Below, piece after piece: positions 1 through 64,000 of a stretch of DNA of 64,000 nucleotides. Below the pieces are notes generated by a model. That model did not search any database, was not told where the DNA came from, and saw only the letters and a program-made list of their open reading frames with translations. The stretch comes from Carboxylicivirga linearis (lineage in GTDB: Bacteria > Bacteroidota > Bacteroidia > Bacteroidales > Marinilabiliaceae), in assembly GCF_018271995.1 (NCBI RefSeq), contig NZ_JAGUCO010000003.1, positions 434,001 to 498,000 of the forward strand, read 5' to 3'. Both the position numbers and the translations under genes were made by a program. Position 1 is the stretch's first letter. Each line of letters begins with the position of its first letter.

Positions 1-455
1 ACTTCAATAATGTGCTTGTCGATGATGAATATAGCTGGCAAGAGGTTAATGGTTTGGGGTATAGTGGCAAGGCTGTAACATTATTTCCACTAAAAAATGT
101 AACTTTTAATGATGAGTGGCCATCGTTAACATACGATTTTAAAGTACAAGAACCCGGTGATTACATCGTAGAAATTAGGTGCTTACCAACTCATGCTAAT
201 AATTTCGATCATCAATTAAGTGTGCAGGCAGATGATGAAGAGGCTGTGGTTTATGATTTGAATACAAGGGGAAGAAGTCGTGATTGGAAAGAAAATGTAT
301 TACGAAACGCACAAGTGATAAAACATCAGATTACAATTAATGAAAAAGGGAAACATCAATTAATAGTAAAAGTAAATCAAACCGGTATAGTGTTAGATCA
401 GATTGCTATTATTCCAGCTCAATATCCCAATTTTTATGAGATACCTGTCGAATAA
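1..455 (+). CDS. GH115 alpha-glucuronidase-like protein, C-terminal part (5' truncated by window)
   Basis: The reading frame is open from the window edge (first full codon at base 3) to a TAA at 453-455, so only about 150 C-terminal residues are seen. The motif WQEVNGLGYSGKAVTLFP followed by a beta-sandwich-like stretch ending LVKVNQTGIVLDQIAI resembles the C-terminal domain of GH115 (4-O-methyl)glucuronidases. That domain is known to help dimerisation and active-site formation in GH115 enzymes. The catalytic domain lies outside the window, so the activity cannot be checked. It converges on the minus-strand GH2 operon and is probably part of the same pectin or glucuronoglycan locus. An in-frame GTG at base 12 is not a start. 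The family call rests on this one domain. Confidence 0.7.
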   Translation, partial: FNNVLVDDEYSWQEVNGLGYSGKAVTLFPLKNVTFNDEWPSLTYDFKVQEPGDYIVEIRCLPTHANNFDHQLSVQADDEEAVVYDLNTRGRSRDWKENVLRNAQVIKHQITINEKGKHQLIVKVNQTGIVLDQIAIIPAQYPNFYEIPVE

Positions 456-490
456 CAAGATTAGTATTGAGATACTATAAAGATGAAATC

Positions 491-526
491 AAAAAAGGAT
501 GATAGCCGTTGCCATCATCCTTTTTT
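491..526. terminator. Bidirectional intrinsic terminator, copy 1
   Basis: A stem GGATGAT (497-503) / ATCATCC (514-520) with loop AGCCGTTGCC is preceded by six A and followed by six T. It can therefore end the GH115 gene on the plus strand and the GH2 operon on the minus strand. A near-identical copy lies about 200 bases downstream. Nothing gene-like was seen between the two copies. Confidence 0.8.
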
Positions 527-696
527 ATTAACCTAAACCCAAATCTTGAAAAAAATCTACTGATAGGTATAATGCAAGTAGTGTGCCACAATAGTGTTGA
601 AGAATCTTATCTAGTGTTAATTAAGGTTGAAGGCGAAAAGATGTGGCATCTATTTATAAATAAAAAAATCAATGGCAGCATTGTAATATCGTTCAT

Positions 697-732
697 AAAA
701 AAAGGATGAAAGCCGTTGCCATCATCCTTTTT
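697..732. terminator. Bidirectional intrinsic terminator, copy 2
   Basis: A stem GGATGA (704-709) / TCATCC (722-727) is flanked by seven A and five T. The central AGCCGTTGCC is identical to the copy at 491-526. It sits 20 bases beyond the stop of the GH2 gene, so it is the proximal terminator of the minus-strand enzyme operon. The copy at 491-526 is the proximal one for GH115. Confidence 0.8.
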
Positions 733-752
733 AATTTTTAACTAAAACTAAT

Positions 753-3575
753 TTAATTCCTAAAATCAAAATCCAGTATCATTCGTATTCCTTCATCTCC
801 AACTTTAATTCGGATATTACCCGGTTGGCTATGAGGTCCCTGATGGGCAATGGGTTTAAAGGATTGAATTGCTGGTATATCATACAAAAATGAAATATCA
901 CCTTCAGGAAAATGTGGCATCGTTCTTCTCTGTCTACCTTTAGGTTCTTCCGGAGTAAATACTCTCATAAATACACCATCGGTTTCGGCATAAACCGTAA
1001 ACGGAGCATCATCTGATTGAATAGTAGCCCAGTATAGGTTCGCATGGTATCCTTTAAACTCAGGATATGTCAAACCATAATCACTTTCTCCTGTAATGGT
1101 GTTGTTATAATCTTTTTGCCAAAGGTTGTAATTGGTTCCTTTGATGCGGTTTTTCCATACCCGATATGGTCCACGACCAAACCACTGCATCCCTTTTGCT
1201 TTTTCTTCAGGGTAGGAGAATGATAAGCCAAAGTTACGTATCTCATCATCTGTAAAGGCATCATCAAATCCTTCTCCACCACGAGTTCTATTCAACATTA
1301 CCGCATTCATATTTAGTAAGCCTTCAGAATCCATTGACCAAACAATTGAGTCGATGGCTCCCAGGTATTTGGCTACAAACATGGCAGAATTGTCTTCTTG
1401 ACGAGTATAACATTCTTTGAATTGAATTTTCATACCCACAGCTACAGGACCATTGTTAAATGGAATGATGCCGGCATCATTTTTAACTTCCTCCAGTTGC
1501 CCATTTTCGTTGTTAAAAGTTACTCTTACTCCATTTGCCGATAAGGTGGTTTTACCTGTTTGTTCCGTTATGTTTACAGCGTTTGAGGGTTTCTTTGAAG
1601 AAGCTTGATTAGCAAAGTATTCGTGTGCATATTTTACAGGCCACGTCCAAGTACATATAGATTTACCATGTTTATCAAAAGCTTCAATTTCCAGTACATC
1701 TGCAGTAAAGAAATTGTCTGGTATATCTATTTTAGCCTTCCCGGTTTCGCCCGGATTAAGAGCAGGAAACTTAACCGTACCTTCACTGATGGTTGTTTGG
1801 TTTGCTCCTTTCAAAGGAGAATCTATTTTGTATAGTCTATACTCAGCCTTACAATCTTTCAGGTTAGTATATAAATAAGTGTTCGAAACAGTGAAATCAC
1901 CTTTAAATGATGGAGTGATAAACAATTGCTTGAACTGGATTGGAGCCCAAACTTCACGAACGGTAAATACACTTCCTTCTTTTTCGCGATAGGGGCCTAC
2001 AATACCATCCGGAGCACGGAAATCATCAGAGTCGAGTTTTCCATCTCTATCGGAACGAACTACAGCGTTATCGCAGAAAGCCCACATAAAAGCACCTGCA
2101 AACAATGGGTGAGAAGTCCAGTTTAACCAGAAATCTTCCAAGCCGGCACCGTGCCCTTGGTCGTACATGCCATGCATAAATTCAGTAGGCATAAACACTT
2201 TATAGCCATTTGTAAAACGAGCTACACCAGTAAGGTATGCAGGGTAGTGGTGAGCATCAACATCGTTAAAATCAGCCCAAGGGTGAATTACGTGTCTGTT
2301 TTGAGGATCGTAATCAGCAAAATGAGCATCTAACTCATAATTCCATCCCCCTTCGTTACCATTACTCCAAATCACAATACTAGGATGATTCACATCGCGG
2401 GTCACCATCTCTTTTTGTATTCCAGGACCAACTTTTGAGTCGTAACCGTTTTGCCAGCCACCTAGTTCATCAATTACGAATAATCCAATAGAATCGCACA
2501 TTTCAAGGAAATGCGAATCCGGTGGATAGTGAAAACGAACCGCATTAATGTTCATTTCTTTCATCAATAACACATCCTGCTTGCTTATTTCGCGGTTAGT
2601 AGTTCGTCCTCCATCAGGATGGAAAGAGTGACGATTGATACCCTTCATCACAATTCTGGTGTCGTTTACATAGAAACCATCTTTAACGCGAAACTCAACG
2701 GTACGAAAACCAATACGTGAATTCCAGGTATGCAGTGTTTTATTTTCCTTGTCAACCAATTTTAGGTCTAAAACATATAAGTTCGGATCCTCAGGATTCC
2801 AGTTTTTTACTCCATCCCACTGTGTGTGGATGGTTTGTTTTAGCTGATTATCTTTTAATGGAAGGCTAACTTCTTTGAATGACCCACTTCCTGTTAATGG
2901 AGTGATAGAAGCTACTAATTTAGCATCGGTTAGTTCTTTTGAAAGTTCCACTTCAGCATTTAATGTGCCATCAGCTTTGGCATCCACTGCCACATGTGAG
3001 ATTGCTTCCAAAGGTTTAGCTTCCAGATAAACCGGGCGATAAATTCCACCAAACAACCACCAGTCAGCCATTCTTTCGGCACGATTTATACTTCTGTTTT
3101 CTGAGTGTTTATGAACAATTACCTCCAGCTTGTTTTTCTTTCCAACAATTAGTTTATCGGTTATATCGTATGAAAAACGATAAAAGCCACCTTGATGTGT
3201 TTTACCGGCTTTATGGCCATTTATAAACACTTCAGTGTCAGTCATGGCGCCTTCAAAAACAATTGAAACCTGTTTATTACTCCATGATTTAGGCATCTTA
3301 AATGAGTGTCTGTAAGTACCTGTCTCTTTTGATACTTCCTCATTTTTTTTGTACCAGCGACCATATGTGTATTCTCCATAGCCTTGGATTTCCCATTGAG
3401 AAGGAACTTCTATTTTTCCCCATTTTCCACTATTGATACCATCGGAGCAGTAAAAATCCCATGTTACAGTGTTGCCTAATCCTTTCCCCGAAAGATAAAG
3501 CTGTTCGGTTTGCTGACCGAAAGCAACTAGAGGGAGTAGAAATATAGTGCAGATTATTAGTAGGTTGCGTTTCAT
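753..3575 (-). CDS. GH2 beta-galactosidase/beta-glycosidase, secreted
   Basis: A 940-residue protein with a signal peptide ending near VAFGQ (residue 20). The order is sugar-binding jelly-roll (about 35-185), Ig-like domain (about 187-290), TIM barrel (about 293-590) and a C-terminal region like the LacZ small-chain domain, including WFGRGPYRVWKNR. The acid/base candidate is E408 in SNGNEGG and the nucleophile candidate is E465 in PTEFMHGM. The family removes non-reducing beta-linked galactose, glucuronate or related sugars; in this locus it probably trims side chains from rhamnogalacturonan-I oligomers, most likely in the periplasm. It is the last gene of the operon, 6 bases after the GH28 stop. 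Exact sugar specificity cannot be read from sequence alone. Confidence 0.88.
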   Translation of the reverse strand: MKRNLLIICTIFLLPLVAFGQQTEQLYLSGKGLGNTVTWDFYCSDGINSGKWGKIEVPSQWEIQGYGEYTYGRWYKKNEEVSKETGTYRHSFKMPKSWSNKQVSIVFEGAMTDTEVFINGHKAGKTHQGGFYRFSYDITDKLIVGKKNKLEVIVHKHSENRSINRAERMADWWLFGGIYRPVYLEAKPLEAISHVAVDAKADGTLNAEVELSKELTDAKLVASITPLTGSGSFKEVSLPLKDNQLKQTIHTQWDGVKNWNPEDPNLYVLDLKLVDKENKTLHTWNSRIGFRTVEFRVKDGFYVNDTRIVMKGINRHSFHPDGGRTTNREISKQDVLLMKEMNINAVRFHYPPDSHFLEMCDSIGLFVIDELGGWQNGYDSKVGPGIQKEMVTRDVNHPSIVIWSNGNEGGWNYELDAHFADYDPQNRHVIHPWADFNDVDAHHYPAYLTGVARFTNGYKVFMPTEFMHGMYDQGHGAGLEDFWLNWTSHPLFAGAFMWAFCDNAVVRSDRDGKLDSDDFRAPDGIVGPYREKEGSVFTVREVWAPIQFKQLFITPSFKGDFTVSNTYLYTNLKDCKAEYRLYKIDSPLKGANQTTISEGTVKFPALNPGETGKAKIDIPDNFFTADVLEIEAFDKHGKSICTWTWPVKYAHEYFANQASSKKPSNAVNITEQTGKTTLSANGVRVTFNNENGQLEEVKNDAGIIPFNNGPVAVGMKIQFKECYTRQEDNSAMFVAKYLGAIDSIVWSMDSEGLLNMNAVMLNRTRGGEGFDDAFTDDEIRNFGLSFSYPEEKAKGMQWFGRGPYRVWKNRIKGTNYNLWQKDYNNTITGESDYGLTYPEFKGYHANLYWATIQSDDAPFTVYAETDGVFMRVFTPEEPKGRQRRTMPHFPEGDISFLYDIPAIQSFKPIAHQGPHSQPGNIRIKVGDEGIRMILDFDFRN

Positions 3576-3581
3576 TTTATA

Positions 3582-5027
3582 TTATTTTGTTGTTGCTTGA
3601 TTAACAAGATTAACGTATTCTATTTTTACTTTTTTATTATTCTCCAATTGAGGGTCGTCTAAAGCATTAATTGTTAATGTATTGGTCTCCCAATTTTTGG
3701 CGTGTTTAATGAATCCTGATTTTTCACCTGAAATGGATACATTCTCAAAGATAAAGTTATCAATGGTACTTTTTTTGATTCCGCCAACACGAATACAAAC
3801 TTCAGCTCCTTCAGCGGTTAAATCTGAAAATGTAATATTCTTAAATTTAGGAAGACCATCTTTAGGATCAACAGGTTCTAACATTTTATTCCAGTGTACC
3901 GGTACTTCGTCGGCATTATATCCTTCAGGAAGAGTAGAGTAGCTGTATGAAGGATTCCAATTTAAATCAACTGATAATGGAAACCTAACACTTTTCATTG
4001 TAATATTAGAAAGGTGGATATCTTCAACGGTTCCTCCACGGTTGGTAGCACTCTTAAAACGTAATCCATAAGTAGTATTTTCGGCAGTAAGATTATAAGC
4101 CACTACGTTTCGAATACTACCTGATGTTTCGCTACCGCATGTGAATAATCCTGCACCAATGCCGGCATAACAGTCCCTGATAACAATGTATTCGCAAGGT
4201 CGATTAACTCGCAGTCCATCGGCATCACGACCCGCCTTTAAGCAGAAATTATCATCGTTACAATTAATCGTACTATTCTGAACCAATATGAAATCTGAAG
4301 AGTCAATATCTATCCCATCGGTGCTTGGTCCATGACCTTCAATATTATTGCTAATAACCATGTCATTTACCGTTACATGACTTGAATACAAAATGTGCAG
4401 ACTCCAAAAACCTGATTGGTATAACACAATGCCGTCGATGGTTATGTCTTTGCTGTCAGAAACAAGAATTCCTCTTGGACGTTTGCAGTCATAATCAACA
4501 ATCCAACGCAATCCTTTGGGTTCGTATTCTTTGCGCATTTTCCAGTATTTATCCCAAAACACTTTGCCTTTTCCATGAATAGTGCCCACACCTGTTATAG
4601 CTGCGTTGTTTTTACCAATGATATTAACTAAGGCAGCAGGCCATTCCATCTCAAGTCCGGCAACACGTGTGTCAATCAATTTATAGTCTTTCAGTTCCTG
4701 GCTACCCAATAACATGGTTCCTTTGGGAATATGAAAATTAACATTATCTCCAATAAATATTGATCCGGTTAGGTATATTCCTGGCTCAAATGAAACTATA
4801 CCACCACCGGCATCTTCCGCAGCATTAATAGCCTTTTGTATTGCTTCGGTATTCATTTCCACAGCATCACCAACGGCACCATAATCATTCGCTAAAAAAA
4901 GCTTTTCGCTGTTGGGGAACGTTTTTGCTCCCACTTCTTTCATCCATTTATAATTAGGAATGGATTCTTTTTGCTGTGCAAAGCTGTTGAGACTTACTAG
5001 TAATAGTATGATTGATATTATTTTCAT
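3582..5027 (-). CDS. GH28 polygalacturonase/rhamnogalacturonan hydrolase-like, secreted
   Basis: A 481-residue parallel beta-helix protein with a signal peptide (ending NSFAQ). GH28 hallmarks are visible: STDGIDID with D237, NDDNFCLKAG with D258/D259, and RFK in place of the usual RIK. The conserved His-containing loop reads GIGAGLFTCGSE, so the usual His is missing, whereas the GH28 at 48961-50295 has FCHSALTCGSE at the same place. The family hydrolyses alpha-1,4 or alpha-1,2 linked galacturonic acid by inversion; next to GH106, CE12 and PL11 a rhamnogalacturonan oligomer is the likely substrate. It lies 18 bases after the GH106 stop in the same operon. The missing His leaves room for altered specificity. 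Confidence 0.9.
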   Translation of the reverse strand: MKIISIILLLVSLNSFAQQKESIPNYKWMKEVGAKTFPNSEKLFLANDYGAVGDAVEMNTEAIQKAINAAEDAGGGIVSFEPGIYLTGSIFIGDNVNFHIPKGTMLLGSQELKDYKLIDTRVAGLEMEWPAALVNIIGKNNAAITGVGTIHGKGKVFWDKYWKMRKEYEPKGLRWIVDYDCKRPRGILVSDSKDITIDGIVLYQSGFWSLHILYSSHVTVNDMVISNNIEGHGPSTDGIDIDSSDFILVQNSTINCNDDNFCLKAGRDADGLRVNRPCEYIVIRDCYAGIGAGLFTCGSETSGSIRNVVAYNLTAENTTYGLRFKSATNRGGTVEDIHLSNITMKSVRFPLSVDLNWNPSYSYSTLPEGYNADEVPVHWNKMLEPVDPKDGLPKFKNITFSDLTAEGAEVCIRVGGIKKSTIDNFIFENVSISGEKSGFIKHAKNWETNTLTINALDDPQLENNKKVKIEYVNLVNQATTK

Positions 5028-5045
5028 ATTCCTGCTTCTTTTCGA

Positions 5046-7826
5046 CTAATTAGATAAGTTAACTGGTACCAACTTCACTTCGCTGTTTAATCCCGAAGGC
5101 ATAACTTCCCAATTATCATATAGGTTTCTTGAATAATTAATGTCTACTAAATTAATTTCTTTGAATTTCCTCCATTTGACACCATCTCTATCCATTTGTG
5201 CAATGCGGTTAGCGGGTAAATTGGTAACTTCTACTTCAAGTTTGTTAAGTCCATCTTTTAAATAGGATCCAATCCGCAAACTATATGGTACGCACCATAA
5301 TGTGTCAATGGCTATTCCGTTAATTGAAATACGAGCAGTCTCACGTACATCGCCTAAATCCAAAATCCAATCATCCGCCATTTCTTTCCTGGTTGAGAAG
5401 GTAGTGGTGTATTTAGCAGTTCCCATATTAACTGATGCATTTTTATCAGGTAACATTGTCCATGATTGAAGGGCTGGAAGATTAAAAGTATCTTTTATTT
5501 CTGGTATACTTTGGGTAAAAGATAGCTGCCAGTTATTCTTCAGCAAAAATGGAGATTTTAACTCATCCACGTAAGCCCATTTTTCAATGGAAGGAGATTT
5601 ATTATCAAATGTTTGTAATATCAATGATTCACCTGATGCCATTTGAAGACGGACCTGTTTTGTTCCATTATTATCCCGGGTGGCAGCTTTACCTATTTTA
5701 CCACTTAGTGGGTCAAAGATGACTGCTGACTCAAATGGTACAGCCAGATTAATCCAGGTATCGGTATCTGAATCTTTTAATGCGCTAATAAAATAATGAT
5801 GACCATTTTTATTGCTTCGGCGGATGTATGATAAGCCATGTTCTTTTTTAAGTTCTTCAGCTTGTACTCCGGTCTTACTTAAGGTTGATTTAAAATTGGA
5901 TCCTGTAATGATAGCTCCTTCTCCAAACGAATACTTCTTACTTTCTTTAAAGGTACTTTGTGGAAGCTGCATTAAATTGTCTTGGAGGGCCTCGCGTCTT
6001 TCAGATAACTGATGAAAACCGGGGACATCCAAAGGGTAGTGATCCATAAATATAATCTCAGCACCATTTTTGGCTAATTGAATCAGGTGCTGAAGTACAT
6101 CGGCTGGTATCATTTTGGCTGCAGGAACAATCAACGCTTTATAAGCCGAGTTAACAGATGTAACCAACTCTCCATTGATTGTTTTGGTACCTCTGATAAA
6201 CTCATCAGAGATATAATCCATATCGTATCCGGCCTTATTAATTTCGTGTACTACCTGAATAAATTCAGGAGCTCTTTGTTGCATTTTATGAATGTCGAAC
6301 ATTAGCAAACGGCCGTCTTGCTCATGCCACATATCATAAAGGGGCAAGTATACCAAAAAGTCGTTATCGGGTTGTCCCATTTGCAGGAATGACTGAGTGC
6401 GGGAAATGTATTTGAAAAAAGAACCAGCATCTTCCCATAAAGGATTGGTTGGACTCATATCCACAGAAGCATAGAATTTCCATCCGGGCCATTCAGCTTC
6501 CTTGGGGCTGTATGTTGTTCCGTGAAAATAAACCCTGTTGACACCTGATACAAACATTAAATCCAAATCGGGTTTACATTGCGATAAAGAGGTTCTAAAA
6601 TGCTCAGTTAACCATGTGAAGGTCTCGGATGAAGTATATTGTTTTCCTGAAATATGGGCTGCTGAGGAAGCATATTTCAGCATGGATAAATCAGAATCGT
6701 TATGACGAGTTAAAGAGTCATGCCTCAATCCTTTAATATGAAAATCAGACAAACCAAATCCCTCGCATTCGGGCACATCCACGGCAGCATACAAATCAAT
6801 CAGGTTGCCGGGTGATCCATGTGCCTGACTTCTTGTCTGAGCTCCTATGTTATGGGCCCACTCAGTCCATTTCTGAGTAAAATTGGTAAGTAATAATTCA
6901 CCTAGCAATTCACGATAATCAGTAATGATACGAGCTACCGTATCGTTTCTTTCTTTACTTAAAAAGTAGGGAAGATAATCTTGCAATCGGTACTGATACC
7001 TGTCTTCAAAAGACTTCAATAACCCAGGTGTCCAGTCGGCTTGATAGACTTCATAAGAATCGGTAAAGAAAAAGCCGGGTGCCGGAGCATTACTCTTTTT
7101 GAAAGATTCATCAAATCGTTCCAGATAGTTAGGTAGGGCTGTTTCTGAAAAGTGATCAATAACTAAACCTTTACCTCCCGGGGCAGCTCTTTTTACCTGT
7201 TGAAAAGTATGCCCTTCAAATAATGCTATGATATGCCAAGTGCCATTAGGAGCATTCCAGTTGAGCTGACCGTTATCCACATTACCTGTCAGATCTATGG
7301 GCTGGTTATCTTCTCCAAAAGCCATCACGCATATAAGCTTAGCATGCTCTGTCTGTCTTTTATCATCAGGTGCAATTACTTCATCCAATCTCTTACCCGA
7401 TTTAAGTTGATATTCTTCAATGATAAGCTTAGTTGCAGCATCTTCGGGTTTTACCTGTGGACCGCCAAAAGGCCAGCCTGTACCGGTATTCATATCAACC
7501 TGCATATTCAGCCTTTGTGCTTCGGTTTGAGTGTGCTTATATACTTCCATCCATCGATCAGATAAGAAGTCGATATTGTTTTTATCATTGTTCTGAACAC
7601 CATAAATAGGTGTTATTTCCAATGCTCCAATGCCTGCTTTTGAATATTCTTCGAGGTTATATGTAAGATTAGCTTCATCCACAGCACTACCTAACCACCA
7701 CCATCTGGCTCCGGGTTTTGTAGTAACAGATTCTTCAGGCCACTTTACCTCGGGCTGACAAGAAGCACTTAATGAAAGAATGAGTGCTACAAGAAAGAGC
7801 TTATATTTTTTAAGGTAGTAGAACAT
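5046..7826 (-). CDS. GH106 alpha-L-rhamnosidase, lipoprotein
   Basis: A 926-residue protein with a lipobox (LSASC, Cys23), so it is probably anchored in a membrane. The N-terminal barrel has the GH106 signature KPGARWWWLGSAVDEANLT and the later NTGTGWPFGGPQV. Glu-rich segments such as SSETFTW (middle of the protein) are candidate active-site regions. A C-terminal beta-sandwich (VRETARISINGIAIDTLW, then LEVEVTNLPANRIAQMDRDG) is typical of the family. GH106 enzymes release alpha-L-rhamnose from rhamnogalacturonans, which fits the linked rhamnose catabolic cluster. Its start codon overlaps the end of the upstream CE12 gene by 17 bases, suggesting translational coupling. Length is normal for a single-module member. 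Confidence 0.9.
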   Translation of the reverse strand: MFYYLKKYKLFLVALILSLSASCQPEVKWPEESVTTKPGARWWWLGSAVDEANLTYNLEEYSKAGIGALEITPIYGVQNNDKNNIDFLSDRWMEVYKHTQTEAQRLNMQVDMNTGTGWPFGGPQVKPEDAATKLIIEEYQLKSGKRLDEVIAPDDKRQTEHAKLICVMAFGEDNQPIDLTGNVDNGQLNWNAPNGTWHIIALFEGHTFQQVKRAAPGGKGLVIDHFSETALPNYLERFDESFKKSNAPAPGFFFTDSYEVYQADWTPGLLKSFEDRYQYRLQDYLPYFLSKERNDTVARIITDYRELLGELLLTNFTQKWTEWAHNIGAQTRSQAHGSPGNLIDLYAAVDVPECEGFGLSDFHIKGLRHDSLTRHNDSDLSMLKYASSAAHISGKQYTSSETFTWLTEHFRTSLSQCKPDLDLMFVSGVNRVYFHGTTYSPKEAEWPGWKFYASVDMSPTNPLWEDAGSFFKYISRTQSFLQMGQPDNDFLVYLPLYDMWHEQDGRLLMFDIHKMQQRAPEFIQVVHEINKAGYDMDYISDEFIRGTKTINGELVTSVNSAYKALIVPAAKMIPADVLQHLIQLAKNGAEIIFMDHYPLDVPGFHQLSERREALQDNLMQLPQSTFKESKKYSFGEGAIITGSNFKSTLSKTGVQAEELKKEHGLSYIRRSNKNGHHYFISALKDSDTDTWINLAVPFESAVIFDPLSGKIGKAATRDNNGTKQVRLQMASGESLILQTFDNKSPSIEKWAYVDELKSPFLLKNNWQLSFTQSIPEIKDTFNLPALQSWTMLPDKNASVNMGTAKYTTTFSTRKEMADDWILDLGDVRETARISINGIAIDTLWCVPYSLRIGSYLKDGLNKLEVEVTNLPANRIAQMDRDGVKWRKFKEINLVDINYSRNLYDNWEVMPSGLNSEVKLVPVNLSN

Positions 7827-8559
7827 GGGAAGAAAGATTATTTAAATTTAATTTCTTAATCTCTTCAGCTGCTAACTTAGCAATAGCAGTGGCTCCGGCT
7901 TCTCTTAAATGAGTGTCGTCTTCAGATCCATCCGGACGAATAGAATCCAACCCAGGTCCAAACCACATATACAATTCTTTGGATGGTTCATCACCTAGCA
8001 TAATAATCATATCACGGCTTCGAGAGTAAATATCGAGTAAAGGAATATTTAATGAGTCTGCAACCTGGCGGGTAATAACAGGATAACCTAATAAGCGGTC
8101 ATCAACTAAAGCTTTGCCTTTAAAAGTACGCATCACAATGGAAGTGGCTAATATTGGGTTGGCCTGTTTGGCTTTTACATCATTAACCATATTAACCAGA
8201 TTCTGACGATATTCAGGATATGATGCATGGCGCTCGGGACGCGAAGAAGCATCGTTGTGCCCAAACTGAATAACTACGTAATCACCTGGTTGAGTTTCTT
8301 CAATTACTTTAGCCCATCGTTCTTCTGCAATAAAACTTTTAGTACTTCTACCGGCTTTCGCATGGTTTTTAACAGTTATGGTACTATCCAAAAATTGTGG
8401 AAGCATTTGAGCCCATCCACGCATAAGCGTTTTAGTGGTGTTGTAGGATTGAGCTGTTGAGTCTCCTGCAATTAACAGACTAACTGGTTGATCTTTCTCT
8501 TGCTCACAACTTAAAAACAATACGATCAGAGGAAGTATGAATAGAAATTTTGGTTTCAT
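7810..8559 (-). CDS. CE12-type rhamnogalacturonan acetylesterase (SGNH), lipoprotein
   Basis: A 249-residue SGNH hydrolase with a lipobox FLSC (Cys18). All four SGNH blocks are present: IAGDSTAQSYN with catalytic Ser34, HAKAGRST with the oxyanion Gly, QFGHND with Asn, and DDTHL supplying the catalytic Asp/His near the C-terminus. The spacing fits CE12 rhamnogalacturonan acetylesterases, which remove O-acetyl groups from the galacturonate of the RG-I backbone so lyases and hydrolases can act. It lies 27 bases after the trimodular enzyme gene and overlaps the GH106 gene by 17 bases. It is one of three CE12 domains in the window. CE12 versus another SGNH esterase is inferred from motif style and context. 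Confidence 0.87.
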   Translation of the reverse strand: MKPKFLFILPLIVLFLSCEQEKDQPVSLLIAGDSTAQSYNTTKTLMRGWAQMLPQFLDSTITVKNHAKAGRSTKSFIAEERWAKVIEETQPGDYVVIQFGHNDASSRPERHASYPEYRQNLVNMVNDVKAKQANPILATSIVMRTFKGKALVDDRLLGYPVITRQVADSLNIPLLDIYSRSRDMIIMLGDEPSKELYMWFGPGLDSIRPDGSEDDTHLREAGATAIAKLAAEEIKKLNLNNLSSHVLLP

Positions 8560-8586
8560 AATGGTTTTATTGGACTGTTATGCTGA

Positions 8587-11500
8587 TTATTTGTTATAAA
8601 CTAAGTTGATTTTTACAGGTTTGTTACGATCGCAAACTAACTCCCCATTTAAATATTTCAGTTCACCAACCTGTATAGAAGTGCGTCGGGTGTCAACAGT
8701 ATTTTCTTTTGCTTTTTCACCTACTCTTCCAGGATGTGTAAAATAGAAGATATAAGCTCTGTCGTTACTAACTACTACATCACAGTGTTGGCCGTGTACT
8801 CCATCATCTTTACCGGTACCGGGTTGTTGAAGAATGTGATCTTTCTGACGAGTCCAGTTAGTTAAGTCATCTGATGAATGAATAGCCAAACCTCTCCAGG
8901 TATCAATTACCATAAAATATTTGCCTTTCCATTGGAATACTTTTGGTCCTTCGCCGCGTTCAGCTATAATTTTACCTTTGTCTTCCCATTTGTATAAATC
9001 AGGGCTGTCGGCATAATAAATGGTTTTACCATCTCTTTCGTTATTGTAGAACATTCTCCATGTTCCATCGGGCTTTTGAATAACACCGGCATCAATTACT
9101 TTATCTGATGTTAATTCTATTTTAGATTCGAATTCCCAATCCAATAAGTTTTTACTTGTTAGGTGTACAATGTGACGAGGATGACGCCAATCGGAGAAAA
9201 TACCCGGAACAATAGTTAAATACATATGGAAAGTACCTTTGCTTTCAACAATATCAGGAGCCCAGTAGGTATATTCATTCACACCGTAATTGATATTGGC
9301 TTCGCCTCTGAAAGTCCAGGTTGCTCCATTATCAGCCGACTCGGCAATGTTGATTTTGGTTCCATGTACCCAATCAACGCCGTTTGGGTTTTCCATATTA
9401 GCTCTACGATTCGTGTAGAACATAAACCATTTTTGTTCTTTTTCGTTCCAAACCAGTTCTGAATCAGCAGCACCATCAAAAATAGGATCGCGATACAATG
9501 GTTTGGGGGCTATTTTACCTTCGCTGGCTAAAGTTTTAGCTTTGATATATTTTTTTAGATCACATTTATCAAGGTCTAGAATAGCTTTGGCTAGTGTTTT
9601 ACCATGAAGGATAGCGCCGTCATAAGATGTGTGAACTCTATCTTTAAAATAGGGTTTTGTGGTTTCGATACCTAAGGCTTCGTATTGATCAGCACATAAG
9701 TCGTTATGGTCGATGTAACAGATGCCTTCTTCTTCTGCTACTTGTTTGGTCCAGGCTGCAAAAGTATCTGTGCAACGATTCATTTTATCATCAGTCCATG
9801 TATTCCCAGGCGTGTGTGATAAAGCAATTACATTAACACCGTGAGCTTTAGCCTGGCGTATATAAGTACGCATGTAGTGCCCATATGAATATACTGTTTC
9901 AGGGCCACCGGTACGTTGCATAATTACTGTTTCTGATTCTTCGCCGGCACTGTGTAACGAAGCTCTTGCACGACCTGTATTTAAAGGTCCACCATCGTTA
10001 TGGCCAAATTGAATAATCAAATAATCACCAGGTTGCAGGCCTTCCAGGACACGTTGCCATAGTCCTTCCATCAAAAATGATCTACTACTGCGACCTCCAA
10101 GAGCGTGATTTTCAACTGATAATTTAGTAGTGTCAACAAAACGGTCGAAAAAACTTCCCCAACCCCATTGACCTCTGTCACCTTTGCCACTTCCGTTTTT
10201 AACAGTAGAATCTCCAATAATGAACAATACTGGATTCTTACCTTTACGAGTGCTTCCGGCTCTTAAATAGGGCGGACGTGATGGATTTTCAATATCGAAT
10301 ATAGCCTCGTTGTGGTTCTGAGCGATTTTATAAAAATGAATAGCGCTGTCATTCATTTTAGGATGCCAGTTCTTAAGTAGAGTAATCATTTCAGCACCGG
10401 CTAATAAAGTTGGGCCGTAGCCATGTGCTGCATTTGCACTTACCGGACGATGATAATAAAAAGCAGCATCGAAGCCCATGCCTGTACCGACACATGTGCC
10501 TTCCACTTTACCATCACTTGTTATTTTTTCATTCAAGGCATTCCATCCTAAAACGGTTGCTGGTCCGTAAAGAGTACCACTAATCCATCCTTTATTGATA
10601 CCATGGGCTAAGGCATAAACAAAAATCGCTGTTGCTGAGGTTTCAAGGTAGCTGTCATCTTTATCTAGCAGTTGATGCCATAATCCGTTAGCTGATTGAT
10701 GGCTAACGATGGATTGGATATGCTCTTGATATATTTTTAGTACATTGGAGTATTGAGGATTGCTTCGGGGAAGCTTATCTAGTGCTTCACACAGGGATAA
10801 AAGAGCCCAGCCATTAGCACGAGCCCAGTAGAAATCTGGTTGAGGGTCTTGTCCTTCCACCCATCCATGACGGAATAAACCTTTTTCAGGTACCCACATT
10901 CTTTCAATAAATTGTTTCAGTTGTTTGGCAGCTTCATTATTGAAACTAAGGTCTGTATCGTATGGTGCTTTTTGTAATAAAGCAGGAATACTCATAAACA
11001 TATCATCCGTCCAAACCGAATTATGTTGCGGACGATTGCGGGCAAAAGTGCCATCGTATAAACGCTGTTGATGATACATGATATAATCGATATAAGTATC
11101 AATCATCGATTGGTAATTTTTTAAATTACCTGTTTGACGACCTGTTTTGATAACAGCGGCACACATGGCTCCGGCATCATCCAATGCTTGAGGATTAACC
11201 ACCTTATTCATTAACGGATCTATTTCTCCTGTTTCTTCCAAAATTTCTTTGAAATGAGGAGCTGTTTCAGCTAAGAAATCCAATCGATCAGTTACATACT
11301 TAAGATATTGTGGATTTTCGGTTGCCTTGTTCATGTTAAGCATGCCAGCGTAAGTAACTCCCCACTCATAAGAAGTAAGTCTGAAATCGCCTTTTTGAAG
11401 TTGGCAATTACGATCAATTTGTGAATAATCGGTGATAGTTTGACCGCTCTGCTTATTTACGATAGCTGCAGGCGTTGAGTTGGAAAGATATTGCAGAATA

Positions 11501-11700
11501 CCATCCATTTTATTTTCAACCTCAGAGATGGTTGGTACATGGTAATTGAAATTATAATCGGGTTGCAACAAATGCAACGGAGTATTTGAGTCAGTTATTT
11601 CAGCCTTCTTTTTTGAAGCTTTTTTTTGAGCTCTTGAGATGAGCGGAAGAAAGGTTAATGAGATTATTAATGCTATTAAAATTCCTTTGTTTGTTTTCAT
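8587..11700 (-). CDS. Trimodular GH105 - CE12 esterase - GH43-like enzyme
   Basis: A 1037-residue secreted protein with three catalytic-looking modules in one chain. Residues about 40-465 match GH105 unsaturated rhamnogalacturonyl hydrolases, with WTDDMFMSIP (D232/D233) and WARANGWALLSL. Residues about 490-710 are a CE12 SGNH domain with IIGDSTVKNG (Ser498), LGGRSSRS, QFGHNDGG and DRVH (Asp687, His690). Residues about 735-1037 are a five-bladed propeller of the GH43 type, starting RDPIFDGAADSELVW and including YWAPDIV and GEGPKVFQWKGKYFMV. The set would remove the unsaturated uronate left by lyases, deacetylate, and clip a terminal sugar such as arabinose or galactose. It is the first gene of the operon, behind a regulatory region shared with the SusCD operon. 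The substrate of the propeller is unknown. Confidence 0.88.
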   Translation of the reverse strand: MKTNKGILIALIISLTFLPLISRAQKKASKKKAEITDSNTPLHLLQPDYNFNYHVPTISEVENKMDGILQYLSNSTPAAIVNKQSGQTITDYSQIDRNCQLQKGDFRLTSYEWGVTYAGMLNMNKATENPQYLKYVTDRLDFLAETAPHFKEILEETGEIDPLMNKVVNPQALDDAGAMCAAVIKTGRQTGNLKNYQSMIDTYIDYIMYHQQRLYDGTFARNRPQHNSVWTDDMFMSIPALLQKAPYDTDLSFNNEAAKQLKQFIERMWVPEKGLFRHGWVEGQDPQPDFYWARANGWALLSLCEALDKLPRSNPQYSNVLKIYQEHIQSIVSHQSANGLWHQLLDKDDSYLETSATAIFVYALAHGINKGWISGTLYGPATVLGWNALNEKITSDGKVEGTCVGTGMGFDAAFYYHRPVSANAAHGYGPTLLAGAEMITLLKNWHPKMNDSAIHFYKIAQNHNEAIFDIENPSRPPYLRAGSTRKGKNPVLFIIGDSTVKNGSGKGDRGQWGWGSFFDRFVDTTKLSVENHALGGRSSRSFLMEGLWQRVLEGLQPGDYLIIQFGHNDGGPLNTGRARASLHSAGEESETVIMQRTGGPETVYSYGHYMRTYIRQAKAHGVNVIALSHTPGNTWTDDKMNRCTDTFAAWTKQVAEEEGICYIDHNDLCADQYEALGIETTKPYFKDRVHTSYDGAILHGKTLAKAILDLDKCDLKKYIKAKTLASEGKIAPKPLYRDPIFDGAADSELVWNEKEQKWFMFYTNRRANMENPNGVDWVHGTKINIAESADNGATWTFRGEANINYGVNEYTYWAPDIVESKGTFHMYLTIVPGIFSDWRHPRHIVHLTSKNLLDWEFESKIELTSDKVIDAGVIQKPDGTWRMFYNNERDGKTIYYADSPDLYKWEDKGKIIAERGEGPKVFQWKGKYFMVIDTWRGLAIHSSDDLTNWTRQKDHILQQPGTGKDDGVHGQHCDVVVSNDRAYIFYFTHPGRVGEKAKENTVDTRRTSIQVGELKYLNGELVCDRNKPVKINLVYNK

Positions 11701-11747
11701 GGTATTATTTCAATATTCTCTATGAGCACTGCTCAATTATTTCAATG

Positions 11748-11815
11748 TAAAAGTACTTTTCAAAAAAGAAGCAAAAATGGAAAATAGTGCAAAGACCTTT
11801 AAATTTTGCTATCGG
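11748..11815 (-). promoter_or_regulatory. Candidate promoter and two-part activator site of the minus-strand enzyme operon
   Basis: Reading plus-strand letters, this region holds TAAAAGTA (11748-11755), a possible -7 box (TACTTTTA on the minus strand), then AATGGA (11776-11781), CAAAGACCT (from 11790) and TGCTATCGG (11807-11815). The first three elements are at the same spacing upstream of the SusCD operon (41566-41644), and the last is displaced there by 11 bases. The match to the Bacteroidota consensus TAnnTTTG is imperfect, so the core promoter is tentative; the shared layout is the main evidence. It overlaps a perfect AAAAGTACTTTT palindrome (11749-11760). Confidence 0.45.
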
Positions 11816-11875
11816 TTTTGAGCATCAAAAACAGCTATGATGCATTAGTATTGGTTTATTTTATTTTAAGGAGTT

Positions 11876-13396
11876 TTATTCCTGCGACTTTATTTGATGT
11901 AATAGTTCATTTTTCATCTTTTTTAATACCGGATTACCAACAGAAGTCGCATACAGATTATTCCATTCTTGTGGATCATTCTCCAAATCGTAAAATTCAC
12001 CTGATATAATATCTTCCTCGGTATAATCGGAAATATTAGCTTTTCTATTCATTACCAGAATTAATTTATAAGGGCTGTTCCTCCACATAAAAGAAGCCTG
12101 ATTCTTCTTTTCATGCAAAGCGCAAAAGGTTCCTTGCCTGTTTTGGGTAGTGTCGAGCAGATTAATGCCCATTGCCTTTTTAGGGTGATCAATACCAGCA
12201 GTGGAAAGTAAAGTAGGAAGTACATCCACCAGTTCAACATTTCTATCATCAAGTTTGCCTTTCAACTCTTCTGGCAAGGCATTTCCTGATAAAATAAATG
12301 GTACCCTAACACTTGATTCGTATAAACAATATTTATTAAATCGATAAAATCGTTCACCCAGCATCTCACCATGGTCCGATACGTAAATGATAATTGCATT
12401 ATCCAGTATTTTTTTGTCTTCTAATGCAGCAAGCGTTCTCTCAAACATATGATCTATCCAAGAGCAGTTAGCTTTGTAACGCATGGTCATTTCTTTCCAC
12501 TGTTCTTCATTGGCATCTTTCCAGAAATTGATATACATATCACGTCGGTTAACACCTTCGGCATGCTCCGAGTGGTCTTCTTCCCATGGAGGTTGTTGTG
12601 CATATTGGGTGTTTTTTAAATCGTAGAAGTCTTCGTAGCCTTCTGGAACATTATGTCCGGCATGTGGTTTAAGAAATGAGAGATATAAGAAGAGTGGTCT
12701 TTCATCATTTCTCTTATTGATGTATTTAATGCACTGGTCAAATACCCAACCATCACGATGATCTCCTTCGTCAATCTCACTTGTTTTACCAATGTAGCCA
12801 ATAGGTCTTTCTTCGCCGCCGCCGTATTCTTTTACTTCTTCGTTATAACGCTCTTTCTTTGCAGGATCAGCATCAATCATCATCACTGCATTTTGTTCTC
12901 GGCACTCACCAATATAGCGTGTTTCAAATCCTCTGGTTGATGGAATAAAAGGCTGCGAACTGGTTCCCCAATGAGTTTTACCAAATCCGGCAGTTTCATA
13001 TCCAGCTTCCTGTAAGAGTTGCATCAAGGTTTTTGCAGGCAATAAAGAATCTTGTAAACCGTGTTGGTTCCGAACTATTCCTACTTGGTTTGGATAGAGG
13101 CCAAACATCATTGAATTGCGGCTTGCAACACACATGGGAGCCTGGCATACAGCCTGAGTAAACCGTACACCTTCCTTCGCCAGTTTGTCAAGGGCCGGGG
13201 TGTGCATACTTGAATCAACCACACCTAATGCATCCCATCGATGTTGGTCATCCATTAAAAAAATGATATTGGGTGGTGCTGTAGGTTCTGATTTTTGCAC
13301 TGTTTGACAACCGGGAAAAATAAGGATTCCCAAGAACATGATGATTCCGATATAGCTTTTCACTATACATTTCTTTGTATGATGTAGTTGTTTCAT
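11876..13396 (-). CDS. S1-family sulfatase, Cys-type, lipoprotein
   Basis: A 506-residue formylglycine-dependent sulfatase with a lipobox IFPGC (Cys30). Near the N-terminus NIIFLMDDQHRWDALG provides the metal-binding aspartates. The activation motif is MCVASRNS with Cys89, that is C-x-A-x-R, expected to be converted to formylglycine by an anaerobic sulfatase-maturating enzyme not present in this window. A later YVSDHGEMLGER provides further metal ligands. S1 sulfatases remove ester sulfate from glycans or small molecules. It stands alone between a terminator (13521-13569) and the enzyme operon promoter, so it may have its own promoter or be read through. Its presence is unusual for a land-plant RG-I locus and suggests a sulfated substrate. 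The position of the sulfate it removes is not predictable. Confidence 0.92.
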   Translation of the reverse strand: MKQLHHTKKCIVKSYIGIIMFLGILIFPGCQTVQKSEPTAPPNIIFLMDDQHRWDALGVVDSSMHTPALDKLAKEGVRFTQAVCQAPMCVASRNSMMFGLYPNQVGIVRNQHGLQDSLLPAKTLMQLLQEAGYETAGFGKTHWGTSSQPFIPSTRGFETRYIGECREQNAVMMIDADPAKKERYNEEVKEYGGGEERPIGYIGKTSEIDEGDHRDGWVFDQCIKYINKRNDERPLFLYLSFLKPHAGHNVPEGYEDFYDLKNTQYAQQPPWEEDHSEHAEGVNRRDMYINFWKDANEEQWKEMTMRYKANCSWIDHMFERTLAALEDKKILDNAIIIYVSDHGEMLGERFYRFNKYCLYESSVRVPFILSGNALPEELKGKLDDRNVELVDVLPTLLSTAGIDHPKKAMGINLLDTTQNRQGTFCALHEKKNQASFMWRNSPYKLILVMNRKANISDYTEEDIISGEFYDLENDPQEWNNLYATSVGNPVLKKMKNELLHQIKSQE

Positions 13397-13520
13397 ATCC
13401 TGGATTCGTTAATATTCTTCTCAATAACAAAGCTGTGTTGTAATGAGAGAAGTAAAAATAGCTGCAATTATCTGCTTTCGGAATGGATATAAATCCTTAT
13501 CCATGTAATTGAATACAGTG

Positions 13521-13569
13521 CAAAAAAATAGGCTTTTGGTAAGTGTAATATCTCAACCAAAAGCCTATT
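13521..13569 (-). terminator. Intrinsic terminator after PL11 lyase A
   Basis: A 13-bp perfect stem ATAGGCTTTTGGT / ACCAAAAGCCTAT (13528-13540 with 13556-13568) is followed, in the minus-strand direction, by a run of seven U (plus-strand A at 13522-13528). It lies 20 bases after the stop of the lyase gene. It is one of the strongest terminators in the window and separates the lyase pair from the sulfatase. Confidence 0.9.
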
Positions 13570-13588
13570 AATATGTAAGAAATTCGAC

Positions 13589-16500
13589 TTATTCTTTAAC
13601 TATTTTAGTAATGTATGATTCATTATTGACTGTAATAGTTATGAAATATACTCCATTGGAAAGAGAAGAGAAATCAATTTCAGATATACTACTTTCAATA
13701 ATTTGATGGTTAATTAATCTACCTGACATATCTCTGGTTTGAATTATTGCACTATTAAATGCAGAATTTATGTCGATATGTAATAGGTCTTCAACCGGAT
13801 TTGGGTACACTGATATGTTGGCATTGTTTTTAACAGACGAAATGGCTGTTGGTACATCTGTTACTTTAATAATACCATTGGTATACAAATCGGAAGTATC
13901 CCAATATAAACCATCTCCCGGTGTTTCAGGACTGATAGCCTCAAAGCTTCCAGATATAATGTTAGCATCAATTACCTGATACGATTGACCATTAGTGAAG
14001 CTTCCTCTAAGGTTATTGATATTTAAAGTTCCGTTAGCAATGAGACTTCCATTTACAACCAATTTATCACAAGAGCCTGAAGATGCAAGACATTTTATAA
14101 AGAAGTTACTTCCGCTCTGCATAGTTACCGAATTATTGATAGTTAAAGAACCAATTTGAGTTAACAAACCAGGTCTTAGATTACCACCATTGCTAACTGT
14201 TACAGCTCCGGAAATAGATCCATCTCCAGCCAGCGATCCTGCAGATTCAACTGATACGGAACCTGTTCCAGTACCACTGCCGGTTGTGTTGGAAACAATT
14301 AAACTGCCTTCTTCAATGATGGTTCCTTGTGTATAAGTATTAGAATTAGTTAGAGTCCATCGGCCCGTACCAGTTTTTACGATGGCAGTTTGAGCGCCAG
14401 CATTTTTATAAGCAGTGTTAGTAATTCTACCATCAAATGTGGCATTAGTGCCTAAGTTACCCACTTTCCAGGTGATGGTTGTTGCTCCTCTTTCGCCAGA
14501 ACCAAGTTCTGAGGTTGAAGCTCCTGATAGCTCTCCAATTTCAATTGTTGCATCGCGTCCATGTTGCCATACACCAAACACATTATCGCCTAAGCTAATT
14601 GAAGCCTGAGGATATCCCTGATCATTACCACATATAAACCATCCATTATTAGTGGTTGTAACATTTATTTGACCAGTGAAACCGGACCAGTTGCCTTGAA
14701 GGTGTGCCCGGTTGGCAGGGCTGTTTAAGTTAAGTGTTCCTTCTCCAACAAGAGTGCCGTACATATCGCAACGGCTATCAAGATTTATGGATGCAATATA
14801 CCCATAAGGTACTTCAATATTCCAGTTAATACTACTGTATGTGCCTAAATTGTTGAGCATTGATAAGGTGGCATCTTTAATAACTACACTATTTGTACCA
14901 AATCCATCTGAATTAGCAGCCTCGGTAAGTAAATTTACGTTTCCTTCACTAATGGTGAATGTACCAGCTAATGTATTGGCAGAAGAAAGGTTAAGCAAGC
15001 CAGAACCTCGTTTGTTAAAATTACCATTACCTGTTATAACACCATCCAATGTTAATGTTTTACCTGTTGAAACATTTATTTGTCCGTTATTTTCACCTAT
15101 AGTAATGCCTCTGTTTGTTGAACTGCTTGTACCGGAAAAATAGATGCCGGCACCACTCAAAGTAATACTACCCGGATCAGTACTTCCGTATCCAAAACAA
15201 CTTGGATTTCCTATATTATCCAAATGAGTCACAAACGTAAATCCTGAGGTTAACTCCACATTACCTGTAAAAGTATTGTTTTCATTTAAGGTAAGGTTAC
15301 CACTACCAGATTTGATTAGTCCTCCTGAACCGCTAATTGAACCTTTGCCTGAAAAAGTATAAGCAGAAGTAGAATTTACTTCCATACTGCCAATTGATAC
15401 TTCATCGCCAACAACCACCTCATGGTTTCCTGTTTCATCAAATAAAACGTTATCACCAAAAGCAAAAAAGTCAATTACACCGTTATTAATCCAATTGGTA
15501 TTTTGCAACAAATTCCAAGTGTTATTGTCACTGCCACTCCAGATAATAGAAGCAGGTTCGCGAGGTACCTCTGTATGCAAGACAATAGTTTGATCAACAA
15601 CTTCAATACTGGTAATTAATTCGCGTAAGCCAATAATTTCAATATTTTCAATTGCCCCAGAGAATGTGCCGGTAAAGCTAAATAAGGTATATGTACCACC
15701 ACTTAAAGTACCATCTGGCTTATTCACTGTGATGGTGATGTTATTGCCAATAGTTAAATCTCCGTTAACAACAACTTGATCATTGGTCTTAATTGATCCT
15801 GTTGGATCATCACTCAGATCGAAATTAAAATTGGCATTGTCCTCTGCAAGTAAATTACCATTAATAGTGGTAGTTGCAGCTTCGGTATATTTACCAGCCC
15901 ATAAAGTTGCTTTCTGAAGTAAAGAGACATCTCCCAATACGCCAGATCCTGAGATTGCACCTCTGCTTTCAATAGTCGCTACGCTGGTTTCAATATTTCC
16001 TGAGACGATTAGTATACCTTCAGATACGAGTGTTTTTCCAGTATAATTGTTAGTTGTTTTTATGGTCAGGCTACCCGATCCACTTTTAATCAATTGCATA
16101 TCACCGCTGAGCGATCCTGTTCCGGAAAAAGTGTAGTCATTGGGACTAATGATAGATACCTTGGATGGTTCAATGGTTTGATTGATCAGAATATCAGATG
16201 TATTGTTACCTGAGATAGAAAACAAAACATCATCTCCATTAGAGAATACAGAAGTTGTTCCGTCTTTCAAATTCCAGTTTGCTGAATTATTAATATCCCA
16301 GTTAAAACCTGATGCACCGTCCCATTTTAATTTAGCTTGAGAAATAGGGGCCAGGGGAGGAGTATCCATTCCTGTTCCTAGAAAAAATCCCGGATGAGGT
16401 GGTTGGTTGTAGCCAACATTCTGCCAGGCAATAGCTAACCGGTATTGTGGATCGTGCATTAATGTTCTGAAACGATGACTTGTTTCGTGTGTAGTTGTGT

Positions 16501-18154
16501 AAATTCGTAATTTCGTATTGTCTGATGTTCTGAAGATTACCTCTTCTCGCCAATCACCTAATATATCGGCAGATAAATTAGGGGTTGCTTTAGTGCTGTT
16601 ATTTGATTCACAACCATATGCAGTTAATAAGTTTCCAACATTGTATTTGCTAATAGTAATACCATCTAATAATTCCCTGGTTAGGTCGCCATCCCACCAA
16701 GCTAAAAAGTTCATGGCTGTTTTTCCTCCTATTACTTCACCATCTACATTATATGTGCCTGCTCCGGTAGATGACCATCTTTCATATCCTCTGTGATCAG
16801 GGCTAATATCGGCCGCAACACCTCTACCAACATCTTCACCTGGTGCCCTTATTTGCCATAGCACTTCACCTGTGGCAGCATCGCGATAAGTCATTCCATT
16901 TCCTCCATCTTCATGAGGCATAAAAACTTCCAATCCAGGACGATCGGGATCCATATCTGAAACATGTAAGGCATCTCCATGTCCTAATCCAGTTGAATAT
17001 AAACCAGTACCATCATTGTCAATAGTACAGGAGCCGTAGATAATTTCATCTTTCCCATCGCCATCAACATCGGCCACACTTAAGTTATGGTTACCTTGTC
17101 CGTAATATGCCCCATTACCCGGATTATTACTATCAAATATCCAACGTTGACTCAGCTGAGTTCCATTCCAATCCCAGGCAGCTAAAACAGAACGGGTATA
17201 ATATCCACGAGTCATAACTATACTAGGTTTTTCTCCGTCGAGGTAAGCAACACAAGCAAGGAAACGATCTACTCTGTTACCGTAACTATCACCCCACGAA
17301 CTGACAGAACCACGTGGTGGTTCGTAATTAACCGTAGCCAATTCAATTCCTGTTTCGCCGCTAAAAACGGTCAAATATTCCGGCCCGGATAAGATGTAAC
17401 CACCTGAATTTCTGTAGTCGGCTAGGTGGTTGGTTGTAGCTGCCGGTCCGGTGCTTAAATAATTTCCCGAATTATCTTTTGTACCCGGGGCTGTCTTACA
17501 AGCCAATTCAGCTATGCCATCACCATCAAAATCATATACCAGAAACTGTGTGTAATGAGCTCCGGCTCTGATGTTAATTCCTAAATCAATTCTCCAAAGC
17601 TGAGTTCCATCTAATGTGTATGCATCTAAATATACATTACCCGTATAACCTGATTGAGAATTATCTTTTGCATTGGAAGGATCCCATTTGACAATAATCT
17701 CATATTGACCATCACCATTCAAATCGCCTACACTACAGTCATTAGGAGAGTATGAGTAGGAAACTCCATCAGGAGTTGTTCCACCTGTTGGTCGATTAAG
17801 GTTTACTTCTAAATATTGGTTGCCCCAAATAGGTGCAGCTGCTGATTTAGCCTGTTCAACACCATTTACTATTGCCGCAACAAAGTACTGTGCATCAGCA
17901 GATGAATTATCAATGTAATTGGTAGATTCAGAGATTGGTTCAGCATTGATTTTTGTGTCATCACGATACAGGTTGAATGAAACGTCATCATCTTCTGTTC
18001 CCAGCCACCGCCAGCTAACAAATACTTCACTGGTACTGGTTCGAACAGCAACTACTCCGCGATCAAGATCTTCGATTTGACGCTGAGCAGATGAAAAAAC
18101 AGGAAAGAGTATTAAAAGCAATCCTGTTAATATTATCGTAAAGTTTACTTTCAT
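13589..18154 (-). CDS. PL11 rhamnogalacturonan lyase A with PATR beta-solenoid and T9SS sorting domain
   Basis: A 1521-residue secreted protein with a signal peptide ending FSSAQ. Residues about 24-620 are a PL11 beta-propeller lyase: DLDRGVVAVR, SPNDCSVGDLNGDGQYEIIV, INIRAGAHYTQFLVYD, GQGNHNLSVADVDGDGKDEI and GHGDALHVSDMD. The repeated D-x-D-G-D segments are calcium loops typical of the family. PL11 enzymes cut the Rha-alpha-1,4-GalA bond by beta-elimination. Residues about 640-1430 are glycine/serine-rich beta-solenoid with PATR-like units such as SGSLTIKTTNNYTGKTLVSE. The last 80 residues (ISVYPNPVEDLLHI to the end) are a type A T9SS sorting domain. This predicts export and attachment to the outer surface. 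It is much longer than a plain PL11 (about 600-750 residues). It follows its paralogue (18220-22821) across a 65-base gap with a hairpin. Confidence 0.92.
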   Translation of the reverse strand: MKVNFTIILTGLLLILFPVFSSAQRQIEDLDRGVVAVRTSTSEVFVSWRWLGTEDDDVSFNLYRDDTKINAEPISESTNYIDNSSADAQYFVAAIVNGVEQAKSAAAPIWGNQYLEVNLNRPTGGTTPDGVSYSYSPNDCSVGDLNGDGQYEIIVKWDPSNAKDNSQSGYTGNVYLDAYTLDGTQLWRIDLGINIRAGAHYTQFLVYDFDGDGIAELACKTAPGTKDNSGNYLSTGPAATTNHLADYRNSGGYILSGPEYLTVFSGETGIELATVNYEPPRGSVSSWGDSYGNRVDRFLACVAYLDGEKPSIVMTRGYYTRSVLAAWDWNGTQLSQRWIFDSNNPGNGAYYGQGNHNLSVADVDGDGKDEIIYGSCTIDNDGTGLYSTGLGHGDALHVSDMDPDRPGLEVFMPHEDGGNGMTYRDAATGEVLWQIRAPGEDVGRGVAADISPDHRGYERWSSTGAGTYNVDGEVIGGKTAMNFLAWWDGDLTRELLDGITISKYNVGNLLTAYGCESNNSTKATPNLSADILGDWREEVIFRTSDNTKLRIYTTTHETSHRFRTLMHDPQYRLAIAWQNVGYNQPPHPGFFLGTGMDTPPLAPISQAKLKWDGASGFNWDINNSANWNLKDGTTSVFSNGDDVLFSISGNNTSDILINQTIEPSKVSIISPNDYTFSGTGSLSGDMQLIKSGSGSLTIKTTNNYTGKTLVSEGILIVSGNIETSVATIESRGAISGSGVLGDVSLLQKATLWAGKYTEAATTTINGNLLAEDNANFNFDLSDDPTGSIKTNDQVVVNGDLTIGNNITITVNKPDGTLSGGTYTLFSFTGTFSGAIENIEIIGLRELITSIEVVDQTIVLHTEVPREPASIIWSGSDNNTWNLLQNTNWINNGVIDFFAFGDNVLFDETGNHEVVVGDEVSIGSMEVNSTSAYTFSGKGSISGSGGLIKSGSGNLTLNENNTFTGNVELTSGFTFVTHLDNIGNPSCFGYGSTDPGSITLSGAGIYFSGTSSSTNRGITIGENNGQINVSTGKTLTLDGVITGNGNFNKRGSGLLNLSSANTLAGTFTISEGNVNLLTEAANSDGFGTNSVVIKDATLSMLNNLGTYSSINWNIEVPYGYIASINLDSRCDMYGTLVGEGTLNLNSPANRAHLQGNWSGFTGQINVTTTNNGWFICGNDQGYPQASISLGDNVFGVWQHGRDATIEIGELSGASTSELGSGERGATTITWKVGNLGTNATFDGRITNTAYKNAGAQTAIVKTGTGRWTLTNSNTYTQGTIIEEGSLIVSNTTGSGTGTGSVSVESAGSLAGDGSISGAVTVSNGGNLRPGLLTQIGSLTINNSVTMQSGSNFFIKCLASSGSCDKLVVNGSLIANGTLNINNLRGSFTNGQSYQVIDANIISGSFEAISPETPGDGLYWDTSDLYTNGIIKVTDVPTAISSVKNNANISVYPNPVEDLLHIDINSAFNSAIIQTRDMSGRLINHQIIESSISEIDFSSLSNGVYFITITVNNESYITKIVKE

Positions 18155-18180
18155 AGATAAAATAGATTTAGCATAGTAAA

Positions 18181-18212
18181 TACCCCTTGATTAAATCCTC
18201 AATCAAGGGGTA
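18181..18212 (-). terminator. Hairpin between the two PL11 genes (attenuator or weak terminator)
   Basis: A 12-bp perfect stem TACCCCTTGATT / AATCAAGGGGTA (18181-18192 with 18201-18212) with an 8-base loop fills most of the 65-base gap. The minus-strand tail after it (TTTACTATGC) has only three U, so full termination is doubtful. It may reduce read-through into lyase A or protect the 3' end of the lyase B message. Confidence 0.55.
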
Positions 18213-18219
18213 ATATTCT

Positions 18220-21200
18220 TTAAGAGATGATGATTTTATTGATGTAATATTCGTTGTCTATCTGAACCTTAATAAGGTAAACACCTGCAGAAAGATTTTC
18301 TAATGAAACAGGCGCTATTTTGCCACCTTCAATATTATCGGTAAATACTGTTGTACCACTTAAATCCTCCACAGTGATGATACCATTTCCATAAATATTG
18401 GAAAGGTCTATTTGAATCTGTCCATCCGTTGGGTTTGGATAGATTACCAGTTCAGTATTGTATTCATTATCCAAAATTCCGGTTGGAGTATCAGAAACTT
18501 TGATTACACCAGATGTGTATAATTCAGATGTATCCCAGTATAATCCATCAGCTGGATTCTCAGGTGAGATAGAAGAGAATTGGCCTGTAATTAATGATGC
18601 ATCCATTATAGTAAATGATTGCCCGGTAGAATAACTGCCTCTTAAATTATTGATTAATAAGTTGCCACTAATTGACATAGAGCCATTTACTTCTATTTTG
18701 TCTGAAGAGGAAGCAGAAGCTATTGCTTTGATGTATAAGTTACTATTTTGTTCTAAAATAAGGTCGTTACTAATAGTTAAGGTACCCAGCTGCGTGGTTA
18801 ATCCGGGCCTTAAATTACCGTCGGCGGTTATGGTCACCAGACCAGATATAAAGCCGTTACCCGCTAATGAACCATTAGCATCAACGTAAACATCACCTGT
18901 TCCGGTTGCACTACCACTTGTGTTTTCGGCAATTAAGGTACCTTGTTCAATGGTTGTTCCTCCCGTATATGAATTTGAGTTTGTTAAACTCCATCTTCCG
19001 TTTCCAGTTTTTATGATGGCTGTTTGGGGACCCGAATTCTTATAGTATCTGTTAGAAATTTTTCCATCAAAAGTAGAATTGGTCCCTAAGCCCCCAATTT
19101 TCCAGGTTAAGGTTTCAGCACCTGCTTCTCCGGATCCTAACTCTGATGAAGCAGAACCTGTTAGTTCCCCTATTTCAATGGTGGCATCATACGAATGTCT
19201 CCACACACCAAAAACATTATCACCTAAATAAACCGATGAGTTGGGGTATCCATTACTGTTTCCACAAATAAACCACCCGTTGTTAGATGTGTTGACATTA
19301 ATTTGGCCAGAAAAAGCAGACCAGTCACCATCTAAATGAGGACGCACATAGGGTGTGTTAAGGTTTAAAACTCCACCACCAGTTAGTGTTCCATTAATGG
19401 TTGATCTACCATCCAAATTTAATAGTCCTTCGTAGCCATACGGAACATCAATATTCCACTGGGTATTTGTTTCGGTTCCGGTACTATTGGCCATTGAAAG
19501 AGTTGCATTTTTAAGAGTAACCAGATCTCCCAGTCCGCTTATGTTTGCATCTTCGGATTGGAGAACAATTTTACCTCCATTTATAGAAGTTGCTGAATGT
19601 GTATTGATTTCAGTTAGATTTAAGGTTCCATCTCCATTTTTTATCAGGGTACCATTACCGGTGAAACTTCCCCCCATTGTCATACTTGTGGTACCTGACA
19701 GATAGAAGATGGCATTGTTATCGCCAATGGTAATATTTCTGTTGGTTGTAAAATCAGCATCGTTAAAAAATAGAGTAGTTCTATTTACAATAAAGTTGCT
19801 GGCTTCGCCTGATGCAGCCCCTAGTGGACCAGCTGTGTTGGCATTAGAAATGTATGGTACTTGTACATATCCTCCATCTAAAAAAACAGGGCCGGTAAAC
19901 TCATTTGTATTATTGATGAATAATCTTCCGGTATTTTTCTTTGTTAATCCACCCTCTCCGGAGATGATTCCCTCACCATTAAATGTGTAGTCGTTACTTG
20001 CATCAATGGTCATATTTCCAATTGGCACATTCTCGGTTACATTTATTGTGTATTCAGCAGCATCATTAGTAAAGTAAACGGTATCGTTACCTAAAAACCA
20101 CTCTTCAACATCGTTATTCAGCCAGTTATAAGCACCTGCAAAATCCCACACATCACCATTGTTCCCTGACCAAAATAATTTAGTATTTTCTCTTACTTCC
20201 AATACTTCTAATGAAAGTTTGTTATCAGCAACAATCAGTTGGCATGCAACATCATTCACTCCAAGTAATTCAATGTCCTCAATAGAACCATTGAAGGTTC
20301 CATCAAAAGTAATCAGGTTATATGTACCCGGGTCTAAAGTTCCGGCAGTTCTGTTTATGGTTAAAAATGTTTTCCCTGAAACGGTAAGATCACCAGTTAC
20401 GTTTATAATGTCATTATCTCCAGAGGTTGTTGAAGATAAGTCAAAGAAGCATTTAGAGCCTTCAGTAAGTACTAATCCATTATTGATAGTTCCTGTTCCT
20501 ATGGATGAAATGTCTGAACCGGCGTATAATTTGCCTTGAGACATAATAGTTACTCCATTAGCAACTGATCCATTCAAGAATAATTCGCCAAACATTCCAA
20601 CTTCAACCGAACTTGCAGTTAAACTTTCGTTTACCACCAAACTTCCTTTATATACTTTGGTAGCACCGGAATAATCATTGGCATTGTTGATAATTAGTTT
20701 ACCTGTCCCGGATTTTATTAATTCCATATCACCCGATAATTTTCCAGTACCATCAAATGTGTAATCATCTTGCGAGAATACAGTGAGGCTAGCCGGAGAA
20801 ATGGTTGTGCTGATATTGACCGAACTGGTATTTTCTCCTGTAAAGTCAAACAGAACGTTGGCGCCATCGCTGTAATTAACCGTGTTTCCATCTTCATCTA
20901 TCCATGTTGCAGTTCCGCTTCCCCAATCAGGTCCAGACACCCATGCTATTTTATTATTGATAATGGGATAGGGGACAGCTTCTTCTGTTTCCGTTCCTAA
21001 ATAAATGGCTGTATGTGGAGGTTGGTTATAAGAATTGTTTTGCCATGAGATAGCAATTCTATATTGAGGTTCGTGCATCAGGGTCGGCATCCTGAAATTA
21101 GTAATATCCGTTGTAGTATATATTCTAAAGAATGAATTATTGGTACTACGAACGATAAACTCTTCGCGCCAATCACCAAGTATGTCAGCTTGTAAACAAG

Positions 21201-22821
21201 GATTTCCCTTGGTCCAGTTATTGGATGCAGTGCCAGTTGCAAGTAAAACTCTGTAGGCACTAAGAGTGGTAGGGTTGTATTTTGTTATTTCAGGTGTTCC
21301 ATAGCCTATTGAGGTTGAGAATCCAGAATGATCGAGAAATTCACGGGTAAGATTGCCATCCCACCAAATCATTTGGCTCATTGCTACATTGTTAGATCCT
21401 ACTATTTGGCCATCAACATTATACATTGGACATTCTGTAGCAGCCCAAAGCTCCCAGCCTGGGTAGTTTGGGTTGATATCACCTGCAGCAGCTCTACCAC
21501 AATCTCGGTTTGACCGATAACGAATATGTAACTCTCCATCAGCCGAGCTTCTTAAGGTTGCTCCCCAGGTATTTCCACCTTCTAAGCATTGCCAGGTTTC
21601 CAATCCTTTTCTATCCGGATCCATATCACTAACATGAATAGCATCACCATGTCCAAAACGTGTTGAATATAAGCCGGTACCATCATTGTTAATAACCATT
21701 GCTCCATAAACAATCTCATCACATCCGTCATCATCAACATCGGCACAACTCAAATTGTGATTTCCTTGCCCAGTATACTCGGTGGCTACTCCGTTAGGAT
21801 CACTATCCCAGGCCCAACGTTTGGTTAAGTTGGTTCCATCCCAATCCCATGCTTCCATCTTAATACGGTGGTAAATGCCTCGACCATTAACCATACTTGG
21901 AGTTTTGCCATCCAGGTAGGCAACTGTCCACATACATTTATTGGCTCGGTGTGCATATTGCCCAAGATGCATCCCGGGAGTACCCCATTGTGATATGGGT
22001 GCCATTGCTATATAATTATCCCAGGCTAATTCCTTTCCTGTTTCTCCTTCAAAAATGGAAATATAATCGGGGCCTTCTGTGCGATAAAGGGTAGAATTTT
22101 CAACCAGTGAGTAACGATAATTTATTACACCGTCATTATCCCGGTCACCAATATCCACACCAGTTCCATCAATCATTCCATCAGAAGTACGAGTTGCAAT
22201 TTCAGCTTTGCCGTCGCCATCAAAATCATAAACCAGAAAGTTAATTTCGGTTCCATCGTTCATGTTAGGGCCTAAATTAATGGTCCACATGTGTGTGCCA
22301 TCTAACTTATAGGCTTCAAGTAAATTGTAATCGGTTGCATATTGACTTTGATCAACAGCAAGTCTTTTAATGATAACTTCATATTGTCCATCACCCGTAA
22401 GATCACCGACAGAAGCATCGCTTAAATTATATTTATTGTAAGGATAATCGACACTTGTAATAGGAATATCCAGATATTGATTGGCCCATACACTTACTTC
22501 ATTGGAAGGATCTTGTTCAACTCCATCAATAATAGCTGAAACAGAATATTTTGAAGAGGCACTGCCAGATGTATCCAAATAGTTGGTAGCTCCGGTAATA
22601 GGTGTAGTGTTTAGCTTTACTCCATCCCGATAGATATTGTAGGTAACTTGTCGTAATTCGGTTGCAAGTACACGCCATCCTACGTAAACATCATTTCCTG
22701 ACTGAACGGCAACAACCCCTCTGTCAAGAGCCTCCATCTTTCTTTGTGCACTTGTATTTTGAAACAATCCTAAGATAAATAGTATCATAAAAGATTGAGT
22801 CAAGAGTTTGAAATTTTTCAT
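18220..22821 (-). CDS. PL11-like lyase B with PATR beta-solenoid and T9SS sorting domain
   Basis: A protein of 1533 residues if started at the ATG at 22821, which gives a normal signal peptide (MKNFKLLTQS to TSAQR); upstream in-frame starts to 22863 add an unlikely N-terminal extension. Residues about 25-640 are PL11-like (ALDRGVVAVQSG, ASVGDLTGDGQYEVII, GQGNHNLSCADVDDDG, GHGDAIHVSDMDPDR). The segment equivalent to NIRAGAHYTQ of the other two lyases reads NMNDGTEIN, and the PHEDGG/CHEEVP segment reads CLEGGN, so several conserved polar residues are lost. A long PATR-type solenoid and a T9SS C-terminal domain (VIYPNPTDGQIQIDL) follow. The solenoid is closely related to that of lyase A, more so than the catalytic part. 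Specificity may differ from a classical RG lyase. Confidence 0.87.
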   Translation of the reverse strand: MKNFKLLTQSFMILFILGLFQNTSAQRKMEALDRGVVAVQSGNDVYVGWRVLATELRQVTYNIYRDGVKLNTTPITGATNYLDTSGSASSKYSVSAIIDGVEQDPSNEVSVWANQYLDIPITSVDYPYNKYNLSDASVGDLTGDGQYEVIIKRLAVDQSQYATDYNLLEAYKLDGTHMWTINLGPNMNDGTEINFLVYDFDGDGKAEIATRTSDGMIDGTGVDIGDRDNDGVINYRYSLVENSTLYRTEGPDYISIFEGETGKELAWDNYIAMAPISQWGTPGMHLGQYAHRANKCMWTVAYLDGKTPSMVNGRGIYHRIKMEAWDWDGTNLTKRWAWDSDPNGVATEYTGQGNHNLSCADVDDDGCDEIVYGAMVINNDGTGLYSTRFGHGDAIHVSDMDPDRKGLETWQCLEGGNTWGATLRSSADGELHIRYRSNRDCGRAAAGDINPNYPGWELWAATECPMYNVDGQIVGSNNVAMSQMIWWDGNLTREFLDHSGFSTSIGYGTPEITKYNPTTLSAYRVLLATGTASNNWTKGNPCLQADILGDWREEFIVRSTNNSFFRIYTTTDITNFRMPTLMHEPQYRIAISWQNNSYNQPPHTAIYLGTETEEAVPYPIINNKIAWVSGPDWGSGTATWIDEDGNTVNYSDGANVLFDFTGENTSSVNISTTISPASLTVFSQDDYTFDGTGKLSGDMELIKSGTGKLIINNANDYSGATKVYKGSLVVNESLTASSVEVGMFGELFLNGSVANGVTIMSQGKLYAGSDISSIGTGTINNGLVLTEGSKCFFDLSSTTSGDNDIINVTGDLTVSGKTFLTINRTAGTLDPGTYNLITFDGTFNGSIEDIELLGVNDVACQLIVADNKLSLEVLEVRENTKLFWSGNNGDVWDFAGAYNWLNNDVEEWFLGNDTVYFTNDAAEYTINVTENVPIGNMTIDASNDYTFNGEGIISGEGGLTKKNTGRLFINNTNEFTGPVFLDGGYVQVPYISNANTAGPLGAASGEASNFIVNRTTLFFNDADFTTNRNITIGDNNAIFYLSGTTSMTMGGSFTGNGTLIKNGDGTLNLTEINTHSATSINGGKIVLQSEDANISGLGDLVTLKNATLSMANSTGTETNTQWNIDVPYGYEGLLNLDGRSTINGTLTGGGVLNLNTPYVRPHLDGDWSAFSGQINVNTSNNGWFICGNSNGYPNSSVYLGDNVFGVWRHSYDATIEIGELTGSASSELGSGEAGAETLTWKIGGLGTNSTFDGKISNRYYKNSGPQTAIIKTGNGRWSLTNSNSYTGGTTIEQGTLIAENTSGSATGTGDVYVDANGSLAGNGFISGLVTITADGNLRPGLTTQLGTLTISNDLILEQNSNLYIKAIASASSSDKIEVNGSMSISGNLLINNLRGSYSTGQSFTIMDASLITGQFSSISPENPADGLYWDTSELYTSGVIKVSDTPTGILDNEYNTELVIYPNPTDGQIQIDLSNIYGNGIITVEDLSGTTVFTDNIEGGKIAPVSLENLSAGVYLIKVQIDNEYYINKIIIS

Positions 22822-22863
22822 TATTAATGATTTAGTTTTCATAAAAACAGGTAATGATAACAC

Positions 22864-23074
22864 TCAATTTATTTAAGGACAGAGAGCTTCTCTGTTATAT
22901 GCTGTAATTGTTGTTGTTACTTTATAATCGGTTGTTTTCTTTTCTTAATATTTTTAAAGCAAGAATGCCTTCTTAAAAGGCATTTCCCATATAAGTCAGG
23001 ACTTCAGGTTATTTAAAGGTAGGTGGTTGGTTTTATATTGTACGTTTAGAGTTGTGTTTTTGTTTAAAGATTAA
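22864..23074 (-). promoter_or_regulatory. Upstream region of PL11 lyase B
   Basis: This region of about 210 bases holds no gene. It contains an 8-bp hairpin AATGCCTT / AAGGCATT (22964-22984) followed on the minus strand by a U-rich stretch, and a short hairpin ACAGAGA / TCTCTGT (22879-22895) in the likely leader. No clear TAnnTTTG box was found on the minus strand, so the promoter of the lyase pair is not placed. Confidence 0.35.
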
Positions 23075-23104
23075 AAAGGAAAGCTCTGTGAAGAGCTTTC
23101 CTTT
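23075..23104 (-). terminator. Intrinsic terminator at the end of the SusCD/FAS1 operon
   Basis: A perfect 13-bp stem AAAGGAAAGCTCT / AGAGCTTTCCTTT closes a GTGA tetraloop (23088-23091). In the minus-strand direction it is followed by TTAATCTTTAAAC. It lies 12 bases after the stop of the last gene of the operon. Confidence 0.85.
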
Positions 23105-23116
23105 AATTGTGATAAA

Positions 23117-25939
23117 TTATTTAACTATAACTCGTTCTACTTTAACGGCTGTACCGGCAGTAACTTTAACAAGGTATAAACCTTTTGTTTTTACAGTTAC
23201 AGGAACAGCTCCTGCACCAGTTACTAATTGTTTACTAACTAAGGCTCCGGCAGTATTGATTATTTCAATGGTAGCAGGTTCGTTGGAATCAATTTCAATA
23301 AAGAAGTTACCATCAGATGGATTTGGATACATTTTAATACCAACTTCTTCATTAGGTTTGATACCTGTAGGTTCTTCATCAACCCAAATACCAACTTCGT
23401 TTGTGTAAACAAGATTGTTATCCGGATCGTAGAAAGCGCAAACGATAAAGTGAGTACCAATGGTTTCCCCGTAAGGTTGGTAGGTTTCACCGTTTTCAAC
23501 AGAACCTGTAAGGTCAGACAAAGAGCTATATGTTTCTGTTCCTTTTGCTCTGTACATCCACTCTACAAGAGTGTAACCAGCTGCATAAGATGCAGTAAGT
23601 GTTGTACCTAGCTCTCCAGAAGCAATAATTTGATCGTCAGCTGGTGTGATTGCAATTGGTACAATTGTAATGATTGCAAAGTTTGCAGATTCATCACTTC
23701 CATCAGCAATACATTTTACAAAGTAAGTACCAGGATCAGCAAATGAAACTTGTGCTGTTGCTCCTGTAATAGGAGTGCTAAATGATTCGTATGGACCTTC
23801 ACGGTCTGTTGACCAAACCCATTCAAAAGAACTATAGAATCCTGAATTTATTAATCGTAATGGTTCAGATAGTTGGTTAGCAGCTAATTGTTGTTCTTCA
23901 GTATTTTCAATGTCAAAAGCTGTTACATCAAATGCATTAATAATTGTTTGATCAGCATTTACATCATATACCATTTTTGCCTCATAACCATCAGGAACAA
24001 TGAATTTAGGATATGAAGTATATCCACCTTCACCATCTTCAACTCCGTAAAAGAAATCAGCAATATCACCTCTGGCGTCACCTTCAAATATATATTGACC
24101 ATTTCCTTCAATGTGCATCTCAGTTTGTCCTTCATTAGGAGAAACACGACCAATGCCACCCTGGAAAATTACAGTACCATTTTCAGAAACATAGATGTGT
24201 CCACCTGCAGCCAATGATTTTTGACCTAATAAATAGGTTCCTTCAAAAATAGCAGTACTATTATTTTTAACAGATACATAGGCATTTGCATTTTCTGTTC
24301 TAAAGAAGTTTTGTTGTTTAACAAATACTCCGTTTTCAACAATAATTCCACCATTGAACCAAATATCACCTCTTTGTTTCATAGTGTCCTGAAGTGAATT
24401 ATTAATAGTGAATGTAGCACCTTCCCAAACATCCATACCGTACACTGTAAATACGCCACTTTCTTCCCATACAGGCATTGTTTCAGTATCAGTGGTAACC
24501 TTTATATTATTTAGGTTCAGGTGTGCGGCAGGTGTCCAGTTAAGCATGTAACTAGCTTCAGTTGATTCATCACCTTCCCAAACTAAATTTAATCTATCGC
24601 TGGCACCGATGATATTAAACTGAACTGCAACAGTACGTTCAACATTGCTATTAATTTCAGCTTCACATACTACGAAATAAATACCCGTTTCTGTAAAGTT
24701 GGCATTGAATTCAGGTCCTGTAACAGGTGTGTCAAATGATACAAATGGACCACTTGCTTCTGTTGAATATTTCCACTCAACTGATGTAGCTCCGTCAGTT
24801 CCGGAAGCTGTTAACATGATTGATTCCTGATCTAAACGTAAATATTGTGTTTCTGCAGGAGTAACAATTACCACGTTTGAAGCAACGGCAATTTCGATAC
24901 TGTTACTGAAATAATCAGTACCACCCATGGTTCCTTTTAGTGCAAGGAAGTATTCTCCGGAAACAGGGAATACAGGTTTAATATAAGTATCAGTTTCTGC
25001 AGGATCAAAGGTCATTGTATAGTTTCCATCTTCTGTACCATAAACCCATTCAATACTTTCCATACCTGCATAACCATCATTTTGAATTACATATACTGAA
25101 TCTCCAGCTTCACCTGCAATTAATGATTGTCTGTCAGTAGGTTCAATAACAAATGCTGATTTTAATCTGGTTGATAAAACAGTTCTGTTAGCAAGTGCAT
25201 CATATTTAATTACAATATCGCGATCTTCTGAAGTTTGAATGTGACCAGCTTCAAAAGCTTCGGTCATAACACCACTTCTGTCGCCTGATGCAATAAGTTT
25301 AGCATCATCAGAAATGTAAGTGTAACTGCGATAGGTAGGAAAATCATTTTGCCAACGGAAGATATCTCCCACGTACAAAATGGCATCTCCTTCTAAAATC
25401 ATTTTACCGCCACTTCTTCCGTTTTTACCCATTAAGAATGTTCCGGTTGTCATTGTACCACCGGTCATGTGTAATTCAGAAGTGTCATTTTCGAGGTAAA
25501 AGTTGGCTGAAGTTCTGAAGTTGATGGTACCTGAATTGATTTTGATTTTACCACCCAAGTATATAAACTCTTTATTTGGTTGAACAATGGTCATGGTATC
25601 AGCACCAACATCAAAAAGAATTTCTCCACGATCAAGGTAAACAGTCTCAACTCCGTCTTCAACGATTGAATCGTTAGCTGCAACGTATAACATATTAATG
25701 GATCTGTTTACACCTGTTTCCTTAAAAGTACAAATGTAGGTATAGTTCTCAGCGTTTGGAATATTAATAACGTTTCCTTCTGTGTCAGTAGCCGGATCCC
25801 AGTTAGCTTCAATTCCAGCATCGTCACTAGAGGCACCTAACCATGTTAGGTCTGATTGTGCATTTATGCTTGAGCCTGCTAAGAATAAGGCTGCTGCAAT
25901 GCTTAAAGTTTTTAACTTGTTTAGATAGAGTTTTTTCAT
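23117..25939 (-). CDS. T9SS-exported protein with two solenoid modules and Ig-like domains, function unknown
   Basis: I do not recognise a catalytic family. The start chosen is the ATG at 25939 (MKKLYLNKLKTLSIAAALFL), giving 940 residues with a signal peptide ending SINAQ; an upstream in-frame start at 25981 is unlikely. Two related blocks each begin with a W-x-G/W-E-G strand (SDLTWLGAS; LNLVWEGDE), continue as beta-solenoid-like repeats rich in G, T and N (GGKIKINSGTINF; GGIIVENGVFV), and are followed by Ig-like domains ending in YFVVCEAEI, YFVKCIADG or HFIVCAFYD. The C-terminus (IKMYPNPSDGNFFIEI) is a type A T9SS sorting domain. It is the last gene of the SusCD/FAS1 operon, so a surface role in glycan binding or adhesion is plausible but unproven. 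Confidence 0.85.
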   Translation of the reverse strand: MKKLYLNKLKTLSIAAALFLAGSSINAQSDLTWLGASSDDAGIEANWDPATDTEGNVINIPNAENYTYICTFKETGVNRSINMLYVAANDSIVEDGVETVYLDRGEILFDVGADTMTIVQPNKEFIYLGGKIKINSGTINFRTSANFYLENDTSELHMTGGTMTTGTFLMGKNGRSGGKMILEGDAILYVGDIFRWQNDFPTYRSYTYISDDAKLIASGDRSGVMTEAFEAGHIQTSEDRDIVIKYDALANRTVLSTRLKSAFVIEPTDRQSLIAGEAGDSVYVIQNDGYAGMESIEWVYGTEDGNYTMTFDPAETDTYIKPVFPVSGEYFLALKGTMGGTDYFSNSIEIAVASNVVIVTPAETQYLRLDQESIMLTASGTDGATSVEWKYSTEASGPFVSFDTPVTGPEFNANFTETGIYFVVCEAEINSNVERTVAVQFNIIGASDRLNLVWEGDESTEASYMLNWTPAAHLNLNNIKVTTDTETMPVWEESGVFTVYGMDVWEGATFTINNSLQDTMKQRGDIWFNGGIIVENGVFVKQQNFFRTENANAYVSVKNNSTAIFEGTYLLGQKSLAAGGHIYVSENGTVIFQGGIGRVSPNEGQTEMHIEGNGQYIFEGDARGDIADFFYGVEDGEGGYTSYPKFIVPDGYEAKMVYDVNADQTIINAFDVTAFDIENTEEQQLAANQLSEPLRLINSGFYSSFEWVWSTDREGPYESFSTPITGATAQVSFADPGTYFVKCIADGSDESANFAIITIVPIAITPADDQIIASGELGTTLTASYAAGYTLVEWMYRAKGTETYSSLSDLTGSVENGETYQPYGETIGTHFIVCAFYDPDNNLVYTNEVGIWVDEEPTGIKPNEEVGIKMYPNPSDGNFFIEIDSNEPATIEIINTAGALVSKQLVTGAGAVPVTVKTKGLYLVKVTAGTAVKVERVIVK

Positions 25940-25997
25940 AATAAATGAAATTAGTTGAATAATAATATGTATTAATAGCATTAGCCTTTGCTAATGT

Positions 25998-27743
25998 TTA
26001 TTCTTCTTCATCTTTAAGAGGTAACCACCAATTACTTCTGTCTGATAAATAAGTTCTTAATCGGTTTGCTGTGGCCGCGTCTCCTGCCAATTCAAATTTT
26101 CTTGCAATTTTCTCAGCCAGAATAGTGTTATCACCACGGCGAAGAGCAATGCGCACCAGGTCTCCCCAGCGATCTCCTTCGAACGCCATTTCCAGAGCAT
26201 TTTCTTCCAATATTTTATCTTCAATGGTTAGCAAGGAATCAGTTGGTTCGGCCACTGTGAAATTTTGTAAACTAACTCTGTTTCGAAGACCTACATTTCG
26301 GTACCACAATCCTCTGTGTACAGGAGGTGTTTGAAGGTTGTTGGTTGTTCGTGCATCAAAGTCATATGGAAATGGAAGATGAGTCATCTCATAATTAAAC
26401 TGACCGTAAATAGTGTCTTTATTTCCTTCAAAAGCATAATTTGCTTGAATACCATTATTAATTAATGCATAAGCAACTGTATGTTTTCCATCTCTGTTTG
26501 CAGCTTCGCTATAACGAAGATGTAAAGAGCTGGCACGCCATTTAAACCATTTACCTGGTTTTTGTAATGGGTTGTTTTCTTCATGATCTGATGTATATTT
26601 TGTAATAACAGGATTGTTACCGACCATCATATACGATCCGGTATTACCTGCTTCATCTTCGATGTTTCCTCTGAAGTCACCGATAAAACCATTTAATTGA
26701 GTCTGCGAATTCCAGTTCTTGATAGCAGCAGCAGATGGTTTCAGATAATACTCACCATAATCAATGGAAAATAATTCGTAAAAAGGTGAGGGTTCATATT
26801 GTTTATGAAAATACATTAACCAAATCCATTCGTTATCGAAATCTGATGTTCCGTATGTGGAGAACATTGTAGGCCAATTGTTCATTGCACTTTCCAGGTC
26901 ATTTTCGAAGTATCTGGCGTATCGGCTATGATAATTATTACCTGTGAAGAAATCGGTTGGTATTTTATATCTGTCCATATTACCGGTACTACGTTCCATT
27001 ATATTTTTGAAGTAGGAGGCTGAAGCCAGATAATTACCATTCCAAAGGTTTAATTCGCCTAAAAGGTATTCTTTATCAATAAATGCTAGATTAAATGAAA
27101 AACCATCAAAACCTGTAGTCATACCAGTATCGCTATAAGGAAGTTTATAAGGAAGTTCTTCCATAAATTGTAACAATTCGGCTAGCATGTCTTCAATACC
27201 TAACACAGGTATATCTGAATTACCAATATTAAGCAAGTCATCTATAGTTTCAACTGGCTCTGTAATATATGGCACTGAACCATAATGAATAATTAGTTGT
27301 AAGTAAACATAGGTACGTAATGCTCCCATGTCAGAATAGCGTTGATAGTATTGTTCGCGTGTAATTTTTGATCCTTCATACATAATAGTCAGGTTCTTCA
27401 TTACATCGTTACAGTTGTTTATAACCTTGTAAAAGGGTCTGGGATCGGTCCATGGATTATCTAATGCTGTTGTATGTTTACTTACATCTTCCAAGAAGTG
27501 ATCAGCATTGAAAGTGATGTCCATTAAATCGGCTCTTAACTCATTCAATACAACTAATTGCGGAGATAGTTCCTGAAACAGAGCATAGGCCCCAAAAACA
27601 GCACTATTAGCGTCAGCAATGGTTTTATAATGCTCACTGTCTTTCAACACATCCATGTCCTCCACTTCCAATATGTCGTTACATGCAGAAAAAAGTGCGA
27701 TGAATGCTAAAAAGAGGACTATTATAGGTGAATTCTTTTTCAT
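25998..27743 (-). CDS. SusD-like outer-membrane glycan-binding lipoprotein (pair 1)
   Basis: A 581-residue RagB/SusD-family lipoprotein with lipobox LFSAC (Cys21). The N-terminal half has the helical repeat pattern of the family (VFGAYALFQELSPQ, NNCNDVMKNL, LRTYVYLQLIIHYGSVPY). The C-terminus has the common NALEMAFEGDRWGDLVRIALRRGD segment, quoted here in part: FEGDRWGDLVRIALRRGD. SusD-like proteins cap their SusC partner from the outer leaflet and hand over oligosaccharides. The partner is the SusC at 27765-30950, which ends 21 bases upstream. The substrate is probably a rhamnogalacturonan fragment by context. Regulation is with the operon starting at 41486. Confidence 0.92.
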   Translation of the reverse strand: MKKNSPIIVLFLAFIALFSACNDILEVEDMDVLKDSEHYKTIADANSAVFGAYALFQELSPQLVVLNELRADLMDITFNADHFLEDVSKHTTALDNPWTDPRPFYKVINNCNDVMKNLTIMYEGSKITREQYYQRYSDMGALRTYVYLQLIIHYGSVPYITEPVETIDDLLNIGNSDIPVLGIEDMLAELLQFMEELPYKLPYSDTGMTTGFDGFSFNLAFIDKEYLLGELNLWNGNYLASASYFKNIMERSTGNMDRYKIPTDFFTGNNYHSRYARYFENDLESAMNNWPTMFSTYGTSDFDNEWIWLMYFHKQYEPSPFYELFSIDYGEYYLKPSAAAIKNWNSQTQLNGFIGDFRGNIEDEAGNTGSYMMVGNNPVITKYTSDHEENNPLQKPGKWFKWRASSLHLRYSEAANRDGKHTVAYALINNGIQANYAFEGNKDTIYGQFNYEMTHLPFPYDFDARTTNNLQTPPVHRGLWYRNVGLRNRVSLQNFTVAEPTDSLLTIEDKILEENALEMAFEGDRWGDLVRIALRRGDNTILAEKIARKFELAGDAATANRLRTYLSDRSNWWLPLKDEEE

Positions 27744-27764
27744 AATCTTGACTGTTTCTGTTGA

Positions 27765-30700
27765 TTAAAGTTTTAGTTTAAGACCCAGTAAAATAGATTG
27801 ACTCTGAGGAACTAGACCAACATCAATACCTTTAGTTAAAGTGCTATTGCCAGCGCTGAAGTCAGGATCTAAGCCTTTGTATTTGGTAAATGTTAGTAAG
27901 TTGTTGCCTGTCACATAAATCTCAGGACGCTCCATGAAACCAGTTTTGATAGGCAGTTTATAACTCAGGGTAACATTTCTTAGTCTGATGTATGAACCAT
28001 CTTCGATCCAACGGTCAGAAAAACGATTGTTCATCATTGGATCATCATAGGTGGCTTTAGGCATAGTTGTTACTTGTCCTTCATAACGCCATCTGTTTCT
28101 AACTGCCTTGGTTTGATTGTTGTATGAATCCATGTTTTCAAGTTGCGAACGCATGTAGTTAAATACATCATTACCATAAGAAAAACCAACGTTGGCAACC
28201 AGTGTGATGTCCTTGTAATTAACACGTGTATTTATTTCTCCAAAAAAGTCTGGAGTTGGATCTCCAATAACAACTCTATCATTTTCATCAATAATACTTG
28301 TGTATTCTTCTCCCTCTATATTATCCTTATGGTGGTCAACAAAAATTACATCACCAGCTTCAAAAGGAACAATAGATGTGTTTGGTAATAGGTTCCCCAA
28401 ATTTGCATTTGATGCTGCTTCTGTGGTTGCATACACACCATTTGTTTCGTATCCGTAAAAAACACCAATCGGTTTACCTACTTCTGTTAAGATGGTTGCA
28501 CCATACATCTCCGTTTCAAGTCTGTTATCATTTAGAGCTGTAACTTCTGTAGTGTACTTACCAATAGCAAGACCTAAGTCCCAATTGACTGTTCCGCTTA
28601 TAATTTTACCTGTAATACCCAAATCAATTCCCTGAGTGGTGAAACTACCGTTATTGAAAAAGTAATTTGCTTCACCCGAATAAATTGAAGCAACTTTGTT
28701 TTCAACTAGGTTATCGGTTGTATTTTGATAAATATCAGCAGAAATGATTAGTCGACTTCTAAGCAACTCCATATCCATTCCTACATTTACTTTAGTGTTT
28801 GTTTCCCATTGTATAGCCGGATTTGGAATATTACCCCTAATAATACCTTGTTGTCCCAGGTAATTAATGGCAGAATAGTATTTGTAACGATGGTACAAAC
28901 TGTAATCATCATTGCCGGTTAATCCATAGCTAGCCCTTAATTTAAGCAGGTTGACAAAAGATAAATTGGATAAAAAGTTTTCAGAAGATAGCAACCAGGC
29001 TCCGGATATCGAAGGAAAAACTCCATAGACAAAGTCTCCAATTTTTAAACCATCAGCTTCGGATCCAAAATGAGAAGCTCCATCTAAAGCTAAGCTGGCT
29101 GATAGGAAGTACTTTTTGCTAAAACCATAGTTTGCCATAGCGTAATAGGTAATAGAACTCCAATCGCTTAAGAAACCACCTGATTGATTAAAAATCGCGT
29201 TTCCTTGTCCTACTGTAGTATATTGATCACTAGGAGTGTTTGCTCCGGTAGCTCGGTCTTCTTCAATACGATTCATGTTAATACGCGCTCCTGCTACAGC
29301 ATTAAAATCATGCACCCTATTAAATGTTTTGTCGTAATTAACTCTAAAATCGTTGTTGATAGTGAATTGTTTAACAGTTCGGAATCCATTTCGGTTATAA
29401 ATAACTCCTAAATCGGTTGTGTCCGGAACAATCCCGTAAGAAGGAATAAAAAATGTTTCGCGGTCTTTATCAAATACAACACCAATAAGGTTATGCACTG
29501 TCAGATTTTTATTCACTTTAGCGTTAAAGTTGAATGATCCTACAAAACGATAGTTACGCACTTGTTGTTCAAGTGGATTATTACTTTGCATGATAGATGC
29601 TGGATTGGAATTACCAAAAACATCATAATCTTCATATACCGGGCTGTAAACACCAGTTGAAGTGCGGTTAAACATGGTAAGAAGAGGTGATTTTACCATG
29701 GTTTGGTAATATGGATTATCAAGGCTGGTTAAACCAGTACCACTCATATGGTTTTGTTGACCTTGCATAAAGCTGATATTAGAGTTAAGGCTAAAAACCT
29801 TACTTATATTAATATCAGAATTAAAGCGCATATTAAACTTGCTATAGTCGGTGCCAGTAACAGTACCTTCATTTTTCAGGTAACCAACAGATAAGGCATA
29901 TAGAGCTACATCGTCACCACCCGTAATGCGAAATCCAACGTTAGTATTATAGCTCTGGGCAAATAATTCTTTTTGCCAATCAGTATTATTGTGATATCGA
30001 TAATACTCTTCATAACCAGGAGTATTAATCATGTAAGGTAAACGTCTAATAGAATCGGTTGACAAACCTTGACTTTGCAACATCTCACTTAAGAATAGAG
30101 AAAAATCATCAGCTTCCATTAATGGATAACCCTGAGGGGCTAAGTTGATTCCACCTGACATATTAAATTCAATCTTATTCGATTGTTCTGTAGCATGATT
30201 AGTTCTAATATAAACTACTCCATTTGCAGCCTTCGATCCAAAAATGGATACTGCATCTTTTACAACAGATATATTCTCAATATCGGTAATGTCAATGGCT
30301 GTAAACTGATTCTTACGTTGCCCATTAATGATGCTTGTACCATATTCTCTATCATCATAAATCATCCCATCCACCACAATTAATGGTCGATTATTACCAT
30401 AAAGAGATGAAAAACCTCTTAGGAAGATATCAGATCCAACACCCGGAACTCCAGAACGGCTTAAAACTTCCATTCCGGGAACACGACCTTTGAAAGTGCT
30501 TTCTCCAGATTCAGCTCCGGTAAGGGCTGCATTGTCGTATGGTGTATTTACCTGCAAATTTGTAACAGCCTGTGTTGAGTAGGCCTGTTTGGTAGAATAA
30601 AAGCCAGTATGGTAATCTCGTTGAAAAGAAGAGTAGCCAAGAGGTGCCATGTAAATGTTGATCTCTGATCTACCTGCGATAACAATGTCTTGTGAGATAT

Positions 30701-30950
30701 AGCCAAATGCAGATACCTTTAAAACTCCCTGATATGAAATAACTCCTATTTCAAATTTTCCTTCAATATCAGAAAAGGTAGAAGCAATTGAGTCATTATC
30801 GATAGCAACGAATTCAACAGGCTCATTTGTTTGTATGTCAAAGACTGTACCTGTAATCTTTTGGAGTTCGCTCTCCTGCACCTGGGCAATGGCTGCAGAA
30901 CCTCCAATAAAGACAAAGATGAGTAAGTATATAAATTTAATTTTCGTCAT
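27765..30950 (-). CDS. SusC-like TonB-dependent transporter (pair 1)
   Basis: A 1061-residue outer-membrane receptor with a signal peptide ending AAIAQ. Residues about 28-105 form a carboxypeptidase-D-like regulatory domain (ITGTVFDIQTNEPVEFVAI). The plug follows (about 130-255, SDIFLRGFSSLYGNNRPLIVVDG, then NISVVKDAVSIFGSKAANGV) and then a 22-strand barrel. The terminal SILLGLKLKL has the alternating pattern of a last beta strand. No STN domain precedes the carboxypeptidase-D-like domain, so direct ECF-sigma signalling is unlikely. It takes up oligosaccharides with TonB energy together with SusD (25998-27743). It starts 7 bases after the FAS1 gene upstream. Confidence 0.94.
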   Translation of the reverse strand: MTKIKFIYLLIFVFIGGSAAIAQVQESELQKITGTVFDIQTNEPVEFVAIDNDSIASTFSDIEGKFEIGVISYQGVLKVSAFGYISQDIVIAGRSEINIYMAPLGYSSFQRDYHTGFYSTKQAYSTQAVTNLQVNTPYDNAALTGAESGESTFKGRVPGMEVLSRSGVPGVGSDIFLRGFSSLYGNNRPLIVVDGMIYDDREYGTSIINGQRKNQFTAIDITDIENISVVKDAVSIFGSKAANGVVYIRTNHATEQSNKIEFNMSGGINLAPQGYPLMEADDFSLFLSEMLQSQGLSTDSIRRLPYMINTPGYEEYYRYHNNTDWQKELFAQSYNTNVGFRITGGDDVALYALSVGYLKNEGTVTGTDYSKFNMRFNSDINISKVFSLNSNISFMQGQQNHMSGTGLTSLDNPYYQTMVKSPLLTMFNRTSTGVYSPVYEDYDVFGNSNPASIMQSNNPLEQQVRNYRFVGSFNFNAKVNKNLTVHNLIGVVFDKDRETFFIPSYGIVPDTTDLGVIYNRNGFRTVKQFTINNDFRVNYDKTFNRVHDFNAVAGARINMNRIEEDRATGANTPSDQYTTVGQGNAIFNQSGGFLSDWSSITYYAMANYGFSKKYFLSASLALDGASHFGSEADGLKIGDFVYGVFPSISGAWLLSSENFLSNLSFVNLLKLRASYGLTGNDDYSLYHRYKYYSAINYLGQQGIIRGNIPNPAIQWETNTKVNVGMDMELLRSRLIISADIYQNTTDNLVENKVASIYSGEANYFFNNGSFTTQGIDLGITGKIISGTVNWDLGLAIGKYTTEVTALNDNRLETEMYGATILTEVGKPIGVFYGYETNGVYATTEAASNANLGNLLPNTSIVPFEAGDVIFVDHHKDNIEGEEYTSIIDENDRVVIGDPTPDFFGEINTRVNYKDITLVANVGFSYGNDVFNYMRSQLENMDSYNNQTKAVRNRWRYEGQVTTMPKATYDDPMMNNRFSDRWIEDGSYIRLRNVTLSYKLPIKTGFMERPEIYVTGNNLLTFTKYKGLDPDFSAGNSTLTKGIDVGLVPQSQSILLGLKLKL

Positions 30951-30957
30951 GGTGCTT

Positions 30958-32493
30958 TTAATTTTCAGATTGTTCGAAAACAGGTACTAGTTTTATGTAA
31001 TCGGCTGTTACAGCTTTGTCGCCTTCGTTTTGAAGCCAGACATAGAGATCTCGCATATAGGTAAAGCTTCTCATTCCAACTTCTTCCTCCACTGCCTCGT
31101 CGTACGATAAGGCTGTTACATCTGTAAAGTCAGATACACCAGTCATCGGGTTGAAATTAAAGACCTCGTTTGTTTCGTCTATTAAGGTGGTATAACCTAG
31201 TCTTTGTCTTAATACAAAATCTTCCGAAGTATCGGGTAGTCTGTATGATCCATTAAAGTCATTTACCGCCTTCCAATAGAACTTATACTTAGTTGCTGCA
31301 ACTGTTCCGGCATGAAGAATTAAACCTGATGCCTGAACTCCTGAAGACCAATTATCCAATACATAATCAAAACCACCAGATGCTTGAGGGCGGATTCTCA
31401 GATGACCGCCCGGTGATCCGGCTATATCATTACCATTTATTTTGTAATTGTCGATAAAACGATTAATAGATTCCGTTTCAACAATAATGGGTAGTATCTT
31501 ATTCTCTAAAGGTACCGGGCAAGCTGAAATATGATGAACCCACCCGTTGCTTGCATAAAAAGATTCAGTAATCAAGTTCTTATCAATTGGTACCATAATT
31601 GAATCCACTGAAAGTACTAGAGAAGGAATATCAGAAGCAGTATAACTAGTGCTAAATGCGTAGTCTTTAGTTATTTTGGATAAACACATTGCAGTATCTA
31701 GTTTAAGGGCTTCTTCAGTGACACTTGGACTTACCTTGTAATAAGGCAGATACTTATTAAATTCAGTGTCGAATGCACTATCATCAATAATTAATAAGGT
31801 GAATGTTGAGTCTTCTGCTCTTAAATCAGCAACCTCATCCAGAAAAGCATTCTTCCAAACCATTCCTGATAGAGTATCATAAATGGCTTGTCCATCATTA
31901 GTATAACCAATAATTTCAGCTACTTCAGGATCAAATACTTCTCCTGAAAGAGAGTTAAGATATTCAATATGCTTGCTGGTGCCTGAATAATTTTCTACAT
32001 ACTCCCAAATATTCATTCTGGGTTCAAGTGTATTGTCAACTAACTGAAGAAAACCATTTTTAGCAGGTATATCTACTGTACTAATGGTAACTTGATCTAC
32101 CTTATTACCTGAGCCATCGACTTCAACATATTTACCATTAACCATTGATAGCTTTTGTATCTCGGTTAACTGTTTAACCTGCACCGCACCATAATTAATA
32201 TGGTTTCCAACCAGAATTTTTAACTCCTCTTTGTCATCCGGTATATTGGTAAAAGCTTCGTTGTCAGGAGCCCATACTGTTAGCATTATAGGCTGATTAA
32301 TGATGCTATCTAACCCACTTGTTTTAATGGCTGAGACAAAATTACTGTATTCAGATCTGGATTCCAGTAATTCCATAAGTGTGGCAGAAGCAGTATTGTC
32401 GGCTATGTCGGCATGGTCCTCCCAAGCGTCCTGACACCCCATGGTGAAAAGAACCAGTAATATAGCAGTAATTAGATTAATATATTTTTTCAT
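30958..32493 (-). CDS. FAS1 (fasciclin) domain surface lipoprotein 3
   Basis: The start at 32493 gives 511 residues and a proper lipoprotein signal (LVLFTMGC, Cys20); an ATG 21 bases upstream is less likely. At least one clear FAS1 domain is seen (about 40-165: LMELLESRSEYSNFVSAIK, TVWAPDNEAFTNI, GFLQLVDNTLEP), and a second, more divergent one follows (about 170-330: FTLLIIDDSAFDTEF to GWVHHISACPVP). The C-terminal 150 residues (HLRIRPQASGGFDYVLDNW and later) look like a beta-sandwich carbohydrate-binding fold. FAS1 domains mediate adhesion or ligand binding in many taxa. Between two SusCD pairs the protein is a candidate surface glycan-binding protein standing in for SusE/F. This is inference from position. 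Confidence 0.85.
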   Translation of the reverse strand: MKKYINLITAILLVLFTMGCQDAWEDHADIADNTASATLMELLESRSEYSNFVSAIKTSGLDSIINQPIMLTVWAPDNEAFTNIPDDKEELKILVGNHINYGAVQVKQLTEIQKLSMVNGKYVEVDGSGNKVDQVTISTVDIPAKNGFLQLVDNTLEPRMNIWEYVENYSGTSKHIEYLNSLSGEVFDPEVAEIIGYTNDGQAIYDTLSGMVWKNAFLDEVADLRAEDSTFTLLIIDDSAFDTEFNKYLPYYKVSPSVTEEALKLDTAMCLSKITKDYAFSTSYTASDIPSLVLSVDSIMVPIDKNLITESFYASNGWVHHISACPVPLENKILPIIVETESINRFIDNYKINGNDIAGSPGGHLRIRPQASGGFDYVLDNWSSGVQASGLILHAGTVAATKYKFYWKAVNDFNGSYRLPDTSEDFVLRQRLGYTTLIDETNEVFNFNPMTGVSDFTDVTALSYDEAVEEEVGMRSFTYMRDLYVWLQNEGDKAVTADYIKLVPVFEQSEN

Positions 32494-32527
32494 ACTTGTG
32501 TTTTTTCTATCCATTAGTTTCGTTAGG

Positions 32528-34279
32528 TTATTCAGGTACAGTCATTGGAGGTAATCCCTCTTTGTAGATTCTGGAATTATCAACAACATTACTTTTGGGC
32601 CATATCTGATCCATATCAGTTGGAATAAAATGGATTTGGTCTAACCATAAATGTCTTCCGGCAAAGGCAGTAATTCCAACAAATCGTACTTTATGACGGC
32701 CGGTTGTTTCCACGTTAATTGTACCTGCTAACTGTCCGGTAAATCGTCCGGAACCAGAGCCATCCACGTAACGATAGGCAGTTGAATCGCGCTCAGGCCA
32801 GAATGAATACCATTTTAAACCTTGCAGTTCATACTCTTCTTCACTAACATCGCGGCTTAATGTTGTATTGGTATCAATAATAACAGGTAATACTTCATCA
32901 TTGAAATACACAAAGAAGATCGGATTTCGATATCCGGAAGAAGGATAAACGTTACGAGTACAAGTCCATAGTTTGTATTGTCCTTTAACTAAAACGGGAG
33001 TTGTGAATTCAATCCATGGAGTTACTTCCGGACGTAAATACACATTTAAATAATCACCTAAAACATAAGGATAAGGTGAGTTGGATGTACCAACGGTATA
33101 TTCAATATCTGTACCATCAGGCCATACAATATCTTCTAATTGCCCTGGAGAAAGAGTTACACTCTGTTTTCTGTATATTCCAGGCATCTTTCTAATCTCC
33201 AATTGGTCTGTTACCTCCCAATAAACAGGGAATGGTTGGCGTACTTTAATTCCATAGTCACTATCTACCACATGTAAAACTCCATTATTGGCAGTTACGT
33301 CTGATAAATCACGATTGATAGGATAACCGGGTTCGATTTCACCGTTAAAGACATCTTCGTTGATTAATACTTCACCATCTGCATTTTTAATAGTGATAAC
33401 TTCAAGAGGAGCGTAGGTTAAATGAGCTGCCTGCTCCTGAAGGTCTGAAACGTACTTAAGCTGGTGGTCAAGTATATGATAAGCCATGTACAGATATAAG
33501 CTGTCGGTAGCGAGTGTTGGATCTCCGGTATCAGAATATTTCTCAACAAGATCATTATAACTTAAAATCTCATCTTTTGCATATGCTTCATCAGGAATAG
33601 CAACAACTGTGAAATGACGAGGGTTTTCATCCTCTCTGCTTACTTTTAAACTAAGTGTATCGGCAAGTGTTGTCTGTACTAGCGCCTCATGGAAAATGCT
33701 ATAATTTTCATCATCGGCTATTATTTCAGTCAGAGTTCTGGTTTCTGGTCTTAAAACATCATTAACTGAATAGAAAACTCCATTTAATAAACGTTTGTCT
33801 TTAATATCTATTTCTGCATACTTATTAATTAGATATTGTAAGTCATCACCATTATTGATTGCTTGAGTGGTAAGATATTGTCCATACATGGAAGGAGTCT
33901 GCATTCTGCCATCTATAAACAGGGTAGAGGCAATGGTATCTCTTATGGTATGAAACCTTACCAGATCTTTCAATTCTTCTTCTGTGAAGTCATTAACTCC
34001 ACTTTTTCCTTGTTCTTCAAAATACCTGCTAAAGGCTTCGTTGTTTGGAGCAAATACAGTGTAAGCACCGTAAGCCTTAAGGAATGAAATAGAGTTGCTT
34101 TGTTCAAGAACTTCAACGTAGGTTGAGAATTGATCAGGATTTGTCTCCAGATATTCACCAATTAATTGTTCGTAATTGGTTCTCTCTGTATATTCTTCAT
34201 TTTGGCAGTTAGTAAACATCATGGATACAACAACTGTCAAAATAAGTGAGCTCTGCTTAAATAAATATGATTTTTTCAT
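32528..34279 (-). CDS. FAS1 domain surface lipoprotein 2
   Basis: The start at 34279 (MKKSYLFKQSS) gives 583 residues with a lipobox ending FTNC (Cys25); 35 extra in-frame codons upstream encode no signal and are probably not translated. Two FAS1 domains are visible: about 45-185 (YTVFAPNNEAFSRYFEEQ, LNGVFYSVNDVL) and about 190-345 (HFTVVAIPDEAYAKDEI, NGVLHVVDSDYGI). The remaining 240 residues form a separate C-terminal region, with a final block (about 460-565) containing GRHKVRFVGITAFAGRHLW and LDQIHFIP, similar in style to carbohydrate-binding beta-sandwiches. It lies between SusD pair 2 and FAS1 lipoprotein 3. A role in glycan capture on the cell surface is inferred from its position and the lipid anchor. 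Confidence 0.85.
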   Translation of the reverse strand: MKKSYLFKQSSLILTVVVSMMFTNCQNEEYTERTNYEQLIGEYLETNPDQFSTYVEVLEQSNSISFLKAYGAYTVFAPNNEAFSRYFEEQGKSGVNDFTEEELKDLVRFHTIRDTIASTLFIDGRMQTPSMYGQYLTTQAINNGDDLQYLINKYAEIDIKDKRLLNGVFYSVNDVLRPETRTLTEIIADDENYSIFHEALVQTTLADTLSLKVSREDENPRHFTVVAIPDEAYAKDEILSYNDLVEKYSDTGDPTLATDSLYLYMAYHILDHQLKYVSDLQEQAAHLTYAPLEVITIKNADGEVLINEDVFNGEIEPGYPINRDLSDVTANNGVLHVVDSDYGIKVRQPFPVYWEVTDQLEIRKMPGIYRKQSVTLSPGQLEDIVWPDGTDIEYTVGTSNSPYPYVLGDYLNVYLRPEVTPWIEFTTPVLVKGQYKLWTCTRNVYPSSGYRNPIFFVYFNDEVLPVIIDTNTTLSRDVSEEEYELQGLKWYSFWPERDSTAYRYVDGSGSGRFTGQLAGTINVETTGRHKVRFVGITAFAGRHLWLDQIHFIPTDMDQIWPKSNVVDNSRIYKEGLPPMTVPE

Positions 34280-34406
34280 GATTCTTAGATTTTCAAAAAC
34301 ATTTTTAGCAAACCAAACAGATGAAAGTAAGTGACATAAAAACTGGCCTCTTATTTTTTGAGATATGTCTTTAGTGGTAGTCATCTGTTATAGGTATTAA
34401 CTCAAT

Positions 34407-35921
34407 TTAATTTCTGTAAAAAGGATTCTGCTCCAATATAGGATAGCCTGCATTTATATCATCTTGATTTATTGGAAAGTAATGACTCAAGGTATCCTGA
34501 TATTTACTCAAAATAGTTTGCGTACGGTTGCTGGGTGAACCCAGCAGTACCATGGTTCTTATTAAATCCATGCGTTCGTAATTGTTACGACGAGCATTTC
34601 TCAGAACATCTAACCAACGTTTACCTTCGAATGCAAATTCGCGAGCTCTCTCGTTAACTATGTAGGATATTAATCCATAGGTAGTTGGGGATTCATTGTC
34701 TGATATCTCCTGTGTTTCTTTAGCAGCCTTGGATCTGTTTCTAATGACATTGATAAGTCTAAGAGATTCTTCTAAATCACCTTCATTAGCTCTCATTGCT
34801 AATGCTTCAGCTTTTAATAAAAGAACATCGGCGTATCTATAAACTATAAAGTTTGATGTGGATTGATCATCTGTTTTAGCAACACTGCGATTCACTCCAA
34901 TATACTTCCACAATTTATATTGACGAGAAGAACGGTAAGAACCGCGATCACCTCTAATATCCAAACTATCCGGATCGAGATAAATATCAATTGGGAAATA
35001 GTTTTCAATAATGTCTGCATTAGCAGTGAATAGTGGATTGTTGTTAAACATGCTATAAAACGGATTCAGATACTGATCTGTATATTGCAACTCAAAAATT
35101 CCTTCTATCGAATTGGTTTCGTGAAACAAAGTGGTAAGCCAAAGTTGACCAAAAGGTACTAATCCAAATTTACCGGTATTAATAACCTTATCGGCTGCTT
35201 CAATACTTTTGTTATAGTCGTTGGTCCATAAATATAAATTGGCTTGCATTGCATTAATGGCTGCTTTGGTTATTCGGCCTTTATCGCTTTCAATGTCATC
35301 AAAATTAACTACTGCAGTTTGTTCAGCCCGGATAAAATCGGCTTCTATCTGAGCTAATACTTCAGACATTGGACTCTTTGGTATTCTTAATTCCTGATCA
35401 TCAGATAAAGTAGCCTCTAACACAAGCGGTACTTCTCCAAAAAAGCGAACCAAATAAAAATACATCAGTCCTCTAATAGCATAGGCCTCTGATAAATATA
35501 CATCCAACATTTCTCTTGTAAACGAATCATCAATATCCAGTACCGAAGGGGCTTTTTCTATAAAGTTGTTGCAGAAGTTAATGGTTCTGTATAATGGAGC
35601 CCATCGCACTAAACCAAGAGTTGGTAAGATATCACCGTTGTTCACAAAAATATAGTCTCCATAATTAAGGGAGGTAACCATTTCAGCTCTAACCTCACCC
35701 CATCTAATAAATAATGAAGGGTGGTCCTGTAGCATAGATGAATACATTCCCATAGCGGCACTGTGAACTTCTTCTTTTGATTGCCAATAGTCTTTTACTG
35801 TAATACTGTTCTGAGGCTCCAGGTGCAACCAGTCATCACATGACAGGCTCACAAGAGAGACAAGCAGAGCCATTGCAACTACTTTTATTGATTTAGTTTT
35901 ATATTGAAATTTATATAACAT
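34407..35921 (-). CDS. SusD-like outer-membrane glycan-binding lipoprotein (pair 2)
   Basis: A 504-residue RagB/SusD lipoprotein with lipobox VSLSC (Cys28). Family features are clear: DDWLHLEPQNSITVKDYW, AAMGMYSSMLQDHPS, EAYAIRGLMYFYLVRFFGEV, and near the C-terminus VNERAREFAFEGKRWLDVLR. The family's TPR-like helical core supports the binding surface for the glycan. It is shorter than the other SusD in the window (504 against 581 residues) and the two share little sequence, so they probably bind different oligomers. It starts 12 bases after its SusC partner ends. A gap of 127 bases separates it from FAS1 lipoprotein 2, the largest gap inside this operon. Confidence 0.94.
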   Translation of the reverse strand: MLYKFQYKTKSIKVVAMALLVSLVSLSCDDWLHLEPQNSITVKDYWQSKEEVHSAAMGMYSSMLQDHPSLFIRWGEVRAEMVTSLNYGDYIFVNNGDILPTLGLVRWAPLYRTINFCNNFIEKAPSVLDIDDSFTREMLDVYLSEAYAIRGLMYFYLVRFFGEVPLVLEATLSDDQELRIPKSPMSEVLAQIEADFIRAEQTAVVNFDDIESDKGRITKAAINAMQANLYLWTNDYNKSIEAADKVINTGKFGLVPFGQLWLTTLFHETNSIEGIFELQYTDQYLNPFYSMFNNNPLFTANADIIENYFPIDIYLDPDSLDIRGDRGSYRSSRQYKLWKYIGVNRSVAKTDDQSTSNFIVYRYADVLLLKAEALAMRANEGDLEESLRLINVIRNRSKAAKETQEISDNESPTTYGLISYIVNERAREFAFEGKRWLDVLRNARRNNYERMDLIRTMVLLGSPSNRTQTILSKYQDTLSHYFPINQDDINAGYPILEQNPFYRN

Positions 35922-35933
35922 GGCTACTTACTT

Positions 35934-38900
35934 TTAAAATTGAACACTTAAGTTAAAGGTGACATTTCTGGTAACCGGGGTTTGAGAGTTATCATAACCT
36001 ACGGTATACATGGTTCCATCTTGAGACTTAATACTGATTTCAGGGTCTTGACCGCTATAATTGGTAAATGTCAAAAGGTTATTTACAGTGGCTGACAAAC
36101 GTGCTGATTGCATGCCAAGTTTTCTACAGAAGGTCCTAGGTATGCGATAGGCCAGTGTAATATACTTAAGGCGTAAGAAGCTACCATCTTCAATAAAACG
36201 ATCAGAACCCAGGTAGTTATATCCATAAAAAGTAGCACGAGGCATATCTGTAATATCTCCCTCTTTTCTCCATCTTTTTAGAACTGCTTTGGTCTGATTG
36301 TCGTACCCGTCCATACTCTCACCATTCATTTTGGTACTATTAATAATGTCATTGCCAACACTGTAATAGAAATAGTAGTTAAATGAAACATTTTTGTAGG
36401 TGATATTTTGACCAAATCCTCCTGTGAAAGTCGGGTTGGCATTTCCCAGATAAACGACATCGGCAGCGTTTATATTACCATCGTTATTGACATCCTCGTA
36501 CATGGCATCACCCATCTGAAATTCATAACCAATATTTCCATAGTCGTAAATCATGTAAACAGGTAAGCCATTTGGATCGGTGATAATGTTGCCTGCTGCA
36601 TCGCGTGCTATTAACTGATCAGGATTAGTGTAAACTCCTTTATACTTATAACCATAGAACGATCCGGCCGGATTATCTATCTGTGCAAATCTTATGTATT
36701 CTCCATTAGTAGGAGCTTGATCCATAACTCCTGAAAAATCATCAGCAATCTCGCGAATGATGTTATAATTTCGTGCTATATTAAAGTCGAAGGAAACTTT
36801 CCAGGTTTTATTTCTAACCGGCCAGGTTCTTACTTGTAAGTCCCATCCGTAATTGTCTAATGTACCAATGTTTTTAACTGATTGAGATCCATAACCTGAT
36901 GTTGATTGTGTGGCAACTCTGTATGATAATAAATCCTCAGTTCGGGTTTTATAGAAGTCAATATCTGTGCTAAGGCGTCCGTCGAACATTTCAGCTGTAA
37001 TACCCGCATTGGTTGATTGTATGCTTTCCCACTTTAGGTTTTGTAATTGCATATTACCTGGGTAAACACCTGTAGTTCCCAAATAAGAAAAATCATACGT
37101 ATAATAGTTACTGTAGAACATAGACTCGTTACGTGGAGGGTGTCCGTTTTCACCATAACTGAATCGTAGTCGTACATCATCTAAAAATGTAAACTGCTGC
37201 ATAAATGGTTCGCCGGATATACGCCATGCAGCTGATACACTTGGGAAATTACCCCAACGATACTTTTTATCAAATCTTGAGTTACCGTCACGTCTGATTC
37301 CGGCAGAAAGGATGTATCGATCAAGCAAGCTATAATGGAACATTGCCATAGCACCCACTGATCTGCCGTTGCCTTGTACCGTTCTACCTCCATATCCCGA
37401 GATATTGTCACGACCACTTCCTGATGCATCCGGAAGGGAAGATGAAATACCATTCGCTTTCGTTAAATAAGAACCATAACCTATGTATTCGTTGGTTTGG
37501 AAATTTAAGGTTGCCGTTAACTTATGTTTTTCTTCATCAAAGGTTTTGAAATAAGTTAATCGGTTATTTGTGTAAATGTTATATGAATCATCATCTCTGT
37601 CAATCATTCTGTTGGCTAAGGTGCTTGTCATAGCAACTCCGGTAGCTTCCTGAGGTAGAAACTGCTTAAGTTTATTAGAGTTAACGTCCAGAGATAAATC
37701 AAGTGCATACCTAAGGTCATTAGTGATGTTATATTGCAGGTTGAACTTTGAATTAACACGATCGTTAATGGTGTTTTGGACTCCAAGTTCTGCCAAGGCT
37801 ACCGGGTTATACATTATTGGAAAAATACCTTGAGCATTACTTTCAGGAGCAAAATAGTTACCTGTTAATTCTCCAAATGCGTTGTACTCATATATCGACA
37901 TGTTAGGCATCATGCGATAAGCCGTACTTCTGATACTGGTAGAATTTCGGATTAAACCATTTTCTGTATAATTACCATAGGTATCACCATGTGCATAAGA
38001 GAAATCGGCGCGTAGCTTCAGTCGTTCAGATATATAATAATCAAGATTCAGACGGGCTGATAATCTGTCCAGGCCACTTCCAATGGTCACACCTTGTTGG
38101 TCTTGATAGTTAAGCGAGAAACGATAGGTTGCTTTGTCTCCACCACCATCAATCGAAAGGTCGTGGTTATGGATGTAACCTGTTTGTGAAATGGCATCCA
38201 TCCAATTGGTATTCTGACCGTAATTATAGAAATAATAAGGTTCAGTAGGAAGGTATAAAAACTCTTTTCTGATGCTAGTATTTAAAGGTCTGTTATAGGT
38301 ATTTTGGTAAGCTTCTAAAATAAGAGTAGAATATTCATCTCCATTTAATACGGGTAGCGCTTCCGGTTTTTCAGTAAAAGTACCTCTGTAAGTATAGGTA
38401 ACTCTTGGCGCACGTCCTCTTACACCACGCTTGGTTGTAACCATTAGCACACCGTTAGAAGCTTTTGGTCCCCACATAGCTGTAGAAGCAGCATCTTTTA
38501 GTACAGTAATTTCTTTGATATCACTAACCGAAATATTCAGCATCTGCGAATATCCTTCTTCGTTGGCTGTTGCAAAATCAAAGTCAGCTGAAATATTTGT
38601 TTCGTAAGGTACGTTATCAACAACAATCATAGGACGAGCGTCAGCTGAAAAGGAACTAACACCCCTGATTCGTATTGACATACCAGCTCCCGGGTCACCC
38701 GAGTTGGCTGCAATGTTTACACCAGCTAATCTACCTTGTAGGGCTTCATCAATAGAAGAGGCCTGAACATCATCAAACTCTTCAGCTGATATTTTAGAAA
38801 CAGCTACTGCCATATCTCTGGCATCCAAATTCATAAAGCCGGTATTGGTTTTTTGAATCGCAGTTACCTGTACGCCTTCAATTTCAACTACTTCCTCTTT

Positions 38901-39209
38901 TAAAACAATATTATATTGTGTTTTCTCTGCAGAAAAAGGAACGATTTGCTCTTTAAAGCCGATAAAGGAAAATTTCAGTGTAGCTGTACTTTTGGGAACA
39001 TCTATAACAAAGTCACCATTTAGGTTGGTTATGGTACCATGAAGCATACGGTCGCTTTTGTCTAGAGCAATAACTCCTACTCCTGGAAGGGGACCTTGAC
39101 TAATTTCATCTGTAACACGTCCGCTTACCGTTATCCGGTCTTGCGCAAAAGAGACAGTGCTTATTAACGTAAACACATATAATGTGAATATTGTGAGTAT
39201 CTTATTCAT
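35934..39209 (-). CDS. SusC-like TonB-dependent transporter (pair 2)
   Basis: A 1091-residue outer-membrane receptor with a signal peptide ending VSFAQ. A carboxypeptidase-D-like domain (about 26-105, SGRVTDEISQGPLPGVGVIA) is followed by the plug domain (about 130-260: ALQGRLAGVNIA, MSIRIRGVSSFSADARPMIV, EITVLKDAASTAMWGPKASN) and the barrel. The plug motifs are canonical for SusC, and the last strand reads VTRNVTFNLSVQF. No STN domain is present. It forms the uptake pore with the SusD at 34407-35921. The FAS1 gene upstream ends 6 bases before its start, supporting one transcript. By context the cargo is a rhamnogalacturonan oligomer. Confidence 0.95.
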   Translation of the reverse strand: MNKILTIFTLYVFTLISTVSFAQDRITVSGRVTDEISQGPLPGVGVIALDKSDRMLHGTITNLNGDFVIDVPKSTATLKFSFIGFKEQIVPFSAEKTQYNIVLKEEVVEIEGVQVTAIQKTNTGFMNLDARDMAVAVSKISAEEFDDVQASSIDEALQGRLAGVNIAANSGDPGAGMSIRIRGVSSFSADARPMIVVDNVPYETNISADFDFATANEEGYSQMLNISVSDIKEITVLKDAASTAMWGPKASNGVLMVTTKRGVRGRAPRVTYTYRGTFTEKPEALPVLNGDEYSTLILEAYQNTYNRPLNTSIRKEFLYLPTEPYYFYNYGQNTNWMDAISQTGYIHNHDLSIDGGGDKATYRFSLNYQDQQGVTIGSGLDRLSARLNLDYYISERLKLRADFSYAHGDTYGNYTENGLIRNSTSIRSTAYRMMPNMSIYEYNAFGELTGNYFAPESNAQGIFPIMYNPVALAELGVQNTINDRVNSKFNLQYNITNDLRYALDLSLDVNSNKLKQFLPQEATGVAMTSTLANRMIDRDDDSYNIYTNNRLTYFKTFDEEKHKLTATLNFQTNEYIGYGSYLTKANGISSSLPDASGSGRDNISGYGGRTVQGNGRSVGAMAMFHYSLLDRYILSAGIRRDGNSRFDKKYRWGNFPSVSAAWRISGEPFMQQFTFLDDVRLRFSYGENGHPPRNESMFYSNYYTYDFSYLGTTGVYPGNMQLQNLKWESIQSTNAGITAEMFDGRLSTDIDFYKTRTEDLLSYRVATQSTSGYGSQSVKNIGTLDNYGWDLQVRTWPVRNKTWKVSFDFNIARNYNIIREIADDFSGVMDQAPTNGEYIRFAQIDNPAGSFYGYKYKGVYTNPDQLIARDAAGNIITDPNGLPVYMIYDYGNIGYEFQMGDAMYEDVNNDGNINAADVVYLGNANPTFTGGFGQNITYKNVSFNYYFYYSVGNDIINSTKMNGESMDGYDNQTKAVLKRWRKEGDITDMPRATFYGYNYLGSDRFIEDGSFLRLKYITLAYRIPRTFCRKLGMQSARLSATVNNLLTFTNYSGQDPEISIKSQDGTMYTVGYDNSQTPVTRNVTFNLSVQF

Positions 39210-39215
39210 GAATGG

Positions 39216-41486
39216 TTAATTTTTTGGGAAGCGTAAAAAATCATCTGCCTGATGAAGGACAGCTCGGTTAGCTAATACATTACTTCTTGAATTAACTATG
39301 TTTACAGGAGCGTCACGACCTTCTACATAAATTTGCATTTCTCCGCCCTGGCATATTACTGAAACATAAGTGTCACCATCTACAGTTTTATAAAGCGTTT
39401 TTACCGGAGCACCAAAGTCATTACTTGGAACAATAATATTATTGGTAAGAACATGGTATTTTACAAAGTTGTAAACCATCTGTTGCTCATCCTGAGTGAA
39501 ATTTGCAACTGTTATTTCAGGTAAATAACCTTCATCTACCGCTCTTTGCATAGCAGCATCATTAGGAATGATAATAGTGTTAGGTACCGATACTTTTACG
39601 TCTGTTATAGCTTGTGTTAGTATGCTGTAAATAAACCCATCGTTTGATTCACCTTCGGAGTTAGGGCTAGTTGCCGACTTATATAGGTACTGATAAAACA
39701 TACCAAAGCTGGCAAGATTCTTAGTAATGTGATAGCCCACATTCTCGGTTGAAAATAAAATTGGTTCTGCTACGGTGTATGATTGTCCATTAGATGCTTC
39801 GTCTTCGATAGGACCTAAATATTCAGGACCACTGTTAAATCGTTCATTACCTGACGAAGTAAGGAAGTATCTGCCGCGGTATGTTGCCAATCTAACATAT
39901 TCACCATTTTCGAATAAACCTGATTTATAGATGCCGGGAACAGCAAAGTCGATATCTTTATTTAAGAAGATATGTAAACTTAGTAAGCGTTCTAATGCTA
40001 CCAGTGCGTTATTTCCTAATGGGTTATTGTCTGATATCTCCCATGAAGCCCTTCCATAATTATACCTAATTCCGGTTGCATCCATTTGATCGTTATCTAA
40101 AAGAATCATCTGAATGTTAATATCCGGACTGCTGTTTTTAAGCAGAGTTTTTATGGTAGGAAAGGTGTTGATAGCATTAAGCATATTAGAGTATTTGGGA
40201 TTTAATGATACATCGCCAAAAACAGTATAATATAAGTCTGATCCCTGAACCACATTAGTGCCATAGAATAGCCCGTTGCTACACATGGTTTTATCATCAA
40301 TTTCTGTATCAGGATCAAAACGAGCCTCTTCACCATGAATATTTTTGTACAAATTGAATTTACTTGGCCACATGGTATTTTTCCAAAGGTGAGCATTAAC
40401 AAAGTCCGCAATCTGGTCTGTTGTCATTTGCTCAATTGACTCGTAGTATTTTAAGAATTTCTCGTTAAAGAAAGTTTCAATAGCTGCATTATTAGGAGCA
40501 AACATGGTAAAACCTTCCTTCTGGTCATCATACCACTCGCCTCCGCCTGTACCTTTTAGGTAGTTCTCAACATTAGGAGAAAAGTAAGCTTGAGGATAGC
40601 CTTTAATAAAAACATCTTCATAAACGCCGGTAACTTCTTCATTCCTGATTAAAAAGTAATCATCAGCTAATCCATATTGTAATAAATAATCGTTTAATAT
40701 GTTTTTGAAAGTACTGTATTGGTCTTTCTCTGCTAATGCCTCTTCTATATTGGGTAAAGGTAAAATAACCTTATCAACCACGTGGATAATTCCATTTTCA
40801 GCATATAAATCCGATTCTGTTACCTGTGCATCCGCAACATTAAATTCTCCTAAAGTGGTGTTTGGGAAGAAGTAGTTGTAATCATATGAAGATAAGTTCA
40901 GGGATTGAAGAAATGGAGCCGTGAAATAGGGTATATTCTTAAAATTATTATCATCGTATGATATATCTGCACCGGTGTATTCCATTGGACCAACACGGTT
41001 AACATCTATAACCTTTTGACTTCCCAGTCCTTCAATTTCTTCGTCATAAGTCCATTTGTAATAAGCAGTTTTTCTTTTGAATGCCACGTCTGGCATTTCA
41101 ATCTCTTCATTTGTAGTTTGATAGTCGTCTATCTCACTAACAGAATATCTGTTTTGAACCAATGCATAGGAAACAATATCATTTGCCAATTCTGCGGATA
41201 TATCATTCACTGAAGATAGACCTTGTTCTTGCAGAAATGTTGTAAAAGCTTGATCGGTGGGAGCAAATAAAGTATAGAAACCGGCTCCGTTCAGAGTCTT
41301 AGAATAACCCGCTTTTTCAATGCATGTTAAAAAAGAGTTGAAATTTCCTTTTTCCTGAAGTTGAACAAGTATGTTTGACTCCAGCCAATCGGGTCTGTCG
41401 TAGTAGGTGTCTTTTTCATTTTCGCAACTCCATAAAAGAAGTACGGTAATGAAAAAACTCAAATGAAAGATTGATATTTTTTTCAT
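39216..41486 (-). CDS. Multi-FAS1 domain surface lipoprotein 1 (first gene of the SusCD operon)
   Basis: A 756-residue lipoprotein (lipobox LLWSC, Cys21). About four FAS1-like units can be made out: about 38-250 (GFYTLFAPTDQAFTTFLQEQ, NGIIHVVDKVILPL), about 255-425 (GFTMFAPNNAAIETFFNEKF, NGLFYGTNVV), a divergent one about 430-600, and about 640-752 (NTIIIPNDAAMQRAVDEGY, NRAVLHQADDFLRF). The domain boundaries of unit 3 are uncertain. FAS1 proteins generally act in adhesion or ligand binding. As the first gene, before SusC and only 6 bases from it, it may be a surface glycan receptor. It is expected to be controlled by the promoter region at 41566-41644. Confidence 0.88.
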   Translation of the reverse strand: MKKISIFHLSFFITVLLLWSCENEKDTYYDRPDWLESNILVQLQEKGNFNSFLTCIEKAGYSKTLNGAGFYTLFAPTDQAFTTFLQEQGLSSVNDISAELANDIVSYALVQNRYSVSEIDDYQTTNEEIEMPDVAFKRKTAYYKWTYDEEIEGLGSQKVIDVNRVGPMEYTGADISYDDNNFKNIPYFTAPFLQSLNLSSYDYNYFFPNTTLGEFNVADAQVTESDLYAENGIIHVVDKVILPLPNIEEALAEKDQYSTFKNILNDYLLQYGLADDYFLIRNEEVTGVYEDVFIKGYPQAYFSPNVENYLKGTGGGEWYDDQKEGFTMFAPNNAAIETFFNEKFLKYYESIEQMTTDQIADFVNAHLWKNTMWPSKFNLYKNIHGEEARFDPDTEIDDKTMCSNGLFYGTNVVQGSDLYYTVFGDVSLNPKYSNMLNAINTFPTIKTLLKNSSPDINIQMILLDNDQMDATGIRYNYGRASWEISDNNPLGNNALVALERLLSLHIFLNKDIDFAVPGIYKSGLFENGEYVRLATYRGRYFLTSSGNERFNSGPEYLGPIEDEASNGQSYTVAEPILFSTENVGYHITKNLASFGMFYQYLYKSATSPNSEGESNDGFIYSILTQAITDVKVSVPNTIIIPNDAAMQRAVDEGYLPEITVANFTQDEQQMVYNFVKYHVLTNNIIVPSNDFGAPVKTLYKTVDGDTYVSVICQGGEMQIYVEGRDAPVNIVNSRSNVLANRAVLHQADDFLRFPKN

Positions 41487-41565
41487 AAAAATGTGATTTG
41501 TTCAGCTGTTGTTTAATCCTCTATTTATATTTGGGTTAACAAGTGTTAAGAAGATTAATCGAATG

Positions 41566-41644
41566 TAAAATTATAAGAAGGCTGTGCAAATAAAATGGAG
41601 AAATATACAAAGGCCTGTAATATAGTACTTCAAGGTGTTATCGG
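41566..41644 (-). promoter_or_regulatory. Candidate promoter and two-part activator site of the SusCD/FAS1 operon
   Basis: In plus-strand letters: TAAAATTA (41566-41573, -7 candidate TAATTTTA on the minus strand), AATGGA (41594-41599), CAAAGGCCT (from 41608) and TGTTATCGG (41636-41644). The spacing from the -7 candidate to AATGGA (21) and to CAAAG (35) equals that at 11748-11815. TATCGG is 11 bases farther out here, about one helical turn. Over 30 aligned bases around AATGGA and CAAAG the two regions agree at 22. This suggests one regulator for both operons, encoded outside the window or not recognised here. Confidence 0.5.
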
Positions 41645-42030
41645 TTTGATAATCAATGTTTAAAAGATGTGAGAATGAGGATTGTGAAGTGAATATTTTT
41701 GTTGGTTAAAAATTAAAAAAGATTAAAATAATCATGAGTGAGTAAAGTTGCTATCGGAAATGTGGGCGGAAATACAGGTGGAGAATGTTCAATAAAAAGG
41801 TTGGATTAGTCGCAAAATATATTTGATGTTTTACTGTTTAATAAAATAGTAAGTTGTGATAAAGTATTTGTGTAAAAGCAGTAGCTGTAGTAGTTATTAA
41901 ATCAGTTTTATAGAGTACTTTGGTTAAGTATGTCAAGTACAAACTTCTATGTCTTATGGAGAATTTTACAGGGGATGAATCTAATTACTGAACTATATTC
42001 GCAATATTTCATTGATTTAATTTCAACATT
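41645..42030. promoter_or_regulatory. Divergent intergenic region before the plus-strand enzyme operon
   Basis: No gene is seen. A third copy of the distal motif, TGCTATCGG, is at 41749-41757 in the same orientation as the other two. A TATATTTG (41818-41825) fits the -7 consensus TAnnTTTG on the plus strand, but no -33 TTG stands at the right distance and the leader would be about 200 bases. A weaker TATATTCG is at 41994-42001. The promoter of the plus-strand operon is therefore only tentatively placed. Confidence 0.35.
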
Positions 42031-43176
42031 ATGATACAAGCAATAGGAAAACAAACTTTACGCATACTATTACTAGCAGTAATATTGATCTCGCATGATG
42101 GATTAACTGCCCAAACAATACCCAACCGCGAAGAAACATTAAAGACCGTTGTTTCGGTTAATAATTATTTCATGACCAAATTTGAGGACTACAAGGCTCC
42201 TTCAAATGTTGGACGATTACGACCTAGTAATATATGGACACGCGGAGTGTATTACGAAGGGCTGATGGCTTTGTATTCTGTATTGCCTGAAGAAAAATAC
42301 TATGCATACGCTTACGATTGGGCCGAATTTCACAAATGGGATTACCGTAATGGTCCGTCAACACGTAATGCTGATGACTATTGTGCAGGTCAGACTTATA
42401 TTGATTTATACAGATTAAATCCCGAACCTCACATGATCAGAAAGGTAATTGCTAACCTGGATATGTTGGTAAATACACCTCAGAATGATGATTGGTGGTG
42501 GATTGACGCAATTCAGATGGGAATGCCGGTGTTTGCAAAATTGGGAACAACCTTGGGTGAGCCTAAGTACTACGATAAGATGTGGGATATGTATGAATAC
42601 TGTCGTAACCAAATGGCAGGAGGTCTTTTTAATCCGGAAGATAACCTTTGGTGGCGCGATGGTGATTTTATCCCTCCTTATAAAGAACCAAACGGTGAAG
42701 ATTGTTATTGGTCTCGCGGAAATGGTTGGGTGTATGCTGCCTTGGTGCGTGTGATGGATGAAATTCCATTGGATGAAAAACATTACAAAGATTATCAGAA
42801 AGACTTTTTGGCAATGACCGAAGCTTTAGTAAAATGTCAGCGTAAGGATGGTTTATGGAATGTGAGTTTACACGATCCTAAAAACTTTGGAGGCAAAGAA
42901 GTAACCGGAACATCATTATTTGTATACGGAATGGCTTGGGGAGTGAACAATGGAATTCTTGATAAGAAAACGTATTTGCCCATTATTAAAAAAGCATGGG
43001 ATGCTATGGTAAAAGACGCCGTTCATGATAATGGATATTTAGGATATGTTCAAGGTACAGGTAAAGAGCCGAAAGATGGTCAGCCAGTAAAATACGATAG
43101 CGTACCAGATTTTGAGGATTATGGAGTAGGATGTTTCTTATTGGCCGGAGTTGAAGTATATAAGTTGGAGGAATAA
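42031..43176 (+). CDS. GH105 unsaturated rhamnogalacturonyl hydrolase
   Basis: A 381-residue secreted (alpha/alpha)6-barrel enzyme with a signal peptide ending GLTAQ. Family motifs are IWTRGVYYEGLMALY, DDWWWIDAIQMGMPVF with the candidate catalytic D159, and YWSRGNGWVYAALVRVMDEI. GH105 hydrates the double bond of the unsaturated galacturonate at the non-reducing end left by PL11 or other pectate-type lyases, opening it to a keto-uronate. Length is that of a single-module member, in contrast to the fused GH105 at 8587-11700. It is the first gene of a plus-strand operon with a 3-base gap to the CE12 gene. Confidence 0.93.
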   Translation: MIQAIGKQTLRILLLAVILISHDGLTAQTIPNREETLKTVVSVNNYFMTKFEDYKAPSNVGRLRPSNIWTRGVYYEGLMALYSVLPEEKYYAYAYDWAEFHKWDYRNGPSTRNADDYCAGQTYIDLYRLNPEPHMIRKVIANLDMLVNTPQNDDWWWIDAIQMGMPVFAKLGTTLGEPKYYDKMWDMYEYCRNQMAGGLFNPEDNLWWRDGDFIPPYKEPNGEDCYWSRGNGWVYAALVRVMDEIPLDEKHYKDYQKDFLAMTEALVKCQRKDGLWNVSLHDPKNFGGKEVTGTSLFVYGMAWGVNNGILDKKTYLPIIKKAWDAMVKDAVHDNGYLGYVQGTGKEPKDGQPVKYDSVPDFEDYGVGCFLLAGVEVYKLEE

Positions 43177-43179
43177 CAA

Positions 43180-44388
43180 ATGAATATAAGATTAAAAGCC
43201 TACCTTAATTATATTGCTATTGTAAGTTTGCTTCTCTTGAGTATGTCGTGTACGTCTGAGAAGAAAGCTACTTACCGAATTGATAATCCATTGTCGGTTG
43301 CTGATAATGGATTTGTTACATTTAAAAATGTACCGGATGGAAACTATCGGGTTCATGTAAAAGTTGGATCAAAAAGTACAAATGGACATACTGTAATCAG
43401 AGGAGAATCGCGCAGGTTATTTTTTAATGGTATTGAAACCGAACCCGAAGAATTCAAAGACATTTCTTTTGTAATTAATAAACGCAATCTTCAAATTGAT
43501 TCAACCAAGCAAGTACGCATAAAGAAACGAGAGATTGGTAAGTTGAATTGGGATGATGATATCACTTTTGAGTTTAATGGTGATTCTCCACAGGTTGAAT
43601 ATATTGAGATGGAACCTGCACCTGATGCCATTACAGTTTTCTTATGTGCTAATTCTACCGTGGTTGATCAGGACCATGAACCTTGGATTGGATGGGGGCA
43701 AATGTTTCCTTGCTTCTTTAATGATAAAGTAGCAGTTGCTAATTATGCCGAATCGGGTGAAACAGCTACCGGATTTATTGCTCGTGGTAGATTAGAGAAA
43801 TTATTAACTCAGGCGAAAGAAGGTGATTATATCTTTGTTGAATTTGGTCATAACGATCAAAAAGAGAAAGGAGAAGGTCGTGGACCTTATCTTAATTTTA
43901 CCGATCGCTTAAACGAATTTGTTGATAAAGCAAAAGCCAAGGGAATGCACTTGGTGTTTGTAACTCCAACGCAACGTCGTAGCTTCAATGGTGAGGGTAA
44001 AATTATGGATACCCATGGTGATTATCCGGATGCCATGAAGAAAGTGGCCGAAGCGGCTAATGTTCCATTGATTGACTTACATAGTTATACGCGAACATTG
44101 TACGAGGCAATGGGTGTTGATGAATCAAAAAAGGCTTTTGTACATTATCCGGCTAATACCTTTCCAAATCAACCAAAGGCACTGGCAGACAATACGCATT
44201 TTAATCCTTATGGCGGGTTTCAGATTGTGCAGTGCGTGGTGTATGGTATGAAACAAATTGATTTACCCCTTGTGAAATATTTAAGAAGCGATGTTCCTGA
44301 TTTCACCCCGGAGCAACCCAATAATTTTGAATCATTCAAATGGTATCCAACACCATTTTTTGAAATAGAAAAACCAGATGGTAACTAA
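43180..44388 (+). CDS. CE12-type acetylesterase with N-terminal beta-sandwich, lipoprotein
   Basis: A 402-residue protein with lipobox SMSC (Cys24). Residues about 35-145 form a beta-rich N-terminal domain (VTFKNVPDGNYRVHVKVGS) typical of larger rhamnogalacturonan acetylesterases. The SGNH domain (about 150-380) has FLCANSTVVDQ with Ser159, GETATGFIARGR, VEFGHNDQ and DNTHFNPYGG. In block I the usual Asp before Ser is Asn158, a variation that leaves the Ser-His-Asp set intact. Substrate is probably O-acetylated galacturonate of RG-I. The last 11 bases overlap the start of the next gene, which suggests coupling. It could be another acetylesterase of the SGNH clan. Confidence 0.87.
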   Translation: MNIRLKAYLNYIAIVSLLLLSMSCTSEKKATYRIDNPLSVADNGFVTFKNVPDGNYRVHVKVGSKSTNGHTVIRGESRRLFFNGIETEPEEFKDISFVINKRNLQIDSTKQVRIKKREIGKLNWDDDITFEFNGDSPQVEYIEMEPAPDAITVFLCANSTVVDQDHEPWIGWGQMFPCFFNDKVAVANYAESGETATGFIARGRLEKLLTQAKEGDYIFVEFGHNDQKEKGEGRGPYLNFTDRLNEFVDKAKAKGMHLVFVTPTQRRSFNGEGKIMDTHGDYPDAMKKVAEAANVPLIDLHSYTRTLYEAMGVDESKKAFVHYPANTFPNQPKALADNTHFNPYGGFQIVQCVVYGMKQIDLPLVKYLRSDVPDFTPEQPNNFESFKWYPTPFFEIEKPDGN

Positions 44389-45127
44389 AATAAAATATCT
44401 AATTCTTAGTTTAATCTTCTCTATAAATGGACTGCTTTTGAAAGCGCAGCAACCTGATGTTACTTTTTTAACACCCAAATTGGCCGGCACTTTACGATTA
44501 GGCATTGAGGTGAATGGAGAAAGCAAATGGCTGGCTGATTTTTCGTCGGTTAAGAAGAAGGAAAAGAAAGAGGAAACTTATTATATTTTAAAAGATGCTT
44601 TTATCGGTAAAGGAGAGATTACATGGATGGTAAAATCACTGGTTGATAGTGAAGGAGCTGTTATGAAATGGTTCTCTGAAAAAATGCCGGATGGAGCAAA
44701 ATTGATATGGGCATATGGTGGTGCTTCCAATGAAGAAAATGTGCTTCAGCCTAAAAAGAATATGTTGTTACCTGAATATTGTTATCAAAACGTGTTCAGT
44801 ATAGAAGGGCATTCGTTCACTTTATATTACGGTACAAGCCGATCGTTAAGAATTCTGGAAGTTGAAACGCCACCTGGAGATAAACTAAGGTTGTGTGATG
44901 CTAACAAACAGGCAAATCCTTTGCAATTACTTAATTCAGGAAAGGATAATAATGCGCATGTGGTGGGGGCAAGTGTTCCTTTAAATACAACTGACGAGTT
45001 GTATTTCTGTGTTTATCATCTGAACCCTAAAGCTGATTATAATTATTTTATGCTTCCTCAGCTGTTTGAGGATGGATATTACAGGGTGAATGAAGAAACC
45101 GAATGGATGAAATCTACCCCAGATTAG
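44378..45127 (+). CDS. DUF4450-like secreted protein, short
   Basis: A 249-residue protein with a signal peptide ending LLLKAQ. The N-terminal part (LAGTLRLGIEVNGESKWLAD) recalls the DUF4450 domain often found at the N-terminus of large Bacteroidota carbohydrate-locus proteins. I cannot confirm this without a profile search. No catalytic domain follows: the frame ends at 45127 and the next 89 bases are non-coding, so this is a stand-alone domain or a relic of a larger protein. It overlaps the CE12 gene by 11 bases and lies in the middle of an RG-I enzyme operon, so a role in binding or processing of the same glycan is plausible. Confidence 0.6.
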   Translation: MVTKIKYLILSLIFSINGLLLKAQQPDVTFLTPKLAGTLRLGIEVNGESKWLADFSSVKKKEKKEETYYILKDAFIGKGEITWMVKSLVDSEGAVMKWFSEKMPDGAKLIWAYGGASNEENVLQPKKNMLLPEYCYQNVFSIEGHSFTLYYGTSRSLRILEVETPPGDKLRLCDANKQANPLQLLNSGKDNNAHVVGASVPLNTTDELYFCVYHLNPKADYNYFMLPQLFEDGYYRVNEETEWMKSTPD

Positions 45128-45216
45128 ATTTTAGTTTATTAGTTATTAGGCAGTAGTCAGAAGTAGATTATACCACAATGTAAGATTAAATTGAAACCAA
45201 TTGAAGTCACATTCTC

Positions 45217-46674
45217 ATGATAAAAAATAAACCATACTATATACTTTCTTTATTGGTAATCCTTGTGATAACACAGGGTGCTTTTGCTGAAACCTATAAT
45301 ATTCGTGATTTCGGAGCTGTGGGGGACGGAAAAACAATAGATTCTCCTGCTATAAATGCAGCTATTGATAAGGCGGTGGAGAATGGTGGTGGTCGAATAT
45401 ATGTTCCTGCCGGTACATATGCCTGCTATTCCATTCGATTGAAAAGTAACATTACTCTTTATCTCGAATCAGGAGCTACTATCCTGGCTGCTTTCCCAAC
45501 GCAAAATGATGGTTACGATGCTGCTGAACCCAATCCGGATAATCCTTACCAGGATTTTGGTCACAGTCATTGGAAAAATTCATTGATGTGGGCCATTGGT
45601 GAAAGAAATATCACCATTGAGGGGCATGGTTTGATACATGGAGAAGGTTTAACCCGCGAGGAAAGTCGCTTGGCCGGGGTGGGTAACAAAGCAATCGCAT
45701 TTAAGGAATGTCATAATATCACTCTTAAAGATTTCTCGATGCTGCATTGTGGTCATTTTGCATTGATTGCTACAGGTGTTGATAATTTACATGTTCTGAA
45801 TTTAAAGGTGGATACCAATCGCGATGGTTTTGATATTGACTGTTGCAGAAATGTCCGCATCACCGATTGTTCGGTTAACTGTCCCTGGGATGATGCCATT
45901 GTGTTGAAATCGAGTTATGGACTGGGGTATTTTAAAGATACAGAAAATGTAACCATCAGTGGGTGTTTTGTATCGGGGTACGATAAAGGAACCGCTTTAG
46001 GAGCAACGTGGGAGACCTATGAAGATGTGGCACCTGATCATGGAACCAATACAGGCCGCATTAAGTTGGGAACAGAGAGTAGCGGAGGTTTTAAAAATAT
46101 AGCCATCACCAATTGTATTTTCGAACGTAGCCGTGGTTTGGCAATCGAGGCTGTTGATGGCGGACATCTGGAAGATATTGTTATCTCTAATATTACCATG
46201 CGTGAAGTGGGTAACTCACCTTTTTTCTTCCGTTTGGGAGCCCGTCAGCGCAGTCCTAAAGGAACACCGGTTGGCAAAATGCAGCGTATTCTGGTGCAGA
46301 ATGTAAATGTATATGATGCCGAATCGCAATTCTCGAATATCATTAGTGGTATTCCCGGTCATGCTATTCAATCATTAACATTCAATAATATCAATATTTA
46401 TTTCAAAGGAGGACATCCGGCAGAGGATGGCTTGATTTCGCCTCCGGAGAATGAGCGAACTTATCCCGAGCCGTGGATGTTTGGAATTATTCCGGCTTCT
46501 GGTTTTTACGTCCGTCATGCCAGGGATGTAGTATTCGATAATATTCGTTTTTATTTTGAGGAACCTGATGGTCGTCCACTTTTTAAGTTGGATGATGCTG
46601 AAAAGATTTATATCGATCGTGTTTATGTAGAAGGAGAACTGGTTAAAGATCCCTATTCTGCAACTGAAAAATAA
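45217..46674 (+). CDS. GH28 polygalacturonase-family enzyme, secreted
   Basis: A 485-residue beta-helix protein with a signal peptide ending GAFAE. It opens with the family-typical YNIRDFGAVGDGKTIDSPA. Catalytic segments are TNRDGFDIDCC, CPWDDAIVLKSS and GRIKLGTES, which supplies the RIK motif. The segment DKGTALGATWETYEDVAPDH takes the place of the usual GHG loop and is longer. Aromatic-poor, so probably exo-acting on short oligomers, but this is not decisive. It follows the DUF4450-like gene by 89 bases and precedes the PL11 gene by 4 bases. It is one of three GH28 genes in the window; each differs in its active-site loops, suggesting a division of labour. Confidence 0.9.
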   Translation: MIKNKPYYILSLLVILVITQGAFAETYNIRDFGAVGDGKTIDSPAINAAIDKAVENGGGRIYVPAGTYACYSIRLKSNITLYLESGATILAAFPTQNDGYDAAEPNPDNPYQDFGHSHWKNSLMWAIGERNITIEGHGLIHGEGLTREESRLAGVGNKAIAFKECHNITLKDFSMLHCGHFALIATGVDNLHVLNLKVDTNRDGFDIDCCRNVRITDCSVNCPWDDAIVLKSSYGLGYFKDTENVTISGCFVSGYDKGTALGATWETYEDVAPDHGTNTGRIKLGTESSGGFKNIAITNCIFERSRGLAIEAVDGGHLEDIVISNITMREVGNSPFFFRLGARQRSPKGTPVGKMQRILVQNVNVYDAESQFSNIISGIPGHAIQSLTFNNINIYFKGGHPAEDGLISPPENERTYPEPWMFGIIPASGFYVRHARDVVFDNIRFYFEEPDGRPLFKLDDAEKIYIDRVYVEGELVKDPYSATEK

Positions 46675-46678
46675 AATC

Positions 46679-48904
46679 ATGAAGAGAAAACTTCTGACAA
46701 TAGCACTTATTTTGACTTTTGGTTGGATAGGTGCTTTTGCACAAAATAATAGTCAGCTTAAAGGATCGGCTTATTCGTCAAGTATTCAAAAAGAAAAATT
46801 AGGTAGAGGCCTGATGGCGATTCGGCAAGCCGATGAAAAAGTAGCTGTAGGCTGGCGTTTTTTGCCTGAAGATGATGTGAAAATGAGTTTTGATCTTTAC
46901 CGTCAGGATGGGAATAAAAAGCCAAAGAAGCTGAATGAAGATGGACTTTTTAAGAGTACCTATTTTATCGATTCTTCTGCTTCCAATTCTAATGATATCA
47001 CCTATATACTGAAGGAGGCAGGTAAGAAAGAAGTATTGGCACAATACAAGTTAGATGCAAAGGCTGTAAAACCTTATTTGACTATTTCAATGAAAGAAAT
47101 ACCAGGTGATCCTGATTTTCGCTACTCGCCCAATGATGCCTGTATTGGTGATCTAACTGGGGATGGAGAGATGGAGATTATCATAAAACGCTCAAATAGC
47201 GGTAAAGATAACTCGCACCGGGGTGTTTGTAACGGTGGTCCAATCATTGAAGCTTACAAGATGGATGGTACTTTTTTGTGGCGTGTTGATTTGGGTGTGA
47301 ATATCCGTCAAGGTGCGCATTATACGCAGATGATGGTGTATGATTTTAATGGTGATGGAAAAGCGGAACTGGCTGTTAAAACAGCAGAAGGAACCGTGTT
47401 TGGCGACGGAACAAACATAGGAGATATTAATAATGATGGAATTACCGATTATGTTGATAGAGATGAAAACTCCAGAACATACGGTAAGATAATGTCGGGC
47501 CCTGAGTTTTTATCAGTAATAGAAGGGGCTTCGGGTAGAGAATTGGCCCGCGCTGATTATATCGAACGTGGAGCACCGGATAGTTATGGTGATCGTCATG
47601 GTAACCGGGTAGATCGTTACTTAGGTGGAGTTGGTTATTTCGATGGTGAGCGCCCCAGTATATTAATTTGCAGAGGATATTATGCACGAACCGTGTTGGA
47701 AGCCTGGGATTATCGGGATGGAAAACTGACCAAACGCTGGCGTTTCGATTCGCATAGTGGCGATCCAAAAGACAGAGAATACGCCGGGCAGGGAAATCAT
47801 AATCTGAGTATAGGAGATGTTGATGGTGATGGGAAGGATGAAGTGACTTACGGTGCTTGTTTAATCAATAATGATGGAACTCGTGGCTATAATACAAAAT
47901 TAGGTCATGGTGATGCCATTCACTTAACAGATATCGATATTGATCGTCCGGGACTGGAAGTGTGGGATTGTCATGAAGAAGTACCCACCCGTGCCGGAAG
48001 TGAATTGCGCGATGCAGCAACCGGTGAGTTGCTTTGGGGTATTCCGTCATATGAAGATGTGGGGCGTGCTTTGGCAGCCGATATCGATCCTCGTTTCAGA
48101 GGGTGCGAGGTTTGGACAACTCATTCGCACGGCGTATATACTGCCAATGGTCGTTTGATAACCGAGCGCACTCCATCTATTAATATGGCCATCTGGTGGG
48201 ATGGTGATTTAAATCGTGAGTTGCTGAATGGTTCCGGTGTGCCTCGTCGCCCGTTTGTGCGCATTGAAAAATGGAATGGCGATGGAGTTGACCGATTGTC
48301 TCTTCCTGATGAAGAGGATTTAATTGCCAACAATTGGACCAAGGGAAATCCGTGTATCAGTGCTGATATTTTTGGTGACTGGCGCGAAGAGTTAGTGGTT
48401 CGAACCAAAGACAATAAAGAAGTTCGAATTTATATGACACCTTATGAAACAGAGCATCGTTTTTATTCACTTTTGAGCGATGTGATTTACAGAAATAGTG
48501 TGATCACTCAAAATATAGCCTATAACCAACCAACGCAGGCCGGCTTTTATCTGGGGTCTGATCTAGGGCGTTTCTGGCCTGAATATTATACCAGAGGTAG
48601 TCAGGTTCATTCTAAATCCGGTCATGGAGAAGGTGGTCGTCCCAACGGGATGCATATGCGATTACAAGGCTCAGAACGAAAAGTAGTAAAAGAATTTACT
48701 TGTGATGATGAAGTGTTTGAATTAGATGCACGATACGACTATGATAGTTATAGCTGGAAGGTAAACGGAAATGAAGTAAGTAATCAGCGAGTTTTGAAAC
48801 TCAACGCAGCAGATTATCCAAAAGGAGAGTCTTTAAAACTGGAGTTGGAAACGGTAATTCACGGAGGTGTGTTTAAGGATGAGGCTAGATTGGTTTTTAA
48901 GTAA
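46679..48904 (+). CDS. PL11 rhamnogalacturonan lyase C (no T9SS domain)
   Basis: A 741-residue secreted lyase with a signal peptide ending GAFAQ. The PL11 propeller is complete: LGRGLMAIRQADEKVAVGW, SPNDACIGDLTGDGEMEIII, GVNIRQGAHYTQMMVYDF, GDRHGNRVDRYLGGVGYF, GQGNHNLSIGDVDGDGKDEV and VWDCHEEVPTRAG. Calcium-binding D-x-N/D-G-D loops repeat through it. The C-terminal 100 residues after the propeller (HGEGGRPNGMHMRLQG to the end) do not form a T9SS sorting domain, so the enzyme is probably periplasmic or surface-bound by another route. It complements the exported lyases A and B. It cuts the RG-I backbone by beta-elimination, feeding GH105. It follows GH28 by 4 bases. Confidence 0.93.
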   Translation: MKRKLLTIALILTFGWIGAFAQNNSQLKGSAYSSSIQKEKLGRGLMAIRQADEKVAVGWRFLPEDDVKMSFDLYRQDGNKKPKKLNEDGLFKSTYFIDSSASNSNDITYILKEAGKKEVLAQYKLDAKAVKPYLTISMKEIPGDPDFRYSPNDACIGDLTGDGEMEIIIKRSNSGKDNSHRGVCNGGPIIEAYKMDGTFLWRVDLGVNIRQGAHYTQMMVYDFNGDGKAELAVKTAEGTVFGDGTNIGDINNDGITDYVDRDENSRTYGKIMSGPEFLSVIEGASGRELARADYIERGAPDSYGDRHGNRVDRYLGGVGYFDGERPSILICRGYYARTVLEAWDYRDGKLTKRWRFDSHSGDPKDREYAGQGNHNLSIGDVDGDGKDEVTYGACLINNDGTRGYNTKLGHGDAIHLTDIDIDRPGLEVWDCHEEVPTRAGSELRDAATGELLWGIPSYEDVGRALAADIDPRFRGCEVWTTHSHGVYTANGRLITERTPSINMAIWWDGDLNRELLNGSGVPRRPFVRIEKWNGDGVDRLSLPDEEDLIANNWTKGNPCISADIFGDWREELVVRTKDNKEVRIYMTPYETEHRFYSLLSDVIYRNSVITQNIAYNQPTQAGFYLGSDLGRFWPEYYTRGSQVHSKSGHGEGGRPNGMHMRLQGSERKVVKEFTCDDEVFELDARYDYDSYSWKVNGNEVSNQRVLKLNAADYPKGESLKLELETVIHGGVFKDEARLVFK

Positions 48905-48908
48905 TAAG

Positions 48909-48942
48909 TATGAAAAGCCTCTGCGGCTTGAGCGGTGAACTC
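48909..48942 (+). repeat. Partial tail copy of the dispersed intergenic repeat
   Basis: The segment ATGAAAAGCCTCTGCGGC, then TTGAGCGGTGAA, matches the 3' end of the repeats at 59361-59560 and 60742-60960 (ATGAAAAGCCTCGCGGC, then TAGAGCGAAG). It includes a small hairpin AAGCC / GGCTT. It lies in the 56 bases between the PL11 and GH28 genes. Confidence 0.55.
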
Positions 48943-48960
48943 GAATAAAAAAAAGTGAGC

Positions 48961-50295
48961 ATGAAAAAACATAAATCTTTATTCATGATATTGGCAGTGA
49001 TGTTATTATCATCCTGCGCTGTAGAAAAGAAACAAAATGTAGATACCTTCCCCGATGGAACTGAAATTCCTGCATGGTTCTCCGATGCTTCAAAAATTAA
49101 ACTCGATGATCAGGGTAAGCAATATAATATTCTGGATTATGGAGCTATAGCAGATAGCTCTGCACTACAAACTGAAATCATTCAGAAAACAATTGATGAA
49201 GCTTCTGCAAATGGAGGAGGAGTAATTGTAATTCCAGAAGGCACTTTTTTAAGTGGAGCTTTGTTCTTTAAGCCTAAAACTCATCTGTACCTAGCAGAAG
49301 GAGCTACATTAAAAGGTTCTGATGAAATTGAAAATTATCCTTTTGTAAACTCTCGTATGGAAGGGCAGAGCATTGATTATTTTGCTGCTTTGGTGAATGC
49401 ATACGAGGTGGATGGTTTTTCTATCTCGGGTAAAGGAACCATCAACGGTAATGGATTAAAGTATTGGGAGGCATTCTGGCAACGAAGAAAAGAGAATCCT
49501 AAATGTACCAATTTGGAGGTGTCACGACCTCGCTTGGTATTTATATGGAATTGCGACAGTGTGCAGGTGCAGGATGTAAAGTTGGTGAATGCAGGATTTT
49601 GGTCGAGCCATTATTATCAGTGCAACTTTGTAAAGATATTAGATCTTCATATTTTCTCGCCTCATCAACCGGTTAAGGCTCCTAGTACCGACGCTATTGA
49701 TTTGGATGTATGCTCCAATGTGCTGGTAAAAGGTTGCTATATGTCGGTGAATGATGATGCCATTGCCTTGAAAGGCGGTAAAGGTCCCTGGGCTGATCAG
49801 GCGGATGAGAATGGTGAAAACACCAATATCATTATCGAAGATTGTGAATTTGGTTTTTGTCATTCTGCTCTGACTTGCGGTAGCGAATCTATTCACAACA
49901 AAAACATAGTGATGCGCAACTGTAAGGTTGATGAGGCAAAACGTTTGTTATGGTTGAAGATGCGCCCCGATACTCCACAGAAATATGAATACATAACAGT
50001 TGAGAATATCAAAGGACAGGCTCATAGTATGATTTTTGTAAAGCCCTGGCGTCAGTTTTTTGATTTAAAAGGGCGGGAAGAAGTGCCGCTTTCTTATTCC
50101 GATCATATTACCATGAAAAACATAGAGCTGGATTGCGAGATATTCTTCGATATCAATATTACAGAGTACGACAAGCTTTCGAATTTTACTTTTGAAGACC
50201 TGGCCATCACAGCCGCTAAAGCCGATTATGAGAAAGGGCTTATCGATGGAGTTACTATCTCGAATGTGTTGGTTAATGGTAAGGAGATTGAGTAA
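48961..50295 (+). CDS. GH28 polygalacturonase-family enzyme, lipoprotein
   Basis: The ATG at 48961 gives 444 residues; an in-frame GTG six bases upstream is less likely. The signal has lipobox LLSSC (Cys19), so the enzyme is membrane anchored. GH28 motifs are STDAIDLDVC, NDDAIALKGG and FCHSALTCGSES, which keeps the His missing from the homologue at 3582-5027. KMRPDT stands near the position of the RIK motif. Galacturonic-acid-acting hydrolysis by inversion is expected, with exo activity on short RG-I or homogalacturonan oligomers likely. It is the last gene of the plus-strand operon and is followed by a strong terminator at 50321-50357. Confidence 0.9.
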   Translation: MKKHKSLFMILAVMLLSSCAVEKKQNVDTFPDGTEIPAWFSDASKIKLDDQGKQYNILDYGAIADSSALQTEIIQKTIDEASANGGGVIVIPEGTFLSGALFFKPKTHLYLAEGATLKGSDEIENYPFVNSRMEGQSIDYFAALVNAYEVDGFSISGKGTINGNGLKYWEAFWQRRKENPKCTNLEVSRPRLVFIWNCDSVQVQDVKLVNAGFWSSHYYQCNFVKILDLHIFSPHQPVKAPSTDAIDLDVCSNVLVKGCYMSVNDDAIALKGGKGPWADQADENGENTNIIIEDCEFGFCHSALTCGSESIHNKNIVMRNCKVDEAKRLLWLKMRPDTPQKYEYITVENIKGQAHSMIFVKPWRQFFDLKGREEVPLSYSDHITMKNIELDCEIFFDINITEYDKLSNFTFEDLAITAAKADYEKGLIDGVTISNVLVNGKEIE

Positions 50296-50320
50296 TAGAC
50301 TGATTTATAATTTAAAAAAT

Positions 50321-50357
50321 AAACCTGGGTAGTTATTCTCTATCCAGGATTTTTTTG
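50321..50357. terminator. Intrinsic terminator at the end of the plus-strand enzyme operon
   Basis: A 9-bp stem CCTGGGTAG (50324-50332) / CTATCCAGG (50340-50348), one G-U pair, is followed by seven U (50350-50356). An A-rich stretch on the other side means it can also serve the converging minus-strand gene ending at 50373. Confidence 0.88.
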
Positions 50358-50372
50358 AAAGAATTTTTCTTA

Positions 50373-51107
50373 TTAGAAGATGGATCGGAAATCAGAATCG
50401 ATAAACATTTGGTCTTGTGCTTCTTTGATGGCTTTTTTCATGGTTTTAGCCATTAACTCGCCCACTACAATACCCTTTGTTTTATTAACTTCTGCCATGT
50501 AGGCTCCATTAGTGGTTTTTCGAAATGCAATTGTGTTATTTTTAATATCCAAAAGTGTCCATCTGATTTGAATGGATGCGGCAACAAATCTAGGCTTGGT
50601 ATAAACCGATCTGATTTGATTGCTATTTAAAATTTCAGCAGCCAGTTTGTATCTTATGTCTTCTTTTTCAGAAATATCCACCTGGAATAAATTCAGATCT
50701 TGTCCAATGATGAAATTATTATTTCTGAAATTCGTGTTCATTACTTCCACTAATTCTTTTCGGGTGAAGTTGGTTACAGTTTTAGTAATAACCAAAGTGT
50801 CAGGAATCAGGAATTGTTCCTTTTCTTGTTTGGTGTTTGAATCGATGGGTTTTAGATCAATGTTTAATGATGCATATGGTCGGTCTGAATCAACTATTAC
50901 TGTTTGACTGTAATAACCTCTTTTTATAAAGTACAGAACCTTATTGACATCAAAATTGATTTTGACATCGCTTGGGTTACTTTTTAGATACGTGTTATCT
51001 AAAATCACAGAAACATCATCTTGTTTATAATTTACTTTTACTTTAGTTGTTTGTGCGATTGTGCTAATTGAACAAATTAATAATGTAACGAGTAAATATT
51101 TTTTCAT
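50373..51107 (-). CDS. Secreted protein of unknown function with a PEGA-like N-terminal domain
   Basis: A 244-residue protein with a signal peptide ending STIAQ. Residues about 20-85 read like a PEGA domain: a short beta repeat where VSVILDNTYLKSNPSDVKI is followed by a G-Y-Y-S-Q turn. Such domains are found in surface or cell-envelope proteins. The rest (about 110-244) has no recognised domain; it is rich in Lys/Asn and ends with a helix (VGELMAKTMKKAIKEAQDQM). It lies downstream of a second secreted unknown (51163-52725) in the same direction, so they may be co-transcribed. No link to the pectin genes is evident. Function is not assigned. Confidence 0.65.
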   Translation of the reverse strand: MKKYLLVTLLICSISTIAQTTKVKVNYKQDDVSVILDNTYLKSNPSDVKINFDVNKVLYFIKRGYYSQTVIVDSDRPYASLNIDLKPIDSNTKQEKEQFLIPDTLVITKTVTNFTRKELVEVMNTNFRNNNFIIGQDLNLFQVDISEKEDIRYKLAAEILNSNQIRSVYTKPRFVAASIQIRWTLLDIKNNTIAFRKTTNGAYMAEVNKTKGIVVGELMAKTMKKAIKEAQDQMFIDSDFRSIF

Positions 51108-51126
51108 TTGTACCAGATATTGAAGA

Positions 51127-51151
51127 ACCCACCCTAAATTAAAGGGTGGGT
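51127..51151 (-). terminator. Hairpin between two secreted-protein genes
   Basis: A perfect 9-bp stem ACCCACCCT / AGGGTGGGT (51127-51135 with 51143-51151) lies 12 bases after the stop of the 51163-52725 gene. The minus-strand tail is not U-rich (TCTTCAATATC), so it may be a weak terminator or RNA stabiliser rather than a full stop. Confidence 0.5.
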
Positions 51152-51162
51152 ATATTATTGTT

Positions 51163-52725
51163 CTATATAGATTCGAGGGTTAAAGTGATTTTATTCAGCT
51201 TACGTTGATAATAGACATTGACCATCTTACCTTGATCATTTTTCATCACATCAAAATAACTCACCTTTCCTTTTTCTAAATTAAGTTTTGACTGATGTTT
51301 GAGGTCAATTGTATTCTTAAGGTAGTTTTGGGTCAGGTTGAAAGAATAAACAACAGGCTTATCTCCACTGGAATTATCTTTACAAATTAGAATTACCTCG
51401 CCATTATCATCCAGAGTGTTAAATGCATAGTCAAACCATCCTGCCGAGTGTAGTTGTTTTGCTAATACCATTCCAGGCAGATTAACGTAAGGATACCAAC
51501 AGGTTATTTTATTGTTATCCTCTTTTAAGCCAGGTTGTATTTCCTCCAGTTCTCCTTCCTTATTAAAAACAAAGAAGATGTAATCCCTGATATCCATAAC
51601 TACTTTCCCTTTTTCGCTGGGTTGAGATCCACCACCGGCATAACCAACGTATTTACCTGTTATTAGATCCCTGGTAGCTTGCACTGCAGCTGGTGTAATA
51701 TTTGTGTTTTTTCTGAACATTTCAGAAACTACTATTATTTTGTCATCTTTTAGAATCAAATCTTCCACCAGTACTTTATCCTTGCTTCCTAAAGAAAAGC
51801 TGGTGTTGGTCTTTTTTAGTACCTCTTGAATGTTTTCTTTGTTATTAACTTTTGTGTATAAGCCTTCTTTTCCAGTGTTTGTCAATTTTAATAAGTAAAC
51901 TCCTTCGTTATTAACACCGTTTATCTTTTCTCCTTTTACATAGGCACCCCCGGCAAAGACATTGCCCTCCTCATCCAGTCTGATATTGTTATATAATAGA
52001 GTGTTTGTTCCATCATAACATTCATATTCAAATCTTTTGTCGCCATTGGATGGATCGAAGGAGATAATTGTTGGCTTAACTTTGTTTCCATTTTCAAAGT
52101 TTTCCCAAACCACCAATTGATTTTTAGTGCTAATAATGTCGCTTACTGTTTTGAGTCCTTTGGGAACTGTTTGTTCTATTCGCCAGATATTTTCCAGTTT
52201 GTTATCTACCTTCGAAAGTGTATAGCCATTTTTCTTTTTTTCATCAATTGGACTTACCACATAAAATCCTTCTCCTGTTCTGTCTGCAAAAACCGTACTG
52301 GCTGCCAATCGTTTTTTGTCCGTTTCAATTGTTTTTTCGGTTACAATTTTGCCCGCCTTATCAAGGATGTATAATTTAATTTGTTTGTTTTTTCTGTCGT
52401 CCACCGATACCAGTGAATATTGTCCGTTAAAAATAACATTGTTGACCTCTGCATTTTTATGAATAGAGATGCTGGTTTGGTTGCTGGAAGATAGGTCTTT
52501 ACTTATGATGTTAAATTCAAATAAGCGGTTCCCCTTGGATTCTTTTTCAAGCATGTAAAAAGCACAGTAGCCTTCTACTTCTCCGTCAATGCCACTTAAA
52601 ATTGGGTTGATGTCTGTAAATCGCGAAGTAACAATGTCGTTTATTTCAATTGTTTGAGAATAAACACAGTGATAGCATAAAAGCAATGAAATTGCTAAGA
52701 CAATTTTTTTCATAGTTGTTTTCAA
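51163..52725 (-). CDS. Secreted beta-propeller-like protein of unknown function
   Basis: A 520-residue protein with a signal peptide ending CVYSQ (start at 52725, or at the internal ATG at 52713, with equal plausibility). The chain is almost entirely beta-strand, with repeated short blocks such as QYSLVSVDDRKNKQIKLYIL, QLVVWENFENG, GNVFAGGAYVKGE and KIIVVSEMFRK; these resemble blades of a propeller. I do not recognise catalytic residues. A similar layout occurs in uncharacterised secreted Bacteroidota proteins, but no family can be named with confidence. It may be co-transcribed with the gene at 50373-51107. Its upstream region is an AT-rich 305-base gap. Confidence 0.65.
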   Translation of the reverse strand: MKTTMKKIVLAISLLLCYHCVYSQTIEINDIVTSRFTDINPILSGIDGEVEGYCAFYMLEKESKGNRLFEFNIISKDLSSSNQTSISIHKNAEVNNVIFNGQYSLVSVDDRKNKQIKLYILDKAGKIVTEKTIETDKKRLAASTVFADRTGEGFYVVSPIDEKKKNGYTLSKVDNKLENIWRIEQTVPKGLKTVSDIISTKNQLVVWENFENGNKVKPTIISFDPSNGDKRFEYECYDGTNTLLYNNIRLDEEGNVFAGGAYVKGEKINGVNNEGVYLLKLTNTGKEGLYTKVNNKENIQEVLKKTNTSFSLGSKDKVLVEDLILKDDKIIVVSEMFRKNTNITPAAVQATRDLITGKYVGYAGGGSQPSEKGKVVMDIRDYIFFVFNKEGELEEIQPGLKEDNNKITCWYPYVNLPGMVLAKQLHSAGWFDYAFNTLDDNGEVILICKDNSSGDKPVVYSFNLTQNYLKNTIDLKHQSKLNLEKGKVSYFDVMKNDQGKMVNVYYQRKLNKITLTLESI

Positions 52726-53030
52726 ATATTAATTATGAGTCTTGTTTAAACAGGTTGTTAAATTGTTTAAATCGAAGTTCAAAATAAGTAATTAATATTT
52801 TTATTTACTAATGATAATGATAGTACATGTTATATGTGTGTTGGTTAAATAATTGTCTTAGAGTAATTAAATATGTAATATAAATGTTTTAAAATATTAT
52901 ATTCTGTATTATAAATAGGTAATTTTAAAAATGTGATTTCAGTTTAATGTAAAATAAGAATAGATTATTAGGTTGTCTGCAACCTTTTGAAATATATTAA
53001 GATGATGTGAGTACTATACTGGAAGGTATT
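52726..53030. other. AT-rich intergenic region, no gene seen
   Basis: These 305 bases hold only AT-rich sequence. A small hairpin AGGTTG / CAACCT followed by four T (52970-52988) could be part of a plus-strand terminator, but no plus-strand gene precedes it. No gene, tRNA or clear promoter was found. Confidence 0.6.
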
Positions 53031-53867
53031 CTATTTTCTTCTGCTATCAATCACAACAAAAGGTACACTTAATTTTAAAACGCCCTCTTGTTCTGCTTTT
53101 TTATTGAGAGCTTCTTCAACTTTAGAAAACACCTGCTCGTATTGCTCTGGTGGAACCAACTCCTTCCATGAATCAATAAAGGCAAGACGGATAAAGAAAT
53201 GGTTAAACATAGCAGTGGCATCGGCAAAATGGTAATTGAACTGATCGTGGGTGACTGATTCAACTGTAAAACCAGCATTTTCAATCATCTTTAAATACTT
53301 ATCCAGCGGTTTGCGCTTTTTGTAGATGTGTTGATGCATCTGTTCAATAGAGTCTGTCAGATTCAGTTGGTTAAAAACTTTTTCCAGGGCTGAATAAAAC
53401 TCCATCATTGTTTCATGCAGGTTAACCGTCTGAATAAACTGAGCACCCGGCTTGCTGATGCGAGCACATTCCATCAATGATTGCTCCAGATCTTCCACAT
53501 TGTTTAATCCGTTATTGCTAACCACTAAATCGATGCTATTGGATTCGAGTGGAATATTTTCGATATCACCATGTATGATTTCAATATTGCTGATGCCAAA
53601 GATTTTAATCTTTTTCTCCGCTCGTCTGATGGCTGCTTCCCACGGATCAATACCATATACTTTTGAGGTAGTGCCCAAACGCATGGCCAGTTCTGTAAGA
53701 GGGAAGCCGGCTCCAAAGCCAATGTCCAGTGCTTTTATTCCTTTTTTATATTTAATATCTTCCAATAATTTTAATCCGAATGGTGCCGACCATAGTGGTG
53801 TCTCATCAAATACCTCAATTAGTTCATCAGATTCAAAATCCCAGTTGGTTTGCAGATAGGTTTTCAT
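53031..53867 (-). CDS. Class I SAM-dependent methyltransferase
   Basis: A 278-residue cytosolic protein without a signal peptide. Motif I is ALDIGFGAGFPLTELA (about residues 46-61), the acidic residue ending the next strand is in VYGIDPWEAAI, and IIHGDIENIPLESNSIDLVV is motif II-like. The Rossmann core is of the Methyltransf_11/25 type. The C-terminal 110 residues (EQMHQHIYKKRKPLDKYLKM and after) are helical and set the substrate. The substrate (small molecule, quinone or nucleotide) cannot be told from sequence. The gene upstream (53884-54375) ends 16 bases before it, so the pair is probably co-transcribed. It is not part of the pectin system. Confidence 0.85.
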   Translation of the reverse strand: MKTYLQTNWDFESDELIEVFDETPLWSAPFGLKLLEDIKYKKGIKALDIGFGAGFPLTELAMRLGTTSKVYGIDPWEAAIRRAEKKIKIFGISNIEIIHGDIENIPLESNSIDLVVSNNGLNNVEDLEQSLMECARISKPGAQFIQTVNLHETMMEFYSALEKVFNQLNLTDSIEQMHQHIYKKRKPLDKYLKMIENAGFTVESVTHDQFNYHFADATAMFNHFFIRLAFIDSWKELVPPEQYEQVFSKVEEALNKKAEQEGVLKLSVPFVVIDSRRK

Positions 53868-53883
53868 CAGAAAGGTATTGGTT

Positions 53884-54375
53884 CTAGTTTATGGCAGTAG
53901 TCCAAATGGGTACCATGGCAGCTACAATAATAACTGTCATTTGCAATAAATAATTGGTAATGAATAAGCCGCACAGTATAAGAGCATCGTTCTCAGAGTT
54001 AAATTCTATCATGCCACTGCTCGTTTTGGATTGGCTTTGAAGAGCAATCCCATCAGGTCCCAGTATAGACCATTTAGTATTCCATGCATTGTCGTACTGC
54101 CAATGGTAAGTTTTGCCTGATAAACTAATGGTTGCTTTTGTCATCCAGGTTCCGTACGAAATATTTCCAATTAATTTTTGACTGTCGGCATCAATAATAT
54201 TGGTTTGTGGCTTAAATAAACTGGTTGTTTGAAATATATATTTATGGTTGTTGATAATTCCGTTTGAGGTTTTACAAAAAGCTTTGTCTTTTAGGGTGCC
54301 AACTAGGCGGTTGTTTGTATAAATCTCGTAGGTGGACGAGAATAGTCCTTTTTTCCAATTGTAAAGGGTTTTCAT
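53884..54375 (-). CDS. LURP-one/scramblase-like protein with a C-terminal hydrophobic segment
   Basis: A 163-residue protein. The first 125 residues form regular beta strands with repeated aromatic and Gly turns (YEIYTNNRLVGTLKD, NISYGTWMTKATISLSGK, YHWQYDNAWNTKWSILGPDG), a pattern like LURP-one-related or tubby-like folds that bind lipid or membranes. Residues about 129-158 are hydrophobic (LILCGLFITNYLLQMTVIIV) and may span or lie in the membrane. No catalytic residue is recognised. The family name is a pattern match and needs a profile check. It is followed by the methyltransferase gene with a 16-base gap. Confidence 0.55.
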   Translation of the reverse strand: MKTLYNWKKGLFSSTYEIYTNNRLVGTLKDKAFCKTSNGIINNHKYIFQTTSLFKPQTNIIDADSQKLIGNISYGTWMTKATISLSGKTYHWQYDNAWNTKWSILGPDGIALQSQSKTSSGMIEFNSENDALILCGLFITNYLLQMTVIIVAAMVPIWTTAIN

Positions 54376-54740
54376 AGATAACAGATTAAGTTGCCTAAAG
54401 ATAATAATACCTATGCGATTATCGATAACACCCCCAATAATTAATGATATTCATTACAAAACGATTCTTAATCATTAAAGAGTGCTTCTTGTTACTTCAA
54501 AGTGACTTCCTGATGATGCAAAATAATTTAGTATTTATTTAAAAGCAGGTAGCAATGCTTCAAAGCAGATGAGCGACCCTTCAAAGTGGAAGAGCGACCC
54601 TTCAAAGTGAAGGAGCGATGCTTTAAAGTAAAAGAGCAATATTATAAAGTAAGCTAGTAGTTATTAAAAATTAAATAGAACGATATTAAAATTAATAACA
54701 TTAATTATTAACTTAACAATGCGTTAAAATCTAAAATGCT
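54376..54740. other. Intergenic region with a 21-base tandem array
   Basis: This 365-base region between divergent genes holds the five-unit tandem repeat at 54551-54655. Apart from that it is AT-rich. No gene was found, since the array is interrupted by stops in frames that would read through it. Confidence 0.6.
54551..54655. repeat. Five tandem 21-base repeats
   Basis: Units begin at 54551, 54572, 54593, 54614 and 54635, each exactly 21 bases long. The best matching two read AGCGACCCTTCAAAGTG plus a 4-base tail. Units 1, 4 and 5 are increasingly degenerate but keep AGC and AAAG at the same places. The period equals two DNA turns. It lies upstream of the DUF2089 gene (54741) and could be a regulatory array or a decayed simple repeat. 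Confidence 0.75.
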
Positions 54741-55013
54741 ATGAGTAAAAATCCAGTGCCCATTAATTGTCCCAGTTGTAAAGAAGTTCTTCAGGTTAAG
54801 CAAATGATATGTCCGGCTTGCGAAACAAGGGTAGAGGGGCAGTTTGCCTTTTCAACGCTACTGCAATTGCCTGCTGACGAACAAGAGTTAATAGTCAATT
54901 ACTTTAAGCATAAGGGTAACCTTATTAAACTGCAGGAAGTGTATCAAATTAGTTATCCGCCTTTGCGAAAAATGCTGGATAAGTTACTTAAGAAGTTTGA
55001 GGAAGAGGAATAG
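54741..55013 (+). CDS. DUF2089-type zinc-ribbon protein
   Basis: A 90-residue protein that matches the layout of DUF2089: an N-terminal zinc ribbon with two CxxC pairs (INCPSCKEVL and MICPACETRV), a short linker (EGQFAFSTLLQLPADEQELI), and a helical C-terminal half (YFKHKGNLIKLQEVYQISYP then PLRKMLDKLLKKFEEEE) resembling a winged or helix-turn-helix DNA-binding domain. Such proteins are probably small transcription regulators or sigma-factor-like adaptors. It has no partner gene close by. Its start at 54741 is preceded by the 21-base tandem array. Function is inferred from domain style only. Confidence 0.78.
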   Translation: MSKNPVPINCPSCKEVLQVKQMICPACETRVEGQFAFSTLLQLPADEQELIVNYFKHKGNLIKLQEVYQISYPPLRKMLDKLLKKFEEEE

Positions 55014-55127
55014 CAAATAAGGCAAAAGTTAAAAGCCAAAAGGTTAAAGTGAAGGATGTAAGCTGCTCAAACGATAGATACTGATAGCTTCGACCGGCCT
55101 TTATTCCTATTGCCCTGTAGACTTACG

Positions 55128-56015
55128 TCATCGGTCTTCCGACTTCTTAACAGTGCTTCTTATTTCCGAAGGATTTTGTCCCACTTTTTTCTTAAAAAGC
55201 CTGCTGAAATAATGGATGGATTGAAATCCTAAATCATAACTAATTTCCTTAATACTTTTATCGGAGGTTAAAATAAGCTCTTTTGCCCGCATCAGTTTTA
55301 AGTCAAGGTAATACTGGTGAGGCGATATGCCAGTATACTTTTTAAACATCTTTCTGAAATACGAGTAACCAATGCAACTATCCTGAGCTAGTTTTTCCAG
55401 GTCTACTCCGCCTTCAATGTTTTTGCGCATTTGAAAACGTGCATCTTGTATTAGTTTTTCAATCTGTGTTCCGGCAAAATTGCGGTGCTTCTGGCGTGCT
55501 GCAATATAACCTAATAGTTTAATAATAAAGCCTGAAGCAATATGCTGGTTACCCGGGGCTTCGTTTTGGGCTAATTCAAAAATTCGAAAATAAGTATCAA
55601 TAATGTCTTCATGGTCACCACATTCAATCAACGATTGTCCTTGTAGTACCTGGTTGTCTAATAAAAAATGCTTGGCCAATGTGCCGTCAAAACCAATGTA
55701 ATGTTCCTGCCAACCCGAGTTTTTAGCCGGACGATAGCGATGCCATTCGCCTTTTCGTATAATCATTAACGAGCCTGGCTTTACAGTAAATTTACCCCGG
55801 CCGTTTTCGAGTGTTCCTCTGCCTTCGGTAATATAATTGATTTGATACTCGTTTAGTACACGGCCGTTTTCCCAGGTAAAGTAATAACCGCTAGGATGTT
55901 CGTTAGGTGGGTAGGCTGAACCTGATTTTATATTCGATTTTCCGGCAACGGTTAAATATAGTCCCCAGGCTCTGTCTTCCGCTCCTGCTGTGAGGTATTT
56001 GAAAAAGTCTTTCAT
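55128..56015 (-). CDS. AraC-family transcriptional regulator, probable rhamnose regulator
   Basis: A 295-residue regulator. The N-terminal half (about 25-150) is a cupin-like AraC binding domain (ENGRVLNEYQINYITEGRG, GSLMIIRKGEWHRYRPAKN). The C-terminal 100 residues hold two helix-turn-helix units: LEKLAQDSCIGYSYFRKMFK and IKEISYDLGFQSIHYFSRLF, followed by the typical KKVGQNPSEIR. It is transcribed away from rhaT across a 142-base intergenic region with a direct-repeat operator and a consensus promoter. It therefore probably senses rhamnose (or a close metabolite) and activates the rha genes. It is RhaR/RhaS-like by role, but orthology cannot be claimed from sequence. Confidence 0.9.
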   Translation of the reverse strand: MKDFFKYLTAGAEDRAWGLYLTVAGKSNIKSGSAYPPNEHPSGYYFTWENGRVLNEYQINYITEGRGTLENGRGKFTVKPGSLMIIRKGEWHRYRPAKNSGWQEHYIGFDGTLAKHFLLDNQVLQGQSLIECGDHEDIIDTYFRIFELAQNEAPGNQHIASGFIIKLLGYIAARQKHRNFAGTQIEKLIQDARFQMRKNIEGGVDLEKLAQDSCIGYSYFRKMFKKYTGISPHQYYLDLKLMRAKELILTSDKSIKEISYDLGFQSIHYFSRLFKKKVGQNPSEIRSTVKKSEDR

Positions 56016-56022
56016 AATTGGT

Positions 56023-56060
56023 CCAAAAAGTGCAAATCAAATGCCAAAAAGTGTATTGAT
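56023..56060 (+). promoter_or_regulatory. AraC-type operator, two direct repeats
   Basis: CCAAAAAGTG occurs at 56023-56032 and again at 56044-56053, exactly 21 bases apart (two helical turns), each followed by a T/A-rich tail of similar shape. Direct repeats of this period are typical of AraC-family dimers. The downstream repeat ends two bases before the -33 element of the rhaT promoter, the expected position for an activator. The upstream repeat begins 8 bases from the regulator's start codon, so it may also control the regulator itself. Confidence 0.75.
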
Positions 56061-56086
56061 GAATTTGATTATGACGTTTATTTTTG
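56055..56086 (+). promoter_or_regulatory. Bacteroidota-type promoter of rhaT
   Basis: ATTG (56055-56058) as the -33 element and TATTTTTG (56079-56086) as the -7 element, a perfect TAnnTTTG, are separated by 20 bases. The predicted transcript starts near 56093, giving a leader of about 65 bases that contains the inverted repeat at 56108-56127. Confidence 0.7.
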
Positions 56087-56107
56087 GTTTCATAAGCAAC
56101 TAAATTT

Positions 56108-56127
56108 ATTGAATAAAATTATTCAAT
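56108..56127 (+). repeat. Inverted repeat in the rhaT leader
   Basis: ATTGAATAA (56108-56116) and TTATTCAAT (56119-56127) form a 9-bp perfect inverted repeat with a two-base spacer, 31 bases before the rhaT start. It could bind a second regulator as DNA, or fold as RNA with difficulty because of the short loop. Confidence 0.5.
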
Positions 56128-56157
56128 TTTCCCTTAAATCAAATTAGTTATACTATT

Positions 56158-57258
56158 ATGCAAGTTATTTTAGGAATTCTTTTTCACTCGCTGGGAGGAG
56201 CCTCTTCCGGGAGTTGGTACATGCCTTATAATCTGGTTAAAAAATGGAGATGGGAAGTTTACTGGATTGTAGGCGGTTTGTTTTCGTGGCTCATAATGCC
56301 ATTTATCGCTGTTTTATTAACTACCCCCGGATGGAGTGATATTATTGGAGCTACCGATAATTCGGTTGTTCGTCTTACTTATATATTAGGTGTTTTGTGG
56401 GGAGTAGGAGGACTTACTTATGGTCTGGGAATTCGTTACCTGGGCATGTCTCTCGGAAATTCAGTTTTACTGGGAATTACCTCATTGGTTGGATCCTTAG
56501 GTTTACCCATTCTGCGTAATATTGGCAACCTGGCTGATGTATTGCCTGCAGGCGATTCTTTTACCGATATGCTTAGTAGTACTAGTGGCAGAATCATTCT
56601 GTTTGGTATTCTGGTTATGATGGTTGGAATCATTTTAAGCGGAAAGGCCGGGTTGATGAAAGACAAAGAACTGGCAGACGTAAAAGAAGGAGTGAATAGT
56701 GAGTTTAAACTTACCAAAGGTTTAATTATTGCGGTAATTTCGGGTGTTTTGAGTGCTTTCTTTAGTTTTGGTATTGATGCCGGAAAGGAAATGGGAGAAG
56801 CAGTTCGTTCTATTGCAGTAGAAAATAATTTCTCCTTTGTAACCGATGGAGTTTACCTGTTTGAAAATAACATTATATTTCTGGTAATTCTTTGGGGTGG
56901 ATTAACAACTAACCTTATTTGGAGTTTGGGGCTTATCATTAAAAATAAAACGGGTAAAGATTTTGTTGATGCAAAAACTCCGTTACTGAAAAACTACCTG
57001 TTCTGTGCACTGGCTGGAACTACCTGGTTCTTACAATTCTTCTTTTATGGAATGGGCGAAACAAAAATAGGTAATGGTGCCAGTTCATGGATTCTGCACA
57101 TGTCTACTATCATTCTTACAGCTAATTTTTGGGGCTTCTATCGAAAAGAATGGGCCGGAGTTTCCAAAAAAACCAGAACCACTATTTTCCTTGGCATTGG
57201 TTTAATTCTGTTGTCTGTAATTATTATGGGTATTGCCAAAAGTGACTTTGTAAATTAA
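56158..57258 (+). CDS. rhaT: L-rhamnose/proton symporter RhaT
   Basis: A 366-residue inner-membrane protein with about ten membrane spans. It matches RhaT throughout: GILFHSLGGASSGSWYMPYN at the N-terminus, WGVGGLTYGLGIRYLGMSLG in the middle, and SGVLSAFFSFGIDAGKEMG later. It imports L-rhamnose with protons into the cytosol, where the other rha genes act on it. It is the first gene of the cluster, 10 bases before rhaM. Expression is probably under the AraC regulator transcribed divergently. No truncation is seen. Confidence 0.95.
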   Translation: MQVILGILFHSLGGASSGSWYMPYNLVKKWRWEVYWIVGGLFSWLIMPFIAVLLTTPGWSDIIGATDNSVVRLTYILGVLWGVGGLTYGLGIRYLGMSLGNSVLLGITSLVGSLGLPILRNIGNLADVLPAGDSFTDMLSSTSGRIILFGILVMMVGIILSGKAGLMKDKELADVKEGVNSEFKLTKGLIIAVISGVLSAFFSFGIDAGKEMGEAVRSIAVENNFSFVTDGVYLFENNIIFLVILWGGLTTNLIWSLGLIIKNKTGKDFVDAKTPLLKNYLFCALAGTTWFLQFFFYGMGETKIGNGASSWILHMSTIILTANFWGFYRKEWAGVSKKTRTTIFLGIGLILLSVIIMGIAKSDFVN

Positions 57259-57268
57259 ATTATCTACC

Positions 57269-57583
57269 ATGACTAGATTAGCATTTAAGATGCACCTCAA
57301 TGAGGGGCAGAAACAAGAATACATAAAGCGTCATAACGAAATATGGCCTGAACTAAAGAAACTCTTGAAAGATGCCGGAGTGTCGGAATATTCCATATTC
57401 CTGGATGAAGAAACTAATACTTTATTTGCTTTTCAAAAAGTAAGTGGTGACGGAGGATCGCAGGATTTAGGTAAAACAGAAATTGTAAAACAGTGGTGGA
57501 ATTTTATGGCTGATATTATGAAAGTTAATCCTGATAATTCTCCGGTTACTATTCCTTTAGAAGAAGTGTTTTATATGGAGTAA
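57269..57583 (+). CDS. rhaM: L-rhamnose mutarotase RhaM
   Basis: A 104-residue protein of the normal length for RhaM. Motifs are RLAFKMHLNEGQKQEYIKRH, IWPELKKLLKDAGVSEYSIF and KQWWNFMADIM, which place the conserved His (H22 of KRH) and the tryptophan pair that line the sugar site. It interconverts the alpha and beta anomers of L-rhamnopyranose, speeding supply to the isomerase. It follows rhaT by 10 bases and shares its transcript. Next comes a 465-base gap with palindromic repeats before rhaA. Confidence 0.95.
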   Translation: MTRLAFKMHLNEGQKQEYIKRHNEIWPELKKLLKDAGVSEYSIFLDEETNTLFAFQKVSGDGGSQDLGKTEIVKQWWNFMADIMKVNPDNSPVTIPLEEVFYME

Positions 57584-57633
57584 AGACAAGTCAAAAGTGA
57601 AATTTTAAAAGTCAAAATACCGAAGCTCGATAA

Positions 57634-57676
57634 GGAACGGTTCTCTATTTGAGAGATAAAAATAAAGAACCGTTCC
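57634..57676 (+). repeat. 11-bp inverted repeat after rhaM
   Basis: GGAACGGTTCT (57634-57644) and AGAACCGTTCC (57666-57676) pair perfectly around a 21-base loop. No U-run follows, so it is not a standard terminator. It may be a 3' RNA stabiliser for rhaT-rhaM or the edge of the repeat array next to it. Confidence 0.6.
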
Positions 57677-57694
57677 ATAATAAAATTTTAAGTA

Positions 57695-58000
57695 GTCCCG
57701 TAGGGACGTTTGTAAGAGCATGGCATGTGAATGCTATGTGAATTAGAAGATAAAAATCCAGTCCCGAAGGGACGTCTTTGCCAACATAGTATGTAAATGC
57801 TATGTAATGCGAAAAGTAAATCATAGTCCCGAAGGGACGTTTGTAGCAGCATAGTACGAGAGTGCAATGTGAATTAGAAGATGGGAAACCAGTCCCGCAG
57901 GGACGACTTTACCAACATAGTATGCAAATGCTATGTAATACGAACGGTAAATAACAGTCCTGTAGGGACGTTTGTAAAAGCATAGTACGTAAGTGCTATG
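57695..58000. repeat. Tandem array of alternating palindromes, five units
   Basis: GTCCCGNAGGGAC-type palindromes occur at 57695, 57761, 57826, 57892 and 57957 (the last has one change), spaced 66, 65, 66 and 65 bases. Between them are imperfect palindromes of the form CATAGTATGTAAATGCTATG at 57719, 57785, 57850, 57916 and 57981. Linkers alternate between two sequences (one with TTAGAAGAT, one with GTAATGCGAA), so the true unit is about 131 bases. It resembles REP/BIME-like elements and ends about 48 bases before rhaA. Confidence 0.8.
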
Positions 58001-58048
58001 AGAGAGAGAGAAAAAAACAAAAAAGAAACAACATTAAAAAATTATACA

Positions 58049-59314
58049 ATGGCTAACGAAATCATTAAAAAAGCATACGAAGTTGCAAAAGAACAATATG
58101 CAGCATTAGGAATCGATACCGACAAGGTGATCGAAAAAATGAAAGATGTGGTAATCAGTTTACACTGTTGGCAAACTGATGATGTTGGAGGTTTTGAAAC
58201 ACCAGACGCTGAGTTGGGCGGTGGCGGTATTCAAACCACAGGTAACTATCCTGGTAAGGCAGGTAGTATTGCTGAGATGCGTCAGGATTTAGATAAGGCA
58301 ATGTCCTTATTGCCAGGTAAACAAAGATTAAACCTACATGCAATATACGGTGACTTTGCTGGAGAATTTGTTGAGCGTAACGAGATTGAAGTGAAGCATT
58401 TTCAGGGATGGATTGATTGGGCTAAAGAACGTGGTATGGGATTGGATTTTAACGCTACCTTCTTTTCTCATCCTAAATCAGATGATGGATTTAGCTTATC
58501 AAGCAAAAACGAAGAGCATCGTCAGTTTTGGGTTGAGCATTTGAAGCGTTGTCGTGCCATTGGTGCTGAAATGGGTAAACAGTTAGGTACTCCTTGTGTA
58601 CACAATACCTGGGTGCACGATGGATCAAAAGACACCCCTATCGATAGAAACGGATATCGCGAAATTCTTAAGAAATCATTAGATGAGGCGTTTTCTGTTG
58701 AATATCCTAAAGAACATTTGAAAGATGCGGTAGAAAGTAAGTTATTCGGTATTGGTGCTGAAAGCATGACTGTGGGCTCGCACGATTTCTATTTGGGATA
58801 TGCCATCAAAAATAATAAACTGATTTGTTTAGATAACGGTCACTTCCATCCAACTGAGCAGGTGGGTGATAAAATATCAGCATGTTTAAATTTTGTTGAT
58901 GAGGTATTGTTACATGTTACTCGTCCGGTGCGTTGGGATTCTGATCATGTGGTGACCTTAAATGAAGATATTCAATTAATAGCTTCTGAAATTGTTCGTA
59001 ACGAATTTCTGAATCGTGTTAATATTGGTCTCGACTTCTTCGATGCTTCAATCAACCGCATTGGTGCTTATGTAACGGGTACTCGTGCAGCTCAAAAAGC
59101 CTTTATGATTGCTATGTTGGAACCAACAGCAACGCTGGTTGAATACGAAGAAGAAGGTAAGAACTTTGAACGTTTGGCATTGTTGGAAGAGTTGAAAACG
59201 AAGCCTTTTGGTGCTGTGTGGGATTATTATTGTATGCAAGAAGGTGTGCCTGTAAGTGAGGCTTACATTGCCGATATCCAACAATATGAAAAAGACGTTT
59301 TGAGTAAAAGATAA
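58049..59314 (+). CDS. rhaA: L-rhamnose isomerase
   Basis: The ATG at 58049 gives 421 residues beginning MANEIIKKAYEVAKEQYAAL; in-frame codons back to 57998 fall in an AG-rich end of the repeat array and are unlikely to be translated. The sequence is that of a RhaA-family TIM barrel: VISLHCWQTDDVGGFETPDA, GMGLDFNATFFSHPKSDDGF, GTPCVHNTWVHDGSKDTPID and RPVRWDSDHVV, which carry the metal-binding His, Asp and Glu residues. It converts L-rhamnose to L-rhamnulose in the cytosol. It lies between the GTCCC array and the dispersed repeat at 59361-59560, so it may have its own promoter. Confidence 0.95.
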   Translation: MANEIIKKAYEVAKEQYAALGIDTDKVIEKMKDVVISLHCWQTDDVGGFETPDAELGGGGIQTTGNYPGKAGSIAEMRQDLDKAMSLLPGKQRLNLHAIYGDFAGEFVERNEIEVKHFQGWIDWAKERGMGLDFNATFFSHPKSDDGFSLSSKNEEHRQFWVEHLKRCRAIGAEMGKQLGTPCVHNTWVHDGSKDTPIDRNGYREILKKSLDEAFSVEYPKEHLKDAVESKLFGIGAESMTVGSHDFYLGYAIKNNKLICLDNGHFHPTEQVGDKISACLNFVDEVLLHVTRPVRWDSDHVVTLNEDIQLIASEIVRNEFLNRVNIGLDFFDASINRIGAYVTGTRAAQKAFMIAMLEPTATLVEYEEEGKNFERLALLEELKTKPFGAVWDYYCMQEGVPVSEAYIADIQQYEKDVLSKR

Positions 59315-59360
59315 GAATGACTAAAATCCCTTAATTCAAATGATTTTGTTGCACTAGGGT

Positions 59361-59560
59361 GGCCTCATTAAAGATGTTTGAAGCGAAGAGGAAGAGTTTT
59401 AGAAAGACCGGGAAGCTGAGAACTTGTTCGAAGATCACCCGGCCGCACTTAAGCTCTTCAAATAAGCATCAAGCATCTTTAATGTAGCCTTGATTTTCTT
59501 TGTTTCGTTTCTTGTATCAAGACAAGAAATGAAAAGCCTCGCGGCTAGAGCGAAGTAATG
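59361..59560 (+). repeat. Dispersed structured repeat, copy 1
   Basis: Outer arms GGC (59361-59363) / GCC (59487-59489) and CATTAAAGATG (59366-59376) / CATCTTTAATG (59474-59484) enclose a second stem TTTGAAG / CTTCAAA (59377-59383 with 59456-59462) and a CCGGG / CCCGG core (59408-59442). A block starting GCCTTGATTTTC and ending ACAAGAAATGAA is shared with copy 2 at 60742-60960. It lies between rhaA and the first aldolase gene. Confidence 0.75.
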
Positions 59561-59609
59561 AAAAGAAAATTATCTGGGTGTAATAAATAATCATTCAAAA
59601 TCAGTTATT

Positions 59610-60713
59610 ATGAATCCAAGTCTGAATGATTTAATTGAAATATCCCAGCAATACGGAAAAAATCCCCTTTATGTGATTGCCGGAGGTGGTAATACCTCTT
59701 ACAAAGACGAAGAAAAACTTTGGATCAAAGCTAGTGGAACGTCACTGGCTGTAATCGAAGAAGATGGTTTTGTGTGTCTTTCACGAAGTAAACTCAAAAC
59801 CATAGCTGAAAAATCGTATAGCACCGACAGTTCAAAGCGAGAAGAAGAGGTGAAAAACGATTTGCATGCAGCCATATTATTCCCGGTTGATAAGCGTCCA
59901 AGTGTGGAAACATCAATGCATGAAGTAATCGATTATGCATACGTTGTTCATACGCATCCAACCTTGGTAAATGCTTTGATGTGTTCAGTTAATGCCAAAG
60001 AAAAATGTGCAGAGTTGTTTCCCGATGCATTATTTATTGAATATACCGATCCTGGTTATGTGCTTTTCAAAAAAGTATATAATCGCATTAACGATTATAA
60101 AGCAGAAAAAGGAGAATCGCCAAAGGTAATTTTTCTTGAGAATCATGGGATTTTTGTAGCAGCAAATAATGTTGATGAAGTAAATACAATATACGATAAT
60201 GTAAACGAAGTGTTATTAGCTCAAATTGAAGAAGAACTTCCTTTTTCCAATGCATTAGAAGTGATGGATTTTGATTTGAATGCTATTAAATCTGTTGTTG
60301 ATCCTGCCAGTCAGATGATAGTAAAGTTCTTTAGCAGCGATTTGATACAATACTTTGTGAATGATGAGCAGATGTTTCAAAAGGTGGCCGCAGCTTATAC
60401 GCCCGATAACATTGTTTATGCCAAAGCTTACTATCCGTTTTTACAATCAGAAGAAAATGCTGATGTGTTAAAGGAATTTATTGCTCAAAAAGGATATGCT
60501 CCCAAGGTTATTGCTATTAAAGGCAAAGGGATTGTGATAGCAGAGGAAAGCGAGAAATCAGTTGCTACGGTTTTGGAGGTTTTTACCGATATGTTGAAGA
60601 TTGGTTTTTATGCCTCGGGTTTTGGTGGCCCAAAATCAATGACAGCAGAGCAAATTGCGTTTATCGATAATTGGGAAGTGGAAAATTACCGTCGAAAGAT
60701 GGCTAAAAAATAA
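59610..60713 (+). CDS. Class II aldolase, RhaD-like (probable rhamnulose-1-phosphate aldolase)
   Basis: A 367-residue protein of the class II aldolase/adducin family, with the aldolase domain at about 1-215 and a C-terminal region of 150 residues. Zinc and phosphate motifs are GGGNTSYKDEEKLWIKASGT, VVHTHPTLVNAL with His114/His116, and LENHGIFVAANNVDEV. It is likely to split rhamnulose-1-phosphate to DHAP and L-lactaldehyde. Bacteroidota often have this aldolase fused to a dehydrogenase; here the dehydrogenase is absent. Its neighbours are the isomerase and the kinase. The second aldolase at 62497-63795 is an alternative candidate for the same step, so the exact role is not certain. Confidence 0.85.
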   Translation: MNPSLNDLIEISQQYGKNPLYVIAGGGNTSYKDEEKLWIKASGTSLAVIEEDGFVCLSRSKLKTIAEKSYSTDSSKREEEVKNDLHAAILFPVDKRPSVETSMHEVIDYAYVVHTHPTLVNALMCSVNAKEKCAELFPDALFIEYTDPGYVLFKKVYNRINDYKAEKGESPKVIFLENHGIFVAANNVDEVNTIYDNVNEVLLAQIEEELPFSNALEVMDFDLNAIKSVVDPASQMIVKFFSSDLIQYFVNDEQMFQKVAAAYTPDNIVYAKAYYPFLQSEENADVLKEFIAQKGYAPKVIAIKGKGIVIAEESEKSVATVLEVFTDMLKIGFYASGFGGPKSMTAEQIAFIDNWEVENYRRKMAKK

Positions 60714-60741
60714 AATATTATTGGGTAAAGTTGTACAGATT

Positions 60742-60960
60742 GGCCTAATTGGAAATGAGGAATGTTTTGAAGTTGAACATTAGTAAGACCGGGAAGTTGA
60801 GAGCTTTGCTCGAAAATCACCCGGCCGCACTTAGGTTCAATAAAGAAACAAGAGTCATTGCCAATTCAGCCTTGATTTTCTTTGTTTCGTTTCTTGTATC
60901 AAGACAAGAAATGAATTGAAAATCGGCGAAGCCAAAAGCTTCCGCGGCTTGAGCAGCGAA
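60742..60960 (+). repeat. Dispersed structured repeat, copy 2
   Basis: The same fold as copy 1 with different stem letters: GGC / GCC (60742-60744 with 60869-60871), AATTGG / CCAATT (60747-60752 with 60861-60866), AATG / CATT, and TTGAAC / GTTCAA (60773-60778 with 60835-60840). The CCGGG / CCCGG core and the block ending ACAAGAAATGAA are conserved. It lies between the first aldolase and the kinase. Confidence 0.75.
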
Positions 60961-60974
60961 AAGCAGGTGAGAGG

Positions 60975-62384
60975 ATGTCTCAAGATTACAACGAAGATTC
61001 ATTAAATAAAAAAGGAATGAGTATACCTGTTATTGCCGTTTTTGATATAGGTAAGACAAATAAAAAAATATTGCTCTTTGACGAAAAGCTGCAGATGGTT
61101 TTTCAGAAAGAGCAGAAAATGCCAACCATTGTTGATGAGGATGGATTTGAATGTGATGATATTGATCTGATTGAAGATTGGATGAAATCGACCCTCAAAC
61201 AATTGGTTGATGAAAAAGATTACGATGTAAAGGCGGTTAATTTCTCAACCTATGGAGCTAGTCTGGCTTTCTTGGATGAGGCAGGAAAACGTTTGACGCC
61301 TATTTATAATTATCTGAAGCCGATTGATGAATCGATTCATCAGGCATTGTATGAAAAGTATGGTGGCGAAGCGGAATTTTGTCGCCAAACAGCCAGTCCG
61401 GCTTTGGGTGTGATGCTGAATTCGGGCATTCAAATATTGTGGTTGCAAAAAGAACAGCCTGAGTTGTTTGTAAAGGTGAAGGATATACTTCATTTTCCAC
61501 AGTATCTATCGTACTTGCTAACGGGTAATGTTACTTCGGAAAGTACTTCTATTGGTTGTCACACTTTTATGTGGAATTTTGATGATAGTAAGTATCATCA
61601 ATGGTTGACTGACGCTGGAGTAAAGCTCCCTGATCCTGTTTCAAACCAGCTTTGTTTAGATAGTAAGCTGGATGGTGTTGATATCAAAACGGGCATTGGC
61701 ATTCATGACAGTTCATCTAGTCTGGTGCCTTATTTTAAGGGCAGCGACGAAAAGTTTGTGTTGGTATCTACTGGAACGTGGTGTATCAATATGAATCCTT
61801 ACAATTATAGTCCGCTGACTGCCGATCAGTTGAAACGCGATTGTTTGTGTTACATCAGTAGCGAACAAAAACCGGTGAAGTCATCGCGTTTATTTATGGG
61901 GCACATTCATGATGTGAATACCGAGCGATTGACCAACTTCTTTAAGGTTGAAAGTAATCAATACAAAAAAGTAAAAGCTGATGAGGCATTGATGAATCAA
62001 TATCTTTCAAAAGGCAAGGAAAGAATGTTCTTTAAGGATGAGATGTCGGCTGATTATATTGATACTTCGATTGATCTGTCTCAATTTTCATCGTTTGATG
62101 AGGCCTATCATCGCCTGATGTTTGATTTAACCTTGTTGGATGCTGAATCGCTGGATTTGGTAATGAGTGATGATGTTAAAACGATTTATATCTCAGGAGG
62201 GTTTGCCCGAAATGAGATGTTTATTCGATTGATGGCAAATTTCTATCCGCAATGTAAGGTTTATACATCAGAGGTAGATAACGCCAGTGCATTAGGAGCT
62301 GCACTGTTGGTATACGATCAACTGGACTCGAAAGAAAAGCCATCGGTTGATTTAGGTTTAAAATATTGGAAAGCATTTGGATAA
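60975..62384 (+). CDS. FGGY-family carbohydrate kinase, probable rhamnulokinase
   Basis: A 469-residue kinase with the N-terminal phosphate loop FDIGKTNKKILLFDE (about 21-35), TGTWCINMNPYNY in the middle and YISGGFARNEMFI near the C-terminus, plus DNASALGAALLV. Starts at 60975 (MSQDYNEDSL) or 61017 (MSIPVIAVFDIG) are both possible; the second fits the usual family start better. By context it phosphorylates L-rhamnulose to rhamnulose-1-phosphate with ATP, although FGGY kinases also act on fuculose and others. It follows the second copy of the dispersed repeat and precedes the double-domain aldolase by 112 bases. Confidence 0.87.
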   Translation: MSQDYNEDSLNKKGMSIPVIAVFDIGKTNKKILLFDEKLQMVFQKEQKMPTIVDEDGFECDDIDLIEDWMKSTLKQLVDEKDYDVKAVNFSTYGASLAFLDEAGKRLTPIYNYLKPIDESIHQALYEKYGGEAEFCRQTASPALGVMLNSGIQILWLQKEQPELFVKVKDILHFPQYLSYLLTGNVTSESTSIGCHTFMWNFDDSKYHQWLTDAGVKLPDPVSNQLCLDSKLDGVDIKTGIGIHDSSSSLVPYFKGSDEKFVLVSTGTWCINMNPYNYSPLTADQLKRDCLCYISSEQKPVKSSRLFMGHIHDVNTERLTNFFKVESNQYKKVKADEALMNQYLSKGKERMFFKDEMSADYIDTSIDLSQFSSFDEAYHRLMFDLTLLDAESLDLVMSDDVKTIYISGGFARNEMFIRLMANFYPQCKVYTSEVDNASALGAALLVYDQLDSKEKPSVDLGLKYWKAFG

Positions 62385-62496
62385 AAAGGGGTAATACTCC
62401 TAACTTGCATGTTTAAATAATTAGTTTTTGAAGTGAGCTACTGCCTACTGTCTAAAAACTAACAAGCTAAATTTTGGATTTTTTGATTTAAGGATA

Positions 62497-63795
62497 ATGA
62501 AACAAATTGACACAAAGTTGATGCACCCCAAGGTGCAGATTGTAAAAATTATTAGTCGTATCTACAAAAGTGGAATGACGACTACTTCAGGTGGAAATAT
62601 TTCCATCTGTGACGAGAATGGAGATATTTGGGTAACTCCATCGGCTATTGATAAAGGTACGCTTACGGAGAAAGATATTATCTGTGTGAAGCGCGATGGA
62701 ACCATTGTTGGACCTCACAAGCCGTCATCTGAGTTTCCGTTTCACAAGGCGATTTATGATTGTCGTCCGGATATTAAGGCGGTGATTCATGCGCATCCAC
62801 CTGCATTGGTTTCTTTTAGTATAGTTCGCGAAATTCCGAATACCAATATCATTCCTCAGGCAAAAAATATTTGCGGACCAATTGGTTATGCACCTTATGG
62901 ATTACCGGGTAGTGATGAGTTGGGTGATTTGATTGCAGCTGAATTTAAGAAGGGTGATAGCATGGCTGTTATCATGGAGAATCACGGAACTGTATTAGGT
63001 GGTAGCGATATGCTGGATGCATATGCCAGATTTGAGACTTTGGAATTTTGTTGCCGAACAATTATCAACGCAAAAGCCATTGGTGAGCCAAAATTCTTAA
63101 GTGATGATCAGATTGATGTGTTTGAGAAACAGGTGCCACATGATGTGCCGCGTAATACCGATGTATCTTATCCACCTGAGGAAAGAGCTATTCGACAAGA
63201 GATTTGCGATATAGTACGTCGTGCTTGTGATCAGGGATTGATGATTAGTACTTACGGTACGGTATCGGTGCGTTGGAAAAATGATGATTTCTTGATTACA
63301 CCACCAGATGTGGCCCGTTGGGATATTTCACCGGAAGATATAGTGCAGATCAAAGGAGGTAAAGCAGAGCCGGGTAAAACACCTAGTCGTTCTACTTTCT
63401 TGCATCAGAAGATCTATCAGGAGAATCCGCATATCAATTCAATTATTCTGACTCAGCCACCAAACCTGATGGCTTACGGAACTACAGGAGTTAAATTTGA
63501 TGTTCGTACTATTCCTGAAAGCTGGATTTTCTTACAAGATGTACCTTGTTTACCATTTGGTGTACATTTCCAGGGAGATGAAACAATTCCAAAGTTGCTA
63601 AGCGAAAATGTTCCTGCCGTACTAGTGGCGAATGATTCATTTATTGTGACCGGAGATAAGCTTCTGCAAACATTTGACCGTTTGGAAGTAGCTGAATTTA
63701 GTGCTAAATCGCTGGTGATGGCTGCTCCAATGGGTGATTTAGTACCCATCAACGACGAGCAGGTTGAAGATTTGAGAAAGAAATTCTTGTCTTAA
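62497..63795 (+). CDS. Double-domain class II aldolase family protein (one active and one degenerate domain)
   Basis: A 432-residue protein made of two class II aldolase domains. The first (about 8-215) is complete: TTSGGNISICDENGDIWVTP, a Glu in SSEFPFHKAIYDC, HAHPPALVS with His98/His100 and MENHGTVLGG with His163. The second (about 232-430) has the same fold (SVRWKNDDFLITPPDVARWD) but lacks the zinc ligands: ILTQPP has Leu318 and Gln320 where His98 and His100 align, and VANDSF replaces ENHG. The second half is probably structural or regulatory. The first half may be a rhamnulose-1-phosphate, fuculose-1-phosphate or related aldolase, and could act beside the gene at 59610. It is the last gene of the rha cluster. 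Confidence 0.83.
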   Translation: MKQIDTKLMHPKVQIVKIISRIYKSGMTTTSGGNISICDENGDIWVTPSAIDKGTLTEKDIICVKRDGTIVGPHKPSSEFPFHKAIYDCRPDIKAVIHAHPPALVSFSIVREIPNTNIIPQAKNICGPIGYAPYGLPGSDELGDLIAAEFKKGDSMAVIMENHGTVLGGSDMLDAYARFETLEFCCRTIINAKAIGEPKFLSDDQIDVFEKQVPHDVPRNTDVSYPPEERAIRQEICDIVRRACDQGLMISTYGTVSVRWKNDDFLITPPDVARWDISPEDIVQIKGGKAEPGKTPSRSTFLHQKIYQENPHINSIILTQPPNLMAYGTTGVKFDVRTIPESWIFLQDVPCLPFGVHFQGDETIPKLLSENVPAVLVANDSFIVTGDKLLQTFDRLEVAEFSAKSLVMAAPMGDLVPINDEQVEDLRKKFLS

Positions 63796-63873
63796 TACTT
63801 ACAATGAGGTTTAATGATAATGCTGGTTTAATAAGGCATAGTTTTTAAATCAGTATAACTTGCATAGATTTGG

Positions 63874-63907
63874 ATCCCCGCAATCAAAGGATTGTGGGGA
63901 TTTTTTT
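63874..63907 (+). terminator. Intrinsic terminator of the rhamnose cluster
   Basis: A 12-bp stem ATCCCCGCAATC (63874-63885) / GATTGTGGGGAT (63890-63901), one G-U pair, loop AAAG, followed by seven U. It is a clear end of the transcript after the double-domain aldolase. The remaining 93 bases to the window edge are AT-rich without a gene. Confidence 0.93.
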
Positions 63908-64000
63908 ATCATATAAAGATTAATTTTGCTACATGTAAGTTTCGTAACCTTTTTAGAAGGTGTAATATAAGCCTCCATTTTTTAATATTTTATTTTTTTA

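Follow-up and report, generated by a model that had tools for sequence, protein, structure and literature searches.

The window, a stretch of 64,000 nucleotides from Carboxylicivirga linearis, carries a cassette of seven genes on the minus strand (25998–41486) in the order FAS1a-SusC1-SusD1-FAS2-FAS3-SusC2-SusD2, and the same complete order was found in 39 of 46 FAS2-type loci (window included) belonging to several families of Bacteroidota. Combinations of SusCD with surface binders are a known type of system, and the cassette is an unusually conserved new form of it. Its FAS1 proteins probably belong to an uptake machine as regular components and are no oddity of one genome. We propose, at even chances, that the products of the seven genes form a single uptake module of the outer membrane in which FAS2 and FAS3 capture rhamnogalacturonan-I (RG-I) through their C-terminal domains.

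Organization of the cassette and its surroundings

The first gene of the cassette, FAS1a (39216–41486), matches the Fasciclin profile PF02469 (107 bits) in four stretches, two of which cover different parts of the profile, and the four may thus represent fewer domains. It is followed on the same strand by SusC1 (35934–39209), a SusC/RagA TonB-dependent transporter (TIGR04056, 745 bits), SusD1 (34407–35921), a SusD-family lipoprotein (PF07980, 94.4 bits; PF14322, 52 bits), FAS2 (32528–34384), a predicted lipoprotein with a FAS1 pair (PF02469, 84 bits, two stretches) and a C-terminal domain like that of carbohydrate-binding modules (CBM), FAS3 (30958–32514), a predicted lipoprotein with one or more FAS1 domains (57 bits, one stretch) and a CBM22-like C-terminal domain, the second transporter SusC2 (27765–30950; TIGR04056, 582 bits), and SusD2 (25998–27743), a second and more divergent SusD-family lipoprotein (PF07980, 31.7 bits). 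Both copies of SusC and SusD pass the cut-offs of TIGR04056 (368) and PF07980 (23.1), and the N-terminal model PF14322 gave 16.2 bits for SusD2, under the Pfam cut-off of 27. All seven open reading frames described in the sequence-only reading are present where it had placed them. Its gaps of 6–58 bases plus one of 127 depend on the choice of start codon: counted from the first ATGs, the intergenic gaps are 6, 12, 22, 13, 7 and 21 bases, with 16 bases between SusD2 and the next gene, and the values of 127 and 58 arise from inner ATGs in FAS2 (end 34279) and in that next gene. Relatives of FAS2 align to the inner start, which makes the ATG at 34279 the likely start. The Bacteroidota-type promoter consensus is TTTG, a spacer, and TAnnTTTG. 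In the window it occurs once where 4.2 occurrences were expected, and not near FAS1a; the TAnnTTTG half alone gave 54 against 80 expected, with no minus-strand site within 41487–42030, and the consensus was therefore of no use for locating a promoter.

Downstream of SusD2 on the minus strand lie a gene for a T9SS-exported protein (23117–25981; PF18962/TIGR04183), two T9SS-exported PL11 rhamnogalacturonan lyases (13589–22863; PF21348, 811 and 516 bits), and a group of Pfam-assigned genes for GH2, GH28, GH106, GDSL, a GH105-GDSL-GH43 fusion and a sulfatase (753–13396). The divergent side (plus strand, 42031–50295) carries GH105, GDSL, DUF4450, GH28, PL11 and GH28 (Pfam), the call of GH105 resting on Pfam Glyco_hydro_88 and context. 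Further on (55128–63795; Pfam), an AraC regulator gene on the minus strand precedes RhaT, RhaM, RhaA, a class II aldolase, an FGGY kinase and another class II aldolase on the plus strand, and these rha genes are predicted to serve L-rhamnose uptake and catabolism. The window thus contains an RG-I polysaccharide utilization locus (PUL) content, with rhamnogalacturonan lyase, GH28, GH105 and GH106 together with SusCD.

Conservation of the cassette among Bacteroidota

The seven-gene order was complete in 27 of 34 FAS2-type loci, window included, and in all 12 DUF5108 loci, so the arrangement is no chance. The seven incomplete loci comprise three lone FAS2 copies (L024, L027, L076), two loci cut by the end of the stretch (L080, L096), one both permuted and cut (L075), and one cut and without FAS3 (L095). 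In this count, G268 and L029 are the same locus and were taken once, two FAS2-type matches above 100 bits (G006:C123 and G028:C36) were left out, and the order was read for 12 loci among the 28 DUF5108 matches in 20 genomes of family f26. The genome of C. linearis itself carries a second copy of the cassette. A homologue of the T9SS gene also follows SusD2 in G001, G006, G019, G033 and G014, at 25–43% identity. Most cassette proteins fall to about 20–45% identity while the order persists in several families. Inter-cassette distances correlated in all 21 gene pairs (r 0.925–0.980), the maximum among 999 permutations being 0.558. The idea that one SusCD-FAS1 unit had recently been duplicated in tandem was considered and rejected, as SusC1 of the relatives is only about 25–30% identical to SusC2 of the window, and vice versa.

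Cassettes were divided into groups A and B by a line in the FAS2 score (about 450 bits), a division that was not made blind. For FAS2, identity to the window in groups A and B was 42.1 and 28.3% for the first FAS1 domain, 42.5 and 27.7% for the second, and 40.7 and 17.5% for the C-terminal domain; for FAS3, it was 32.2 and 15.3% for the C-terminal part and 33.0 and 23.5% or 34.4 and 20.8% for the other parts. In both proteins the C-terminal end drops most between the groups, but this divergence is not specific, because in group B the identity of parts 3 and 4 of FAS1a, which have no recognised CBM-like end, is just as small (16.7 and 17.8%).

The sequence-only reading could not match the arrangement to any described PUL. 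This was probably wrong: the cassette is widespread, and a similar block, judged from a table description, is found at BT4164-69 within BT4145-83, the RG-I PUL of Bacteroides thetaiotaomicron (PMC3243724). The table entry for BT4164-69 names a SusC, a DUF5108 protein, hypothetical proteins and a TonB receptor as one regulated block, and places GH88 and RhaM genes at BT4176-77 (PMC10434189). As far as these descriptions go, RG-I is the substrate there and the predicted one here, and the block of SusC, DUF5108 protein, hypothetical proteins and TonB receptor resembles the cassette; the regulator there is of the HTCS type (BT4178; PMC3243724), whereas an AraC gene lies near the cassette here. Comparison by hhalign of alignment A1 with the f26 alignment A4 (probability 100, E 3.5e-57, columns 25–550) indicates that FAS2 is homologous to DUF5108 proteins across most of its length. 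FAS2 of the window gave no match to DUF5108 (PF17133) at E 10, and 7 of 9 members of A1 did match (best 2.3e-4); in the phylum sample, DUF5108 was detected in 4 of 395, one above the cut-off. By analogy with the 12 f26 DUF5108 loci, BT4164-69 would correspond gene by gene to the cassette, with the same FAS1 content and exact order.

Domain structure of the predicted FAS1 lipoproteins

The FAS1 assignment of the earlier reading held up, and lipobox-like sites were found as it had stated. PF02469 matched all three FAS proteins well above its cut-off of 22, and a simple script detected a lipobox-like cysteine in each, within LLWSC (followed by ENEKDTY in FAS1a), MFTNC and FTMGC. The same script found such a cysteine in 80 of 81 FAS proteins from 27 cassettes, missing FAS2 of G042. 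Acidic residues after this cysteine would fit an export signal; the three proteins may be displayed on the cell surface. Likewise in agreement with the earlier reading, the 34 distinct proteins of the window that were scanned gave no SusE/SusF-type Pfam match, at E 0.1 for eight proteins of the cassette region and at 0.001 or 1e-5 elsewhere.

The cassette FAS proteins scanned had no match to Pfam CBM families, and among the solved relatives listed in sequence searches, all matching stretches fall in FAS1 parts; the C-terminal domains of FAS2 and FAS3 are covered by none of them. Structure models of moderate confidence were obtained for FAS2 as the inner-start protein (mean pLDDT 59.7) and for FAS3 (56.0). 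Both C-termini are modelled as a beta-sandwich, for which the top matches are carbohydrate-binding or lie within carbohydrate-active enzymes. Residues 348–557 of the FAS2 model matched 6f2p (Z 12.2, rmsd 3.1, 138 aligned), and matches of this C-terminal model include the C-terminal part of xanthan lyase (Z 12.2) and MiXBM (Z 11.1). Residues 349–557 matched 2w47, a CBM35 of Clostridium thermocellum (Z 9.2, rmsd 3.2, 128 aligned), the likeness being one of fold at 16% identity; the ligand in the structure of 2w47 is delta-4,5-anhydrogalacturonic acid, and lyases leave end groups of this type. Residues 341–512 of FAS3 matched the CBM22 tandem 4xup (Z 10.6, rmsd 3.2, 141 aligned). With moderate confidence, the modelled sandwich resembles the sugar-binding modules CBM35, CBM6 and CBM22, but the same match lists contain Cry toxins and ephrin receptors with Z near 9, and such a fold is by itself no proof of sugar binding. 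The models suggest that the sugar-binding part is likely the C-terminal domain of FAS2 and FAS3 rather than the FAS1 repeats.

SusE/SusF and SGBP are surface glycan-binding lipoproteins encoded beside SusCD, in which a beta-sandwich at the C-terminus follows spacer domains. FAS2 and FAS3 are likewise predicted lipoproteins beside SusCD with a modelled C-terminal sandwich that may bind glycan, but they differ in having FAS1 spacers, no SusE/F Pfam match and two SusCD pairs. The modelled FAS1 pair of FAS2 shares its fold with TGFBIp (7as7; Z 16.6, rmsd 6.6, 257 aligned); unlike TGFBIp, periostin and fasciclin I, FAS2 and FAS3 are encoded in a bacterial PUL, are predicted to be lipoproteins and carry an additional CBM-like domain. 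Among the open-licence PMC papers listed in searches, no title or abstract cast FAS1 lipoproteins as a component of SusCD uptake, and passages of PMC10807430 do not mention fasciclin or FAS1.

Association with rhamnogalacturonan-I and possible roles

Of the 8 genomes in which FAS2 scores above 450 bits (that of the window included), 7 have PL11, against 14 of 387 others (p 3e-9). PL11 was also found in 20 of 20 DUF5108 genomes of f26 against 127 of 281 (p 3e-7), and within 30 kb of FAS2 in 11 of 20 group A cassettes against 0 of 7 in group B (p 0.013). These p values overstate the association, because kinship among the genomes breaks independence and because part of the scans scored no more than a subset of the candidates in each genome. 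In the exceptional genome, G073, a PL4 rhamnogalacturonan lyase lies directly behind SusD2. Rhamnose genes were present in the stretch for 7 of 20 group A cassettes and none of 7 in group B. Thus, cassette genomes almost always carry rhamnogalacturonan lyases, though often away from the cassette: 9 of 20 group A cassettes have no PL11 inside 30 kb, and no PL11 homologue was found in the 60 kb around the cassette in f26 genomes G466, G620 and G607. PL11 does not require the cassette, as there are PL11 genomes without it. In the 14 PL11 genomes without a cassette hit, a search with the FAS2 profile gave no match above noise past profile position 295 of 582, and FAS1 matches were found in 10 of them. 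By gene content, one branch of the cassette, that of the window, goes with predicted RG-I-consumption genes. Some group B copies have other enzymes close by, among them GH43, GH88 and a heparinase-like protein.

The sequence-only reading suggested that the FAS1 lipoproteins may be the glycan-capture layer of an RG-I system. What stands of this is that they are regular partners of both SusCD pairs, are predicted lipoproteins, and include two with CBM-like C-termini in models; what changes is the likely binder, which would be the C-terminal domain and not the FAS1 repeats. In the proposed module, secreted PL11 lyases would cleave RG-I outside the cell, and lipid-anchored FAS2 and FAS3 would grip the chains through their C-terminal CBM-like domains held on FAS1 spacers, FAS1a with its FAS1 repeats serving as scaffold or further binder. 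The fragments would be imported by the two non-identical SusCD pairs, possibly with a division of labour, digestion would be completed by GH105, GH28, GH106 and GH2, and the rhamnose would be burned by the rha gene products.

The FAS1 proteins could instead be structural subunits that dock or join the two SusCD pairs and the secreted enzymes, taking no part in glycan capture. This is a real possibility, though we judge it less than probable. A motif C-x(2-5)-W behind the lipid cysteine of FAS3 occurs in 27 of 27 cassettes, and inspection by eye shows it in 11 of the 12 from f26 (absent in G586), though the adjoining enzymes vary. In FAS2 and FAS3, the C-terminal domains are less well preserved between groups than the FAS1 domains, and FAS1a has FAS1 repeats alone; the CBM-like ends of FAS2 and FAS3 are, however, hard to explain by scaffolding alone, and scaffold and capture roles are not mutually exclusive. 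Adhesion to the plant wall or to other cells, a role that FAS1 proteins have elsewhere, is unlikely. FAS1 is treated as a domain mediating cell-surface interactions in PMC6032426, and PMC10199937 interpreted strong transcription of a FAS1 protein in a Flavobacteriaceae symbiont as a sign of adhesion, but the recurrence of one gene order with two SusCD pairs across 39 loci and the co-occurrence with rhamnogalacturonan lyases point to nutrition. That the three FAS1 genes merely travel along in a large PUL and have no function of their own would agree with the three lone FAS2 copies, yet it is highly improbable given an order kept in several families despite the low identity of most proteins.

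Beyond the capture module, we raise a bolder and rather doubtful idea: an obligate machine, old in Bacteroidota, in which two different SusCD transporters are physically joined by three FAS1 lipoproteins. Such a machine would have been turned to different glycans (RG-I in group A; the enzyme sets near some group B copies are others) through exchange of its C-terminal binding domains, with the FAS1 docking parts left in place. If the FAS1 lipoproteins are a binding or joining layer, they would mark one transporter class in PUL annotation, and DUF5108 would acquire a likely fold and role. The need for two SusCD pairs in some PULs would then be testable in the laboratory strain B. thetaiotaomicron, where the RG-I PUL seems to contain the same set.

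Organization of the cassette and its neighbours

The cassette located at 25998-41486 on the minus strand was found to consist of genes for FAS1a (756 aa), SusC1 (1091 aa), SusD1 (504 aa), FAS2 (618 aa, or 583 aa from the inner ATG at 34279), FAS3 (518 aa), SusC2 (1061 aa), and SusD2 (581 aa), with intergenic gaps of 6 to 22 bases when the first ATGs are taken. The families that the sequence-only reading had assigned to this minus-strand run (FAS1, SusC, SusD, FAS1, FAS1, SusC, SusD) were borne out by Pfam for all seven ORFs, and also by NCBIfam for both SusC proteins. Downstream on the same strand, Pfam detected a T9SS-tailed protein and two T9SS-tailed PL11 (rhamnogalacturonan lyase family) proteins, followed further downstream by a sulfatase, a triple fusion of GH105-type, GDSL and GH43 domains in one protein (8587-11700), GDSL, GH106, GH28, and GH2. 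Genes for GH105, GDSL, DUF4450, GH28, PL11, and GH28 lie on the plus strand, and beyond unrelated genes follow an AraC regulator, RhaT, RhaM, RhaA, two class II aldolases, and an FGGY kinase, again by Pfam. Assigned by family, this gene set reads as a putative pathway from rhamnogalacturonan-I (RG-I) to L-rhamnose.

The T9SS-tailed protein (23117-25981) carries no other known domain; its homologues (25-43%) are located directly behind SusD2 in RG-I cassettes of five relatives, and it is a candidate for a secreted RG-I protein. The DUF4450 gene (44378-45127), within the RG-I locus, has a weak homologue (24%) near one cassette (L117) of f26, a family in the window's own order for which Bacteroidaceae would fit, as a guess.

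Conservation and spread of the cassette

When contigs of named genomes were searched with FAS2, eight loci were obtained, six of which (Belliella calami and five Flavobacterium records) contained all seven genes in the order of the window. The other two, both of Flavobacterium, showed FAS2 by itself in the fetched stretch, yet F. fluvii, the source of one, carries a complete cassette elsewhere in its genome (L094). A second complete but divergent cassette was detected on contig C44 of the same genome as the window. Altogether, 27 of 34 FAS2-type loci, window included, hold the complete cassette; the remaining seven are three lone FAS2 genes and four loci cut by the stretch, permuted or without FAS3. 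The lone homologues, without SusCD in the stretch, are L024:8117-9829 (GH2-type genes near), L027:10001-11719 (GH2, GH28, and GH106-type genes near), and L076:9196-11079 (PL11 near). In L075 (G028:C45:140001-160000), a FAS2-type gene is placed ahead of FAS1a, and this genome gave six FAS2-type hits of at least 100 bits.

In L077, of group B (the groups are defined below), the C-terminus of FAS2 matches Pfam DUF5108. In the nine-member alignment built for window FAS2, seven proteins matched DUF5108 weakly (best 2.3e-4), while window FAS2 itself gave no match. As the FAS2 profile aligned over columns 25-550 with ten f26 DUF5108 proteins (E 3.5e-57), homology between FAS2 and these proteins extends over most of the sequence. 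DUF5108 was detected in 20 of 301 f26 genomes, and the complete order, judged from best hits, was present in all 12 loci fetched. The seven-gene order was thus observed in 39 of 46 loci, a count that shows the companions of FAS2 and not the frequency of FAS1 genes in polysaccharide utilization loci (PULs), the loci having been found via FAS2 or DUF5108. Directly upstream of FAS1a in f26, L115:246-1808 matches Pectate_lyase_4 with 31.2 bits, where 24 is the cut-off; L112:190-1782, also upstream, stays below it (19.6 bits).

Protein distance matrices of the 27 complete cassettes were correlated for all 21 gene pairs (r 0.925-0.980), against at most 0.558 for permuted matrices (999 permutations). 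The median was 0.963 within group A and 0.945 within group B, the cassettes being divided, not blind, at a FAS2 score of about 450 bits (A above). Shared ancestry alone suffices for these correlations, which do speak against frequent swapping of single genes among cassettes. The cassette is real and well conserved. Its RG-I form is not common, because among 395 genomes sampled across the phylum, including this one, only 8 carry FAS2 orthologues above 450 bits.

Link to rhamnogalacturonan-I

PL11 was present in 7 of 8 genomes with a FAS2 orthologue versus 14 of 387 without (p 3e-9), in 20 of 20 f26 DUF5108 genomes versus 127 of 281 others (p 3e-7), and, at a distance of up to 30 kb from FAS2, in 11 of 20 cassettes of group A versus 0 of 7 of group B (p 0.013), these p values being too favourable because no more than three candidates were scored in many genomes and the sample has several genomes of one genus. 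In the exception (G073), the gene after SusD2 is a PL4 rhamnogalacturonan lyase, with GH28 and GH105-type genes nearby. Within f26, PL11 lies within 30 kb in at least 5 of 12 cassettes (G493, G534, G551, G566, G487), and none was found in the 60 kb around those of G466, G620, and G607. Closeness of PL11 to the cassette is weaker than co-occurrence at the genome level. Several PL11 matches in six f26 genomes (G546, G605, G541, G642, G600, G476) are interrupted by a single in-frame stop codon and score close to full length.

Rhamnose genes were detected in the fetched stretch (20 to 64 kb) of seven of the 20 group A cassettes and of none of the seven in group B. RhaT exceeds its NCBIfam cut-off in both G099 and G019, as do the bifunctional aldolase in G099 and RhaA in G019; the G099 isomerase, G001 RhaT, and the kinases match below theirs. 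Neighbours of group B differ: a T9SS protein combining a Glyco_hydro_cc core with an H-type lectin domain on C44; GH43, GH2, a Glyco_hydro_88 enzyme, and a heparinase-II/III-like protein in G003; and a GH9-GH5 protein 8 kb away in G042. It therefore seems that one branch, and not the cassette itself, is tied to RG-I. The window cassette is most likely part of RG-I uptake in this genome.

The sequence-only reading could not match the arrangement to a described PUL, but such a match probably exists. In a table of PMC10434189, BT4164-69 comprise SusC, a DUF5108 protein, hypothetical proteins, and a TonB receptor, and change as a block; BT4145-83 is described as the RG-I PUL of B. thetaiotaomicron, its HTCS mutant showing 58.5% of wild-type growth (PMC3243724). 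On the homology of FAS2 to DUF5108 proteins and these published descriptions, this PUL very probably holds the same cassette.

Role of the FAS1 proteins

AlphaFold2 models were built from shallow alignments (FAS2, 9 rows, mean pLDDT 59.7; FAS3, 7 rows, 56.0). In the FAS2 model, residues 25-343 resemble the paired FAS1 domains of TGFBIp (7as7, Z 16.6, rmsd 6.6, 257 aligned). Residues 348-557 resemble the C-terminal part of xanthan lyase (6f2p, Z 12.2, rmsd 3.1, 138 aligned), MiXBM (7ehg, Z 11.1, rmsd 2.6, 127 aligned), CBM4 (4bj0, Z 10.1, rmsd 3.2, 142 aligned), and CBM35 bound to delta-4,5-anhydrogalacturonic acid (2w47, Z 9.2, rmsd 3.2, 128 aligned). FAS3 residues 340-513 resemble the N-terminal part of xylanase Xyn10B (2wys, Z 11.4, rmsd 3.1, 138 aligned) and the CBM22 tandem 4xup (Z 10.6, rmsd 3.2, 141 aligned). 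Since Cry toxins and ephrin receptors, of the same sandwich, also match at Z about 9, the fold alone is an indication of sugar binding and no proof.

From group A to B, identity to the window decreased from 42.1 to 28.3% and 42.5 to 27.7% for the FAS1 domains of FAS2 and from 40.7 to 17.5% for its C-terminal domain; for FAS3, the values were 33.0 to 23.5%, 34.4 to 20.8%, and, at the C-terminal end, 32.2 to 15.3%. The steeper C-terminal drop would be expected if the C-terminal domain contacted the glycan and the FAS1 part served an unchanging function, and hints at such a division. Mere faster drift of the C-terminal domains is also possible, because FAS1a, in which no CBM-like end is recognised, drops equally low in its parts 3 and 4 (31.6 to 16.7% and 34.2 to 17.8%). 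A C-x(2-5)-W motif stands beside the lipid Cys of FAS3 in 27 of 27 cassettes and, by eye, in 11 of 12 in f26; also by eye, a YY-x-RP-like motif stands behind the Cys in most FAS1a. Both may be docking sites. The best reading, to which we give about an even chance, is that FAS2 and FAS3 are surface binders; that the FAS1 proteins form a scaffold comes next, as a tentative and rather less probable reading. In the open-access literature searched, no description was found of FAS1 proteins in the surface-binder role of SusCD systems. As a whole, the cassette varies the theme of SusCD with surface binders: its spacer domain is unusual and its transporter is doubled.
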